From positions 868,001-932,000 of the forward strand of contig NC_135244.1 of the NCBI RefSeq assembly GCF_947623445.1: a DNA stretch of 64,000 nucleotides. The letters run 5' to 3'. The stretch is from Clavelina lepadiformis. Lineage: Eukaryota > Chordata > Ascidiacea > Aplousobranchia > Clavelinidae. The notes below the pieces were generated by a model. That model saw only the letters and a program-made list of their open reading frames with translations. It ran no database searches and had not been told where the DNA came from. This document shows, one piece after another, positions 1 through 64,000 of the stretch (within the stretch, counting starts at the first letter, position 1; each line of letters begins with the position of its first letter). A program made the translations under genes and the position numbers.

Positions 1-172
1 GTTTTTTTTCGCTTGCAATTGTGTGATGGTTTGGAACTTTTAGAAAGTTTGCAAAGTTTCAGTGCCAGACATAAATGAGGTTGGGTTTGTCGACAAGTGC
101 TGCAACGCTGGTGCTTGAATGTTTGACAAGCTCTTTTTGTTAAGAAGGAGAACAATAAATCTGACAGTTTTG

Positions 173-180
173 TGATGTCA
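173..180. promoter_or_regulatory. CRE-like site TGATGTCA upstream of A1a
   Basis: TGATGTCA is followed by an ATCAGGTC-type stretch. It resembles the TGACGTCATCAGATC core of the shared promoter module seen at 27.8, 29.7, 54.0 and 57.3 kb, but with one mismatch in the palindrome. It lies about 330 bases upstream of the A1a start codon and recurs in units 2 and 3. A role as a degenerate CRE/ATF site is inferred. Confidence 0.35.
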
Positions 181-508
181 TAATCAGGTCGGAGCAGTAA
201 ATCACAACCTCAACCTGTTGCTAAAGATTTTACTTTTTACTTACAGACGTTTAAGGTTTGCTTGTGCTGAAAATGTTAAAGCCATGAAACTTTTATCAAA
301 ATTTTACATTATTGTTTCTTTAGAAAACTAAGTTCATAATCAGGTTTGATCAGACTCAGCAACAAAAATAAACTCTATTTGTTGTAACAAATGTTACTTA
401 AGTTAAAGTTCTGACTGCGCCGAGTCAGTTAAAAATTAAGACTTTACGCAAATTGTTTCGTTATTTTCCCACTGAAAGCTTGTTTTGAAGTTGGAAGAAA
501 TCATTAAA

Positions 509-1451
509 ATGTGTAAGTATTTGATGATATATTTGTTGTTGTTGCTAAGATGCATTGGTGCTAGATTTTCTAGCACTAATGGAAAAAATGCACCATTTGT
601 TCCCAGCTTTCAGTTTCAAACTATTAGAACTAACCATTGTGCTTTTTCATTTTAACGGATCTCCTTTAAATTATGCTCCCAACTTACGATATTCCTGTTG
701 CAGAAATATTATGATCCTAGATTAAAACCTGTGTTTGATGTCAAAGGATAATTTTACATTTATTTTAGCAGATAAAATGGAAACGGAACAAGAAACCAGA
801 ACGGTTTTATCCCACGAACAAATCAAGATACTTGAGATTGAGTATGAACGCAACCCATTCATCACCATTGGTAGACAGAAACAAATTGCTGAGGAATTCA
901 ATGTGGACATAATTGTTATTAGAAGATGGTTCCTTGAACGTCGTTCAAATGACCAATATCAAGTTAGAGAGAAAACTGAGCTAGGGCCAAACTCAATTAA
1001 CCTCAACGAAAACGCTTCGTCAAGCTCATCGTTGTTTACAACAGCGACACCTGTGGCAGGACTTCAGTCTGTCGACTCTAGTCCGACGTCTTACTTTCCA
1101 TCCCACCATTACATGACGTTTCCAAGTCTCGATGGAGTTGGTCCGACAAATGTGACGTCACAAGGAAACAGCTTAAGATCTGGCCAAGCTGCTGTTGCCG
1201 ACACCACGCCGAGTATGTAATTGTGTAACAAAAATTTATTAAGAGATTTGCTATAAACCAACTGATATTTCTCGATTGTTTTTACTTCAGCAAGTAGTCA
1301 GCAAAACACAACAATCCAACCTCAGTATTCGAATCAGCAGAGAGTGTTGCGGAAGAAAGAAGTTCAACACCGCCCTCATTACAGCGACTTTGAAAATAGA
1401 AAATCTCTTATATTATGGCATTTGAACTCCTTCATTCAAAGGAACTTATAA
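509..1451 (+). CDS. A1a: divergent single-homeodomain protein
   Basis: The model has three coding exons, 509-512, 769-1212 and 1291-1451, all joined in phase 1, giving 202 residues. The first coding exon holds only ATG plus one base before a GTAAGT donor. The homeodomain is at about residues 8-67, with the helix 1 pattern L16/Y20 and helix 3 reading WFLERR, so position 51 is Glu instead of the usual Asn. After it come a Ser-rich stretch and a conserved block around VTSQGNS (about residues 130-140). The last exon adds a basic stretch and ends at ...SFIQRNL. Relative to A2a and A3a about 31-33 codons, including the PHVGG block, are missing in frame. Family: homeodomain, presumed nuclear; DNA binding is doubtful without Asn51. 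Downstream bases in another frame resemble a broken third helix (YHRRY), perhaps a decayed extra homeodomain. Confidence 0.75.
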
Positions 1452-1545
1452 CTAAAAAGAAAGCAATAGAAGGAGAACACGTGTTCTACCACAGGCGATA
1501 TCTTTGGATGTGTCTGTGTTACTTGACCGTTTTTAATTGTTTAGG

Positions 1546-2703
1546 ATGAAGAGGTTTGAAACCAACCGACATGAGCCTGAAACAAGCGGCGCTGCCAATA
1601 TTATGAAGCATACACAAGGAAGCGGTCAATCTTCGCATCAACGCCAGGTTATTGATGACGCAGCAGCTTCATCGTCATATTCTGAAACGGCTTCGTTCAC
1701 CAACTCTGCACCAGGTAAATATATTTAGCGATATTAAAATAAGTTTTAAAATCAAGGTAATATTTTTCCATTCCTTTTCAGCTGAAGGAAGTCCATTTGA
1801 TTGCCAAGATAAAATCGATTTTACTATGAAGCAGCTGAACTTTTTGGAGGACGAATTTGTTTACTGCGACAGTCTCCAATCTTTGAGATTGTGGTACATT
1901 TCTTGTGCACTCAAAGTATCCGAAACGAAGGTTGAACGGTGGTTTGAGATAAGACGCAAATCAATCAAAAAGAAAAAAAAGAGAAAGTTTCCAACGTCTG
2001 CATCAAACACCCAGAGCACAGGTATATCTCATGTACATGCACCGTATGTATGTAGTGCTGTATATGAACGTGTTGAATAATCCTGCCTCGTTGCATGAAG
2101 GACAAGCCAACGCGGAAGCAGCAACCTCGCTGCCATCAACAAGCAGCGCCAGTTCTGAACAACCTGCAGAAAGTAGCCAAAGTATTATTATTGAGATTTA
2201 ATGACGTGACAATTTACATGTTTTAATAATAACCGGGTAAACGTCTACTAGATTTAGAAGAGGAACCTGAAAAATCATCCTGGAAGCCTTATGCGTTTTC
2301 AGCAGAACAGAATGCCGGATTGCAAGTAGCTTATCGTGAAAATCCCTACCTCAATGACGAGAGAACATTTGCTCTGGCGATATATTTCATAATACCTGTA
2401 CGTCATGTGGATAAGTGGTTTCATACCCGTACCAGGACACGTCGAGGAGCTTACTTAAAGCAGAAGAGACTTGAAGAAAAACAACGAAGTAAACGGAGCA
2501 CTTCAAGCTCATCGGTGGTAGCATTGACATCATCACACATCCACAGACAAGATCCATCTCAGCAAGATGGGAACGAACCGCACTACCTCGATGGAACTTT
2601 TATTAAGAAAATCGACCAATCCAATGAATTGGCTCCACTTGACGTTAGTGACGTAATCCATGTCTTAGGCGATCAGCAAGATGACGCCAATGAGCCAATT
2701 TAA
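1546..2703 (+). CDS. A1b: divergent two-homeodomain protein
   Basis: The exons are 1546-1714, 1782-2021, 2101-2181 and 2252-2703, all phase 1, giving 313 residues. The ATG lies one base after a good splice acceptor (TTGTTTAG), with no in-frame link to A1a. This suggests either a separate transcript, possibly trans-spliced as is common in tunicates, or an unseen alternative splice. The first homeodomain (residues 63-122) ends WFEIRRK and is followed by a run of Lys. The second (about 172-231) ends WFHTRTR. Position 51 is Ile and Thr respectively. A Ser/Ala-rich linker separates them. The C-terminus is acidic and ends GDQQDDANEPI, a tail echoed in other genes of this window. The function is unknown beyond the domain. 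Confidence 0.75.
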
Positions 2704-2885
2704 CAGAGCAAGTTGCTCTCAGGTTTCTTGTTATTCGTTGTTTATCTTGGACGGTGTTCATTGATTTTATGAAAGCTTGTTGCAACAAGATATTTTATAA
2801 CCGCTGTAAAGAGTTTTTATTTGGCAACAATTTTTCCTTGTTTTTTTTTGTGTTGTTTTCTACGTTTTATTTCTGTTTACCGCAA

Positions 2886-2891
2886 AATAAA
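2886..2891 (+). terminator. Poly(A) signal of A1b
   Basis: AATAAA about 185 bases after the A1b stop codon; the same motif sits at matching places in units 2 and 3. Confidence 0.55.
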
Positions 2892-3741
2892 ATACAAGCA
2901 TCATCGCTGAATACTGTTATAACTATCAACTGCAAAAAAGAACTTACCGAGGATTATGATATTGATGAAAAGCTCTCTGGATTATACAAGATGCAATATT
3001 GTTAAACAAATATTAAAATCACATTGAAAACATTGATTTTGTCGAAATAAGAAGGATGTGAAATGTCCGAGATTTGTTCAGTTAATTTTGTGACTTGATC
3101 AAAATGATCATGCAGAAAACCTCTAACGTATAAAGTAATTCGGCTAAATTTCAAACATCAATTAGTTAAGATATGTTGAGGTGTTGCCAATTCAGCAGAG
3201 AATCCACAACGTCTCGTTGGTTGAGTAGTGATAGTCATTGACGAAAGTTCACTTAAACACCAAAAAGACTGAATACGTATAATTATATCACGTCAATCGC
3301 TAAAATCAGGAAATAGGTTTGTCATAGGATTATTTTTATGCACCCGTTTAGAGCCATCACATTGGGCACTGCTTGTTCGCACCACTCTTATAGGTTAATT
3401 TAGTCAAATGTGTGGGTCAACATCCGTTGTTATTCGCATTGTGCCATTTGCATGCATGCTCGTCAGTTTTATGTTTTCTCACGTGCTACCGTGTTTCACC
3501 TATTCATATGTAAACATGTGTTTTTAGTCTATTCTTTGTGACGTCTTACATCGCTACCCCTAGGGCCTAATTGGTATATAGCATCTCGAGTTTATTTTCT
3601 GATTGTGTGAAGACGGTGGAATCTGTGTTGGTGTGGTGTTGCGCTAGGCTGGGAAGTGTTGGGCGAGTGTTGAATTGAGTCTACGTTTGGAGTTTTTAGA
3701 AGAAAGATGGTTATTTCTATCTAAGAAATGCTCATAAAAGT
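2892..3741. other. Intergenic part of unit 1, no gene seen
   Basis: AT-rich DNA nearly identical to unit 2 (10015-10869). Short open frames here have no conserved start or domain. I see no RNA gene. Confidence 0.5.
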
Positions 3742-4222
3742 TAGTAAAGGAAGAGGAGCTAATTGACTAGCTGCAAAGCGGGAAGTTTCCTGGCTGAGAA
3801 AAAGTGTGGTTACAAGTTGACTGCCAACGATGACCAAATCAAGAAAGTCGACTATTTTGGAAGCTATTTCACCTGCAAAGGGAAATGCGATAATGGAATG
3901 AAATGGTTGTAACAACTGTCTTGTGATGCATTTTAAGATCTCCACGCAATTCTTGCAAATCAAAATTTAGCTCTGAAAATGCGACATAGCTCCCGCAATG
4001 TTATGTCATACCTGTGTTTCTATATGGTTTTGAAAGTTGAACATTGAACAAGCAAACTGCTAAAAGAATAAAGGCATTCTAAATGTGGTCCAACGGATGA
4101 TGCAGATGGGTTGATAGTGTTACTAATTATGAAGTTCTTCGAAGGGCGAAAACTACAAAATCGCTTTGAAATAAAATGCATGAGGGACAACTCAGTCTCA
4201 TTGGACACATCACAAGAAAGGT
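3742..4222 (+). mobile_element. Degenerate LINE, C-terminal end of reverse transcriptase ORF
   Basis: Translation of the + strand gives a weathered LINE tail in order. First comes a stretch around VDYFGSYFTCKGKCDNGMK, matching the usual 'YLGS.ITSDGKCD.EIK' region. Then comes an AILANQNLALKMR stretch, then a block like 'AFEMW...SW.D.VTN.EVLRRAK', and finally RQLSLIGHITRK, matching the 'RQLSFLGHI.RK' end. Several stops and frame changes break it, so it is dead. It is a non-LTR retrotransposon of the L2/RTE-like kind; the clade is not certain. The same fossil lies in unit 2 and is missing from unit 3. Confidence 0.75.
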
Positions 4223-4358
4223 GAGGTTGGATCTATGGTACTTTACGTAGCGATACAAAAGTTAATGTTCCCGCTGAAAGTTTGACGGAAACGTTCATAG
4301 ATCGCTCACCTGTGAGAAAGATGATTTGTCAAAGTTCGCCAAACGAATGAGACACTGT

Positions 4359-4865
4359 GGCAAAATAATATTTCGCACTGTTATTTATTTGTATTTTGTG
4401 TGTTTTCCCACGCTTTTATTTTGTTAGTGCTGCATCACCCTGGTTTCTTTTGTCCACTGTCTTATTTGATTTTGTTCTTTTTGGCGCTTCAGTGTTTCGA
4501 TGTGGTCGAACGCGTAATCATTGCGTGTCCTTTTCCGATTGGTGTCTCGCATTTGCTTCAGGCGTGAGTAGTTGCCTTCCTGAAAAAAAGGTGACCTTTT
4601 GATTCAGTCTACATTCGAGTGTTCAGAGCGAGGACCTGTATTTTTTTGATCTCTCGTATCTGGTGTTGGGGTTTTTATTACACTTTATTAACTTATTTTA
4701 CATGTCTGTTTGTAACTTTAAGCCCCAAACGGAGATGAGTTTTTAATCTACCATGAGAATATAATCAAGCTGCACTGTACAACGTTCGTTGGTTTTCAGT
4801 GGGCCGTGAAAGCGGTAGAAAACGTACATGGCAGAGGAAAATCTGTAACAACACCTCCTAGAAGA
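4359..4865 (+). repeat. Dispersed repeat R2, copy 1
   Basis: This block recurs at 11390-11695 (in unit 2, partly deleted) and at 30179-30690. The best-kept part encodes, in the same frame in copies 1 and 3, a stretch around GFQWAVKAVENV in copy 1 and GFEWAVKAVENV in copy 3. I do not recognise a family. It could be an old exon, a promoter piece or a mobile element fragment. Confidence 0.5.
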
Positions 4866-5508
4866 TGACGATATTCTTCTTCTCTAAAGTATGGTTTAAC
4901 CGAGTTTCTGTTAAGAAATCTCTCTCATGCATCAATCGCAAATTATTAGAGCTTTAGACTTTTCCTTTTTAAAGAACTGCTGATAAAAAGATGTTTTAAT
5001 TGTTTAATAAAATATTTTACTTGTTTTGCACTGTTGCAAAACTTGATCTTTGCTGTTTTAAAGGAGCTCAGAAAACATTTTTAAATGAAAACAAATTTGC
5101 CACCTAAGCGTGCTTAAGACGTTAAAATCAACCAATTATTGTTGTTAAAGGAGCTTTCCCTTGTTGATTGTGCCCTGGTTTTGCTAAAACAATTAACCAC
5201 CAACTGACGCTTCAACAATGAGCTTAAAGCAACACCGCGTCCTCGTTTTCTGCATCACTAAATAAAGTTTATAAATTTCGCAATTTGCGGGATTGCTTTG
5301 CAATAGCTCCCGCTCATTTTTAAATAATTTATATTATCTTTTTTCCTATCTATGCCCTTCATCTACACTGATTGAAAATTAAAGAACACATTAAACTTTT
5401 ACACCCACATAACCCTCATACCTCTGTGAAAAAGATGACCGACTTATGTCAAGTGAATTTGATGAACCTCTCTATGGTTCATTCTACTATTTGTACGGTA
5501 TTTAGAGA

Positions 5509-5706
5509 ATGTCGAAACAGCGGAACTTGTTCAAAGACTCCAACAAATGTTTTTTTTTTTCTGACCTGTATGAAGTAGATCCAGTTGCAAAAATAAAAAC
5601 AATTTGCGTTAATCATTTTGGCTTTAAACATGTAGTGAGTGACTGCTCATATCGACTTTTAGATCCCTTCAGGTTATGTGAATGTGACGTGATAGATAGT
5701 TCTTAA
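5509..5706 (+). CDS. Small ORF conserved between units 1 and 2 (hypothetical)
   Basis: 65 codons starting MSKQRNLFKDSNK. The unit 2 copy keeps the frame although the two differ by an in-frame three-base change near codon 14 and a few substitutions. Unit 3 has a broken version. No domain or signal peptide is evident. Two young copies staying open is weak evidence, so this may be chance. Confidence 0.25.
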   Translation: MSKQRNLFKDSNKCFFFSDLYEVDPVAKIKTICVNHFGFKHVVSDCSYRLLDPFRLCECDVIDSS

Positions 5707-5919
5707 CATGTTTTGGCAAATATGATGGTGGGTTGGAAATTTGTAGAAAATGCAACTCTGCGGACTCCCCCATTGTTGTCAAGCATTCCCAATTGTAAGC
5801 TTCGAGATTTCCAGCACCAGATTTAAGTTGATGTTGTCTGAACCGTGTTAACCAAAATTTAATGTTAAATAAGAAACAGAATATACTTTAGTTTGGTACG
5901 TTTTAAGTTTCACAGTTCA

Positions 5920-5958
5920 CCTGAAGAAGCAAGCTTATGCTTCCGAAAGCTCGTGTCG
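5920..5958 (+). ncRNA. Hammerhead-ribozyme-like motif (candidate), unit 1
   Basis: CCTGAAGA is followed by a hairpin (GAAGCA/TGCTTC), then CGAAA and a GTGTC. These are the pieces of a minimal hammerhead (CUGANGA, stem II, GAAA, cleavage GUC) in the right order. Stem II overlaps the core and stem III would be only about two pairs, so self-cleavage is unproven. Such motifs are known in retroelement tails. It is repeated in unit 2. Confidence 0.25.
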
Positions 5959-7194
5959 AAAAATATAAAGTTAACCTTAAGAATGCCAGATTTAAGTTGT
6001 TTGATTTTATGGTGTCAAAAACGCTAATTTAGAGATTGCTTCTTACAGGCGGCGAAGAAACTTCGGGAAGTGAAATAACACATCACAGAGCGGACGCATA
6101 TGTCATTTTCATTCATTGAAAGAACCCTGTAGTTGGGTGACCTATTTGAAGAACAGATTAAGAATATTTGCCATAAAAATCTGTGCAACAGCTTAACAAT
6201 AAAGGAACTTTGGCGAGACAAATGCTGTATACATCAGTTTGTAAGTTCTTACTGATACATTTTCTTAATGTCATGGAAGTGAAATCACATTTACACTTTA
6301 CGGTTTCAGTATTTTTATCCTCAAGAGGGCGCTATATGCAAAAGTACTGTGTCAGCTACATACATTAAAACACATTCCTATTACTCATTACCTTAATACA
6401 TTCGCCCCATGTAGTAGCTTATTATTCAATAATTATTTGAAAACGGAGCATTAATGTTTAACGTTTATTTCATTTTGCGTTAAAAATGTTTAGAATGAAA
6501 CAACCAGCGCTAAAATCGAGACAAATTCTGTGCAATATCATTTGTCAGAGTATATGACAACAGAATTCAAAAGATTCTGAAAAAATTCACAGACAAAAGA
6601 AAAAATATATTATTTGTGGCAATAATCTTCCATAAATCAAACACAATTGTTCTAAAATGAACTATGCTATGCATTAATAAAAATTTTAAGGCATCTAGAG
6701 TTACGGTGAAAATATTCCTTTACTTTAAAACATATATTTTTCTACAGGAACCATATCGTTTGAAACATTTAGAAATCATTTCATGCTTTAAACAGTGCTG
6801 CCCCGTGCTTTGAAAATATGATTTTGTTTCTGTGCATGGAACGTTTTTACAATCAACCTGTGTGTGATCAATTTGCCTTTAAAAATTGTTAACTCACTTT
6901 TTATGCGCGAGGCTATTATTGCCTAATTAGTGGTTTTGTGATGGTGACGTAGCCAGATTCCATTTTGTGCTGGCGCAGGCTGCGGAGCGGTTGTGAAAAG
7001 AAATAGTTTCGTTTTGTTACTTGCGTTTGAAGTTGTATGATGGTTTGGAACCTTTAGAAAGTTTGCAAAATTTGAAACTTGCGGAGCCAGACATAAATGA
7101 GGATGGGTTTGTCGACAAGTGCTGCAACGCTGGTGCTTGAACTTTTGACTAGTTCTTTTAGATAAAAAGGAGAGCAATAAATCTGACAGTTTTG
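5959..7194. other. Intergenic end of unit 1 and start of unit 2, no gene seen
   Basis: AT-rich DNA shared by units 1, 2 and in part 3. The unit boundary lies at about 7013. Short open frames are not supported. Confidence 0.5.
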
Positions 7195-7202
7195 TGATGT
7201 CA
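7195..7202. promoter_or_regulatory. CRE-like site TGATGTCA upstream of A2a
   Basis: Unit 2 copy of the site at 173. Here a TATAAAC lies about 10 bases downstream, which could serve as a TATA box for the + strand. Confidence 0.35.
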
Positions 7203-7532
7203 TAATCAGGTCGGAGCTATAAACCACACACCTCAATCTGTTGATAAAGATTTTACTTTTTACTTACATACGTTTAAGGTTTGCTTGTGCTGAGAATGCT
7301 AGAGCTTTGTAATTTTTTAATAAAGTTTTACAATATTGCTTCTTTAGAAAACTGAGTTCATAATCAGGTCTGATGAGATAGCAACAAAACTAAACTTTAT
7401 TTGTTGTAACAAATGTTACTTAAGTTAAAGTTCTGACTGCGCCGAGTCTGTTAAAAATTAAGATTTTAAGCAAAACGTTTCGTTATTTTCCCACTGAAAC
7501 CTTGTTTTGAAGTTAAGGAAGAAATGATTAAG

Positions 7533-8581
7533 ATGTGTAAGTATTTGATGATATATTTGTTGTTGTTGCTCAGATGCATTGTTGCTAGATTTTCTAGCAC
7601 TATAATGGAAAAATTGCACCGTTTCTCCCTAGCTAGTTGTCAGTTTCAACCTGTTAGAACTTACCAGTGTGCTTTTTCACTTCAACGGAACTCCAAAACA
7701 ATAAAGCTTCCAGTTTACGATATTCATCTTGCAGAAATATTATGATCCTTGATTAAAACCTGTGTTTGATGTAAAACGATAATTTTACATTTATTTTAGC
7801 AGATAGAAAGATAAAGAAATACGATACCGGAACTGTTTTATCCAACGAACAAATAAAGATACTTGAGATTGAGTATGAACGCAAACAATACATCAGCATA
7901 GATAGGCAAATACAATTTGCTGAGGAATTCAATGTGGACATACGTGATATCAGAGAATGGTTTCTTGATCGTCTCTCAAATGACGAGTATAAAGCCAGAA
8001 AAAAATCTAAGCTACGACCAAACTCAAATCACCTCAGCGAATACGCTTCGTCAAGCTCATCGTTGTGTACACCAGCGAAACCTCTGCCAAGACTTCAGCA
8101 TCTTGACTTCAGTACATTAAATGCAAGTCCTGCAGCACATGCGACTGACTCTGGCTTAAATGACTTCTACGATGATCTTCTCCAATATCCGCACGTGGGC
8201 GGGGGTTTACCGCATAACCTTTACTTGAAACCCCAGCATTACATGACGTTTCCAAGTCTCGATGGAGTTGGTTCGAAAATTATGACGTCACAAGGAAACA
8301 GCTCAAGATCTGGCCAAGCTGCTGTTGCCGACACCACGCCGAGTATGTAATTGTGTAACAAAAATTTATTAAGAGATTTGCTATAAACCAACTGATATTT
8401 CTCGATTATTTTTACTTCAGCAAGTAGTCAGCAAAACACAACAATCCAACCTCAGTCTTCGAATCAGCAGAGAGTGTTGCGGAAGAAAGAAGTTCAACAC
8501 CGCCCTCATTACAGCGACTTTGAAAAAAGAAAATCTCTTATATTATGGCTTTTGAACTCCTTCACTCAAAGGAACTTATAA
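7533..8581 (+). CDS. A2a: divergent single-homeodomain protein
   Basis: Coding exons 7533-7536 (ATG plus one base, GTAAGT donor), 7800-8342 and 8421-8581 give 235 residues. This copy has no ATG at the place where A1a and A3a have a second Met (residue 5). The frame runs open only from the short first exon, which supports that exon as the true start. The homeodomain is at about residues 8-67 with helix 3 WFLDRL: position 51 is Asp and 53 is Leu, both at odds with DNA-binding homeodomains. The Ser-rich linker is followed by PHVGG and the VTSQGNSSRSGQAAVADTTPS block also found in A3a, P1 and B. It ends at ...SFTQRNL, as in its sisters. Confidence 0.75.
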
Positions 8582-8676
8582 CTAAAAAGAAAGCAATAGA
8601 AGGAGAACACGTTTGGTATCACAGGCGATATTTTTTGGATGTGTCTGTGTTACTTGACCGTTTTTAATTGTTTAGG

Positions 8677-9831
8677 ATGAAGAGGTTTGAAACCAACCGA
8701 CATGATCCTGAAACAAGCGTCGCTGCCAATATTACGAAGCATACACAAGGAAGCGGTCAATCTTCGCATCAACGCCAGGTTATTGATGACGCAGCAGCTT
8801 CATCGTCATATTCTGACCTGGCTTCGTTCATCAACTCTGCACCAGGTAAATATATTTAGCGATATTAAAATAAGTTTTAAAATCCAGGTAATATTTTTCC
8901 ATTCGTTTTCAGCTGAAGGAAGTCCATTTGATTGCCAAGATAAAATCGATTTTACTATGAAGCAGCTGAACTTTTTGGAGGACGAATTTGTTTACTGCGA
9001 CAGTCTCCAATCTTTGAGATTGTGGTACATTTCTTGTGCACTCAAAGTATCCGAAAGGAATGTTGAACGGTGGTTTGAGATAAGACGCAAATCAATCAAA
9101 AAGAAAAAAAATAGAAAGTTTCCAACGTCTGCATCAAACACCCAGAGCACAGGTATATCTCATGTACATGCACCATATGTATGTATTGCTGTATATGAAC
9201 GTGTTGAATAATCCTGCCTCGTTGCATGAAGGACAAGCCAACGCGGAAGCAGCAACCTCGCTGCCATCAACAAGCAGCGCCAATTCTGAACAACCTGCAG
9301 AAAGTAGTCAAGGTATTATTATTGAGATTTAATGACGTGACAATTTACATGTTTTAATAATAACCGGGTAAACGTCTATTAGATTTAGAAGATGAACCTG
9401 AAAAATCATCCTGGAAGCCTTATGCGTTTTCAGCAGAACAGAATGCCGGATTGCAAGTAGCTTATCGTGAAAATCCCTACCTCAATGACGAGAGAACATT
9501 TGCTCTGGCGATATATTTCGTAATACCTGTACGTCATGTGGATAAGTGGTTTCATACCCGTACCAGGACACGTCGAGGAGCTTACTTAAAGCAGAAGAGA
9601 CTTGAAGAAAAACAACAAAATAAACAGAGTACAAGCTCATCTTTGGTAGCATTACGGTCATCACACATCCACAGACAAGAACCATCTCAACATGATGGGA
9701 ACGAGCTAGGCTACCTCGATAGAAACTTTATTAACAAAAACGACCAATCCAATGAATTGGCTCCACTTGACGTTAGTGACGTAATCCATGTCTTAGGCGA
9801 TCAGCAAGATGACGCCAATGAGCCAATTTAA
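8677..9831 (+). CDS. A2b: divergent two-homeodomain protein
   Basis: Exons 8677-8845, 8913-9152, 9232-9312 and 9383-9831, all phase 1, give 312 residues. The layout matches A1b: a first homeodomain ending WFEIRRK with a Lys-rich extension, a Ser/Ala linker, a second homeodomain ending WFHTRTR, then an acidic tail ending DANEPI. Asn51 is missing in both (Ile, Thr). The tail carries in-frame changes against A1b while splice sites and frame are kept, which suggests both copies code for protein. Confidence 0.75.
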
Positions 9832-10008
9832 CAGAGCAAGTTGCCCTCAGGTTTCTTGTTATTCGTTGTTTATCTTGGACGATCTTAATTGATTTTATGA
9901 AAACTTGTTGCAACAAGATGTTTTATAACCGCGGTAAAGAGTTTTTATTTGGCAACGAGTTTCTCTTGTTTTTGTGTTTTTTCTACTTTTTATTGCTGTT
10001 TACCGCAA

Positions 10009-10014
10009 AATAAA
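10009..10014 (+). terminator. Poly(A) signal of A2b
   Basis: AATAAA about 180 bases after the stop, at the same place as in unit 1. Confidence 0.55.
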
Positions 10015-10869
10015 ATACAAGCATTATCGCTAAGTACTGTTATAACTATCAACTGCAAAAAAGAACTTACCAAGAATTTTGATATTGATGGGAAAGCTCT
10101 TTGGATTATACAGGGTGCAATATTGTTAAGAAACAAATATTAAAATCACATTGAAAGCATTGATTTTGTCGAAATAAGAAGGATGTGAAATGTCCGAGAT
10201 TTGTTCAGTTAATTTGTGACTTGATCAAAATAATCATGCGGAAAATCTCTAACGTAGAAAGGAACTCGGCTAAATTTCAAACATCAATTAGTTAAGACAT
10301 GTTGAGGTGTTGCCAATTCAGCAGAGAATCCACAACGTCTCGTTGATTGAGTAGTGATAGTCAGTGACAAAAGTTCACTTAAACACCAAAAAGGCTGAAT
10401 ACGTATAATTATATCTCGTCAATCGCTAAAATCGGGAAATAGGTTTGTCATAGGATTATTTTTATGCACCCGTTTAGAGCCATCACATTGTACACTGTTT
10501 GTTCGCACAACTCTTATAGGTTAATTTTGTTAAATGTGTGGGTCAACATCTGTTTTTATTGGCATTGTGTTATTTGCATGCATGCTCGTCAGGTTTTTTA
10601 TGTTTGCTCACGTGCTACCGTGTTTTACTTGTTCATATGTACACACGTGTTTTAGTCTATTCTTTGTGACGTCTTACATCGCTACGTCTAGGGCCTAATT
10701 GGTATTTACCGTCCCGCGTTTATTTTCTGATTGTGTGACAACGATGGAATCTGTGTTGGTGTGGTGTTGCGCTCGACTGGGAAGTGTTGGGCGAGTGTTG
10801 AATTGAGTCTACGTTTGGAGTTTTTAGAAGAAAGATGGTTATTTTTATCTAAGAAATGCTCATAAAAGT
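10015..10869. other. Intergenic part of unit 2, no gene seen
   Basis: Matches 2892-3741. No supported gene. Confidence 0.5.
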
Positions 10870-11348
10870 TAGTAAAGCAAGAGGAGCTAATTGACTAGCT
10901 GCAAAGCGGGAAGTTTCCTGGATGAGAAAAAGTGTGGTTACAAGTTGACTGCCAACGATGACCAAATCAAGAAAGTCGACTATTTTGGAAGCTATTTCAC
11001 CTGCAAAGGGAAATGTGATAATGGAATGAAACGGTTGTAACAACTGTCTTGTGATGCATTTTAAAATCTCCACACAATTCTTGCAAATCAAAGTTTAGCT
11101 CTGAAAATGCGACATAGCTCCCGCAATGTTATGTCATACCTGTGTTTCTATATGGTTTTGAAAGTGGAACATTAAACAAGCAAACTGCTAAAAGAATAAA
11201 GACATTCTAAATGTGGTCCAACGGATGATGCAGATTGGTTGACATTGTTACTAATTATGAAGTTCTTCAAAGGGCGAAAACTACAAAATCGCTTTCAAAT
11301 AAAATGCATAAGAGACAACTCAGTTTCATTGGACACATCACAAGAAAG
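10870..11348 (+). mobile_element. Degenerate LINE tail, unit 2 copy
   Basis: Duplicate of the fossil at 3742-4222 with the same order of LINE C-terminal motifs. It was carried along by the segmental duplication and did not insert independently. Confidence 0.72.
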
Positions 11349-11389
11349 TGATGTAGTAGTTGTCTTGTAGTAGTTGTAGTAGTTCAGGC

Positions 11390-11695
11390 GTGAGTAGTTG
11401 TCTTCCTGAAAAAAAAGGTGACCTTTTGATTCAGTCTACATTCGAGTGTTCAGAGCGAGGACCTGTATTTTTTTAGTCTCTCGTATCTGGTGTTGGGGTT
11501 TTTATTACACTTTATTAACTTATTTTACATGTCTGTTTGTCACTTTAAGCTCCAAACGGAGATGAGTTTTTAATCTACCATGAGAATATAATCAAGCTGC
11601 ATTGTACAACGTTCGTTGGTTTTCAGTGGGCCGTGAAAGCGGTAGAAAACGTACCTGGCAGAGGAAAATCTGTAAAAACACCTCCTAGAAGATGA
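11390..11695 (+). repeat. Dispersed repeat R2, unit 2 copy (5' part deleted)
   Basis: Carries the part around the GGGCCGTGAAAGCGGTAG core. The first 200 or so bases present in copy 1 are gone. Confidence 0.5.
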
Positions 11696-12340
11696 CAATA
11701 TTCTTCTTCTCTGAAGTATGGTTTAACCGAGTTTCTGTTAAGAAATCTCTCTCATGCATCAATCGCAAATTATTAGAGCTTTAGACTTTTCCTTTTTAAA
11801 GAACTGCTGATAAAAAGATGTTTTAATTGTTTAATAAAATATTTTACTTGTTTTGCACTGTTGCAAAACTTGATCTTTGCTGTTTTAAAGGAGCTTAGAA
11901 AACATTTTTAAATGAAAACAAATTTGCCACCTAAGCGTGCTTAAGACGTTAAAATCAACCAATTATTGTTGTTAAAGGAGCTTACCCTTGTTGATTGTGC
12001 CCTGGTTTTGCTAAAACACTTAACCACCAACTGACGCTTCAACAATGAGCTTAAAGCAACACTGCGTCCTCGTTTTCTACATCACTAAATAAAGTTTTTT
12101 AATTTCGCAATTTGCGGGATTGCTTCGCAATACAGTAGCTCTCGCTCATTTTTAAATAATTTATATTATCTTTTTTCCTATCTATGCCCGTCATCTACAC
12201 TGATTGAAAATTAAAGAACACATTAAACTTTTGCACCCACATAACCCTCATACCTCTGTGAAAAAGATGACCGACTTATGACAAGTAAATTTGATGAACC
12301 TCTCTACGCTTCATTCTACTATTTTTACGGTATTTAGAGA

Positions 12341-12535
12341 ATGTCGAAACAGCGGAACTTGTTCAAAGACTCCAACAAATATATTTTTTCTGATCTGTAT
12401 GAAGTAGATCCAGTTGCAAAAATTAAAACATTTTGCATTGATCATTTTGGCTTTAAACATGTAGTGAGTGACTGCTCATATCGACTTTTAGATTCCTTCA
12501 GGTTATGTGAATGTGACGTCATAGATAGATCTTAA
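12341..12535 (+). CDS. Small ORF, unit 2 copy (hypothetical)
   Basis: 64 codons, homologous to the one at 5509 and one codon shorter. No domain recognised. It may not be translated. Confidence 0.22.
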   Translation: MSKQRNLFKDSNKYIFSDLYEVDPVAKIKTFCIDHFGFKHVVSDCSYRLLDSFRLCECDVIDRS

Positions 12536-12749
12536 CATGTTTTGACAAATATGATGGTGGGTTGGAAATTTGTAGAAAATGCAACTCTGCAGACTTCCCC
12601 ATTGTTGTCAAGCATTCCCAATTGTAAGCTTCGAGATTTCCAGCACCAGGTTTAAGTTGATGTTGTCTGAACCGTGTTAACCAAAATTTAATGTAAAATA
12701 AGAAAAAGAATATACTTTAGTTTGGCACGTTTTAAGTTTCACAGTTCAC

Positions 12750-12788
12750 CTGAAGAAGCAAGCTTATGCTTCCGAAAGCTCGTGTCGA
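12750..12788 (+). ncRNA. Hammerhead-ribozyme-like motif (candidate), unit 2
   Basis: Identical to the motif at 5920-5958. It adds no independent support because it was copied by the duplication. Confidence 0.22.
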
Positions 12789-14030
12789 AAAATATAAAGT
12801 TAACCTTAAGAGTGCCAGATTTAAGTTGTTTGATTTTATGGTGTCAAAAACACTAATTTAGAGATTGCTTCTTACAAGCGGCGAAGAAACTTCGGGAAGT
12901 GAAATAACACATCACAGAGCGGACGCATTTGCTCATTTTCATTCATTGAAAGAACCCTGTAGTTGGGTGACCTGTTTGAAGAACAGATTAAGAACATTTG
13001 CCATTAAAATCTGTGCAACAGCTTAACAATAAAGGAACTTGGGTGAGACAAATGCTGTATACATCAGTTTGCATGTTCTTACTGATACATTTTCTTAATG
13101 TCATGGAAGTGAAATCACATTTACACTTTACGGTTTCAGTATTTTTATCCTCAAGAGGGCGCTATATGCAAAAGTACTGTGTTAGCTACATACATTAAAA
13201 CACATTCATATTACTCATTACCTTAATATATTCGCCCCATGTAGTAGCTTATTATTCAATAATTATTTGAAAACGGAGCATTAATGTTTAACGTTTATTT
13301 CATTTTGCGTTAAAAATGTTTAGAATGAAACAACCAGCGCTAAAATCGAGACAAATTCTGTGCAATATCATTTGTCAGAGTATATGACAACAGAATTCAA
13401 AAGATTCTGAAAAAATTCACAGACAACAGAAAAAAAATATTATTTGTTGCAATAATCTTCCATAAATCAAACACAATTGTTCTAAAATGAACTATGCTAT
13501 GCATTAATAAAAATTTTAAGGCATCTAGAGTTACGGTGAAAATATTCCTTTACTTTAAAACATATATTTTTCTATTACAGGAACCATATCGCTTGAAACA
13601 TTTAGAAATCATTTCATGCTTTAAACAGTGCTGGCTCCGTGCTTTGAATACATGATTTTGTTTCTGTGCATGGAACGTTATTTCAATCAACCTGTGTGTG
13701 ATCAATTTGCCTTTAAAAATTGTTAACTCACTTTTTTTTGCGCGAGGCTATTATTGCCTAATTAGTGGTTTTGTGATGGTGACGTAGGCAGAATCCATTT
13801 TGTGCTGGCGCAGGCTGCGGAGCGGTTGTGAAAAGAAATAGTTTCGTTTTGTTACTTGCGTTTGAAGTTGTGTGATGGTTTGGAACCTTTAGAAAGTTTG
13901 CAAAGTTTGAAACTTGCGGAGCCAGACATAAATTAGGATGGGTTTGTCGACAAGTGCTGCAACGCTGGTGTTTGAAATTTTGAGTAGTTAGTTTTAGTTA
14001 AAATGGAGAACAAAAAGTCTGACAGTTTTG
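12789..14030. other. Intergenic end of unit 2 and start of unit 3, no gene seen
   Basis: Shared repeat-unit DNA; the boundary lies at about 13849. Nothing further recognised. Confidence 0.5.
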
Positions 14031-14038
14031 TGATGTCA
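14031..14038. promoter_or_regulatory. CRE-like site TGATGTCA upstream of A3a
   Basis: Unit 3 copy of the sites at 173 and 7195, with TATAAAC just downstream. Confidence 0.35.
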
Positions 14039-14371
14039 TAATCAGGTCGGAGCTATAAACCTCACACCTCAATCTGTTGCTAAAGATTTTACTTTTTACT
14101 TACATACGTTTAAGGTTTGCTTGTGCTGAGAATGCTAGAGCTTTGTAATTTTTTAATAAACTTTTACAATATTGCTTCTTTAGAAAACTGAGTTCATAAT
14201 CATGTCTGATCATATTCAGCAACAAAACAGAAACTTTATTTCTTGTAACAGATGTTACTTAAGTTAAAGTTCTGATTGCGCCGAGTCTGTTAAAAATTAA
14301 GATTTTACGCAAAACGTTTCGTTATTTCCCCCCCGAAACCTTGTTTTGAAGTTAACGAAAAAATCATTGAA

Positions 14372-15405
14372 ATGTGTAAGTCTTTGATGATATATATGTT
14401 GTTGTTGCTAAGATGCATTGGTACTAAATTTTCTAGTACTAGTTGAAAAATTTTACCATTTATTCCCAGCTGTCAATTTCAAACTAATAGAACTAACCAT
14501 TGTGCTTTTTCATTTCAACGGATCTCCATGAAAATTAAGCTCCCAGCCGGTATTCGTCTTGCAGAAATATTATGATCCTTGATTAAAACTTGTGTTTGAT
14601 GTCAAAGGATAATTTTACATTTATTTTAGCAGATAAAATGGAAACGGAACAAGAAACCAGAACGATTTTATCCAACGAACAAATCAAGATACTTGAGATT
14701 GAATATGAACGCAACCCATTCATCACCATTGATAGACAGAAACAAATTGCTGAGGAATTCAATGTGGACATAATTGATATCAGAGAATGGTTTCTTGAAC
14801 GTCTCGCAAATGACCAATATCAAGCCAGAGAGAAAACTGAGCTAGGGCCAAACTCAATTAACCTCAACGAAAACGCTTCGTCAAGCTCATCGTTGTTTAC
14901 AACAGCGACACCTGTGGCAGGACTTCGGTCTGTCGACTCTAGGTTAACTGCAAGTCCTGCAACACATGCGACTTCCTCTGGCTCAAATGACTTCTGCTAT
15001 GATCTTCATTATCCGCACGTGGGCGGGAATTTATCTCATAACCCTTACTTGCCATCCCACCGTAACATGACGTTTCCAAGTGTCGATGGAGTTGGTCCGA
15101 GAAATGTGACGTCACAAGGAAACAGCTCAAGATCTGGCCAAGCTGCTGTTTTCGACCCCACGCTGAGTATGTAATTGTGTAACTTAAAGCTATTGAGAGA
15201 TTTGCTATAAACCAACTGATATTTCTCGATTGTTTTTACTTTAGCAAGTGACCAGCTAAACACAACAATCCAACCTCAGTCTTCGAATCAGCAGGGAGTT
15301 TTGCTGAAGAAAGAAGTCCAACACCTCCGTCGAGGCAGAGTCTTCGAACAAAAGAAATCTTTTATATTATCGCTTTTGATTTCCTTCACTCAAAGGAACT
15401 TATAA
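14372..15405 (+). CDS. A3a: divergent single-homeodomain protein
   Basis: Exons 14372-14375 (ATG plus T), 14630-15166 and 15245-15405 give 233 residues. The homeodomain is at about residues 8-67 with helix 3 WFLERL (Glu51, Leu53). The linker carries SSSSS, then YPHVGG, then the VTSQGNSSRSGQAAV block. The last exon differs from A1a and A2a at many residues yet stays open to the same end (SFTQRNL), which argues that this short last exon is really coding. Presumed nuclear; partner and target unknown. Confidence 0.75.
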
Positions 15406-15500
15406 CTAAAAAGAAAGCTATAGAAGGAGAACACGTTTGGTATCACCGGCGATATCTTTGGATGTGTCTGTCTTACTTGACCGTTTTTTAATTGTTTAGG

Positions 15501-16690
15501 ATGAAGAAGTTTGAAACCAACCGACATGAGCCTGAAACAAGCAGCGCTGCCAATATTATGAAGTATTGGCAAGGAATCTCCGACGAGCAGCATCGAATTC
15601 ATTCCTCCTACCAAGGTCAATCTTTGCATCAACGCCAGGTCAGTGATGACGCAGCAGCTTCATCGTCATATTCTGACCTGACTTCGTTCACCAAATCTGC
15701 ACCAGGTAAATATATTTGGCGATGTTAAAATAAGTTTTAAAATCCAGGTAATGTTTTCCAGTTATTTTTCAGCTGAAGAAATTCCATTTCACTGCCAAGA
15801 TAAAATCGATTTTACAATGAAGCAGCTGGATTTTTTGGAGGATGAATTTTTTTGCTGCGACAGCCCCAACCCTTTGAGATTGTGGTACATTTCTTATGCA
15901 CTCAAAGTACCCGAATGGATGGTTGAACGGTGGTTTGAGATAAGACGCAAATCAATCAAAAAGACAAAAAAGAGAAAGTTTCCAACGTCTGCATCAAACA
16001 CCCAGAGCACAGGTATGTCTCTAGCACAAGCACCGTACGTATGTAGTGATGTATAGGAACGTGTTGAATAATCCTCGTTGCATTAAGGACAAGTCAACGC
16101 GGAAGCAGCAACCTCGCTGCCATCAACAAGCAGCGCCAGTTCTGAACAACTTGCAGAAAGTAGCCAAGGTATTATTTTTGAGATTTAATGACGTGACAAT
16201 TTACATGTTTTACTAATAACCGGGTAAACGTCTACTATATCTAGAAGGGGAACCTGAAAAACCATCCTTGAAGCCTTATGCGTTTTCAGCAGAACAAAAT
16301 GCCGGACTGCAAGTAGCTTATGGTGTTAGTCGCTTCCTCAATAAAGAGAGAACATTTGCTCTGGCAATATATTTTGTAATACCTGTACGACGTGTGGAAA
16401 ACTGGTTTCACAACCGTACCAAGATACTTCGAGCAGCTTACTTAAAGCAGAAGAGACTTGAAAAAATACAACAAAATAAACAGAGTGCTTCAAGCTCATC
16501 GGTGGCAGCATTACCGTCATCACACATCCACAGGCAAGATCCGTCTCAGCATGATGGGAACGAACCGCACTACTTCGATGGAAATTTGATTAACGAAAAC
16601 AACCAATCCAATGAATTGGCTTCACTTGACGTCTATGACGTGATCCATGTCTTAGGTGATCAGCAAGATGACGCCAATGAGCCAATTTAA
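15501..16690 (+). CDS. A3b: two-homeodomain protein, the only one keeping Asn51
   Basis: Exons 15501-15705, 15773-16012, 16088-16168 and 16245-16690, all phase 1, give 323 residues. The acceptor of the last exon has moved by six bases against A1b, dropping two codons but holding the frame. The first homeodomain ends WFEIRRK (Ile51). The second ends NWFHNRTK, so it has Asn51 where A1b and A2b have Thr; the codons are AAC against ACC, one base apart. The rest follows the family: Lys-rich extension, Ser/Ala linker, acidic tail ending DANEPI. Confidence 0.75.
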
Positions 16691-18270
16691 CAGAGCAAGT
16701 TGCCCTCCGGGTTTTCTTGTTATTCATTGTTTATTTTGGACGATCTTAATTGATTTTATGAAAGCTGGTTGCAGCGAGATATTTTATAACTGCTGTAAAT
16801 AGTTTTTATTTGACAACGATTTTCTTTTGATTTTCGAGTTGGTTTCCTACGTTTCATATCCGTTTTTCGCAAAATAAAATACAGGCATCATCGTTAAATA
16901 CTGGTACAACTATCAGCTGCTACAGAGACCTTGTCAAGGATTTTGATATTGATGAAAAAGTTCTCTGGATTATACAAGATGCAATATTGTCAAGAAGAAA
17001 CTATTAAAATCAACGTTGAAAGCAGTGATTTTGTCGAAACAAGAAGGTTGCGCAACTTGTTTGAAGATTCCAGGTTTTTGTTTCTGATTTCTATTTTTTT
17101 CTATTTCTATTTCTATCTTCCTTTTTGAGCTGTATTAAGTAGATCCAGTTGAAAAAATAAAAAAAATTTGCGTTGATCATTTTTTTTTTAAACGTGTAGT
17201 GAGTGACTGCTCATATCGACTTTTAGATTCCTTCTGGTTATGTGAATGTGACTTAACAGATAGTTTTTATCAATTTTTTGGCAATTATGATGGTGGGATA
17301 CAAAAACTCATCTAAGTGGCCAAGCTTGCTTAGAAGTAAATACAAATTGAGAAATGTTACTTTTCATTGTTTAAGATAGGCCTTCGGATGGGCCTACAGC
17401 CAATTAAGTGCAAAGGAGCTTGGACGAGAAAACTGCTGTGTGCATCAGTTTGTATGTTTTTACTGATATATTTTCTTAATATCATGGAAGTGAAGCCACG
17501 TTTAGACTTTACGGTTTCAGTATTTTTATCCTTCAGAGGGCACCATTTGCAAAAGTACTGTGTTAGCTACATACATTAAAACACATTCCTATTACTCATT
17601 ACCTTAATACATTCGCCCCATATAGTAGCTTATTATTCAATAATTATTTGCAACCGAGCATTAATGTTTAACGTTTATTTCATTTTGCGTTAAAAATGTT
17701 TAAAATGAAACAACTAGCGCTAAAATCGACATGAATTCTTTGCAATATCATATGTCAGAGTATATGACAACAGAAATCATACATTGTTTGTTGCAATAAG
17801 CTTCCATATAACAAACACAATTGTTCTAAAATAAACAAAGTTGTGCATTAATAAAAGTTTTAAAGCAACACATAATTTTATTTTTGCGTGTTACCGCCTT
17901 CATGATGATCATTTAAGTTAGCTATGCTAACTTAGCTAAGTTAGCATTTAAGTTAGCGTTTTTTGGAGCCACAAAGCCATTAATTGCATGATAGCAGTAG
18001 TCAACTTTTGACAATGACAACGTTATTGGACTTGAACTGCAACTCGAATTGATGAAACAAAAAGCTTTTTTCTTGCATGCGTGTCGGCGTATTTATGCCG
18101 GGGTTTATATTCTGATTTTGTTTCCGGAAACTCTGAAGTTTACAGTACCTCAAATTTCGGTTGAACAAAACGTTTGGATGCTTTAAGTTTCTTTGTGATC
18201 CCGGTCAATCTGCAAAGAAGGGAGAAGCAACAAACTGCATCTTTTAAAATCATCATTTTTTCCAATGAAA
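16691..18270. other. End of unit 3 and orientation switch
   Basis: Holds an AATAAA at 16873-16878 that fits as the A3b poly(A) signal, a broken copy of the small ORF near 17041, the end of the triplication near 17872, and a palindrome. No gene recognised. Confidence 0.45.
17925..17946. repeat. 22-bp perfect palindrome at the array edge
   Basis: TGCTAACTTAG followed by its exact reverse complement, with extra AAGTTAGC direct copies on both sides. It sits between the end of the triplication and the first minus-strand family member. Confidence 0.8.
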
Positions 18271-18273
18271 ATT

Positions 18274-18990
18274 CTATCTAATTTTCACATCTAGATCGAG
18301 TGCTTTATGCTGAAAAATACACGCTTTTAAAATTTTAATTGGTTTTACTAGAGCTTTTATTTCAACAATGCTAAATGTATCTACCTGATGTAGTGCACAT
18401 AGAAGAACCGTGATACGGGTTCTGGCAGTTTTTTGATGGCGTTGCGGTTGTCTGTTTGACAAGATATTGACGCCATTCATCATCATGAGACGAAGAACAC
18501 TGCCGCTCGTTGTCACGTCCTTGGCAAGAAAATGACGGCTTGACTCACTCAAAGTACAAAAGGTATTATTTTACAACAACTTACTCAGCGTGGTGCCAAC
18601 AACAGCAGCTTGGCCAGATCTTGAACTGTTTCCCTGTGACGTCACACTTGTCGGACCAACTCCACTGAAACCTTGAAACGTCATGTTATGCTGGGGTTTC
18701 AAGTAAGGGTTTTGCTGAACATTGCCGCCCACGTGCGGATGTTGAGGAAAAAGAATAATGAAGTTGTTAAGGTATGGGTAAACCACTCGTAATTGAGGCA
18801 CCAATTTTAACCTTAGAGTGTAACTTTTAGGTACCCTGACTGGTACAAACAGTCTTCCAATAAACGACGAGCTTGACCAAACAGGCTGGTTTACGTGATT
18901 TGAGTGCTCGGCATTGTTATGGTTAGTCTTTCTTTGTTGTTTAGTTTTATTTTGACTTTCGTGTCGGCCGCCATTAAACCTTACCGTGAT
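18274..18990 (-). pseudogene. P1: decayed relative of the A-a genes and B
   Basis: Read on the minus strand, an open stretch carries SSSSF, then HPHVGGN, PYLKPQHNMTF and VTSQGNSSRSGQAAV, the block that follows the homeodomain in A1a-A3a and B. It ends in a good phase-1 donor (CTGA before GTAAGT at about 18585). The expected homeodomain upstream (about 18900-19000) is reduced to traces, and no fitting start codon is seen. A possible next exon at 18274-18552 has no recognisable domain. The opposite orientation to unit 3 suggests an inverted duplicate. A remnant gene is the best call. Confidence 0.6.
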
Positions 18991-21090
18991 CTCGGGTAAA
19001 CTCAGGTTGCTGACCCCGAGCTTTCGTTTTCGATCTGCTTTGTTGCATGTGCAGTTTTTATTTCTTGCTCTGGTGTTTGTATTTTCCTTCCCGCATCCAC
19101 ACGCTCTTCTTTCTTTCCCTCAGCTTTAAATATTCGTGAAATGTTCGGTTCACGTTTAGTGCTGAACATCACACAGTATCCAAAATACGACTACTACCAA
19201 CCATTGCTGAAAGCACTGTGCGGAACTATGCAACATCCAATGCGGAACTATGCGCATCTACAAATTCATTCAAATGCTTTTATCCGCATCTTTGTAAACG
19301 GTGTTGGCCAACATTGAGGCATTTTAGCAACAACTATACAAATATCCCATTCACTAGTAGCCTGGCAAAACTTCAACAAACCACCAAAACTTACACATGA
19401 TGAGGCTTTTCCTGCGAACTTGATCGAGTTTCCAGGGAATGAATGTAGCCTAATTCCAAGCCACAAGTTTCCATTTATGACGTTATCAGCACAATCTAAA
19501 GTTTATCAGAAATTATACATGAAATCTATAAAAAAAATAAGGTTGGTTTGTATAACGTTGAATCAAAGATTTAAAAGGAACGTCAGTGGAATGAGCAAGT
19601 ACCAGCGCAACGTAAGTTTATTCATACTCGGCCCTATGTGCGCTTTTTCGAGATCCTTGATATTGCATAAACAACCTTTACGAGTTCGCAAATCTTCTGT
19701 GTTAGCAGACAACTCCAAAGACAAAGCAACTGTCCTAGATAATGACACCGCTACACTGCCAGTATAGGTGGATCTGTTAAGACTGACCGGGGTAAGCCAG
19801 CACCACCTACGGCAAATTAAGCAAGTAGTTAGTCCCGCTCACACTTGGGTCTTTGCAAGTCTTTTAAAAGGAAATTGATCACAAATAAAACAAATCTAAA
19901 ATAACGCACGAAACAAACTTAAAGGTGTAATATAAAAAATAGTTATGTACACAGATTAGAGTCATCAGAACGACCTAAACATTTGCTTTCGAAATCATGC
20001 TCATTGATTGTGGGGATTTTCCTTTTTTTTCAGACCACTGGAGCCAATGTGAAGAAAACACACGAAGGTAAGAATTGGTGAAAGCAGTTGTTCTAGCACT
20101 ACCAAGAACTAGTCGGCCGACATTTCAGGTAAATAGGATGTTTCAACCGCTCATTCAACCTTTTATCTATAACCAATTTATACCAATAATGTTTAAAGTA
20201 ACGTATTTGATTTAAGAGCAAACATTGGTTAGCGGCTCTGGTATTTAAACCAAACCGTTCACAATTTTTAATTACTTACAAATTATTCAACAAGTGCAGC
20301 ACATATACCAGTCAAAGAATTATTCTTTGATGTTTATTGTTCTGTTGATTGTAGTAAAAAATATTCTGATAATTAATTATTTGCAAGTTATTACCAATAA
20401 AGTCAAGCAACTTTTTGTGGTTGAAAACGAGCGTAAAAGTCAGTGGGCAATGTATCAACTACTGTATAACAATTAAATTAAATCAACCAACGTAAGTATT
20501 CTTCGGAAAGAGTTGGTAAACATTTTAAATGCTTTTTAATGTGTTAGGTTTAAACAATAAATTGAATTTGGATATGTAAATGTCACAATTTTGCATTGAC
20601 AAGTAGGTGTAGTTTCAAAGAAAATACCCGGTCCATTATCAGAAAATGATTGCTTCAATTGTGACATCATTATGGCAACATATGACCAAACTGAAACACT
20701 TGAAACATTGAAAGCGGTAACATTGATGCTTTTTGTTTAAAATATGTCATAGAGCATTATGTTTGAGAGACTTACTTCAATGCAATTGCTTCTGGGTATT
20801 TAACTTACAAGATAAATGTTTTTGAAAATAAAAGATTTCTGTAATAAGCGCTTCAATTGCTGATGAAATCGACAAATAGAAGATCATAAGAAAACACACT
20901 GGACAAACACGTACGACATATATATCCACGCTCGTGCAGTTGAAAGACCAGAAATGGAAACTGGTATTACTCTATAGTTGCACCTTGATATTTTTCATAT
21001 GTTGCAAAGTCGGTGTATTTACTTTCATGATGCGATACGTCACACTATCTGCTGGTTTAGTTACATGTCGCAACTCATAGTTTCTCTAAT
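18991..21090. other. Intergenic, no gene recognised
   Basis: Several short open frames on both strands lack homology, splice context or conservation. I see no RNA gene and no clear mobile element. Confidence 0.45.
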
Positions 21091-24000
21091 TCATAAAAAC
21101 GCATTTTCACTCACACGTGGTTCGTGTAAGATATCGTCGTCGTCGTCGTTGTCGTTTCCCACACCAGTTGATCCCACATCTTCCACCTCGTTGCTTGCTG
21201 AGCTCTGCTGAGGCAAACTTGCGCTCAATGAACTCGAGGATAAGAAATACCAGACTGGCGGTAAAGTCGAAGATGAAGTATTTGAAAATGCTTGCTTGCT
21301 TTGATCAAATGCTTCTTCCAATTCCTCTTCAATACTCGACTTCAGGTCATCTTCGTGTTCTTCGTCAGGTTCAAATTTCATTGATTGAAGATTTGCAGAA
21401 CTTTGTGTAGCTCGACACGGTATCGATCCGCGATCGGCAGCGATTTTAACCTTTTTCTGAGGAGGTATGGAGCGGTTGCGTGGAAATACTTTTACCAACT
21501 TTTGCGTCCATTGAGAAAAACCACTTCGGTCCTCGTTTTTGGTTTGTCTTTTTCCTGTTAGCAACAAACGTACATAAAATATTTTAGTATATTGTCATGG
21601 AATAAGTTGAATATTTTGATTTATTATCCATAATTTATGTAAAAATATTACCAAGTTTTGATTGAGTGATTCGAGGTTGGTTTGCTGTGGACGTCGCATT
21701 TATTCTTCCATCTCGACCAACGTCTGGAGGAGACATAGTGTGCATGTGGTCAGCAATTTGAAGCAAATTATGAGACTTTCCAGTCGCTACCGGATAGCAA
21801 TAGCTGATACCGCTAGGACCAGGTAGGTTGGGATCAATTGTTCGATGATGGCTTTCCCCAGTTTCAACTCGCAAAGGGCTCCAGAGTTTGTGGAGGCGTG
21901 ATGGTGCCAGTGGTGGAAGTCTTGTTACCAAAGAGCCATTTTGATTGCGATCACATGACACTTCATTCTGACTTTTAAATTCGCTTTTGCTTCGATCTCC
22001 AAAACTTTTAGTGGCTTCAGCTTGATTAGAATTTACATTTGTTGTTGTTGTTGGAGTCGCATTTATTGTTTGATCAAGAACAACGCGCGGATAAACCCAA
22101 TGATGTAGATTAAGCGCATTAGACCTTTCTACTGGATGACGACGATTATGGCCGCTGGGACCAGGTTCATTTGGATTAGTTGTTTGATTAGAGCTTTCCT
22201 CCGTTCCAACTTCTAGAAGCATGCAAAGATGGTCTAAGGGTGACGCCTCAAATGGAAGAAACATTGTGTCCTGAGACACATTTTGATTGTCATCACATGT
22301 TTCTTTATTCAGGTCTTTGCATTCTTCATGGGTATGGACTTCTAAGTGTTGAGCCACCTCAGGTTGATCAGAACTTACAATGGTTGTTGTTGGCGTCACA
22401 ATTACAGTTTGATCTTGACCAACATGTGGTGAAGGTAAATGATGTGGATAATGAGTTTTGTCACAATCTACCGGATGACTCCGACTGATGCCACTGGGAC
22501 CAGGTTCATTTGGGTCAGTTGTTTGATTAGAGCTTTCCTCGGTTCCAACTTCTAAAAGCATGCAAAGATGGTCTAAGGGTGACGCCTCAAATGGTACAAG
22601 CATTGTGTCCGGAGAATTATTTTGATTGTGATCACATGTTTCTTTATTCAGGTCTTTGCTTTCTTTATTACGACGATCCCCAAAGCCTTGATTAGAGCTT
22701 GCGTTGGTTGTTGTTGGAGTCGCAGTTGTTGCTTCATGTTGAACAACGAATGGAGACGACGTTCCGTTGAAATTTTCGTTCAGAACAAGCTCCTTCTGGT
22801 TAAAAAACTGCATTTCCTTTGCTGAAAAAACAAATGAAAAATATGAGTTGATTTATAGCACTTCTTCAAACATATTTTTGTTAAACAAACATTTACTCTG
22901 CCTGGTGTCGGCAACGGAAGCTTGGTTAAAACTTGAGATGTTTCTTTGTGGCGTTACACTGGATGAGTCAACTTCCCGAAAACATTGAAACGCGTTGTGC
23001 TGAGGTTGTTGGTTTTGCTGTACGTTGCTGCCCACGTGCGGACAGTGTAAAAGAGAAGTGAGTTTGGTAGGATCAGGGCAGATCATATGTGATGGAGGCG
23101 CCATAACTATTCGTAGATTGAAATATTGAGATGTTGTTATTGGAATTGCAACGCACGATGAGCCTGACGAAGCATATTCCCTGACGTCATTTGGGTTAAA
23201 GGGATGGGTCCTAACGAACTCAAGCAATTCGTTCCTATCAGTTCTGTAATAATCCTTTTGACGACGGTCGTTGAACCATCTTGAAATGTCAGCAAAATCC
23301 ACTTTGAATTCTTCAGCGAGCTCCTTCTTTCTATCGACGTTGCTGTAAGGGCAATCTTCGTATTCTTCCTCCAGCTTCTCGATTTGTTGCTCGGTGAGAC
23401 CCATCCTTCTTTCGTGAATGGTTTTTCTTCTTTCTACTAAAAATAAAATGCTGTCATTATTTCACTGGAAAAACTGTGTGTTTGAAGCTATTTGTCAGCC
23501 ATATAAGTCCTGATGATGCCATTAGGTGATATGTATATAAATATATCTAATAAGTAATAACATGTTAAAGTTAGCGGATCGGTGAACTGCGTCTATACAT
23601 TAATGTTTAATTCTTTTTAACCTAACTTAAATGTTATAACATAGTAATCAAAAATTAACTTAAATCTAACTTTTAATCTAAAACTAAATCCAATAAAACT
23701 TACGTAGTTAAAATCGATTTTTGCAAACCCATTCTTTTAACCTAACCGCCTATCTACATCAACAGGCTGCTTAAACTACATACGATCAAATAGTCACTCT
23801 CAAAATATATTTTAAAATGATACGTCTGTTTCCAATAGTACGTAGAGATAAATATTATACAAGATATATTACTATTAGATTCCGGTTGAATATTGTGACG
23901 CGGCTAATTTATATTTCCCTGACAACGTGGCTAGAGCGCTATGGTGGGCTCTGACAGGTTGACAGACACTGTGACAGGCAGAGGATGATCCGTGACGTCA

Positions 24001-24129
24001 AAACAATTTCATGAAAGCGCTATTTCAGGAAAGTGTTGAAAAATACAGAACCATTGCATCTTCGCAACCACAAGAAATAATCACCAGCAACATTGAATAA
24101 CTTCAACAGATCAACAAATACTTACACAT
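21091..24129 (-). CDS. B: homeodomain protein with PGPSG repeats and a terminal half homeodomain
   Basis: Exons (minus) 24129-24126 (ATG plus T), 23436-22897, 22821-21652 and 21554-21091, all phase 1, give about 725 residues. The homeodomain is at residues 8-67: basic arm ERRKT, helix 1 with L23/Y27, helix 3 RWFNDRR (Asp51). The same exon carries PHVGSNVQQN, homologous to the A-a linker. Exon 3 has three diverged repeats, each with a Thr/Asn-rich start, a DRNQN-like stretch and NEPGPSG or NLPGPSG. Exon 4 opens with helices 1 and 2 of a second homeodomain (FSQWTQKLVKVF to KIAADRG) and then jumps to SIPCR, skipping the recognition helix that gene C has at that place. The tail is Asp-rich, ending DDDDDILHEPRVSENAFL. 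Confidence 0.72.
23993..24000. promoter_or_regulatory. CRE TGACGTCA upstream region of B
   Basis: Perfect palindrome inside B's first intron as modelled, about 130 bases downstream of the start exon, with a TATAAAT on the minus strand near 23910. It could serve an internal promoter; a role is inferred only. Confidence 0.3.
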
Positions 24130-25070
24130 TTTATAGATTTCTTCTTAAATTTAAAAGCAAGTTTCCGGGATAAAACTGTCAAACTTTTTGTAAACCTTTT
24201 AGACTTTCAACTTTCCCATCACAGTCAGGACAATCTGAGTCAGCTGAAACTTAGCAACAAAGCTTTCGAGGGATGAGTTGCGTCGCTTAATTTTATACAA
24301 AGTCTAGACTTTTAACTCAGTGACGAACAGAGTCAAAAATTTTACTGTAGTTAAAACGTAACATCTATAACAAGATAAAAAGTTTCGTTTTGTTACTTTT
24401 CAGACCTGATTATGAACTCAGTTTTCTAACGAAGCAATATTGTAAAATTTTAAGAAAAATTACAAGGATTTAACACTTGCAGCACGAGCCAAACTTAAAC
24501 ATACATGCGGTAAACTTAAAATCTGCAAAAACACCACATTGAGGTTAATTATGACGCTGACTGCTTAGATGTGAATAGAATTTTACAAAACTGATCAATT
24601 TAACGTTTTCTTGACTAAATGAATTAATGTTTAATACTTTCAGTAGAAAAATCGTCAACGGTGAAATATTTACAGATAAATACAATTTTCATTTTGACCC
24701 CTTTGCAGGTGAACTGAATTTCAGGTTCCGTGCCAGGTTCCGTGCCAGTAAATAGGAAACTTTCGCTTTCCCAATTGACCTAACTTTTCAAATCTTTAAA
24801 CCTTGTATAATGAAAAAATCTTAAATTATGTGCAATCCACGGTGCGCACATTCACAAACTAAAGAATCCTGAGCCCACACCGCTCGTCGCCAATTAAGTA
24901 ATCAACTAGTCACGGGCATAAAAACGCGTCGTGTAGCTCTTTTAAGGGAGATTGAATACAAGCAGGGAAATGTCGAAAAGTTTGCAAGCACAAAAATGAA
25001 CCAATTATATTTAATGCCGGACGCACACTCAGAAAAAGAGGGAAAATTCTAACTTGACGTGGAACGAAGA
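24130..25070. other. 5' flank of B, no gene recognised
   Basis: AT-rich. Near 24405 a CAGACCTGATTATGAACTCAG stretch, read in reverse, resembles the region upstream of the A-a start codons (near 335, 7355 and 14190). This suggests a shared 5' flank in opposite orientation. Confidence 0.4.
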
Positions 25071-25566
25071 GTGCAATATGATGCAATATGATGCAATATG
25101 ATGCAATATGATACAATATGATGCAATATGATGCAATATGATGCAATATGATACAATATGATGCAATATGATGCAATATGATGCAATATGATACAATATG
25201 ATACAATATGATGCAATATGATGCAATATGATGCAATATGATACAATATGATACAATATGATGCAATATGATGCAATATGATGCAATATGATGCAATATG
25301 ATGCAATATGATACAATATGATACAATATGATACAATATGATGCAATATGATGCAATATGATGCAATATGATGCAATATGATGCAATATGATGCAATATG
25401 ATGCAATATGATGCAATATGATGCAATATGATGCAATATGATGCAATATGATGCAATATGATGCAATATGATGCAACATGATGCAATATGATGCAATATG
25501 ATGCAATATGATGCAATATGATGCAATATGATGCAATATGATGCAATATGATGCAACATGATGCAA
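25071..25566. repeat. 10-bp minisatellite, about 48 units of ATGCAATATG
   Basis: Exact period 10 from end to end. Nine units read ATACAATATG and two ATGCAACATG; the rest are identical. In the left half the variant units fall after runs of three normal ones, hinting at higher-order growth. Each normal unit junction makes TGATGCAAT, the C/EBP-ATF composite site. The long minus-strand open frames across it (one peptide in all three frames) follow from the period and are not genes. Confidence 0.97.
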
Positions 25567-27795
25567 GATCGTAATAGATGCATATAGCGTGGTGGGAACG
25601 GCATTCTTACACTTTTTCTGTTAGAAAGTGCTCTTGAAAATGTTTTTTTTTTGGGGTTTCCATACTTGGCTATTATTTTTAAAAAATGTGCATTTTCACA
25701 CTTCTTTATTTAGCATTAGCAGCCCTGGTTATGTCATACATTCAATTTTATGGATGGTTTTACGTTTGAGCTCTGTGCAGTCTCTGTAACAAAACAATAA
25801 TTGTAACGGGCATAAATACCATTGTCTGCTGAGTTCAATAGAGAGTTATTTGTTTGTTTGACTGCTCGAACGCACGAGAATTTTCGCAAACTTTCCATTT
25901 CCATTTTCAATTTGGCTGAATATTCAATACGCCGGTGTTTAATATTTAATACTCTATCCGCCCTAGCATTCATGTTCTGTTGATTCAAAACCATAATCAG
26001 AATGAAAATTATGACGTCACAATCGGGGGGCAAATGTTGGCATTTAAGTACACTGTTTAAAATCTAAAAACCAAACAGGCCTAATTATTAAAATGTATAA
26101 AAGGTTCTGCGTTTCCAAGGAAACACATGCAGATAACATCTGTTCAATTAAAAAATCATCTTATAATTGGTCAATCATATATTACTGAAAAAACATCAAA
26201 AAAACAATTTTCCATTGATCTCTTTTTCGCTTGAAACATGCTCGAGCACCGAAAACCGCGGTGACGTCACATCCGGTCCCGGGGCAGTTTTTTGAAACAA
26301 TTTTGTAAATAACTCGATAACGAAAAAAGATAGAGAAAATTTGTTAACATTTTCGGAATCAACGTATTCTCAGCGGTTTTTAGCAAACATGTCGAAAATG
26401 AATTCAGTTTCTCTTGAAACGTAAAAGCAATAGCCTTTGATATATTGATAGAGTAAATTATTTTTTTGGTTGGCGTCCATGGATGGTCGGGTGTTTGTTT
26501 GTTATCTAAAATAGCATGTAATTTCGTCATTACTGCGTCATAGAAAATTAAAAACGTGATCTTTTTGAAGCGAACAACCTGAATTGATTATGCTGAAAGC
26601 TGTTACGTAACATTATTAAGTTACATGTTATTTTGCCTGAAACACACCAACCTTGAGATAAATATCAGATAGTTCAATGATTTCTTGCAAATTAACTTCC
26701 CATTGAAGGGCTTTTGTAGCAATTCCTTAAGAAGTGTTTCAATTGTTGACATCGCAATTACTGTTTCCTTTCAAACAACGTTGGGAAACATCCAGGTACT
26801 TTTCCGACCTTTATCAAATAATTTATTATACGCGCATTGTTGAAGTGCAAAACGTATATGGACGGATTACTCAGAAAGTTTTACTATAAATTCTTATTTT
26901 GAAATATACTCGGCTGGTAATCACTTAGTAACGATGAAAGATCAGGTTGAAACACTTTAATCACAACCAACACTTTGTACAGTTTGCACAGCGCAACCTA
27001 ACTTAGTTAACTGTGGTTTAGCTTCAGACACAAATATAAACAGAGCTGTATGTTTGTAAATTTTAACCTGGTATAATCCCTGCTTATGATCGGTCACGTT
27101 CAAAATGTGTTTCTAAAACAAAGCAGGCAAGAGCAGTAGAAAGGAAAAATCAAGACTTTGCTGACAATAAAAAGTGCTCTCCTGCTTTTCTTGGACAAAT
27201 TGTTTTGAAGACGCATTTGCGAGCACTTATGTCTCCTTTTCCCCTTCAATGCACTCTATGAATGGTAATTTGTAGAAAAACGTGCAGTTGAAACTGGAAG
27301 TATGCAAAAATTCAAAAGAAAAGAAAAGCTGCCAAAAAGTTAAATGCAATACGGTGCACTGACATTCAAGTAATGAAGAAAGGACATAAAACATTTTCCC
27401 TCGTACTGGAGAAACCCAGACCCAACCAAAGGTAATCTATCTCAAGTCAACACAAGTTCCGTTGACAAGTACATACTTTTAAAAATGTTAAAGTTGCTTA
27501 AACTTTCTCAAACCTCAAATCGTTTGCCGATAAAAACTTGGCTTGAATATTGTTTTGATGAAGGTTGACTGCGATAAAAAAATGCCAACTTTTAAAATAA
27601 ACCGCAAAAAGTGCTTTAACTCAAACAATCTAAAAATCTCACAGAATTGCAAACTTTTAAAAACTAATCAGGTTACCTCTAAATGAAATGATGGTGAACC
27701 TACAAACCACTAGTGGTGTAAACCATGCAGTCTCAATCAAGGCAGCCTTTCTTAAATGAAACAACAAAACTGAAATGCTGCACGTGATTGCGGTC
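25567..27795. other. Intergenic, with two TGACGTCA sites
   Basis: Perfect TGACGTCA at 26012-26019 and 26262-26269; the second lies in a small GC-rich island with CCGCGG, CCGG and CCCGGG. From about 26.95 kb the DNA resembles the flanks at 28.95, 30.75 and 34.4 kb, so it is a copy of the family 5' region. No gene seen. Confidence 0.45.
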
Positions 27796-27847
27796 AATCA
27801 GATTGCGCCAATAAAACCTTAAGACAGCGTATAAAATATTGACGTCA
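27796..27847. promoter_or_regulatory. Shared promoter module (i), without a downstream gene
   Basis: CAATCAGATTGCGCCA, then TATAAAA (27830-27836), then TGACGTCATCAGATC (from 27840). It matches modules (ii) to (iv) over about 150 further bases. No homeobox gene follows within 2.5 kb on the minus strand, so it may be left from a lost gene. Confidence 0.6.
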
Positions 27848-28110
27848 TCAGATCGAACGTACTACAAACGGTTAGCTCTTTGCTGTACTTGCTTCACTTT
27901 GATAAATTTATTTAGAGACCTAGACAAGATACGATGAAAGACGTATAATTTAATTTGCAAAGTCATATCGTTGTTCACATTTGTGTTCACATTTAATGTT
28001 CACATTTGTATAATAAAACATTTCGGCTAAAAACAGCAATTACAAAAATGAATATTTAAAATTAACAAAAACTATAAAAAGCAATTAATTAGCATATAAA
28101 ATAATTTGGA

Positions 28111-28587
28111 TCAATTTTCAGCATTTCTGTCCCCGTGTGGTTCGTTTATCGTCGTCTTCGATTGATTAACATCAGTTGTTTGACTTCCTTCCAACTTGGT
28201 GCTTGCCTGTTCAGGCAAACTAGCGATAAATGAACTCGAGGATGCTTGGTTGCTATGATCAAATGCTTCTTTCACTTCTTTACTGCTCGACTTCAGGTCA
28301 TCTTCGTGCATTTTGTCGGGCTCAGGATTGGAAGTCGAGCTTTGTGCAACTCGACATGGGCTCGGTCTTGTTGACTGTTGGTTTTCTTCACTTTTTTCTC
28401 TTCTCTTTTCAGCTCTAAGAATTGTACGACGTCTTTGAAACCAACTTGTAATCTGTAGCTTTGTTAAACCGAGTTCGCTTGCAAGTTCTGCTTTCGTTTG
28501 TTTGGAGATGTAGTGCTCACGTTGAAAGACTTCTTCCAATCTTCGCTTCTGGGAGGGTGAAAAATGACAACGAAACTGGCCTTCCAT
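28111..28587 (-). CDS. C: short single-homeodomain protein
   Basis: 158 residues from ATG at 28587. The frame is open further upstream, but a pyrimidine-rich acceptor lies there, so upstream bases are probably intron and 5' UTR. The homeodomain is at residues 2-61, the most canonical of the cluster: FSPSQ arm, L16, F20, Y25-I, helix 2 KAELASELGL and helix 3 ITSWFQRRR, but with Arg at 51. After it come a Lys/Glu-rich stretch, SPCRVAQSS and HEDDLKSS (both shared with the end of B), and a tail ending INEPHGDRNAEN, which resembles the B and D tails. Module (ii) at 29.7 kb is the likely promoter. Confidence 0.7.
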   Translation of the reverse strand: MEGQFRCHFSPSQKRRLEEVFQREHYISKQTKAELASELGLTKLQITSWFQRRRTILRAEKRREKSEENQQSTRPSPCRVAQSSTSNPEPDKMHEDDLKSSSKEVKEAFDHSNQASSSSFIASLPEQASTKLEGSQTTDVNQSKTTINEPHGDRNAEN

Positions 28588-29659
28588 CAGGGTTTTACTC
28601 AAGTATAACCAGTTAGCACCTTTCTTTAAAAAACAGGGAAAACAAATGATTCTGTTTAAAAAAAATATATAAAAACAAAACAAGTGGCAAAACATAAATG
28701 TTTCTATAACTCAAAATTATTATCTTTCTAACAAGGACAAAATCAGCATATCATCCAGTACATGGAGAAGCAACAGCCAACAGTTTGCCGAAACACATTG
28801 TAAACCAAATTATTTATGTTATTGTTGAACAAATATAAAAACCTTGACTACTTTCAAAAAGTGCTGTATTGGTTATATTTGATAAAAATATTTTCTTCAC
28901 AAGTTGATAAAGTGCATTATTAAAGTGCGAATATTTATGGATATTTACACGATTTTATTTTGAAAAAAAACTTTTCTGGCAAAAATTTTGAAAAGCTATT
29001 TTAGCTGAAGAGTCTTTATATTCACAAATCAAACCTCATCCTAAGTGATATTTAGCTTAGCTTCAGAGACAAATAGGCCTACACAGATATACAGATTTTG
29101 GGCTGCATTTTACAAATTTTAATCAAGTTTAATCCTTGTAAAAAGGTTCACAATTTTATTTCATCATCAGCTATACCCAAATGAACTAAACAAACAGCCT
29201 AAAACTCAAACAACTAATCCAAGCGTTTGTTAGCATTGTAAAAGTATCAGATGCTGCTAAATTATGTTAGCAAACTGCTTGCGAGTATTCAAGCATTCTT
29301 TAAACCCCTTCAAATATTTTCTACCAAATAGTTCAGAAAAGGATTTTCCTGTATTTCTGAAGATTCATCTAAACACCTAATCACTCAGTTGAAGATGGAG
29401 TTTGCAGGAACTTTATAACACTAAATTCAAAGCACTTTAAATTTGAAATTTCATATTGAGCTTTATAGGTCTATTTTTTCATACGTTCCTGGACTTGTAC
29501 AACCTTCCAAAAACTTCCACTTCATTCAACTGACCAACAACTGCCAAATGAAATTATGATGAACTTAAAAGCACTAGTTGTGTAAGCCACGCAATCTCAA
29601 TCAAGGCAGCCTAGTTCCAATGAAACAACAAAATGGAAAAGTTGTGAACGTGGTTGCGA
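28588..29659. other. 5' flank of C
   Basis: Likely 5' UTR and intron. Resembles 30.75-31.4 kb and 34.4-35.2 kb. No other gene seen. Confidence 0.4.
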
Positions 29660-29713
29660 CCAATCAGATTGCGCCACTAAAACTTTTTAAAAGCGTTTAT
29701 AATGTTGACGTCA
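29660..29713. promoter_or_regulatory. Shared promoter module (ii), likely promoter of C
   Basis: CCAATCAGATTGCGCCACTAA, a weak TATA-like stretch, then TGACGTCATCAG at 29706. Read on the minus strand it points toward gene C. It is near-identical to module (iii). Confidence 0.6.
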
Positions 29714-31379
29714 TCAGATTAAACTTGCTACAGGCAAGTAAACTGCTCGTTGTTCTTGCTTCACGTTCGATCATTTTTAACTAGATACGATGAATTTTTG
29801 CAAAGATCTTAGCAATGTCGCATGCTTGTAGCAGTCAATTACACGCAAACATTTCATGCCTCGATTAACACAAGTCACACACTTTCAATGTGAAATATTA
29901 AAACAATTCTATTTGCAACAGGCATTGTGCTGATTTACCAGTATGGCCAAACATGAACGTAAAACGTAAAAGCCAATGTAAAGCTAACTGACGGTGCATG
30001 GCATTGTTATATCTGTCCATGATAAAATTGAAAAAATTACAGTCTATAATATAGTTATTCTGAAAACATTAAACAGAATCATGCTCGCTTTAAATTTATA
30101 GGCGAACAGTTGAAAATTGAAATAATGCTTTGTAAAAAGGTAAATATTCACTCACTTAAACCTACGATATGGATTGTGTGGCAAAATAATGTTTTGCACA
30201 ACTGTTTCTTGCTTTCACATGTGTTTACTCATATTTTGTTTATATCGTTGGTGTTACTTTGGTTATACCACGATGATTTCTTTTGCCCACTTTTTTATGT
30301 AATTTTGTTTAACGTCTCAGTAACTCGCTATGGTTGAACTAACCATTACGTGTCTTTTTCCGATTGGCGTACTGCGTTTACTTTACGCATGATTAGTTGT
30401 CATGAGATAAAGGAAGGTGCCCTTTGGGGATTCGACTTGCTGGGCTTGAGATGGAGAATTTGTCTGATTTTAGTTGCTTCGGTCTGCTGTTGCAGTTTTT
30501 ATTATATTTTATTAATTTATTCTACAAGTCCCTTTGTGACTTCAAACAACGATCTGAGATGAGTTTTCAATCTCGCATGAGCATTATAATCAAGCTGCAT
30601 TGCGCCACGTTTATTGGTTTTGAGTGGGCCGTGAAAGCGGTAGAAAACGTATCTGGCAGAAGAAAATCTTCAACAGTTGTATTAATAGAGGACCTTGGTT
30701 ACCATGGTTACCTCATTACGCTTTGAACTGGGTCGCGTTGTATGCCGAAAAATTTTAAAAATTTAGAAAATTTCTTTCTAAAACATTAGATAGAACGTCT
30801 CAATACTGCTTGCACAACTCAAAAACTTATCCTAAGTGATCTCTGGCTGAGCTTGAGACACTGGTACAAAATACATAGGGCTGCATATTAAATATCTTAT
30901 CTCGATTTAATATCTGCAAATATTCCAATATATTTCATTGTCAGTTATACCCATAATAACCAAACAAAGCTTGCTCTAAAACTCAAAATACTGTTCATGC
31001 TTTTGCTAGAAGTGTGAAGTATCAGATGTTGCTAAATTGTGTTAAATAACGTATTTGCTAGGCTTCATGAATTCTCCTTTTGATCTGTTTTCTAACAACT
31101 TTTGTACAAAATATTTTAATTTAATTCTGATGATTCACCTAAAAATTGCACTTTGCCTTTTGCATTTGAAATTTCATGTTGAGTTGCAAATGTGTATATG
31201 CAATATGTTCCTGCTATTCTACAACCTAGCATGAGCTTCCACTTCATTCAATCGACCAACTGCAAAATGAAATGATGATGAGCTTACAAAGCACCAGTTG
31301 TTTAAACCACGAAGTCTCAATCAAGGCAGCCTTGCTCAAATGAAACAACAAAATAGAAATGCTTTGTAGGTATTTGCAA
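29714..31379. other. Intergenic, no gene recognised
   Basis: Contains repeat R2 and flank DNA shared with other modules. No homeobox exon found where module (iii) would predict one. Confidence 0.4.
30179..30690 (+). repeat. Dispersed repeat R2, copy 3
   Basis: Homologous to 4359-4865 but much more diverged. It keeps the CGTGTCTTTTTCCGATTGG and GGGCCGTGAAAGCGGTAG blocks and an open frame across the second one. Confidence 0.5.
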
Positions 31380-31433
31380 CCAATCAGATTGCGCCACTAA
31401 AACTTTATAAAAGCGTGTATAATGTTGACGTCA
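31380..31433. promoter_or_regulatory. Shared promoter module (iii), without a downstream gene
   Basis: CCAATCAGATTGCGCCACTAA, TTTATAAAAG (TATA readable on both strands), TGACGTCATCAAATC. On the minus strand a GTAAGC donor-like site lies about 100 bases downstream, at the same place as in module (iv). Confidence 0.6.
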
Positions 31434-32363
31434 TCAAATCGAACCTACTAATGAGGAGTAAGCATCTTGCTGGTTGTTCTTGCTTGACTTTGATAAATTT
31501 TTATGACATGTAAATTGGATACGCTGAAATACTTGCAAAGATATGAGCAATGCCGCATGTTTATAGCGATCAAAATTGATTCACTTTGCACGCAAACACT
31601 TTATGCTTCGATCAACACAAGTCAAACACTTTCAATGTGAAATATGAAAACAATCGATTGATGGCGACATTATTTAGATGTTTCGGTAGTGCCAAACATG
31701 AACGTAATATATAAAATTAATTTAAAACCAAGCGAAAGTTTTACCCACTGACGTTGCATGATATTGTTACATCAAATTTCAAGAAATAGAATTACAATAC
31801 ATCAATAGAAATACATCAAATTACAAGAAATAGTTACAATCTAATATTCATCCTGAAAATTTTAAACAGAATCATGCTCACTTTAACTTTGTTGGCGAAT
31901 ACGTGACAATTAAAATAAGGGTTTGAAGGAAGATATATTTGGCAGCTGGCTAGCTTACATGTACGAATTAGATTATGTTGATAGAGGACCTTGGTTACTA
32001 TGATCAACTCATTACGTTTCCAACTGGCTCGAGCTAATTTTAGAAGAAATTTGAAATAACTTGAGATAAGCAAATACATCGCGGTTCCTCCTTTCATGGA
32101 AAATGTTAAACGAAACTAGACTGAATACGATGGAGGAAATATGTTTTATTTCATGTTCACGTCTATAAAATCTTAAAATATAACTTTTTCAAGTAAAAGC
32201 TGCAACGAAGAAAAATAACTAAAAACTAGACAAAATAACAAACAAAAAATTTAAAATATATGGATTATAATTTTTAGCACTTCTGCCCCCATGCGGTTCG
32301 TGTAAGATATCGTCGTCGCCATTTTTTACACCGAGTTCATTCATATCAGCTGTTTGTGTTATA
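31434..32363. other. Intergenic and 3' flank of D
   Basis: Contains an open stretch (32363-32251) in a shifted frame that encodes DDDILHEPHGG, the family tail, just past the D stop. This suggests the D tail was lost by a frame change or is reached by another splice. Confidence 0.4.
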
Positions 32364-34208
32364 TCAATCTTGATGCTTGGTTGCTGCTTGTTTGCTTTGA
32401 TCAGATGATTCTTCCACGCCTTTACTATTCGACTTCTTGTCCTTTCCGTTTTGTTTTTCATTTTCAAGTTCCGTGGTTTGACGAAAAGTGGAGCTTTCTG
32501 CAGCTCGGCATGGGCTCGATCCGCGATCAGAAGCGATTTTAATCTTTTTCTGAGGAGGGTTGGAGTGGTTGCGTGGAAATACTTTCACCAACTTCTGCGT
32601 CCATTGAGAAAAACCACATCGGTCCTCGTTTTTGGTTTGTCTTTTTCCTGTTAGCAACAAACGTACATAAAATATTTTAGTATAAGAATAAGTTGTTTAT
32701 TTTTAATTATTAATCATAATTTACGATCAAAATATTACCAAGTGTGGATTGAGCTTGGTTCGCTGTTGGCATAGAATCCTCTCTCCCATATCGACCAACG
32801 TCTGGACAAGACCTGTTTAGATCAACCTTTAGATGTTGATTACGAAAATGGCTACGACTAATGCCGCTAGGGCCGGGTTGGTTTGGGTCAATTGTTCGAT
32901 GATGACGTTCCGCGGTTTCACCTCGACAAGGACTCCATAGATTGTGGAGACGTGATGCTGCCAATGATATATTTTGGTTCCGATCACCTGACTCTTCATT
33001 CTGGATTAGACATTCATTTTTACGACGATCTCCAAAGCATTGAGTTTCTTCATCTTGATTAGAACTTGCATCTGTTGTTGTCGGACTCGCAATTCTACTT
33101 TCATCTCGAACAACATATGGACAAAACATGTACGGACGAGTTCTATAATGAAGATTATGCTCATAGACACTTGCTACCGGATTATTAAAGCGGTTGCGTG
33201 GAAATTCTTTTACCAACTTCAGAGACGATTGAGAAAAATCACATCGGTCCTCGTTTTTGGTTTGCCCTTTCCCTGAAAGCATCAAACGTTTATTCAATAT
33301 ATTAGTATATTGCTGTTGAATAAATTGTCCATTTTGATTTATTCTTCATAGTTTATGTTCAAAATATTACCAAGTGTAGATTGAGCGACGTGAGCTTGGT
33401 TTGTTGTCAGCATTGAATCCGTTCGTCCATATCGACCAACGTCTGGACAAGACATGGTGTTTGGATCAGCCTTTAGATGTTGATTACAAGAATGGCTGCG
33501 ATTAATGCCGCTAGGACCAGGTTGATTTGAATCATTTGCTCGATGATGGTGTTCCGCGGTTCCAACTTGCCAAGGTCGCCAAAGATTGTGGAGGGGGGAT
33601 GCCGCCAATGATGTATTTTGGTTTTGGTCACATACGTTTCTATTCCGGTCTTTGCATTCTTTTTTGTGACCGTCCCCAAAACATTGATTGACTTCAGTTT
33701 GATTGAGACTTGCATTTGTTGTTCTTAGAGTCGACGTAACTGTAAAATCAAGCGCGTTAGATCTTTCTACCGGATGAATACTAATAATGCCGCTGGGACC
33801 AGATTGATTTGGATCAGCTGTTTGATATTGATTTCCAGCTTCTAGGGGCATAGAAAGGTAAAGACATACTGATGCTCCCAATAGCAGGACTCCAGTTTGC
33901 ATACATTTTGTCGTCAAAGTTTGTTGTTCCGTCCATGGAAGCCAAGATCTAGTGTCGCATGGAGCAATTGATGAAGTGTTTCTGGAGTTCGTGGAAGCGA
34001 GTTGTCTTCTATGGCTGATTCCTGCTTTTGCACGTTCCTTTATAAACCAATTTCCAATCTGTTGCTTTGTTAAACCTAGTTCCCTTGCAAGTTCTGCTTT
34101 CCGTAGTCTAGATATGTATGGATTAGAACAGAATACTTGTTTCAATCTTCGTCTCTGGTGGGTTGAAAAGAAATGAGTTCGCAACGGATAAAAATAAAAT
34201 CGTTTCAT
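32364..34208 (-). CDS. D: homeodomain protein with two half homeodomains
   Basis: Exons (minus) 34208-33371, 33272-32739 and 32647-32364, joined in phase 1 at repeated CTTG/GTAATA donors, give about 551 residues. The full homeodomain is at residues 7-66 (RRRLKQVF, ELARELGL, NWFIKER; Lys51, Glu52). A linker follows with two PGPSG-type motifs (NQSGPSG, NQPGPSG) and DRNRN/DQNQN stretches. Exon 2 begins GKGQTKNEDR, then the first helix of another homeodomain and a further repeat with NQPGPSG. Exon 3 begins GKRQTKNEDR with helices 1 and 2 (to KIASDRG) and no helix 3. The two downstream exons look like copies of B exons 3 and 4. The likely promoter is module (iv). Confidence 0.7.
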
Positions 34209-35204
34209 CTTATAACCAGATGCCAAATTTGTTAAATAATTATAGAAAGCAAATTGTTCTTTTTAATTTTAAAACTGTGGAAACAAAGTAAATGGTTTAT
34301 AGAAAGGTTTTTTAAACTCCTGTAATGATCATCTTTGAAAAATAATATTCTTTTTAACAAGGATAAAATCCAGTGCATTCAGACAAAGCATGTAACAGTT
34401 TGCCAAAACACATAATTGGAAGGCAAATTCTATCCGTTTTTTTCGGAAAGATTGGAAATCATTTGAGTGTTTTCTGTGATAAAAATGTCCAGTTGAGGAA
34501 CACAATATCACTGTAATAATTAAACCAGTTAAAATTGATATAAACTTGACTGGCAAACATTTTCCAAAGAAAAATTAATTATAGCTTCTTCATACTGTTT
34601 GCATGATTCAAAACTCAACCTATCTAAGTGATCTGCGGCTGAGCTTCATATACAAGTATAGTAGATAGAGCTGCATATTAAAATTTTTAACTCGGTTTAA
34701 TTATTTCATGGTCCAGAATTATATTTCATTATTAGCTGTACCCAAAAAAAACCAAACAAAGCTGGCCCAAAAACCCCAAAAGTATGCTCTATCTTATGCT
34801 AGTAGCGTAAAACTACCCGATGTTGCAGAGTGTTGTAAAAAATTTCTTGCTAGTATTCAAGCATTCTTTATACCCTTCGTGTCGAACAGAGCAAAACCTT
34901 TGTTGTAATTCCGGTGATTAATCTAAAAAATCGAAGCGTCCACTTGAAGATGAAATTTGAAGCAAGTTAACAACACTAACTTCACAGTAACAGTAACACT
35001 AACTTGAATTTTAAATTTCAAATTGAGCTAAATATGTGTGTGGATTTCTACAACCGTGCAAAAACATCCACTTCTTTCAATTGAAAAACTGCAAAATGAA
35101 ATGATGACGAGCTTACAAAGCACCATGTTTGAGAACGCGGTCTCAATCAAGGCAGCTCGAGCAAATGATAAAACAAAATGAAAATACTTTGTACGTCTTT
35201 GCAA
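34209..35204. other. 5' flank of D
   Basis: A strong acceptor (TTTGTTTCCACAG) near 34277 suggests a 5' UTR exon. Otherwise it is shared 5' flank DNA. Confidence 0.4.
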
Positions 35205-35258
35205 CCAATCAGATTGGTCCAATTGGATATAAAAGCAACGTGTATAATGTTGACGTCA
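35205..35258. promoter_or_regulatory. Shared promoter module (iv), likely promoter of D
   Basis: CCAATCAGATTGG, TATAAAA (35228-35234), TGACGTCATTAAATC (from 35251). On the minus strand the block GGTGCTTTGTAAGC about 90 bases away looks like a 5' exon end with donor. On the + strand AGAGAGGTAAGC also looks like a donor, so transcription may run both ways. Confidence 0.6.
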
Positions 35259-36912
35259 TTAAATCGAACCTACTAGAGAGAGGTAAGCTCATCGCTGTTC
35301 TTTCTTCATGAAAAGATAAATTTCATGAAAACTAGATAGAACTAAACATCTAGACTGGATTCTATAAAAAACTTGCAAAGGTATTAGCAATATCGTATGT
35401 TTGTGGCGACCAAAATTGATTAAGAAAATATTCGATTTATGGACGACATTGTTTTGATATATCTGTATGGCCAAACATGAACGTAATACATAAAACAAAC
35501 GTAAAATCAAAATAAAATAAAGTGACGTTGCATGACACAGTCATATCTATTCATTATGAAATTTAAAATTATTTACTTTCTAATATTTAACCTGAAAAAT
35601 TTAATCAAAATCATTCATACTTTAACTTTGTAGTCGAATACGTGACAATTGAAATAATGGTAGCATGCTAACTTCCGATCGGAAATGCCGAGACATATTT
35701 CAAATGGAGTTCAGTTATTATTATTGTTATAACATTTAATTGAGTTAGTTTAAGAAGAAAAAACATGAATAATAGCTTTAAACGTACCAATTTTATGGTA
35801 AAATAATGACTCGCTACACACAGCGTATCAATCATTTTATTTATCGTAGCTTTCATTGGTTAACAATGGACGCGAATAAAGTTTAAGCATGACGGCAATT
35901 TAGAAAATCAACGACGTTTTCTTTCAAATGTCGACTGTAATCTGAAAATCGTCAATGAACTCGGTCTGGGATCAGAGCCGAGTGATGTCGAGCGATGTGT
36001 TCTCTTCAAGGACAGTAGCGTTCATCTTTCTTATGGTAATTTATTACTGGTACAAATCATCTCTAACCCAATCAAAACCGGGTTTGCTTATTAAGGCTTA
36101 ATTGACCGTAAGTGTCTTGTGTTCAGAGAAGAGATGGTGATTCAGGTATAATTCATGGAATGTGCTGGCATTGCCGAAATAAATGCACTTTATATGAAAA
36201 ACAATCAAATATGAAACATGTTAGCTTGAGTCTAAAAACGTTTCTTGGCTGGCTACTTTATCGCGTCTATTCACTTGGTAAATTTGTATAAATGTGCTAC
36301 ATAACTTGAGATATGATTATTACATATTTGTATTATAGTATTGTATTATAGATTAGTATTATATTTGTTTTTTTGCAGTAATATTGACAATAATTTCCAT
36401 TTACAACATAAAGAGATAAAGCAAAAATAAACTAATGCACTATAAAAAAAAATTATCACCATATTGACAAATATTTCTAGGACTGCGCGGCAATAAAGCA
36501 TGATATAGGAAGTTTTTAAACGAACTTCTTATGGATTTGCCTTTCGAGTCACTGCAAAGATTCGTAATAATCAATAATTTGTATAATTTATTTGCAAGAT
36601 ATTAAAAACCTTTGCACTTCATCCTTCTTTTACACTTTTACGCTTCCGAATAAAAATTTATACCAGCAAAAAACCACAATTTGATTAAATCTATGACATT
36701 CCATTCATCCGATGTTATGCGTATGATGCCAAGTTTTTTCACCTGCGTAAGTCCAGTCCACAAAGGTTTTGCGAGGTTCACTCATTTACAGTATTCCTTC
36801 TTGATTATGACTGGTGTAGGCGGCACACGGGCGTGTGAGTATCTCATACGTTAATATTATGAATAAGTTTCAAACGTTGGGTTATACGCGTGTCCAGGAT
36901 TTGTGATGATGG
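35259..36912. other. Intergenic, no gene recognised
   Basis: AT-rich; I see no domain, RNA gene or clear repeat. Confidence 0.45.
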
Positions 36913-38763
36913 TTATGGCAATGATGACGAGTACGGAGCACGTCCCCTGCGCTTGGATGCGTCAAGAATTTCTTCTTCGCTACCGGATTGCAAGCTTTGC
37001 ACAATTTTATTAACTGCATTTAGTTCCTTGTTAAGGCGGGTCTTAAACCATTTTTCAACCTGACAGCAGGTCAGACAAGTTTGGTCCCCAAGTTTTTTAG
37101 TTCTTTCCAGATCGATGTGAGGGTTTTGTTTAAAAGCTTCCTCCAACTTCAAGTGCTGTTCATCGGTTAAACGAACCCGGCTTCTGAACGTGGTTCTTTC
37201 TCCTTGAAATAGAAAGAAGATAACTTGTTGTTATTAAGTGTGGCTATGTATTTGTATTGTGCTTGATAAGGCATTTTTAACAATTATTTACTTACAGTAA
37301 AACAAGATAATTTTTGCTAATACCAGCAAAACGATCTAACAAAAAGATTACTCGGGCTTAGAAACTGACACCATATTAATAAGAGGAAGATTGTCGTAAA
37401 ACTACTTAATCTTCTACTCACTGCCACTTAATCCTTTTAACTTACAACCCAACTTTTTAACTTTACTGGCAATTTTTTTTTGGTAGCCCACTAATTTAGA
37501 CCATTAAATTTTACTATAAAAGTTTTCAAGCAATGCAAGTAAATGCAAACGAATCAAAGTAAGAACAATCTCTTTCAGAAAGTGTGTTCACAACAACCCG
37601 AACAATAGTCCGGTTCTGAATAACTTATCCGGTAATCTCGTCACTTGAAGGCCGTGGATTACAGGTTGAGAAAATTTGTGTTAAACGAAATATCAAACAT
37701 TAAACCTTGTTCATCTTCAGTGCTGACGTCTTCAGTGAGCGCGTTTCCGCGTTCCTCAACTTTACCACCGGAATTCAAGCTCTTTGATACTTTGGTCATC
37801 GCATCAACTTCCTTGTTGCGACGGAAATAAAACCATTTTTGGATCTGGCGGTAGCTCCGGTCCATTTCGTTCGCAACTTCAATCGCTTTTTGGCGGTCGA
37901 TGTTAGGAGTTTGTTTGAAGATTTCCTCCAACTTCAATCGTTCTTCTTTGGAAAACATTTGTCGTCTTCTGAACAGCGTTCCTGCTCCTTCACACGAAGA
38001 TAGAAAAACTATGTTGCTAACAAGTTTAACTGTATATTTTCATCGTTTTTGATGACACTAGTATTGAAATGTACAACATCCGTTCAAGCTAGGATATCCC
38101 AACTTTGTTTTGCAAAAAAAAACAGAAAAATTTTTATCTTTTCCTTTCCTGTTTACCGAAGTCTACAGATGTTAAGTGGAATGAGTAAAAGTTTAAAATA
38201 AACTTGTAAAAGACAGATCACACAAAGAAGCAGATTCGCTTGCAAGAAGCTAAATACTTTCATTGTTTAAAATAATACCTTTTTCAACATCAGAAGTTCT
38301 AGCGTAATCAGAACTTTCGCTGTTTGCTGCAGACGTCGAAGAACTTGCTTCAACTCGGTTTACGGTTTCAGGAGATTTGTGCGCAAGTTTATTCGGTTTA
38401 GCTTCGATCTCGCTCGTAGGTTTCAACCTTTTGTTGATTTTGCGTTCCTTGCGGCGACGGAAGTAAAACCATGTTTGAACTTGGTGGTGGCTCTGGCCCA
38501 TTTCCTCCGCAAGTTTATTTATTTCTTTGCAAGTGATATCGGTGTTTTGCTGGAAAATCTCCTCCAACCTTAATATTTGCTCTTCGGTGAAGTGCGCCCG
38601 GATTTCACTCCGCGTTTTAGCTGAAGGGAAAAAAACTTGCGGGTAATGTAAGTATTTAATTCAAATTGCAGCAAGAATTACATCATACTTAGACAAGAAT
38701 GCCAAAAACTTTCATACAATAGTTACATTATTACGATGCAATTTTTTATAGTAACTTACGCAT
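36913..38763 (-). CDS. F: three-homeodomain protein
   Basis: Exons (minus) 38763-38760 (ATG plus C, GTAAGT donor), 38620-38279, 37987-37706 and 37202-36913, all phase 1, give 305 residues: three homeodomains and little else. They sit at about residues 5-64 (helix 3 TWFYFRRRKE), 120-179 (KWFYFRRNKE) and 214-273 (KWFKTRLNKE). Position 51 is Phe, Phe and Thr. Each homeodomain is on its own exon and begins with the same exon phase, so the protein probably grew by exon duplication. Linkers are rich in Ser, Glu and Lys. The closing residues SKRRGRAPYSSSLP lack the acidic EP tail. A TGACGTCA lies at 40183, upstream. Confidence 0.78.
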
Positions 38764-40182
38764 GGAAGAGACAATGCGCTTAGTTTCCATAAAAACAGAT
38801 CCACTAAAAAATATAAAATTTTCAACACACACAGGTTTCAAATCCTTAAAGTTGTGAAAATAAAAATGTAAACTTTATCTGAATAAATACATTCCAAGGC
38901 ATTGATTGCTGATTTCACCTGAACCATTTCACTTAAAACTAATCGCTAAAATACTGTAATTACAGCTTTCTCTGTAAAAATTTATTAAACAATGTCCTAA
39001 TGACAAATGGCATCACTTAACAGTAGACCAAGGTTTTGGCTAAATAAAGTACAGTGTCTTTAAAAATTTCGACATTTGCAAACCCGACATTGTAGACATC
39101 ACATGCTGTATGTGTATGTTCATATACTGTGTTTCACTGAAAGAAAACTTATGGAAGCTCTTCAAGAAGTGACAAATAAACATGTTCCGTTACTGTCGTC
39201 TAACCAGCCATAAACTGTCTGGTTCTGCCTACACCAAAACATTCTTGTCCAGCTTTTCCGAGGGTTTGAGTACAGTTTGAGTACAACGTATTGTATTGAA
39301 TTTGCATTGCAATATTTATTGTTGCCAATGCAACGAAAACAGTCTCTTCTGCAGTAAATGTTATGCAATAACAAAAACAGAATAAACATTCTATACCCGA
39401 CCTATCCGCCTGTACCCGACCCGACCAATAAGCAATAAAACCTCGTCTGATCGACTCGTTCACATAATAGGTGAGACTTTTGCTAAGCAACAAGCCAAGC
39501 TGATGAACTTAACCTGGCTTCCATTGAAACAAGCTGCTGATAAAAATAACTTTCTTCCACAACTCATCATTACTTGTCTATGTAAGCTACATCCCTAATG
39601 AATTACTACCGCGAAGGTCTCGGTAGTGAAAATTGCTCCTTTCAAAACAGTTTTATCGAACTGCCCACCATGTCAACCCAGGAGAACGAGCCACAAAAAC
39701 CACCAGCCAGCTCTCCTGTTTACGCAAAATGCACTGATATAAAAAAAAGCTTTCTGCTGGAATTCTTATCAACAGGAATCTAGAGTTGCTGTAGGCGCAT
39801 ATAAAATAAGACAAGCATTTAAGCCTAAAATAGCGTTGAGCTGTCTGCAATCGGCTGAGAAGTGGATTTGTAAACCTAGTTAACTGTATTCAAGCGGCGA
39901 CAGCTTCCACATTCCATAACCACTATTTGTGACACGAAAATTGGGAACACATGATCGCCATTTCGAGGCTTTCTCCATATAGTATTGATGGTAACAAAAC
40001 CACATGTAAGTAAATTAATTTTAACCAAAATGAATGAGCTACAGAACAAGAAAAAACATCTGGACTATCTTTAGGCTAATCTTTGATTCATCAACACGGG
40101 GCCTCACGACTTGCTTTAACTTTTCGATCGAAACGCGTTCAACGTGGAACTTGTTAGCGGCACTCCCTTGCCTGCATTCCTC
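38764..40182. other. 5' flank of F, no other gene recognised
   Basis: Short open frames near 39.2-39.8 kb have no homology or splice context. Confidence 0.45.
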
Positions 40183-40190
40183 TGACGTCA
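40183..40190. promoter_or_regulatory. CRE TGACGTCA between F and E
   Basis: Perfect palindrome in the divergent space between F (minus) and E (plus), about 380 bases from the E CCAAT/TATA pair. Confidence 0.45.
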
Positions 40191-40561
40191 TAATTGAGAT
40201 TTTTTTAAACGTTTTTCCGTATCGCGGACTGCTGAGTGCTCGGCAGTTTCAAGAAATATTAAAATATTAATCTTAAGGAGACATCAAACATGTTTAAAAG
40301 ATAAACATTTCCGGCAACTTTTATCGCATTTCCTCAGGAAAAAATGTTTTGTTACATCAAAAATGTTTGTAACCTTGTTGTAAACAGCACTAGTAAGTAT
40401 GTTTGGGTGAATAAAAATTTTATGTTTGGTACATCTAGTCTCCAATACTCTTCTCACAATCATTTTGATGAATTCAATCTGTCCGACGCATTTTTGTCCT
40501 TTTGGTAACGTAATCTCATTGGACAACTTTAACATTTCAGGTTTTCTTCAATTTTCCAACA

Positions 40562-40589
40562 ATCTGATTGGCTGCAAGCTCTTATAAAA
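40562..40589 (+). promoter_or_regulatory. Core promoter of E: CCAAT box and TATA box
   Basis: ATCTGATTGGCTGC is the reverse of the GCAGCCAATCAGAT seen at 57.26 kb, and TATAAAA follows at 40583-40589. This spacing fits transcription toward E, with a start near 40.61 kb. Confidence 0.55.
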
Positions 40590-41501
40590 CTGTTCTCCCA
40601 AAAAAATCTTTTTTATTTTAACTGTTTGCTTGATGGCGTAAAGACAGTCTAACAAGTTCTGTGCGAGAATATGTTAACTAGCTGTTGTTTGTATCACGGG
40701 TTGAGGTGTTTGCAAGCAAATTGTTTTTAGAAATTATATCGTCTGCTTTAATACTGTATGTATAACTAGTTGAAGATAGTTTTAAGAAGAAAAACAAAAA
40801 AGGAATAACACCAGACATGTGTTAGTTACAAGAGATAAAATCCTGGGTGTCTGCTCTTAGCACAGGTTGAAGGCTTTGAATCATTATAGATGGTAACTTC
40901 AGTTACATTATGTCAAATATCTCTTGGGGTGTTTTACGTTAAATTAATGTAGATCTATATAACTGCCAAAATCGACATCTTCATACTAAACCAAGTTAAT
41001 ATAAACAATAATTTAAGAAGCAGACAAGATAATTATAACTGCCGGATGTAAAAATGCAATTTTGCCGAAAGCTGGAAAAAAAACTATTCAACCAACTAAT
41101 CCTACAAAATAACTTTTCCTTGCAACTAACATTATGTTATACCAATTCTCTCTGACATATTTATGAAAATTTTCCACACGCATACAATGTCAGTTGCTGC
41201 CCTGTTCCATTCATCGTCAAAGTAGGAGGCTCCGCAAAACTCTTTGATTGATTGATCTTGTAAGAGCGAGAATGAGCTGTTATTCACAGCGTGAGAGAAG
41301 GAATTTTTATAATTTTTCAATTTCATTTTTGTGAAGCTACAATTTCCAGACTGTTAAGGTATTCCTGTCACAATTGTTGTGGTTGTAAATTTCTCCTTTT
41401 TGGTTGAAAGAGTCAAATGTTAATCGGTTTGATCTTCTTGATTTCCTTGGTTGTCAGATAGAGTTTCATCATCACAAGTTCGGCGTATTGTAACTTCTAG
41501 T
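40590..41501. other. Probable 5' UTR of E
   Basis: From the inferred start to the E start codon. No other feature recognised. Confidence 0.35.
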
Positions 41502-44500
41502 ATGTGTAAGTACATGTTTGAGATTAGTTATACATAGTATTAATATTTTATAATTCTTTTTACACATTTCATTCGGAAAAAAAGTAACTTTGCTATGGAA
41601 GATTTTAATGTCGTCCAAGTTAAAGAGCGAACATTAATTTCAACTTCACTCTGTGCCAAAGTTAAAGTTTCGTTAATTTTTGCGCAAATCATTATGCTTA
41701 GTGCTGAGTGGAACCAAGTTATTACTTCTACGACGTGACTATTTCAAACTAAGTAAATCATGCAGCCTGTTGTTAAAGATATGGGGTTAAGTAATAAAGG
41801 TGGTAATTTAAAAAATTGATCAAAGTTATTTAAGTTTTTATTGGAGTTTAATTTTTGTTCGTGGTTGGAGCTAGGTTAGGTTTAGGTTAAAGGCAACAAG
41901 AGGGTCAGAAAAATAGCTTCGAATTTTCGAGTTTTTTCGATGAAGTAACGATGGTCTTAAAAAAAGGTATCAAAAAAATTCTGGCGAATAGAACAATAAA
42001 GTTACCATCCGACGGCAAGTTAAGTTTTGTTTTCTTGCAATTTCGTATTTACATTGCAACCAGTTATTATTGAAATATAAATTCAAATCTCAAATGATTT
42101 GATTGAAATATCCGAAGTTGGACACTTTCACACGGCATTTTGTTTTTCTATTTTGATGATTTAACGTCGCTTTCATTGCGTAGATTATTATGCATGTAGG
42201 CCTACACTAAAAAAGCATCAATTCGACAATAATCATAGCGCGTGTTCGCGCAGCTGTGAAGTGATCTTCCATTCGCATATCGGTGAAACGTTAAAACGGA
42301 TTTTTTGAAAGGTTTTATTTAACAATTTCAATTTGAATCTGCCCGAAAACAGTCCGATTAGGTCGAGTCTAACGGCTCCATCATATATGGAAGTACCTAC
42401 AAGCTATTAGCTCAGTTCCAAGCAAATATTTTTCAATTTCATCGTTCTCTTGGTAATGTGTGATGGAATTAATGCAATTATTTTTTACTCGAAGCTTTAA
42501 CATTTATATTCAGCGAAAGAAACAAACTACAACCGGAATATAGGAATTCAGTTTTCCAACGATGTTGAGATGGGTTTGGAGGAAGCTTTCCGAAACAACG
42601 AAACCATCTCTTTTGCGCTGATGGCCGCACTTGCACAAAAATACAACTTGATGTTTATTCAAGTTGATGGATGGTTTGAAAGCCGTAAAAGAAAGGTCCG
42701 TAAAAGAAGAATAGGTTACGGCAGACAGAAACATGATAACGCAAACGTACTCGAGGAATATGCGTGGTCGAATACTTCTGCGGTGAACTTGCCTCAACAA
42801 GCAGGAAATGGGTTGACTTACAGGCCGTGGAATACAACAGTGAGTTAACAAGTCTTCGAGAGGTTTGTTGTTAATTAGAACGATTTCTCGAAAAAGAAGT
42901 TATTGCGCAGATTCAACCTCAAAATACTTCTTAGCACAACACGTTGCCTCAAAGAAGTTACCACGCAACTAATCTAGTCGCAAGTTACCACGATCGTCGC
43001 CATAAGAGATCACAACTTAAGTCACCAGCTGTGACGTCAACCTCAAGCATGGCTGAGGCCACTCAAGGTGAGGAGGAAATCACCAGGTTATAACCTTGAA
43101 CGCTAAGAAATAAAGTTAAAGATTTAATCAAATAAACTTTTAGTTGCATTTAGTTCAAACATTAAACTGAGATATCACGTATTCTCTGTCTTTTCAGTGG
43201 AGCAAAAAGATAGGAAACGCCGCAGTAATTACTTTCCTAAGGAGACAGTACAAGCTTTATTCGGAGAATACCGTAGAAATCCTATATTGGATCAACAAAG
43301 AACGCAAATACTTGCACAAAGATATGACATGACAGAGTTTGAGGTTAGAAACTGGTTTCACAAGCCTTGGTCAAAAAGAAGAATGGCGATGCCCTTTCGA
43401 CGGAATGACACGATGAATTATTTCCGGGCTGGTGCAGCAATGTCTTCATTGAACATTCCACCGAACCCCATTATTGGACGACATGAAAGGGCTGCACCGT
43501 TTACCAGTTATCATGAACCATATTTCACAGCATATACACAGGGTAATAACTTCGGCTTAATGAAAATTGTATAAGAGCTGGAGAAGGAAAGCATTCAAAA
43601 TTCTAATTTCTCTTGCGGATTGAAGCCCATAATGTTTGTTAATTTCTCTTTCAGCTCATCGAGTTTCAACAACACCAGCATGTACATCCGGAAATAATCC
43701 CAGAGACAAACGCAGAACATCGATGAGCTTCTCCCCCCGGACACACAATCCACATCAACCTGGTATTAGCGGCGTTAGGAGTCTTGGTGCCCATGGCTTT
43801 GATCAACACCAAATGAATCGTTGCAGTGATCAAACTCAATGTAAACTTCCTCGCTTGAGAAATGCAACACAACTGGCTCAAGGTGAGAGGAATGTGCGCC
43901 TTCCTTTTAACGAATTTCACCAATACAATCAACCTGGCCCTAGTGGATATGGAAATGTATCACGACATCCACAAGAGGGCAGTGTTGAACGTCAACCTTA
44001 CTCATTCAACTTCGATGAGATTTACGAACAACACAATCAGCCTGGCCCTAGTGGATATGGAAACGCATCACGACATCCACAAGAGGGCAGTGTTGAACGT
44101 CAACCTTATTCATCCAACTTCGATGAGTTTTACGAACAACACAATCACCCTGGCCCTAGCGGATATGGAAACGCATCACGACATCCACAAGAGGGCAGTG
44201 TTGAACGTCAACCTTATTCATCCAACTTCGATGAGTTTTACGAACAACACAATCACCCTGGCCCTAGCGGATATGGAAACGCATCACGACATCCACAAGA
44301 GGGCAGTGTTAAACGTCAACCTTATTCATCCAACTTCGATGAGTTTTACGAACAACACAATCAACCTGGCCCTAGCGGATATGGAAATGCATCACGACAT
44401 CCACAAGAGGGCAGTGTTGAACGTCAACTTTACTCATCCAACTTCGATGAGTTTTACGAACAACACAATCAACCTGACCCTAGCGGATATGGAAACGCAT

Positions 44501-46757
44501 CACGACATCCACAAGAGGGCAGTGTTGAACGTCAACCTTACTCATCCAACTTCGATGATTTTTACGAACAACACAATCAACCCGGCCCTAGCGGATATGG
44601 AAATGCATCACGACATCCACAAGAGGGCAGTGTTGAACGTCAACCTTACTCATCCAACTTCGATGAGTTTTACGAACAACACAATCATCCTGGCCTTAGC
44701 GGATATGGAAATGTATCACGACATCCACAAGAGGGCAGTGTTGAAAATCAACTTTACTCATCCAACTTCGATGATTTTTACGAACAACACAATCAACCCG
44801 GCCCTAGCGGATATGGAAATGCATCACGACATCCACAAGAGGGCAGTGTTGAACGTCAACCTTACTCATCCAACTTCGATGAGTTTTACGAACAACACAA
44901 TCATCCTGGCCCTAGCGGATATGGAAATGCATCACGACATCCACAAGAGGGCAGTGTTGAAAATCAACTTTACTCATCCAGCTTCGATGATTTTTACGAA
45001 CAATACAATCATCCTGGCCCTAGCGGATATGGAAATGTATCACGACATCCACAAGAGGGCAGTGTTGAAAATCAACTTTACTCATCCAGCTTCGATGATT
45101 TTTACGAACAACACAATCATCCTGGCCTTAGCGGATATGGAAATGTATCACGACATCCACAAGAGGGCAGTGTTGAAAACCAATTTTACTCATCCATCTT
45201 CGATGAGTTTTACGAACAACACAATCATCCTGGCCCTAGCGGATATGGATATGTATCACGACATCCACAAGAGGGCAGTGTTGAACGTCAACCTTACTCA
45301 TCCAACTTCAAAGAGTTTTTAGACCGATACAGTCAACCTGGCCCTAGCGGTCGTTTCAGAGGGTCACATTTTTGTAAGTCTCCTTCCCATGGTATATTTA
45401 ACATTTATTGTTATAATCTAATTGCTTTTCATCGATGCCCGCTAGCCGATATTCATTCATCATGATTTGCCGTTAGAAGCTGTTATTACGCTCTTGATAA
45501 GCGTAACTCATTGATAACCAACTCAATCAATGCTACTCTCATAAATATATGAATGCCTGTTTATGATGTATTTAAAGTAGATGAAAAACGTTTAATGTAT
45601 CATAACAAATTAAATTTTTTTTATTATATTTTTATTTAAAAAAAGGGCCTAAAGCAGATTTTGAAAAGGTTTTTAAAGCAGCTTTTCATTTTTTTTAAGC
45701 TGATATGACCGGGAAGCCGTACCCCAAAGCATATTTTAACAGGTTGGAAGAAGAATTCGTGCGAAACAAATACCCCAGGTACAAGAAGATAGAAAAACTA
45801 TCAAGAGAAACTGGTCTTACCATTATTCAAATTAGAAGGTGGTTTTACCACCAACGTAGAAAAGAAAGACTTGGCATTGGAACACGTTCGTCATCTAGCA
45901 AGGAACAAGTCGGCATCGCCCGTAAGTACAGCGAAGGCGCTTCGTCCAGGTCATCGGCTGTAGAACAAGTGGCAAATGTGTCGGTAAAATTGGGGAGATC
46001 AAATTTTCACCACAGTGCAACAAATGTTGACAAGAACAAAGGCTGCCGTGAAGGAGACGAAGTGGATCTTAGCAAAACAAGTGGAGCTGCCAGTAATTCA
46101 AGTCAGCCATTAGTTCAAGAAGTTGTACAAAATATTTCTTCAAATCCGTCTTCTACCCATCATTTGAAAACAAGATCTAGCGCTGGAAACCAACTTAGTC
46201 GACCGTCTACTTCATTTATGGTTTCAGAACGGTCTTGGGAAAGTGAAAGAGGTGACATGGATGAAACAGATTATGTTGAAGAACCGAATATCGACAACGA
46301 AAGCAAGTGCAACAGAGAGGAGCTATCAAGCACACCGCTGGCAACACCGCCTTCATCCCCCCACACCTATGACTCTCAGGAGGACGAAAACGAGCCAAAG
46401 TACGACCGTGAAGTTTTGCAGATGTGCATGGATGTTGCCCGTGAAAGTGGAGGAGTCGCGGACTACGACAATGAAGCATGTACGTCACAGCAGAGTGGAA
46501 TTGTGATTCACGACATGGGTTTGGATCAACCAATCCAGTCGTCTGGTTCGTTTATGCTTTCAGAGCCATCTCAGGATAGAGAAAGATTGAATGACTCACA
46601 GAATTCCACCAGGAACCCGCAAGAAAAAGAAGAAAACAAACAGAGCAAACGTCACGCGCCATCAGGTTCGTCGGAAGTGACGTACGTGGTAGGATCGCCG
46701 GAGTTAATGGGAGATGGTTTCACTGAAGATGCATGCTACTCTGTACACAAGTGTTGA
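41502..46757 (+). CDS. E: large three-homeodomain protein with 36-residue repeats
   Basis: Exons 41502-41505 (ATG plus T), 42514-42839, 42935-43067, 43198-43542, 43655-45373 and 45700-46757 give 1194 residues with every junction in phase. Homeodomain 1 is at residues 8-67 (GWFESRKRK, Ser51). Homeodomain 2 is at about 160-219 (NWFHKPWSKRR, Lys51 and Pro52, a proline inside the recognition helix). Residues 367-834 are thirteen 36-residue repeats rich in Tyr, Phe, Gln, Asn, Ser and Pro, each with PGPSG and SRHPQEGSV. Homeodomain 3 is at about 843-902 (RWFYHQRRKE, His51, Gln52), then a Ser/Glu-rich C-terminus. The repeats look disordered and could form an activation or condensing region (inference). 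A poly(A) signal lies at 46974-46979. Confidence 0.78.
43945..45348 (+). repeat. 13 tandem 108-bp coding repeats in gene E
   Basis: Period exactly 108 bases, 36 codons. Variation is concentrated at a few positions (VERQP/VENQL, NFDE/SFDD, NQPG/NHPG) and is shared between neighbouring units, as expected from unequal crossing over. All units keep the frame. The PGPSG...SRHP core matches the single-copy motif in B and D. Confidence 0.97.
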
Positions 46758-47689
46758 ACGAAGATTATATTCCTCATGAAAGGAATGAAGCTGGTGGTGC
46801 AGAAGATACTTTAAACCTCCCATTTTAAATCCATTTTATTAAGAATCATTTTATTTTTTATTGCGATAAAGCTTATTACTAATATCATTTATTTTGGTTT
46901 GACTGAGGAATATTGCTCTTCATTTTATTGCTGACTTTTTATATATATAAAACAAATAATCTTAATAAAAGACAAAGTAAATGATTTACATGATATAAAC
47001 AAAACGTCGTGCAATAAGTAAAGCAATTTAATAATCCAATTAATAGTTAACCCAACAGCTTTTTTAATTGGAAGCGTTTATACGTTTCTCAACAATACAT
47101 TATTAAATTATAAATGGTAACACTCTTGTAGTTTAAACTTTATGCTCATGCAGCAAGCAATAACAGAGTAACATTTAACAGAGTAAGGCTTAACACTTTG
47201 TAAACTTAATGTCTATTTTCAAGGCCCATTTGAAAGAATTTTTAAGTAAACTTGAGAGCACTTGGAAATGTTTACTTAAGTTAAAGCGCTATCACTGTGA
47301 AGCTTTTCTTGAATTGTTTGGTGGCAACCACTTAATAAAAACCAGGATACCATTTCTGACAACCACAAACATGGCTCCTTCATTCCACCTTTTACCTATA
47401 CTCTTTCAAATTCTAAGCAAATGTTTATAGGTTTTAAGTTTTTTTGATCAATAAAATCAGATCGAATCAGTAAAAATGGTAAATGGTACATTATTTAGAT
47501 TTTTAATTCCCATTTGCAATCTTCCAATACTGGATGTCATTATTTATCAGTAACTCTTAAACTATCTAAAAGTAGTCATCATTCACTGTGAAAGTTCGCA
47601 TGATCCATATATCCCTTCGTCATTGAGAAACACCGTCGATGCTGCATTTTCCCTGATAATGATTCTTCTGCAGACGAGTTGACCTTGAA
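46758..47689. other. 3' flank of E
   Basis: The part at 47053-47170 is duplicated at 48530-48664, marking a tandem duplication of the E 3' end. No gene recognised. Confidence 0.5.
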
Positions 47690-48432
47690 GCATTGATGTA
47701 GTCTGGCCATGTGGAGAAATCACGGACTACGACAATGAAGCAGGTTGTGCGAATGCTGGTGACTTGCAGCAGAGTGGAAATGTGAATAACGACATCAATG
47801 AAGCATTATTAGTTTAGATCAACTTATGCCACTGTCTGGTTTGTCTATGCTTTCAGAGCCGTGTTAGGATAGAGAAATAGTAAAAAAAAATACCTAAATC
47901 TACCAGAAAGAAGCAAGCAAAAGATGAAACGAAATGGAGAAAGCTCTCTCAAGCTCATCGGAAGTGACGTATGTCGTAGGATCGGCGGGGTTAATGGGAG
48001 ATGATTGGAGTGACGGTGACAGCTACATTGAACGTCAAACATTGAACGAAGTTTATATTCCTCAATAAAGGAATATAGCTGGTGGTGCTGGAGGTACTTT
48101 AAACCCTTCATTTGCAGATGCAGGAGAAGCGCCACCTCCGCCTCCACCTCTCCAGCCCACAGAGACTAGTTTTGGCACTGAACACCATTTTGACCAACGG
48201 TCTTCTTCATTTGTGGTTTCAGAACTGACATGGGAACTTGAAAGGGGTAGCACAGACAAAGCAGATTCCACTGATGATACGAAAAACGGTAAAGAAAACA
48301 GGTGCAATAGAGTAGAGTTGTCAAGCACGTGTTCGAGTGGTCAATGAAATAAATGATTTAGTTCACCTTGGCCCCAGCGACATCAGCAGTGTTATGGGCG
48401 ACCAGGACGGTGACGTCAACGAGCCAAAGTAA
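47690..48432 (+). pseudogene. E-prime: decayed partial copy of the E 3' end
   Basis: Segments match the last exon of E in rearranged order. One stretch corresponds to about 46480-46800 (QQSGN, MLSEP, SSEVTYVVGS in E). A later one corresponds to about 46205-46335 (VVSE followed by a Trp-Glu stretch, then NRVELSS). Stops and frame changes prevent a long product. The final stretch is open and ends SSVMGDQDGDVNEPK, the acidic EP tail of the A-b genes, which E itself lacks. So an older gene in this place may have had that tail. Confidence 0.65.
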
Positions 48433-49726
48433 CATTGCGTGCTGCCTGTTGAGTGGTTTACATAACAACAAACAAAATATCGTGCGCGAAAGTAAAGATA
48501 TTTAAGAAAACTTTAGTCAATTGTTAACCCAATAACTGTTTCAAATAAAGTGTTTATGAATTTATTTATTAAGTGCACTTCTCAACAATACGTTATTAAA
48601 TGATAAAAGGTAAAACTCTTGTAGTTTAAGCTTTATGCTCATGCAGCAAGCAATAACAAAGTAAATCTCCAAGTAACATCTCGTGGCGTCTTCACACATC
48701 TAAGCATAACGATGAAATGAACCGGTTAATTACGAAAAACTTATAGAAGTGATTTACATTACTTGTGGCCGATGAAACTGCTAAAATCATTCGGAAATAG
48801 TGGTGTCATATGATTATATTAACCTTACAAAAATATTGTTCAGAGTGAGAGTAAAGATATAAAAGTCACCAGTTCTTTCAAATGAAAAGCATTTATTATT
48901 TCCCATGATTAAAAGTATTATTTTTATGACTTTTTTATTGCTTTTTAATATTTATACAACGGGACTAATAGTTTACTGAAAATAAACATCTCCGACCTTT
49001 TGACTACCTTATAGATACTTCATGACACTCGCACCATGACGAGTTTGCCGAACAAAAGCAGTTAATTTTACTGAAGTGAATATGTTACAAACTGAGTAAT
49101 AGCAATATATAAGTAACTATAGAACGATTACATTGTAAATTCTCAAAGCGCTATTACCGCAGAAATTAGGACAGATTTTTAGGTTTATAAGTTACAAATC
49201 GATGAACTTAAAGACAGCTGCTCGTACAATTCAGTTAAATAAATAAAATGGAAATTTTGTGCTCTGCTTATCCCGCTTTGTTCAACGCACTTAGATTGTG
49301 TAAAATGAGCAAACGCCAAGTTTTTACTTAACCTTTGGATTCAAACGTTCTTTGCAACTCTTCTCTTTACTATAACAATAATTTTTGTGAACATAAATTC
49401 TTTCCTGTTTCAACTACACGAATGACGACGAAAATGAGAAAGAAACTATTTTAAAAGAAACATAATATCAATATAATTGAACACAGTTTGTTAAAGACAA
49501 CAAAATAATCTGTATCACGAAGGTAACTTATTAAATTGCTGATTGTTTTTTCAAATTCTTCTAGAAAAATAAATCATTTTCAACCTGAAATAATTTCAAC
49601 AAAACACAGTTTGCTAATTAAACTAAATAATCAATATCACGAGAGAGTTTATTAAGTGTTCGGTATCAGACTCTTACGGCGAAATCATGATGGCTTCGAT
49701 AATGAAGTGTTTGATATTTTTCGCGA
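48433..49726. other. Intergenic, no gene recognised
   Basis: Contains the second copy of the E 3' flank (48530-48664). Otherwise AT-rich DNA. Confidence 0.45.
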
Positions 49727-50397
49727 TTATTTCTCAGCGAGACTTGGAAGGTTGTTGTCCGTCGCGGAAGTTGAAGCTGATGTACCATCGCCTCCGGACG
49801 AAACCATTCGATCGTTGGGTGAACCAGTAGACGCGGAGATTATGCCTTGTGACGTAGAAGGTTGATCTTTAGCATTGTAGCTTTCATCTTTGTCACTCTC
49901 ATCACTCGTTTGAAGAAACTTTCCAAAATAACGGGTGACTACAACATCATTCAATAAAGATTCTTTGGTAAACTTTGGTTCCAAAGATGATGCATTACTT
50001 CCTTCCTCTTCGCTGGTGGACTTCAAATCGCCCAATGACTCTCTCTTAGCTTTACGTACACAACGTTCTTTGTAGCGACGGCTCGCGAACCACTTTCCTA
50101 CTTGTTTCTCACTCATGCCAAGTTGTACGGCCAGCTCGGTTTTTCGTTCAGGAGTTATGTAGACGTTCTTTTGAAATTCCTTCTCCAACACTTCCTTCCG
50201 ATCTTTGGAGAGAAATTCCCGTCTTTGGCATCTCTTCATTGTTGCTGAAACAAAATCTGAAGCCAACAAACTTTAACCTTTTCGAACCAAATAGCCTACT
50301 ATTAAGATAAGCAAATAACGTTTTTCCTTAAATATTGCTTCCAAAAGCATCTAAACAACCAAATGCTTGAGTAGTATCTTAACTCACTCTTTTGCAT
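49727..50397 (-). CDS. G: single-homeodomain protein
   Basis: Exons (minus) 50397-50388 (MQK plus one base, GTGAGT donor) and 50244-49727 give 175 residues. The second exon is certain; the start exon rests on its ATG, donor and matching phase. The homeodomain is at about residues 8-67: basic arm KRCQRRE, helix 1 LEKEF, Y25-I, helix 2 KTELAVQLGM, helix 3 GKWFASRRYKE (Ser51). The rest is a Ser/Glu/Asp-rich tail with no known domain. No shared promoter module was found upstream. Confidence 0.7.
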
Positions 50398-51597
50398 AAG
50401 TTTGCTACAAATACTGCGACTATTTAGTTCCAATCGGTTATATCTGTAAATTTTGTGTGATTCACCAACTCTACGTGTAACAAACGCAAAGTAAAATTTT
50501 CCACTGTTTGGCTGTAAAGTCAATTTTAAACATTAGCGCGTCATTGTCTAAAACAGTCATTTTGCGAGTTTGACACCGGTCAATATTGCATAGGCCACAT
50601 CAGACAACTCATCTAGAGCCTAGCTTGCAGCGATTTCTTTCAGTATACGTAACTCTGGAATATGGGGAATACTTGAGCTCATAGAAGGCAGTCTAGGTGT
50701 TGCATTGATATTCTTTCACGTTTACGAATTGAGAACTGGTCTATAAGACAAATCTATAGAAAATATATGCTTGAAATCCTTCAAGCTGTTTATGTCCCAC
50801 ACTCTTAAGCAATGTCAACAATGTTGACTTTCAACTCTTTCGTTAAATGAGCCACTTTCAGGTGTTGTAGGTTTGAACCAGAATGGGGCAAAATACGTTT
50901 CTTTTTTCTCTTTTTTTAACTTGTATCTGTGGCATGGATGAAACAATTCTTGCAAGAAAAATCACACTTGTTGCAGTGTTCATCTACATCTGACTAACGT
51001 CAATCATGTTTTCCTCACTTCATATCCTTATCAAATACTTGACAAAGTTGGATTTTCATTTTCATTTCGCTTGAGTTGGCAGCTATATTTTTAACCCAGG
51101 GCCACCAGCAAGGTGCTTACCTCAATGAAGACGAGGCAAAGCGTTTCTCATGTTTTTGTGCTTGTGGTGTAAAATTAGCGGCGTGAATGCTACTGCACTC
51201 GTAGTAGTTACACGTCTTGCAACCAACAATCTACATTTTTTGATGAGCCGGGGGCCACGAACCGTGAAAGGTGGAGAAGCACTAATTTATACAGTTTTAC
51301 TTAAAATTTTTTCATTCCTGTTCACCTTCTGTTTTAAACCAATCGCTAAACGACGTTAACAGCAGCTAACATTTTTTATTTTTACCAAGACTTCTGTAAA
51401 GAAGGCTTTTAATTTCTGTTAAATTGATTTACATGCGCCAAAATTTTCATGCATGTACACTTGAAATATTTTTACCAAGTTATGCTAATGTCAATATACG
51501 AGATGTATATAATATAAAAAATATTCTGGAAATTATAAATCTACAAAAAAATGCCCAAAATTCTTCACGAAGCACATTTCCTTAATGTAAGCAAATA
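50398..51597. other. Intergenic between HM1 3' end and G
   Basis: AT-rich; no module, gene or repeat recognised. Confidence 0.45.
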
Positions 51598-52958
51598 TCA
51601 ACTAAACAAATGTTCTCTTTTCCGGATATAATAACGCCAATGCAACAAGAGTTGGTTTTCAATGAACTTAACGCTTGGTGAATTTACTAATTCAACTCTA
51701 AATTGCTCGTATTGCAACAACTCCAGCATAGACATGCAATGCGGGTACTTGATGTGCTTCACATATTCTGGCTTCTTCCAATACAGAAGGTACTTGAGGT
51801 AGTTCACAAAGTTAGGCTCCTGAAAGAAGACACAATAGTCTTTTTGGTGTATAAAATTGCTTTCAAACTACAATAACTGACGTAGCATATAGAAATGAAG
51901 TCAAAAAATTTAGTTTTTACGTTTCTTGGCATTTGTAACAGCGATTTTAGAAATACCTTGAAGAAGCCTTTCTGCGCCAAAACGTTCAAGTAGTGTGGAT
52001 TGGCCAAGCATTGAACAAACTCCAGTTCAACCTGGAATCGCACGCGGTCATCATCCAGGTTTGGATTGGGAGGGAGGTTTGGGAGGAGGCCAAGTTTGGT
52101 TTCTGCGGAAGACAGGATTGGTGATTTAATGGCGGCTGATTCGTTGAAGTGTTGACGCGACTTGGTATCCTGGTACGATGGTTGAGGTTGAACCTCCTCA
52201 TTACCGCCCACTTGCGGATCTCGTAAGTTACCAGGATCTACTATGTTAGGTTCAAGTTGATTTGTCGGACGATTAGTTTCGTGAAAGTATTCGGGCAACC
52301 AGTTATGCTGATAAACATAACCTTGCATCTGTGCAATGCTGCACTCTGGCGGTTCGTTTGAGGTACTACCCACGTCATAAGTGTGAAAATAGTTCATCAT
52401 TTCGTTTCCTTCTTGCTGCTGAAGCCACTGATCTTCAAACACAGGCGGCATTGGAGGCAATGGTCTCGTTGGAATGCTCCACGAGGCATCTTCGTTTGTT
52501 TTAGCTACTTCAACTTCCAGGTGACTGGTGGACATAGGCCTACAATCATCTCCTCGATCTGCGACAGTCCTTCTTTCTTCTTCGTTTGGAGCTAAAAACA
52601 ATGTCTGATACACTGGTAGGTTGCGCTGTACAGAAAGTTCTGCGTTTCTTTTTTCAACGACAAAAGGTTCGTTCCTGAAAGCTGCCCTCCTTGCCGATAT
52701 CTGGAGTTGAAATAACTACGGTAAAACTGACGGCAAAAGGTCGCCTTTTTGTGCAATGCTAACCTGGGCTTCTTCTCTGTTTCGATCTGAAAACCATGTC
52801 TTTATCTGGTGTTGGGTGAGGTCGAGTTGCACAGAAAGCTCCACCATTCTTTGGCCACTGAGCTCAGGGTTCTGTTGATATGCTTTGACCAAAACCTCTT
52901 CCTGGTCTAGTGAGAATCGTTTGGAACCTGGTCGTTTCCGCGTCGTTACTTTTTCCAT
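51598..52958 (-). CDS. HM1: homeodomain-MED31 fusion protein
   Basis: Exons (minus) 52958-52764, 52700-51957 and 51819-51598, joined in phase 0, give 386 residues. The homeodomain is at about residues 8-67 (KRPGSKRFSLDQ arm, TWFSDRNREE helix 3, Asp51). A long Pro/Asn/Glu-rich linker follows. From about residue 284 the sequence is MED31: RVRFQVELEFVQCLANPHYL, LNVLAQKGFFK at the exon end, then FVNYLKYLLYWKKPEYVKHI, HCMSMLELLQYEQF and HWRYYIRKR. MED31 (Soh1) is a Mediator middle-module subunit. This copy ends soon after RKR (EHLFS) and so lacks the usual C-terminal stretch, and it has more changes (SPSVKFIENQ) than HM2. The fusion would place a homeodomain on Mediator, or act as a MED31 competitor; both are inferences. 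Confidence 0.85.
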
Positions 52959-53955
52959 TCTTACTCAAAAAAAAGCATATGTTGTAATTAAACAGTAGCA
53001 GTGTCTCGTTTCACATTAAAAACGTTTTGTGATAATTTTAAATCTTAGTCGCACTTTAAAATACAGTGAAGTATTTACAAAACACAAAGCAAAATATACG
53101 GCTCATCCACATTTATATTTTACCTGGTTTTGTTTCAATAAAATTATTTTCTGGAAAGAGAGAAACTCAAAATTCGAAAACTTTCTAAACAATTTTTTGC
53201 AAAGCAAGTTGTTTACAAAAGCAGCAACAGTGTGCCGAGTGTTTCCAACGTAAAGAAATCCGAAATATTCTATGCGATATTATTACGTACAAACTTGTGC
53301 TATGAAACTAGTCTGTGAAGGCAAATACGGTCTTTTATCAGAACTGTTCTTCACTAGCCTACACTTTGCTGACAGTACAAAAAAAACTGACCATCTCTGT
53401 CTTAGCAGGAAAAGACAATTTAGGCTAAAGAACAGTAGACATCTGGTGTTGTTATCGGAACGTGTGGAACAGTTGGATGACAGTGTGCCGTACAGAAGGC
53501 TACTGCAAGGTATAGACAGTAACTCGCATAAAGCAGGCCTGGCGATAAGTTGATAATTAATATTTGGCTAACAACACATTTTCGAAAAAAAAGGATATCC
53601 ACAGTTTATTTTGACTAGCTGAGATAGCAACATCTTCCTTTAGGGTTTTAACAAGGTTCTGTATCAATTTCAGCCAAACAATTTTTCGATAAAAAAAAAG
53701 CTACAGCATGGTGGGCCTTGTACATTAAGGCGGTCCAAACGATAGAAACGAACTTGACACCAAACACACAAAGTGTTTACTGGACCTTCAGAGCAAAAAA
53801 AAGACGCCAACAGACAGTCAGCTGGCTTTCTCAACACCACAAAGCATCAAAGTGAAATAAACAGTGTCACAGTTTAACAGGAACTTTTCTACATTACCCC
53901 TCAGCCAATCAGCTCTTTAGTAAACAAGAATTTACAATTTGGACAGGTGCATTAA
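52959..53955. other. 5' flank of HM1
   Basis: A GTAAAC donor-like site near 53783 on the minus strand could end a 5' UTR exon. Short open frames are not supported. Confidence 0.4.
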
Positions 53956-54009
53956 CCAATCAAGTTGCGGCAACAGAAATATAAATTAAACTCCAGGAGA
54001 ATGACGTCA
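53956..54009. promoter_or_regulatory. Shared promoter module (v), likely promoter of HM1
   Basis: CCAATCAAGTTGCGGCA, ATATAAAT, then TGACGTCATCAGAT (from 54002). Same order and spacing as modules (i)-(iv) and (vi). Confidence 0.6.
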
Positions 54010-55122
54010 TCAGATAACACGAACAGCCATGACTGATTACACTCAATACCGGCTCGGCAAATCGCTTGTTTTCTGCTTGAAACAACTGTGATGCCATTTA
54101 AATTTAGATCGTCGTAGCAAATATTATTTAGTCAGTTACCATATCATAGTTATCTCATAGCCTATATACAGAAATCTTTGCAATGGAAGTCAGGAGTTAG
54201 AAATAAATCTTTTTTAAATTCATATTAATTAAATTTACATATGTAAGATTTATAAAAAATAAAATAAAATAAACTCTTTTGGTAAGATATAAAATAAACC
54301 GAAAAAATATATAAAAATATGAAATATGTATAATACGTATTTAACCAAATTATGTACTGTATAAAGTTTTACATGAGCGGGATTTTTTTGATTTTTTATG
54401 CAAATGAGGTTTTATAAATGTATTGGAGTTAATAAAGAAAGTTGTTAAAATACATTTTAATTTCTACAGTATAATATCTCTTTCAATAAACAGGAATTAT
54501 TTGGAACCAAAATCCCAAAAATTTGGTGTTCAATTTTCTCGATTTTAGAAATACTATTCTTCTGATTAACAGTCGAAAGAATCTAATTTTAAGTTAATCA
54601 ATTCAAGTTAACACGTATTGCTAAACAATAGTGAAAGCTTTAATCTGTGCCATTTTCTGAACTATATTTTTGTAATTTTAAATCGCAAAGCACAATGACA
54701 ATGATAAATGTGAATGACAAATTCAATGACGTAAACAAAGATATATTTTAATGAGGTAAGAACCTGTTTTTCTATTGTAACAAAAAGATAATAGAGATTT
54801 TTCAGTGGAAGAAAATATACATCATTGTGTAAAAGAGAATTCATGCTGCGAAAGTTTCTTAATGAACGTGAAATAAACATCAGACATCGAATATTTTCTA
54901 TGTGCATATAACATTTACAGAGAAAAATAAGTGGCAGCAAACAAGCGCATTTAAATAGAAACAGAGCTTATGTGTCCTTATGAAAAAGTTCTTTTGCAAT
55001 GGATAGAAAAATATTTGCGTCTAGCTACAAACAAACACAAATTTAGAATTGTTTCTCTTATTTTCAAAATAATTTTTATCTAGGTTCTGGAAAAAAATTT
55101 TTCTACCGGGCAAATTTTCTTT
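54010..55122. other. Intergenic between HM1 and HM2
   Basis: Very AT-rich. No gene, RNA or known repeat recognised. Confidence 0.45.
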
Positions 55123-56332
55123 CTAGTCATCGTCTACCGGTTGCATTTGTTGATCATTTCTTTGTCGAATAGATTCCATCAAACGTTGCTGCAATCTAAT
55201 TCTTTTCCTGATATAATACTGCCATTGTAACAACATTTGATCTTCAATGAATTTAGCGCATGGTCTGGTCACCAGTTCAGTTCGAAATTGCTCGTATTGC
55301 AACAGTTCTAGCATGTAGATGCACTGAGGGTACTTGATATACTTCACATATTCTGGCTTTTTCCAGTACCTCAGGTATTCGAGGTAGTTCACAAATTTTC
55401 GCTCCTAAACAAAAACACATTAAATATTTGATGCTTCAAACAAGTTTTGCACAACAATTAACACGTAACTTTAACCATTCCGGCAAACATTAGCAAGCAG
55501 GGAAGCGTTAATGTCATTTAAAACAGTGAAAATGAGAAAAGATTCAAGCATCTAAAAAGGGCATGACAAATAATAGGCTATAACGTAGCCTATGAGTCTG
55601 ATGTTTTTTTTCATGCAAACCAAGCATTCAAAATTGCCACACGCTCAAAATAGACGGGACTGGTAGGCTAAAATAGAAAATTAGCTACTAATAATTTGGT
55701 GACGAAATTAATGGGTATATATCACGGATGATCACTTTGACACCTACCTTAAAATATCTCCTTTGCGCCAAAAAGTTCAAGTAGTGTGGATTGGCCAAGC
55801 ATTGAACAAACTCCAGTTCAACTTGAAAGCGCACGCGGTCATCAGCCAGGTTTGGATTGGGAACTTCCACTCGGGTCGGTTGATATGTTGGGGTCGATAC
55901 GGATTCGAGGTCTTGAGGCGACGCAGTGCACTCGTGAGAGGAATGAGGTTGATTTTCTGCTTCTTTCTCCGTTTGCGGGTCTTGCAGGCTGCTGCTGATG
56001 CCATTGAAATTACAAGGAATAAGGTCGGTTGCGGACGGTAATTCAATCATCCTAGACTCGGAAGTGTCGAGGATTTCTGATGCACTCGCAAGTTCAATCG
56101 ATGAACTGGAGACTTCGCCGCATTGTTCGGGGGCATTATCATCATATCTGCGCTTCTTTCGTCGCCGGTCTTTAAACCATTGCGCAATCTGCTGTTCGCT
56201 CAAGTCAAGTTCAATCGCGAGTTCTGCTTTTCGATAGTAGGAGACGTAGCGGTTGTAGCGGAATTCCTCTTCCAGTGCTGTGTTCTGCTGTGCTGTGAAC
56301 ACCATTTTATACCTATTTTTTCTCTGCTTCAT
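55123..56332 (-). CDS. HM2: homeodomain-MED31 fusion protein
   Basis: Exons (minus) 56332-55748 and 55404-55123, phase 0, give 288 residues. The homeodomain is at about residues 5-64 (KQRKNRY arm, helix 1 LEEEF, helix 2 KAELAIELDL, helix 3 AQWFKDRRRKK, Asp51). A Ser/Thr-rich linker follows. Residues 166-288 are an almost complete MED31 (123 of about 131 residues): RVRFQVELEFVQCLANPHYL, NFLAQRRYFK, then ERKFVNYLEYLRYWKKPEYV, PQCIYMLELLQYEQF, CAKFIEDQMLLQWQYYIRKR and a Gln-rich end. The homeodomain and the MED31 N-terminal part sit in one uninterrupted exon, so the fusion does not rest on a splice guess. The intron after YFK matches HM1 and the MED31 gene at 63 kb. Confidence 0.92.
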
Positions 56333-57264
56333 CCATGCTAGAAAAACAAACAACTTGCTGTTAACGAATGTGTTGTTCACTTTGCAGCATAAATGTCAAT
56401 TTATTCACGTAAAAAAAGTGACCGATCTTTTATCTTGATGAGAACGAAATATTCCGAGCACGTAACAGTAAAAGAATGAATCTGTACTTGCTGCTTTAAA
56501 AATTACCAAACTCTGCCTCACTTTCGCTTCAAAAGCTATTGCTATGCATCTGTTCTACACAATTCGCCTTTAAGGCAACAAGATAAAAATGTTACAAACA
56601 TATAGACAATTGCGACACCATGCTTACTCACAACAGCTTGATAGCTAATCACTTTGTGATTATGCCGTTAGATGTAGTGAGTGTTTTACTTGCAATTTCG
56701 TGAAAAGGCAGTTACCAGATGATGTAATATAGTAAACCGAAGAATCCCGTTGCAAATGTAACCACATTTGGAAGAAAAGCTGTTACCGAAAGACGTCACA
56801 ATGCGTATGTGCTGCTTTAGCAGAGATATGACAATCAGTAACGGACAAGGCATGGTTGGAAAAGAACGCTATGATAAACGTTGTCTTTCATGGTTTGGGA
56901 ATTACGTACACTGAAGTTTTATAAACGTCATGCAAGCCATCATTGCATTTGTAGCACAAATTTACGCGAACATTTTTAAGCGTAGTATGGCGCACAAATT
57001 TGTGTTTATACACCAAGCAAAGTCAGAACGGTAGACTTCATAAACATCCAGATGACACCAAAACCAACATACTAACAAAATAGAGAGCACTTCCGACAGC
57101 CATACGTTTGCATTATTGCGTGTTACAGACAGTCCCACCAAACGATTACCTATACAGTAGTAATGCATATAATGCCACAACTCACCAACGTCTTAGAGCC
57201 ACCAAGTAACAACGTGAAATGAACACCTGCAATTGCAAAAAACGTTTCAAATACGAGTGTGCAG
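56333..57264. other. 5' region of HM2
   Basis: A GTGAGT donor at about 57185 (minus) ends a likely 5' UTR exon, and a pyrimidine-rich acceptor lies at about 56340. No other gene recognised. Confidence 0.45.
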
Positions 57265-57354
57265 CCAATCAGATAGCAGAAAAAGCAGATGCACTAAAAT
57301 CACGAAGATTGTAAATAGAAGAAGTATAAAATGACTTTGGAAGTGATGACGTCA
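57265..57354. promoter_or_regulatory. Shared promoter module (vi), bidirectional between HM2 and the SDR gene
   Basis: GCAGCCAATCAGAT, TATAAAA (57325-57331), TGATGACGTCATCAGAT (TGACGTCA at 57347-57354). On the + strand the order CCAAT, TATA fits the SDR gene (ATG at 57460). On the minus strand it lies just upstream of the HM2 5' exon. Confidence 0.68.
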
Positions 57355-57459
57355 TCAGATTGACAATGAGAAGGTTTGGAGAGTAGTTGTGGTCATCATA
57401 AGTAGTAGAATCAATCATTGGTCAGTTTTATTTCGTTTTAGGTTAACACTTGCTTAGAA

Positions 57460-60400
57460 ATGCTGAAAAAGTTAACAGACATTTGTGTGCTGGTATTCAA
57501 TATTTTCCTTGCTATTATTCGAGCAATTATCAAGTAAGTAATAAACTTCATACTTTAAACGACGCATTACCAGTAGCTTAGACCTATTGTTATTGGCATC
57601 ATGAATACAGGAACTGATTTGTGAAAGAAGTTCTTTATATACTTCAGTAATGTCATCTTTTTTTGGCAAAACACGGGTGATGAAATTATTATGCCAAGGA
57701 GAAGTGAAACGTTTGGTCACCGCTACTCAGATATTTAAATAATATAATATATGCTGTAATGAAATTGTGATGTATGTGACATTGAACTTGACACGTCGAC
57801 CCACTTCACTACAATGTTTGCGAGTTGAATTGTTTATTGCGGTCGATGGTATATGAGTCTCATAAGGTCGTTGTCTGCTTTTCTCAACCTCAGACTTAAT
57901 TGTTCACCTTAACGAATTATTGTTTTATGAAGCTGACAACGAAGTTGTCTAACTTGATACTGAACTTCTTCAAATCGAATTTAATAGTAGTTTCACAGGA
58001 ATAACAACTCCATAAACTGAATATATTGAAGCTTCTTTGAAAGATAACATTCTTACAAATCATTTGCACAACAACAACATAAAAAAACTCTATGTTGCAA
58101 TTCTCTTAGTTAGCGAATGAATGAAGACCGAATAAGTCAGGCAATATATAAGCAGGAAGTAATGGATTACGTCGCGCAGTGTTATGCTTTGCTGATTCGA
58201 TATTTAAAGACGAGAGTTTTATATCTTATTTAATCTGTATATTACATTAATTACAATATCATCACAATGCATTACTTTTCAATTTCTACATACGTCATAT
58301 TAAGCCTTTAGTTTCATTCAGTCTTGAGCTTAAATTTCAATGCAACTTAGCTTTGTTTTTAATTCAACTTGTTTAAATTGTGTATTTGCGGTATAACAGA
58401 TGTGTACTTGAGCTTTTGGCGGAGTTGATCACGCTATAATCTGTCTTGATCTTAGATTTGTATAAGTCTGTAATGACCGACTGGAAATTATAGCAGTTTA
58501 TGATGAAACATTGTGCGTGCGAAGACACAAATTTTGGCGTGATGGCGTGCACTAGCCTAATGCCCTAATTTTTTATTTATTATAAGTCGGCATTCAAACA
58601 ATCAATGTTACATGATTTGTTTACTGTGAATTGGTGTTACCTTGCAAACGTTTGGCATGCATGTTTATGATTCTTATGTGTTCATCTGCCACACTTTCCA
58701 TTAAAATATTTCTGCTATGATCACGTTTTTCAGCCTTAATTGTTCTACGTAAAATATGATATGAATTATATAATTATCATTATTGTTAATATTTTCATAA
58801 ACATCAACATAATTCTTCATCTCCACAATTATGATAAAGAATAAAAATTATTGAATGATCTTCCATATGAAGATCAAATATTGAGGAATATTACGTCATA
58901 ACCTTATCTTTATTACCTCATAATCCTTCTTAATTAGGTCTTCATGTGCGGGAGTGCTGAAGCATAAGATACCCAAAATATTGTTTTATATATATATCAT
59001 ATTGTTTGTTTCTTACCCCTGTTACCCATATTTGTAACCTTGTGCTGTTTGTATATATATGATATTTAGGCTATGTTATTAACTAGGGCTGGGAGCTACC
59101 TAGCGGCTTAAATGCCTGGAAAATGAGGAATTTGTTTGCTATCACCAGAAAAGGTACTTCTAGGAAAGATTGTGGGGCAAAATTTTTTATTACTCCATTG
59201 ACTGACGAAAATTTTATGACACTGTAGAAGCTCCCAGCCCCACGGCCACCTAGTACAGATATTTCCTTCAAATGGAACCAGTCTTACATTTTAGAACACT
59301 TGCGTACCGGCAAATTTTCTTGTGGTTAATATTAAAGTAAAGATTTTTAAAAGCATATTCTTATAGGATTGTCTGGTCTCCAACCGAAAAGTCCATCCAT
59401 GGCGAAGTGGCTCTGGTGACAGGAGCTGGGCACGGCATGGGACGCTTGCTTGCAGTTAAACTTGCACGGCTTGGAGCGAAAGTGATTGTATGTGATGTAA
59501 TTTCTAAATATTTAGTCGTTAATTTTTAAAGTTAATTGACTTATCATGCCTCTGATGAATGTAGCAACATTGCAAAAATTACTTAATTTTAGACATTTTG
59601 GTGTAAAGCCCTTGGCTGAATTTGCGAGATGTTCTGACAGTGATGTGCTTTATTGTTTGGTGACTCGCTATTAGCAAAAACTGTGTTGTTTGAAGGGTTA
59701 GCTTAGTTAAGAAGTACGGTATCGTTTTTTTTGTTAACTCACGAGACAGCATTGAGCAAAAGTGACTGTTTATTTTGAATACTTAAAATGCGTTTCTGCA
59801 TTTTAGCAGGGATATGTTTTAAGCCTGTTTACAGACTGCATTGTGTCACAAAATTACTGCCTGTTTCTCACCGTTAATATGACTATGAAGTCAGTTCAAA
59901 ACTGTGGCGGTTTTTAATTCATATCACAACTAATTTAAAATCTTTTGTCTATTTACTCATAATTCATTGGTTTATGAACCAGCCAATAGCCTTCTGGTTC
60001 TTTCGGGCCATTGTTTACATCTACTCAAAAGAAAAACAAGTAAAATACGTTCAGGACTACTTATCAATAACATGCAGAAATATTTATAAAAAAGTGTATT
60101 TTCCACGAAGCAAAATTTAGAAAGGTCTAACGTTGCAGCTGTCGTCAGGTAAAGTGTCTTAGAGTTTGTGGTTTGCGGACTCTTGTGATCTAGAAATGCT
60201 TTAGTTTTTGACCGAACAGCTCAGGTGACAACATTTTTATCAGTGTTTTAGTTGCTCATGTCAAATTATTTATATATTTGAAGGTTGTTGACATCAATAG
60301 ATCTACAAATTTTGAGACCGCAGAGATCATAGAAGGTTCAGGTGGTACAGCTTACAGCTATACATGCGACTTGAGCAAAGCAGATGAAATCAAGAAGTAT

Positions 60401-61671
60401 TTTCCTAAATATATACAATCGTTGTGTTATTGCAGGGGTCACCAAACTACGGGTCGAATCCGGCAATTAAATTGGTTTGTCCGGACCACCTCTCTGTGCC
60501 ACAAATGAGCACAGAATGAAGGGTAACCTGTGGAACAATGGTTGGTTGTAATGCTCAAGTGGCCCTTTGTGAAAAAGTTTGGTGCCACCTGTGGATAGGT
60601 TGAGCAATATAGTGATTAATGCTCAGCTAAAGTATAAAATGTCCCTCATCAATTTATTCTGGGTTCAAAATCTTTCCACAATTTGCAACCTTGTTTATAA
60701 GATATGAACTATATATTTCATACATTATATTATATAACCCTAATTTGTAATGTACTGCCGTACAACTTCTCATTGGCTGCACTGATTCCAGTATTATATT
60801 GTTGACAGTCTTGCAAAAACAATTAAGGAAGAAGTTGGAGAAGTAACAATGCTCATCAACAACGCTGGAGTTGTTTTCAACACAGATTTTCTTTCATTAA
60901 CCGACGAAATGGTAACGACCACCTTCAATGTTAACGTCATCTCACACTTCAGGGTAAATACTTGCCAATGTTTCATGTCTACTGTGGATTTCACAAATAA
61001 TCGGTTGTCAAATTTAAAGTTGATTAGAGAGTTTCTTCCTGATATGAAGAGAAAAAATCATGGTCACATCATTGCCATGGCATCTATATCATCAGGGACT
61101 GCAGCACCAGGATTTATTGATTACAGGTGAATAAATATTTATATTACAACCAGTAATTAGGTCAGACAAGAAATTTCAGTATTTTAGCAGCTTTAATTTA
61201 TTTCAGAACAAATTATATTTACATAATTTTTTGCAAGTTCAAGCAAGCATGCTGTAGCGGGTTTAATGGATGGTTTGAGACGAGAATTACGTTGGGAAGG
61301 AAAGAATGGCATCAAAACGACCTATGCTTGCCCACCCTTTGTCACTACCGGCTTCGTCAAAAACCCACAAACCAACTCCTCCCTTATGTGTCCGGTACTT
61401 CCCCCAGAGAAAGTTGTTGATGAAATAATGCATGCGGTATTAATAGAACAACCTCGTGTCGATATTCCGCCTATCGGACCTGCCATGCTTCTCAAGTAAG
61501 TGAGCTTAATGCCATGATCATCTGGGTCTTTTGTTTTGAGTTTTAAATTTGAAATGTTTTTTCTTCTTTAGGGCGATATTACCAGATGAAGTAATTGAAT
61601 TAGTCTTTGACTTCATAAAACCAACATGCAAAATTCTGTTTCCCAAAATGAGTGAAAACAAAAAGCTTTAA
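57460..61671 (+). CDS. SDR16C-type short-chain dehydrogenase (HSD17B11-like)
   Basis: Seven exons, 57460-57533, 59367-59487, 60284-60396, 60809-60953, 61020-61126, 61238-61495 and 61572-61671, close in frame to 305 residues, the normal size of this family. Residues 1-25 (MLKKLTDICVLVFNIFLAII...) are the expected N-terminal membrane/lipid-droplet anchor. The cofactor motif is TGAGHGMGR, with VVDIN after beta 2 fitting NAD(H) preference. NNAG is present as LINNAGVV, and the catalytic pair as YSSSK, made across the exon 5/6 junction. CPPFVTTGF and the GLMDGLRREL helix also match. Known relatives oxidise steroids, retinol or fatty alcohols; the substrate here is unknown. It shares a promoter with HM2. 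Confidence 0.93.
57534..59366 (+). other. SDR intron 1
   Basis: 1.8 kb intron. Holds the candidate MITE at 59086; otherwise nothing recognised. Confidence 0.6.
59086..59240. mobile_element. Candidate MITE with inverted ends
   Basis: GGGCTGGGAGCT at the left end and AGCTCCCAGCCC at the right end are exact inverted repeats 155 bases apart, flanked by CTAG on both sides at slightly different distances. No coding capacity. The superfamily is unclear. Confidence 0.5.
60433..60591. mobile_element. hAT-type MITE in SDR intron 3
   Basis: The left end CAGGGGTCACCAAACT and the reverse of the right end CAGGTGGCACCAAACT match in 14 of 16 bases. The interior TACGGGTCGAATCCGG is typical of hAT non-autonomous elements. 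The 8-bp flanks (TGTTATTG and TGGATAGG) no longer match well, so it is old. It is 159 bases long and makes no protein. Confidence 0.85.
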
Positions 61672-63236
61672 TTACTAATCATCGTCATTGTAGCTTATGT
61701 CTCTAAACAGAATGCAATTTTGCTTATTTTTCAATTTTTAATTGTTGCTGTCATTTAATGTGATCATGTAGGTCACACCGCCTGTTATAATATACATTGA
61801 TTTCAGATCCTTGTATGCAGTTAGTCGAAATGATAAGGCATATCTCGTCGTGATTGTGTTGTTATAATTATGGGGAATGGATTTGAAACAAATTGTTTTA
61901 AAATCAACATGTTTCTATGACTTCCACACACTTAAAAGTTAGATGTATTTATTTGATGAATGCGTGCTGCAGTGTATTGGCATTGTTATGATTTTTGGAA
62001 TATGCGATTGTACTGACCTAGGGTGGTACAATGATGGGTGAACAATAGAAACAGACGCATCAAATTCCTGGCAACCTTTGCCGCCGTTGGCCAGTAGCTC
62101 TTCAGTTAAGTTAAAAGATAAATTGTTGAACAACTGGTACTGATTTGTCATCTGCAACAATTCCCTAATGAAAATTTTCCTTTAAATCTTAACGCTTATT
62201 TTCGCTATTGACTGTGGTGAGCGAAAAGTCTGGACTAACCTGGTTGTAGACTGGTCAAAGAAGAAATATGCTCACAAACAATCAACAAACGGGAAAAAGT
62301 AGCGAAGTGTTAACTATGTAGCGCTACTACAACAATGAAAGGTTACCACAACCACCAATTTTGTGGGCACGAAGGTATGTTAGGTTATTGCTGCTCATGG
62401 TGTTACTGGTAACAATAAGTACGTATTTCATTCCTTGCGGAAATATACGATTTTTTTGAAGAACTTATTAAATGATAAATTCATAAACTTTTTATTGTAT
62501 TAAATTAGCCAGCACGTTAATACCAGTACTCTCAATGATATTTCAAAGCAAGTACAGAACAACGCTGCTTTTTATAACAGCCAAACACACCTTTTTGTCA
62601 TATAATCTCGAGTTTTGGTATTGTTGACAATAATTTACATTGTTGGTTGCCTATTTGACCATATTTGGGCCTTAAGTATTGAAAATGCATTTATAGCCGA
62701 GATTCACCGAAAAAAAACACCATTTTGTAAAAGCAAACGTAACTTTAGAGAAGAAGATTTCAGAACAGATGCACCGTGAAGAGGATTTAAAATGATACAA
62801 TATAAATAAACTTCCACTAGCAGCCATTTTAAGATTAATCTTATTATTAAGGCCAGATTAGTAAATGAACAACTTGGAGTCAGGTCAATGTCAAAGTACA
62901 ATTAGAGTAATGATAAAAAGTATCGGTCAACTGGTTCCCATATAAAACCCAGAATGTCAAATTCAAATCATCACAATTAAAACTTTGTACAATTTAGTAA
63001 TTTGTTTTAAAATAATATAAACATAAGTTCACACATGTTGTATAAACAGATAAAACTAAAGTAAAAACAATGTGTTTCAACAAAAAGACTTCAGAGTTAA
63101 AATATCTTGCATGAGTAGATAAAACTTGGTGTGTTATTGCACTTGTCGTAGCAAGTATAACACATTATCTCTGCTAAACACAAGTACATTTCACAACATA
63201 AATTCTTGCATTTCGTCTTTGGAAAACAATTCTAAT
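61672..63236. other. Intergenic between the SDR and MED31 3' ends
   Basis: Convergent 3' ends. AT-rich; nothing else recognised. Confidence 0.5.
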
Positions 63237-63551
63237 CTATGTATCGGGGGCAGGGCGTTTTCGGGCAGGTGAAGCATCAGTTGCAGTTTGCAATTGTTGA
63301 TCATTTCTTTGTCGAATAGATTCCATTAAATTTTGCTGCAATCTAATTCTTTTCCTGATATAATACTGCCAGTGTAACAACATTTGATCTTCAATGAATT
63401 TAGCGCATGGTGTGTTCACCAGTTCAGTTCGAAATTGCTCATATTGCAACAGTTCTAACATGTAGATGCACTGCGGGTACTTGATATACTTCACATATTC
63501 AGGCTTTTTCCAATACATTAGATAATTGAGGTAGTTCACAAACTTTCGCTC
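63237..63551 (-). CDS. MED31, last coding exon (gene runs off the window)
   Basis: 104 residues beginning ERKFVNYLNYLMYWKKPEYV, then PQCIYMLELLQYEQFRTELV, CAKFIEDQMLLHWQYYIRKR and a Gln/Pro/Lys-rich end. The acceptor TTTTTTTCAG lies just upstream. The matching first exon (RFQVELEF... part) is not in the remaining 449 bases, so it lies beyond 64000. MED31 is a conserved Mediator subunit that helps pass activator signals to RNA polymerase II. This copy has the cleanest sequence of the three, so it is the likely canonical gene. Whether it too has a homeodomain upstream cannot be seen. Confidence 0.88.
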   Translation of the reverse strand, partial: ERKFVNYLNYLMYWKKPEYVKYIKYPQCIYMLELLQYEQFRTELVNTPCAKFIEDQMLLHWQYYIRKRIRLQQNLMESIRQRNDQQLQTATDASPARKRPAPDT

Positions 63552-64000
63552 CTGAAAAAAATCACAATTAATCAAAGGTTGCTGTATTCAAGCCATTAAC
63601 AAATATTGCACCAGAATATTTTAAAACTAGAATTTAAATGGGATAACATTTATAGTAGGATACAATATTACACCGCTATTTAACTACAACCATTATTGAT
63701 TCACAAATTATATTTAAATGCACAAAATTAAAATCGATAAACATTTATCAGATCCTTGCATTTTATCTGCAGCAAGAAAAAGTATCAGAGTTATCTTCGA
63801 CTGCAGTTGTAATCTCTGTCTTGAGCCAAGGTTCGTGCCATTGGTTGAAAAGAACTTAAGGTGAATTTGTGGCAATTTTTTGAGCCAGTGACGCAAAACG
63901 GTGGATCAGAGATTACAACATGGACATAGGCAATAGCGCAGGCGAATAAAATAGGAAAAAAGTTTTGTTACATCTAACTCATCCAAAGGCATGTTTTACA
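63552..64000. other. Probable intron of MED31
   Basis: AT-rich; no exon recognised. Confidence 0.45.

What the first reader, a model, noticed from the sequence alone, without database searches (positions are those of the whole stretch)
55123..56332. A homeodomain fused to the Mediator subunit MED31 (HM2)
One uninterrupted open exon encodes a homeodomain, a linker and the start of MED31. The next exon completes MED31 at the intron position also used by the 63 kb MED31 exon. I know of no homeodomain-MED31 protein. A DNA-binding-type domain built into Mediator would bypass the usual activator-Mediator contact, or would compete with normal MED31.
Basis: partly seen in the sequence, partly recalled or inferred. 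Interest (0 to 1): 0.93.

Follow-up and report, generated by a model that had tools for sequence, protein, structure and literature searches.

The report
Sea squirt homeodomain–MED31 fusion gene
In a sea squirt genome, a gene inside a fast-changing homeobox cluster appears to join a homeodomain to a copy of a core part of the Mediator transcription machine, but the homeodomain has lost its key DNA-reading residue and no RNA evidence has been checked.

Summary
One open minus-strand exon carries a homeodomain, a ~104-residue linker and the first third of MED31; a 343-bp GT-AG phase-0 intron leads to an exon that completes MED31. Both Pfam profiles exceed their cut-offs. The genome is Clavelina lepadiformis, chromosome 5. 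The four MED31 genes found lie within ~17 kb: HM2, a second fused gene HM1, and two unfused copies. HM2's homeodomain is nearest to Cdx and sits in a cluster of 34-35 divergent homeodomains; 29 of 33 that show residue 51 lack Asn51, whereas 48 of 58 sampled elsewhere in the genome keep it (p = 4e-11). I favour a variant Mediator subunit whose homeodomain acts mainly as a protein contact. Against function: HM2's MED31 branch cannot be told from neutral, the probable 5' exon was not found, and no transcript was examined. Three paper searches listed no such fusion; other tunicate genomes could not be searched.

The parts
55748..56337 (-). HM2 homeodomain exon: probable acceptor (GTTTTTCTAG, last base 56338) just upstream; in-frame ATG at 56332; donor begins at 55747
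   Evidence: sequence; exon model; acceptor phase as in 31 of 34 cluster homeodomain exons
56147..56314 (-). HM2 homeodomain (Cdx-like, K50 D51)
   Evidence: PF00046 6.2e-12, genome hit C5:924147-924314; CDX1/CDX2 are its best single-domain PDB relatives
55835..56146 (-). HM2 linker (104 codons), open in frame, G+C-rich; its last ~12 codons derive from the MED31 N-terminus (YQPTRVEVPNPNL vs MNQPTRLEIPKPNL in copy D)
55748..55834 (-). HM2 MED31 domain, first part (profile 2-30 of 95)
   Evidence: PF05669 8.2e-11; C5:923748-923834
55405..55747 (-). HM2 phase-0 intron, 343 bp, GT-AG
55123..55404 (-). HM2 MED31 exon 2, ends in TAG
   Evidence: PF05669 6.8e-22, profile 32-94
52764..52958 (-). HM1 homeodomain exon (S50 D51)
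   Evidence: PF00046 1.3e-10
51957..52700 (-). HM1 exon 2: degenerate second homeodomain-like stretch (by eye), long linker, start of MED31; joined to exon 1 by a predicted 63-bp intron
   Evidence: PF05669 4.2e-10
51598..51819 (-). HM1 exon 3: rest of MED31, with a shortened C-terminus
   Evidence: C5:919631-919855
63237..63551 (-). Unfused MED31 copy C, exon 2 (exon 1 is C5:932064-932210, just outside the window)
   Evidence: PF05669 7.8e-24
49727..50272 (-). Neighbouring Cdx-like homeodomain ORF without MED31 (58% over 50 columns to the genome's Cdx; S51)

Best explanation
HM2 is a real, young chimeric gene of Clavelina lepadiformis. A duplicate of MED31 became joined, at about its own start codon, to the tail of a Cdx-like homeobox gene in a fast-turning tandem homeobox cluster. 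The gene encodes homeodomain - flexible linker - complete MED31 domain. The MED31 part most likely folds and can take MED31's place beside MED7 in the Mediator middle module (inferred from conservation). The homeodomain keeps its fold residues and basic face but has lost Asn51 and the Cdx base-reading residues, so it most likely does not read Cdx sites; it would work as a protein-interaction or non-specific nucleic-acid-contact module on a variant Mediator, for example near the MED19 site that Hox homeodomains are reported to bind. Shown: architecture, intron, cluster context, loss of Asn51. Inferred: expression, Mediator entry, homeodomain role.
For: Both domains in one open exon, MED31 completed by the next exon with intron place and phase shared by all four copies. 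HM2's MED31 has no start Met of its own: in the model the Mets before exon 2 are at residues 1, 10 and 95, and the MED31 core begins at 164. Linker coding signal: open over ~100 codons, G+C far above its flanks. A second gene model with the same architecture, HM1, next door, whose MED31 branch rejects omega = 1 (p = 0.027). HM2 MED31 keeps the same 41 of 46 human/S. pombe-shared positions as copy C; 0 of the 8 HM2-C differences fall on those 41 of 92 positions (p = 0.007; 1 of 8 on all 46, p = 0.03). Under neutrality the frame stays free of stops and frameshifts in 0-8% of simulated runs. Homeodomain nearest Cdx. Asn51 kept in 4 of 33 cluster homeodomains against 48 of 58 elsewhere, while W48 and F49 are kept in 33 of 33. 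MED31-MED7N submodule and Hox homeodomain-MED19 contact: passages of PMC12985170.
Against: No RNA or protein evidence was examined. On HM2's own branch omega is 0.55 and omega = 1 is not rejected (p = 0.54); the test of only HM2-derived changes is not significant (0 of 4, p = 0.09); stops alone, without indels, would spare the frame in 22-23% of neutral runs at the shortest branch length. The upstream exon expected from the acceptor was not found. Some cluster members are broken (a homeodomain split by TAG at C5:859022-859177). HM1 and HM2 linkers are not convincingly homologous (20 of 5000 shuffles reach the score, but one other cluster ORF scores as high), so the fusion's age and single origin are unproven. 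No other tunicate genome could be searched. A lost Asn51 does not prove loss of DNA binding.
Confidence: 0.45

Rival explanations
1. Natural activator bypass: the HM2 homeodomain binds particular sites and brings Mediator there directly through the built-in MED31, as laboratory DNA-binding-domain fusions do.
For: Homeodomain profile intact, W48/F49 and a very basic helix 3 kept; MED31 part conserved. Tethering of basal factors by a DNA-binding domain activates yeast promoters with Mediator present (LexA-TBP, TFIIB-RFX; passages of PMC3834807).
Against: Asp51 in HM2 and HM1; 29 of 33 cluster homeodomains lack Asn51; residues 5, 47, 50 and 54 differ from Cdx (read by eye).
Confidence: 0.18
2. 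Young, non-functional by-product of a fast-turning tandem array: the fusion frame is intact only because it is recent, and the gene is silent or dispensable.
For: HM2 branch omega not distinguishable from 1; dS HM2-C only 0.21; divergent tandem cluster with at least one broken member.
Against: Intact splice sites and 288-codon frame; neutral simulations with indels leave it intact in 0-8% of runs; coding-like composition of the linker; no HM2-C difference at the 41 positions that both keep; a second fused gene model beside it whose MED31 branch rejects omega = 1.
Confidence: 0.24
3. Two genes sharing DNA: transcripts splice the homeodomain exon to something else and MED31 starts in the linker or from another exon, so the full fusion protein is not made.
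For: A Met at residue 95 could start a linker-MED31 protein; splicing inside the exon cannot be excluded from DNA alone.
Against: No stop between the domains and no need for extra splice sites; several neighbouring homeodomain ORFs also run on as long open frames after the homeodomain; MED31's own start is gone.
Confidence: 0.1
4. Assembly error joining two genes.
For: Only one assembled haplotype was available.
Against: The join lies inside a ~590-bp open exon of a HiFi assembly with 117-fold coverage and QV 67.4 (PMC10884593), and a second fused copy exists.
Confidence: 0.02

Closest known systems
MED31 (SOH1), Mediator middle-module subunit, PF05669
   Same: Nearly whole domain present; 72 of 100 residues identical to the human chain for HM2, 76 for the unfused copy C; intron shared with the unfused copies
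   Different: A homeodomain and ~104-residue linker precede it; its start codon is gone
Caudal/Cdx homeobox genes
   Same: HM2 homeodomain best matches the genome's Cdx (50% over 50 columns); CDX1/CDX2 chains are its best single-domain PDB relatives
   Different: K5, Q47, K50, D51, R54 instead of the Cdx residues; tail joined to MED31; the tree places it near Cdx without strong support
Artificial activator-bypass fusions (LexA-TBP, TFIIB-RFX)
   Same: A DNA-binding-type domain covalently joined to a part of the Pol II machinery
   Different: Engineered, with a competent DNA-binding domain and a general factor; here natural, with an atypical homeodomain, and joined to a Mediator subunit (passages of PMC3834807)
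Hox homeodomain-MED19 contact
   Same: Homeodomain brought to the Mediator middle module
   Different: Non-covalent contact there; covalent fusion here (passages of PMC12985170 and PMC4770211)
Fast-evolving homeobox genes of mammals (Rhox cluster; divergent PRD genes such as Dprx, Argfx; Sebox)
   Same: Rhox: a cluster of many homeobox genes; human SEBOX has Lys51 instead of Asn51 (passages of PMC2211742)
   Different: Those are PRD-class in that paper; no Mediator-subunit fusion among them is known to me (recalled)

Membership tests
Homeodomain | PF00046 profile above curated cut-off | tested here: met
   45.6 bits against 22.9
Homeodomain | W48/F49 core of helix 3 | tested here: met
   WFKDRR in HM2; 33 of 33 cluster homeodomains
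Homeodomain | Asn51, reported invariant in 346 homeodomains (PMC2211742) | tested here: not met
   Asp51 in HM2 and HM1; N in 4 of 33 cluster members, 48 of 58 others
Cdx/caudal | Homeodomain groups with Cdx in a tree with support | tested here: inconclusive
   Cdx is nearest by path and identity, but no starred set holds HM2 (65 rows, 50 columns)
Cdx/caudal | Intron just upstream of the homeodomain, same phase | tested here: inconclusive
   Shared with Cdx, but 8 of 15 loci outside the cluster, Cdx included, have such a best-scoring acceptor
MED31 | PF05669 over nearly its whole length | tested here: met
   Profile 2-30 and 32-94 of 95 over two exons
MED31 | Positions shared by human and S. 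pombe MED31 chains | tested here: met
   41 of 46 kept, the same as in the unfused copy C
MED31 | Purifying selection on the fused copy itself | tested here: inconclusive
   Branch omega 0.55, omega = 1 not rejected (p = 0.54)
MED31 | Stable incorporation into Mediator with MED7 | not testable with these tools
   needs co-purification
Expressed fusion gene | mRNA joining homeodomain and MED31 exons | not testable with these tools
   RNA-seq ERR10908613 exists but could not be read here

The most novel reading that the evidence does not exclude
Clavelina has built an alternative Mediator in which MED31 carries its own homeodomain. Recruited by a fast-evolving homeobox locus, the chimeric subunit makes a tissue- or stage-specific Mediator whose targeting (or whose blocking of Hox/Cdx-Mediator contacts) is hard-wired into the complex: a natural counterpart of the activator-bypass experiment, possibly with a homeodomain that reads nucleic acid without Asn51.
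Probability: 0.25. Interest if true: 0.9.

Novelty: new variant of a known kind. Interest (0 to 1): 0.66.

Why it matters
Transcription factors usually reach Mediator through reversible contacts. A natural gene that covalently joins a homeodomain to a core Mediator subunit would give a test case for whether bringing Mediator is enough for activation in an animal, and for how new regulatory proteins arise by fusion inside tandem homeobox clusters. The cluster itself matters too: 29 of 33 homeodomains have lost Asn51 yet all 33 keep the W48/F49 core, which asks what a homeodomain does when it no longer reads DNA in the standard way.

Tried and rejected
Chance ORF: rejected. Assembly error: unlikely. 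Homeodomain remnants upstream of the unfused MED31 copies, which would suggest an ancestral fusion: none at the thresholds used by the iterated profile over C5:838001-943000 beyond 924395. Single origin of HM1 and HM2: looked for in the linkers and not shown; the MED31 distances pair HM2 with C and HM1 with D, which speaks for two fusions or later gene conversion, while both fused copies read PNPNL where C and D read PKPNL (by eye). Upstream intron as proof of Cdx descent: weakened (2 nt before the frame and 9-13 residues from the profile start in the best-scoring acceptor of 8 of 15 loci, the Cdx locus included). Other fused domains in the cluster: 9 further window ORFs scanned; 6 gave a homeodomain above the cut-off and 1 just below; the repeat-rich ORF gave only repeat-type matches and one ORF gave nothing. 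Structure prediction of the HM2 exon was tried six times and the queue was full each time. Paper searches: searches found 0 papers; one search listed one, not opened; (Clavelina and homeobox) listed 9, of which I opened PMC8704543 (passages; its main text has neither 'cdx' nor 'caudal'); one search listed 4 and one search listed 15, of which I opened three (passages).

Full report
Where it is. The window is C5:868001-932000 of a 209.06-Mb genome in 95 contigs. The nine large contigs match the nine chromosomes of Clavelina lepadiformis kaClaLepa1.1: C4 and C8 have exactly its N50 and N90 lengths (25,070,715 and 19,509,797 bases), the others agree to within about 10 kb (lengths; PMC10884593, parts 1 and 2 of 3 of its text read). 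The held copy has about 1 Mb and 7 scaffolds fewer than the paper's, so it may be another version. The window therefore lies on chromosome 5, OX392443.1, of a colonial ascidian. The assembly is HiFi-based with 117-fold coverage and QV 67.4.

The observation. On the minus strand, ORF 56395-55688 carries a homeodomain (PF00046, 6.2e-12) and positions 2-30 of MED31 (PF05669, 8.2e-11); ORF 55404-55123 carries positions 32-94 of 95 (6.8e-22). The exon model is 56332-55748, a 343-bp GT-AG intron in phase 0, and 55404-55123 with a TAG stop: 288 residues. HM2's MED31 segment begins YQPTRVEVPNPNLADD where the unfused copies begin MNQPTRLEIPKPNLADD (D) and MNQPIMPGLEVPKPNLADD (C): the join lies at about the old start codon, which is gone. 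Self-comparison of the DNA shows the similarity between HM2 and copy D stopping four bases after the A of D's ATG. In the model the Mets before exon 2 are at residues 1, 10 and 95, and the MED31 core begins at 164, so as the frame stands MED31 can only be made with at least part of the linker, unless another exon supplies a start.

More than chance. Three nearby stretches taken as non-coding have a stop in 861 of 13,588 codons; 103 linker codons would stay open with probability 0.0012, or 0.013 using the linker's own composition. The linker's G+C is 50.2%, against 34.4% in the intron; of 3186 sliding windows of that size 4 reach it, 3 of them overlapping the linker and the fourth lying in another homeodomain ORF.

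The start. Just upstream lies a strong acceptor (GTTTGTTTTTCTAG, last base 56338), two bases before the frame and 12 residues before the profile start. Taking the best-scoring acceptor for each of 34 cluster homeodomain exons (my own simple score), 31 have that same phase; many are tandem copies and some scores are low. Many of these exons have no Met before the homeodomain. So HM2 probably has a further 5' exon, which I did not identify. An out-of-frame ATG lies four bases upstream of the in-frame one.

The copies. The genome search with PF05669 gave 8 exon hits (14 candidates, all scored) = four genes, between C5:919,631 and 936,715: HM1, HM2, C and D. HM1 (52958-52764, 52700-51957, 51819-51598; 386 aa) has its own homeodomain, a degenerate second homeodomain-like stretch (by eye) and a MED31 with a short C-terminus. 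C and D are unfused. Over 101 aligned codons HM2-C has dS 0.21 and dN/dS 0.21, HM1-D dS 0.22 and dN/dS 0.24, C-D dS 0.86 and dN/dS 0.14. Identity to the human chain: C 76 of 100, HM2 72, HM1 69, D 68.

Selection, for and against. In a codon model with one omega per branch, HM2 has 0.55 and omega = 1 is not rejected (LRT 0.38, p = 0.54); HM1 has 0.16 and rejects it (LRT 4.92, p = 0.027); fixing both at 1 gives p = 0.07; fused against unfused branches do not differ (p = 0.41). Of 46 positions identical in the human and S. pombe MED31 chains, C, HM2 and D keep 41 each and HM1 39. None of the 8 HM2-C differences falls on the 41 positions kept (of 92; p = 0.007); 1 of 8 falls on the 46 (p = 0.03); counting only the 4 where C still equals human gives p = 0.09. 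A neutral simulation of HM2's frame (4000 runs each) leaves it free of stops and frameshifts in 1-8% of runs at the branch length of the omega = 1 fit and 0-2% at the free-model length, depending on the assumed indel rate (0.05-0.15 per substitution, my assumption); counting stops alone it survives in 22-23% and 9-10%. I read this as favouring a functional but relaxed young gene, without proving it.

The homeodomain. The best PDB relative by E-value is an engrailed tandem construct (6.4e-17, two domains of about 33 bits each); the best single-domain relatives are CDX2 and CDX1 chains (1.7e-14 to 7.1e-14, 54.6-56.5 bits; next Hox-B1 at 3.7e-11). The genome's own Cdx (C1:10847967-10848134; 52 of 57 residues as in the CDX2 chain) is HM2's closest homeodomain: 47% over 60 residues, 50% over 50 columns, nearest by path in the tree, though in no strongly supported group. 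Neighbours at 49.7, 33.3, 28.1 and 38.3 kb also have Cdx as best match (58, 48, 45 and 40%); a few others have it as a weak or tied best (31-38%); HM1 does not. So HM2 and several minus-strand neighbours look Cdx-derived; for the whole cluster this is not shown. The upstream intron place does not settle it, because 8 of 15 loci outside the cluster, Cdx included, have a best acceptor of that phase at 9-13 residues.

Asn51. An iterated profile over C5:838001-943000 gave 35 rows (two of them halves of one homeodomain split by a stop), 33 of which include residue 51: N in 4, other letters in 29 (D 5, S 5, I 5, E 4, K 3, T 3, F 2, R 1, H 1). Of 58 homeodomains elsewhere in the genome, picked from the 132 matches (150 of 192 candidates scored) because they lie outside this cluster and reach helix 3, 48 have N; the exceptions are 5 ceramide-synthase-like ones (label recalled), 3 from a second divergent group at C5:1.20-1.25 Mb, and 2 others. 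Fisher p = 3.8e-11; the cluster members are related, so this is not a count of independent losses. W48 and F49 are kept in 33 of 33. PMC2211742 (passages seen) reports Asn51 as invariant in an analysis of 346 homeodomains; it raises that human SEBOX, with Lys51, might be non-functional but keeps it as a functional, divergent gene. HM2 reads K5, Q47, K50, D51, R54 where Cdx has R5, I47, Q50, N51, A54 (by eye; contact roles recalled). The fold residues and basic face are kept, the base readers are not.

Mechanism. MED31 forms a submodule with the N-terminus of MED7 in the Mediator middle module, and MED19 in the same module binds Hox homeodomains (passages of PMC12985170; PMC4770211). Most likely HM2 protein enters Mediator through its MED31 domain in cells that express it, giving a variant complex that carries an extra, atypical homeodomain on a flexible tether. 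With Asp51 that domain is more likely to contact protein, or nucleic acid without sequence preference, than to read Cdx sites; it could occupy or block the Hox-MED19 contact. If it does bind DNA specifically, HM2 would be a natural activator-bypass protein, like the tethered LexA-TBP and TFIIB-RFX of PMC3834807 (passages). Every step after the gene model is inference.

Literature. Searches for MED31 with homeodomain or homeobox (0, 4 and 15 papers) listed no paper whose title or opening abstract describes such a fusion; for the papers opened (PMC4770211, PMC12985170, PMC6562869) I saw only passages around the terms, and for the rest only the listing. The library lacks most subscription papers and holds no bioRxiv preprints, and no other tunicate genome could be searched, so novelty is provisional.

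Noticed in passing
window 726-16690 and C5:847473-864013: Tandem units on the plus strand, most with three different homeodomain exons in a row (types starting LSNEQ, FTMKQ, FSAEQ), repeated several times: three-homeodomain proteins or gene triplets. Of 21 that show residue 51, 17 lack Asn51.
   Followed up: partly
window 43633-45465 (+): 610-aa ORF made largely of 36-residue repeats (108-bp unit, 13.2 copies, 94% matches, 43921-45350), next to homeodomain ORFs; QPGPSG-like motifs also recur in tails of other cluster ORFs.
   Followed up: partly
C5:1200390-1252208 (L049, L052, L055, L057, L065, L066, L069, L078): A second group of divergent homeodomains on the same chromosome, three of these eight without Asn51.
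   Followed up: partly
window 52700-52570 (-), in HM1 exon 2: A degenerate second homeodomain-like stretch (AAFRNEPFVVEKRNAELSVQRNLPVYQ...APNEEERR) without the WF core (by eye).
   Followed up: no
window 59341-61499 (+): Exons of a short-chain dehydrogenase-like gene between HM2 and unfused MED31 copy C (by eye).
   Followed up: no
window 24910-25709 (-): Long open frames made mostly of a short repeat (HHIASYCIIL...), open in three frames: probably a satellite, not a gene.
   Followed up: no
C5:935970-936844 (+): Unfused MED31 copy D has a strongly diverged C-terminus and pairs with HM1 in sequence, so the genome carries two unfused MED31 paralogues.
   Followed up: partly
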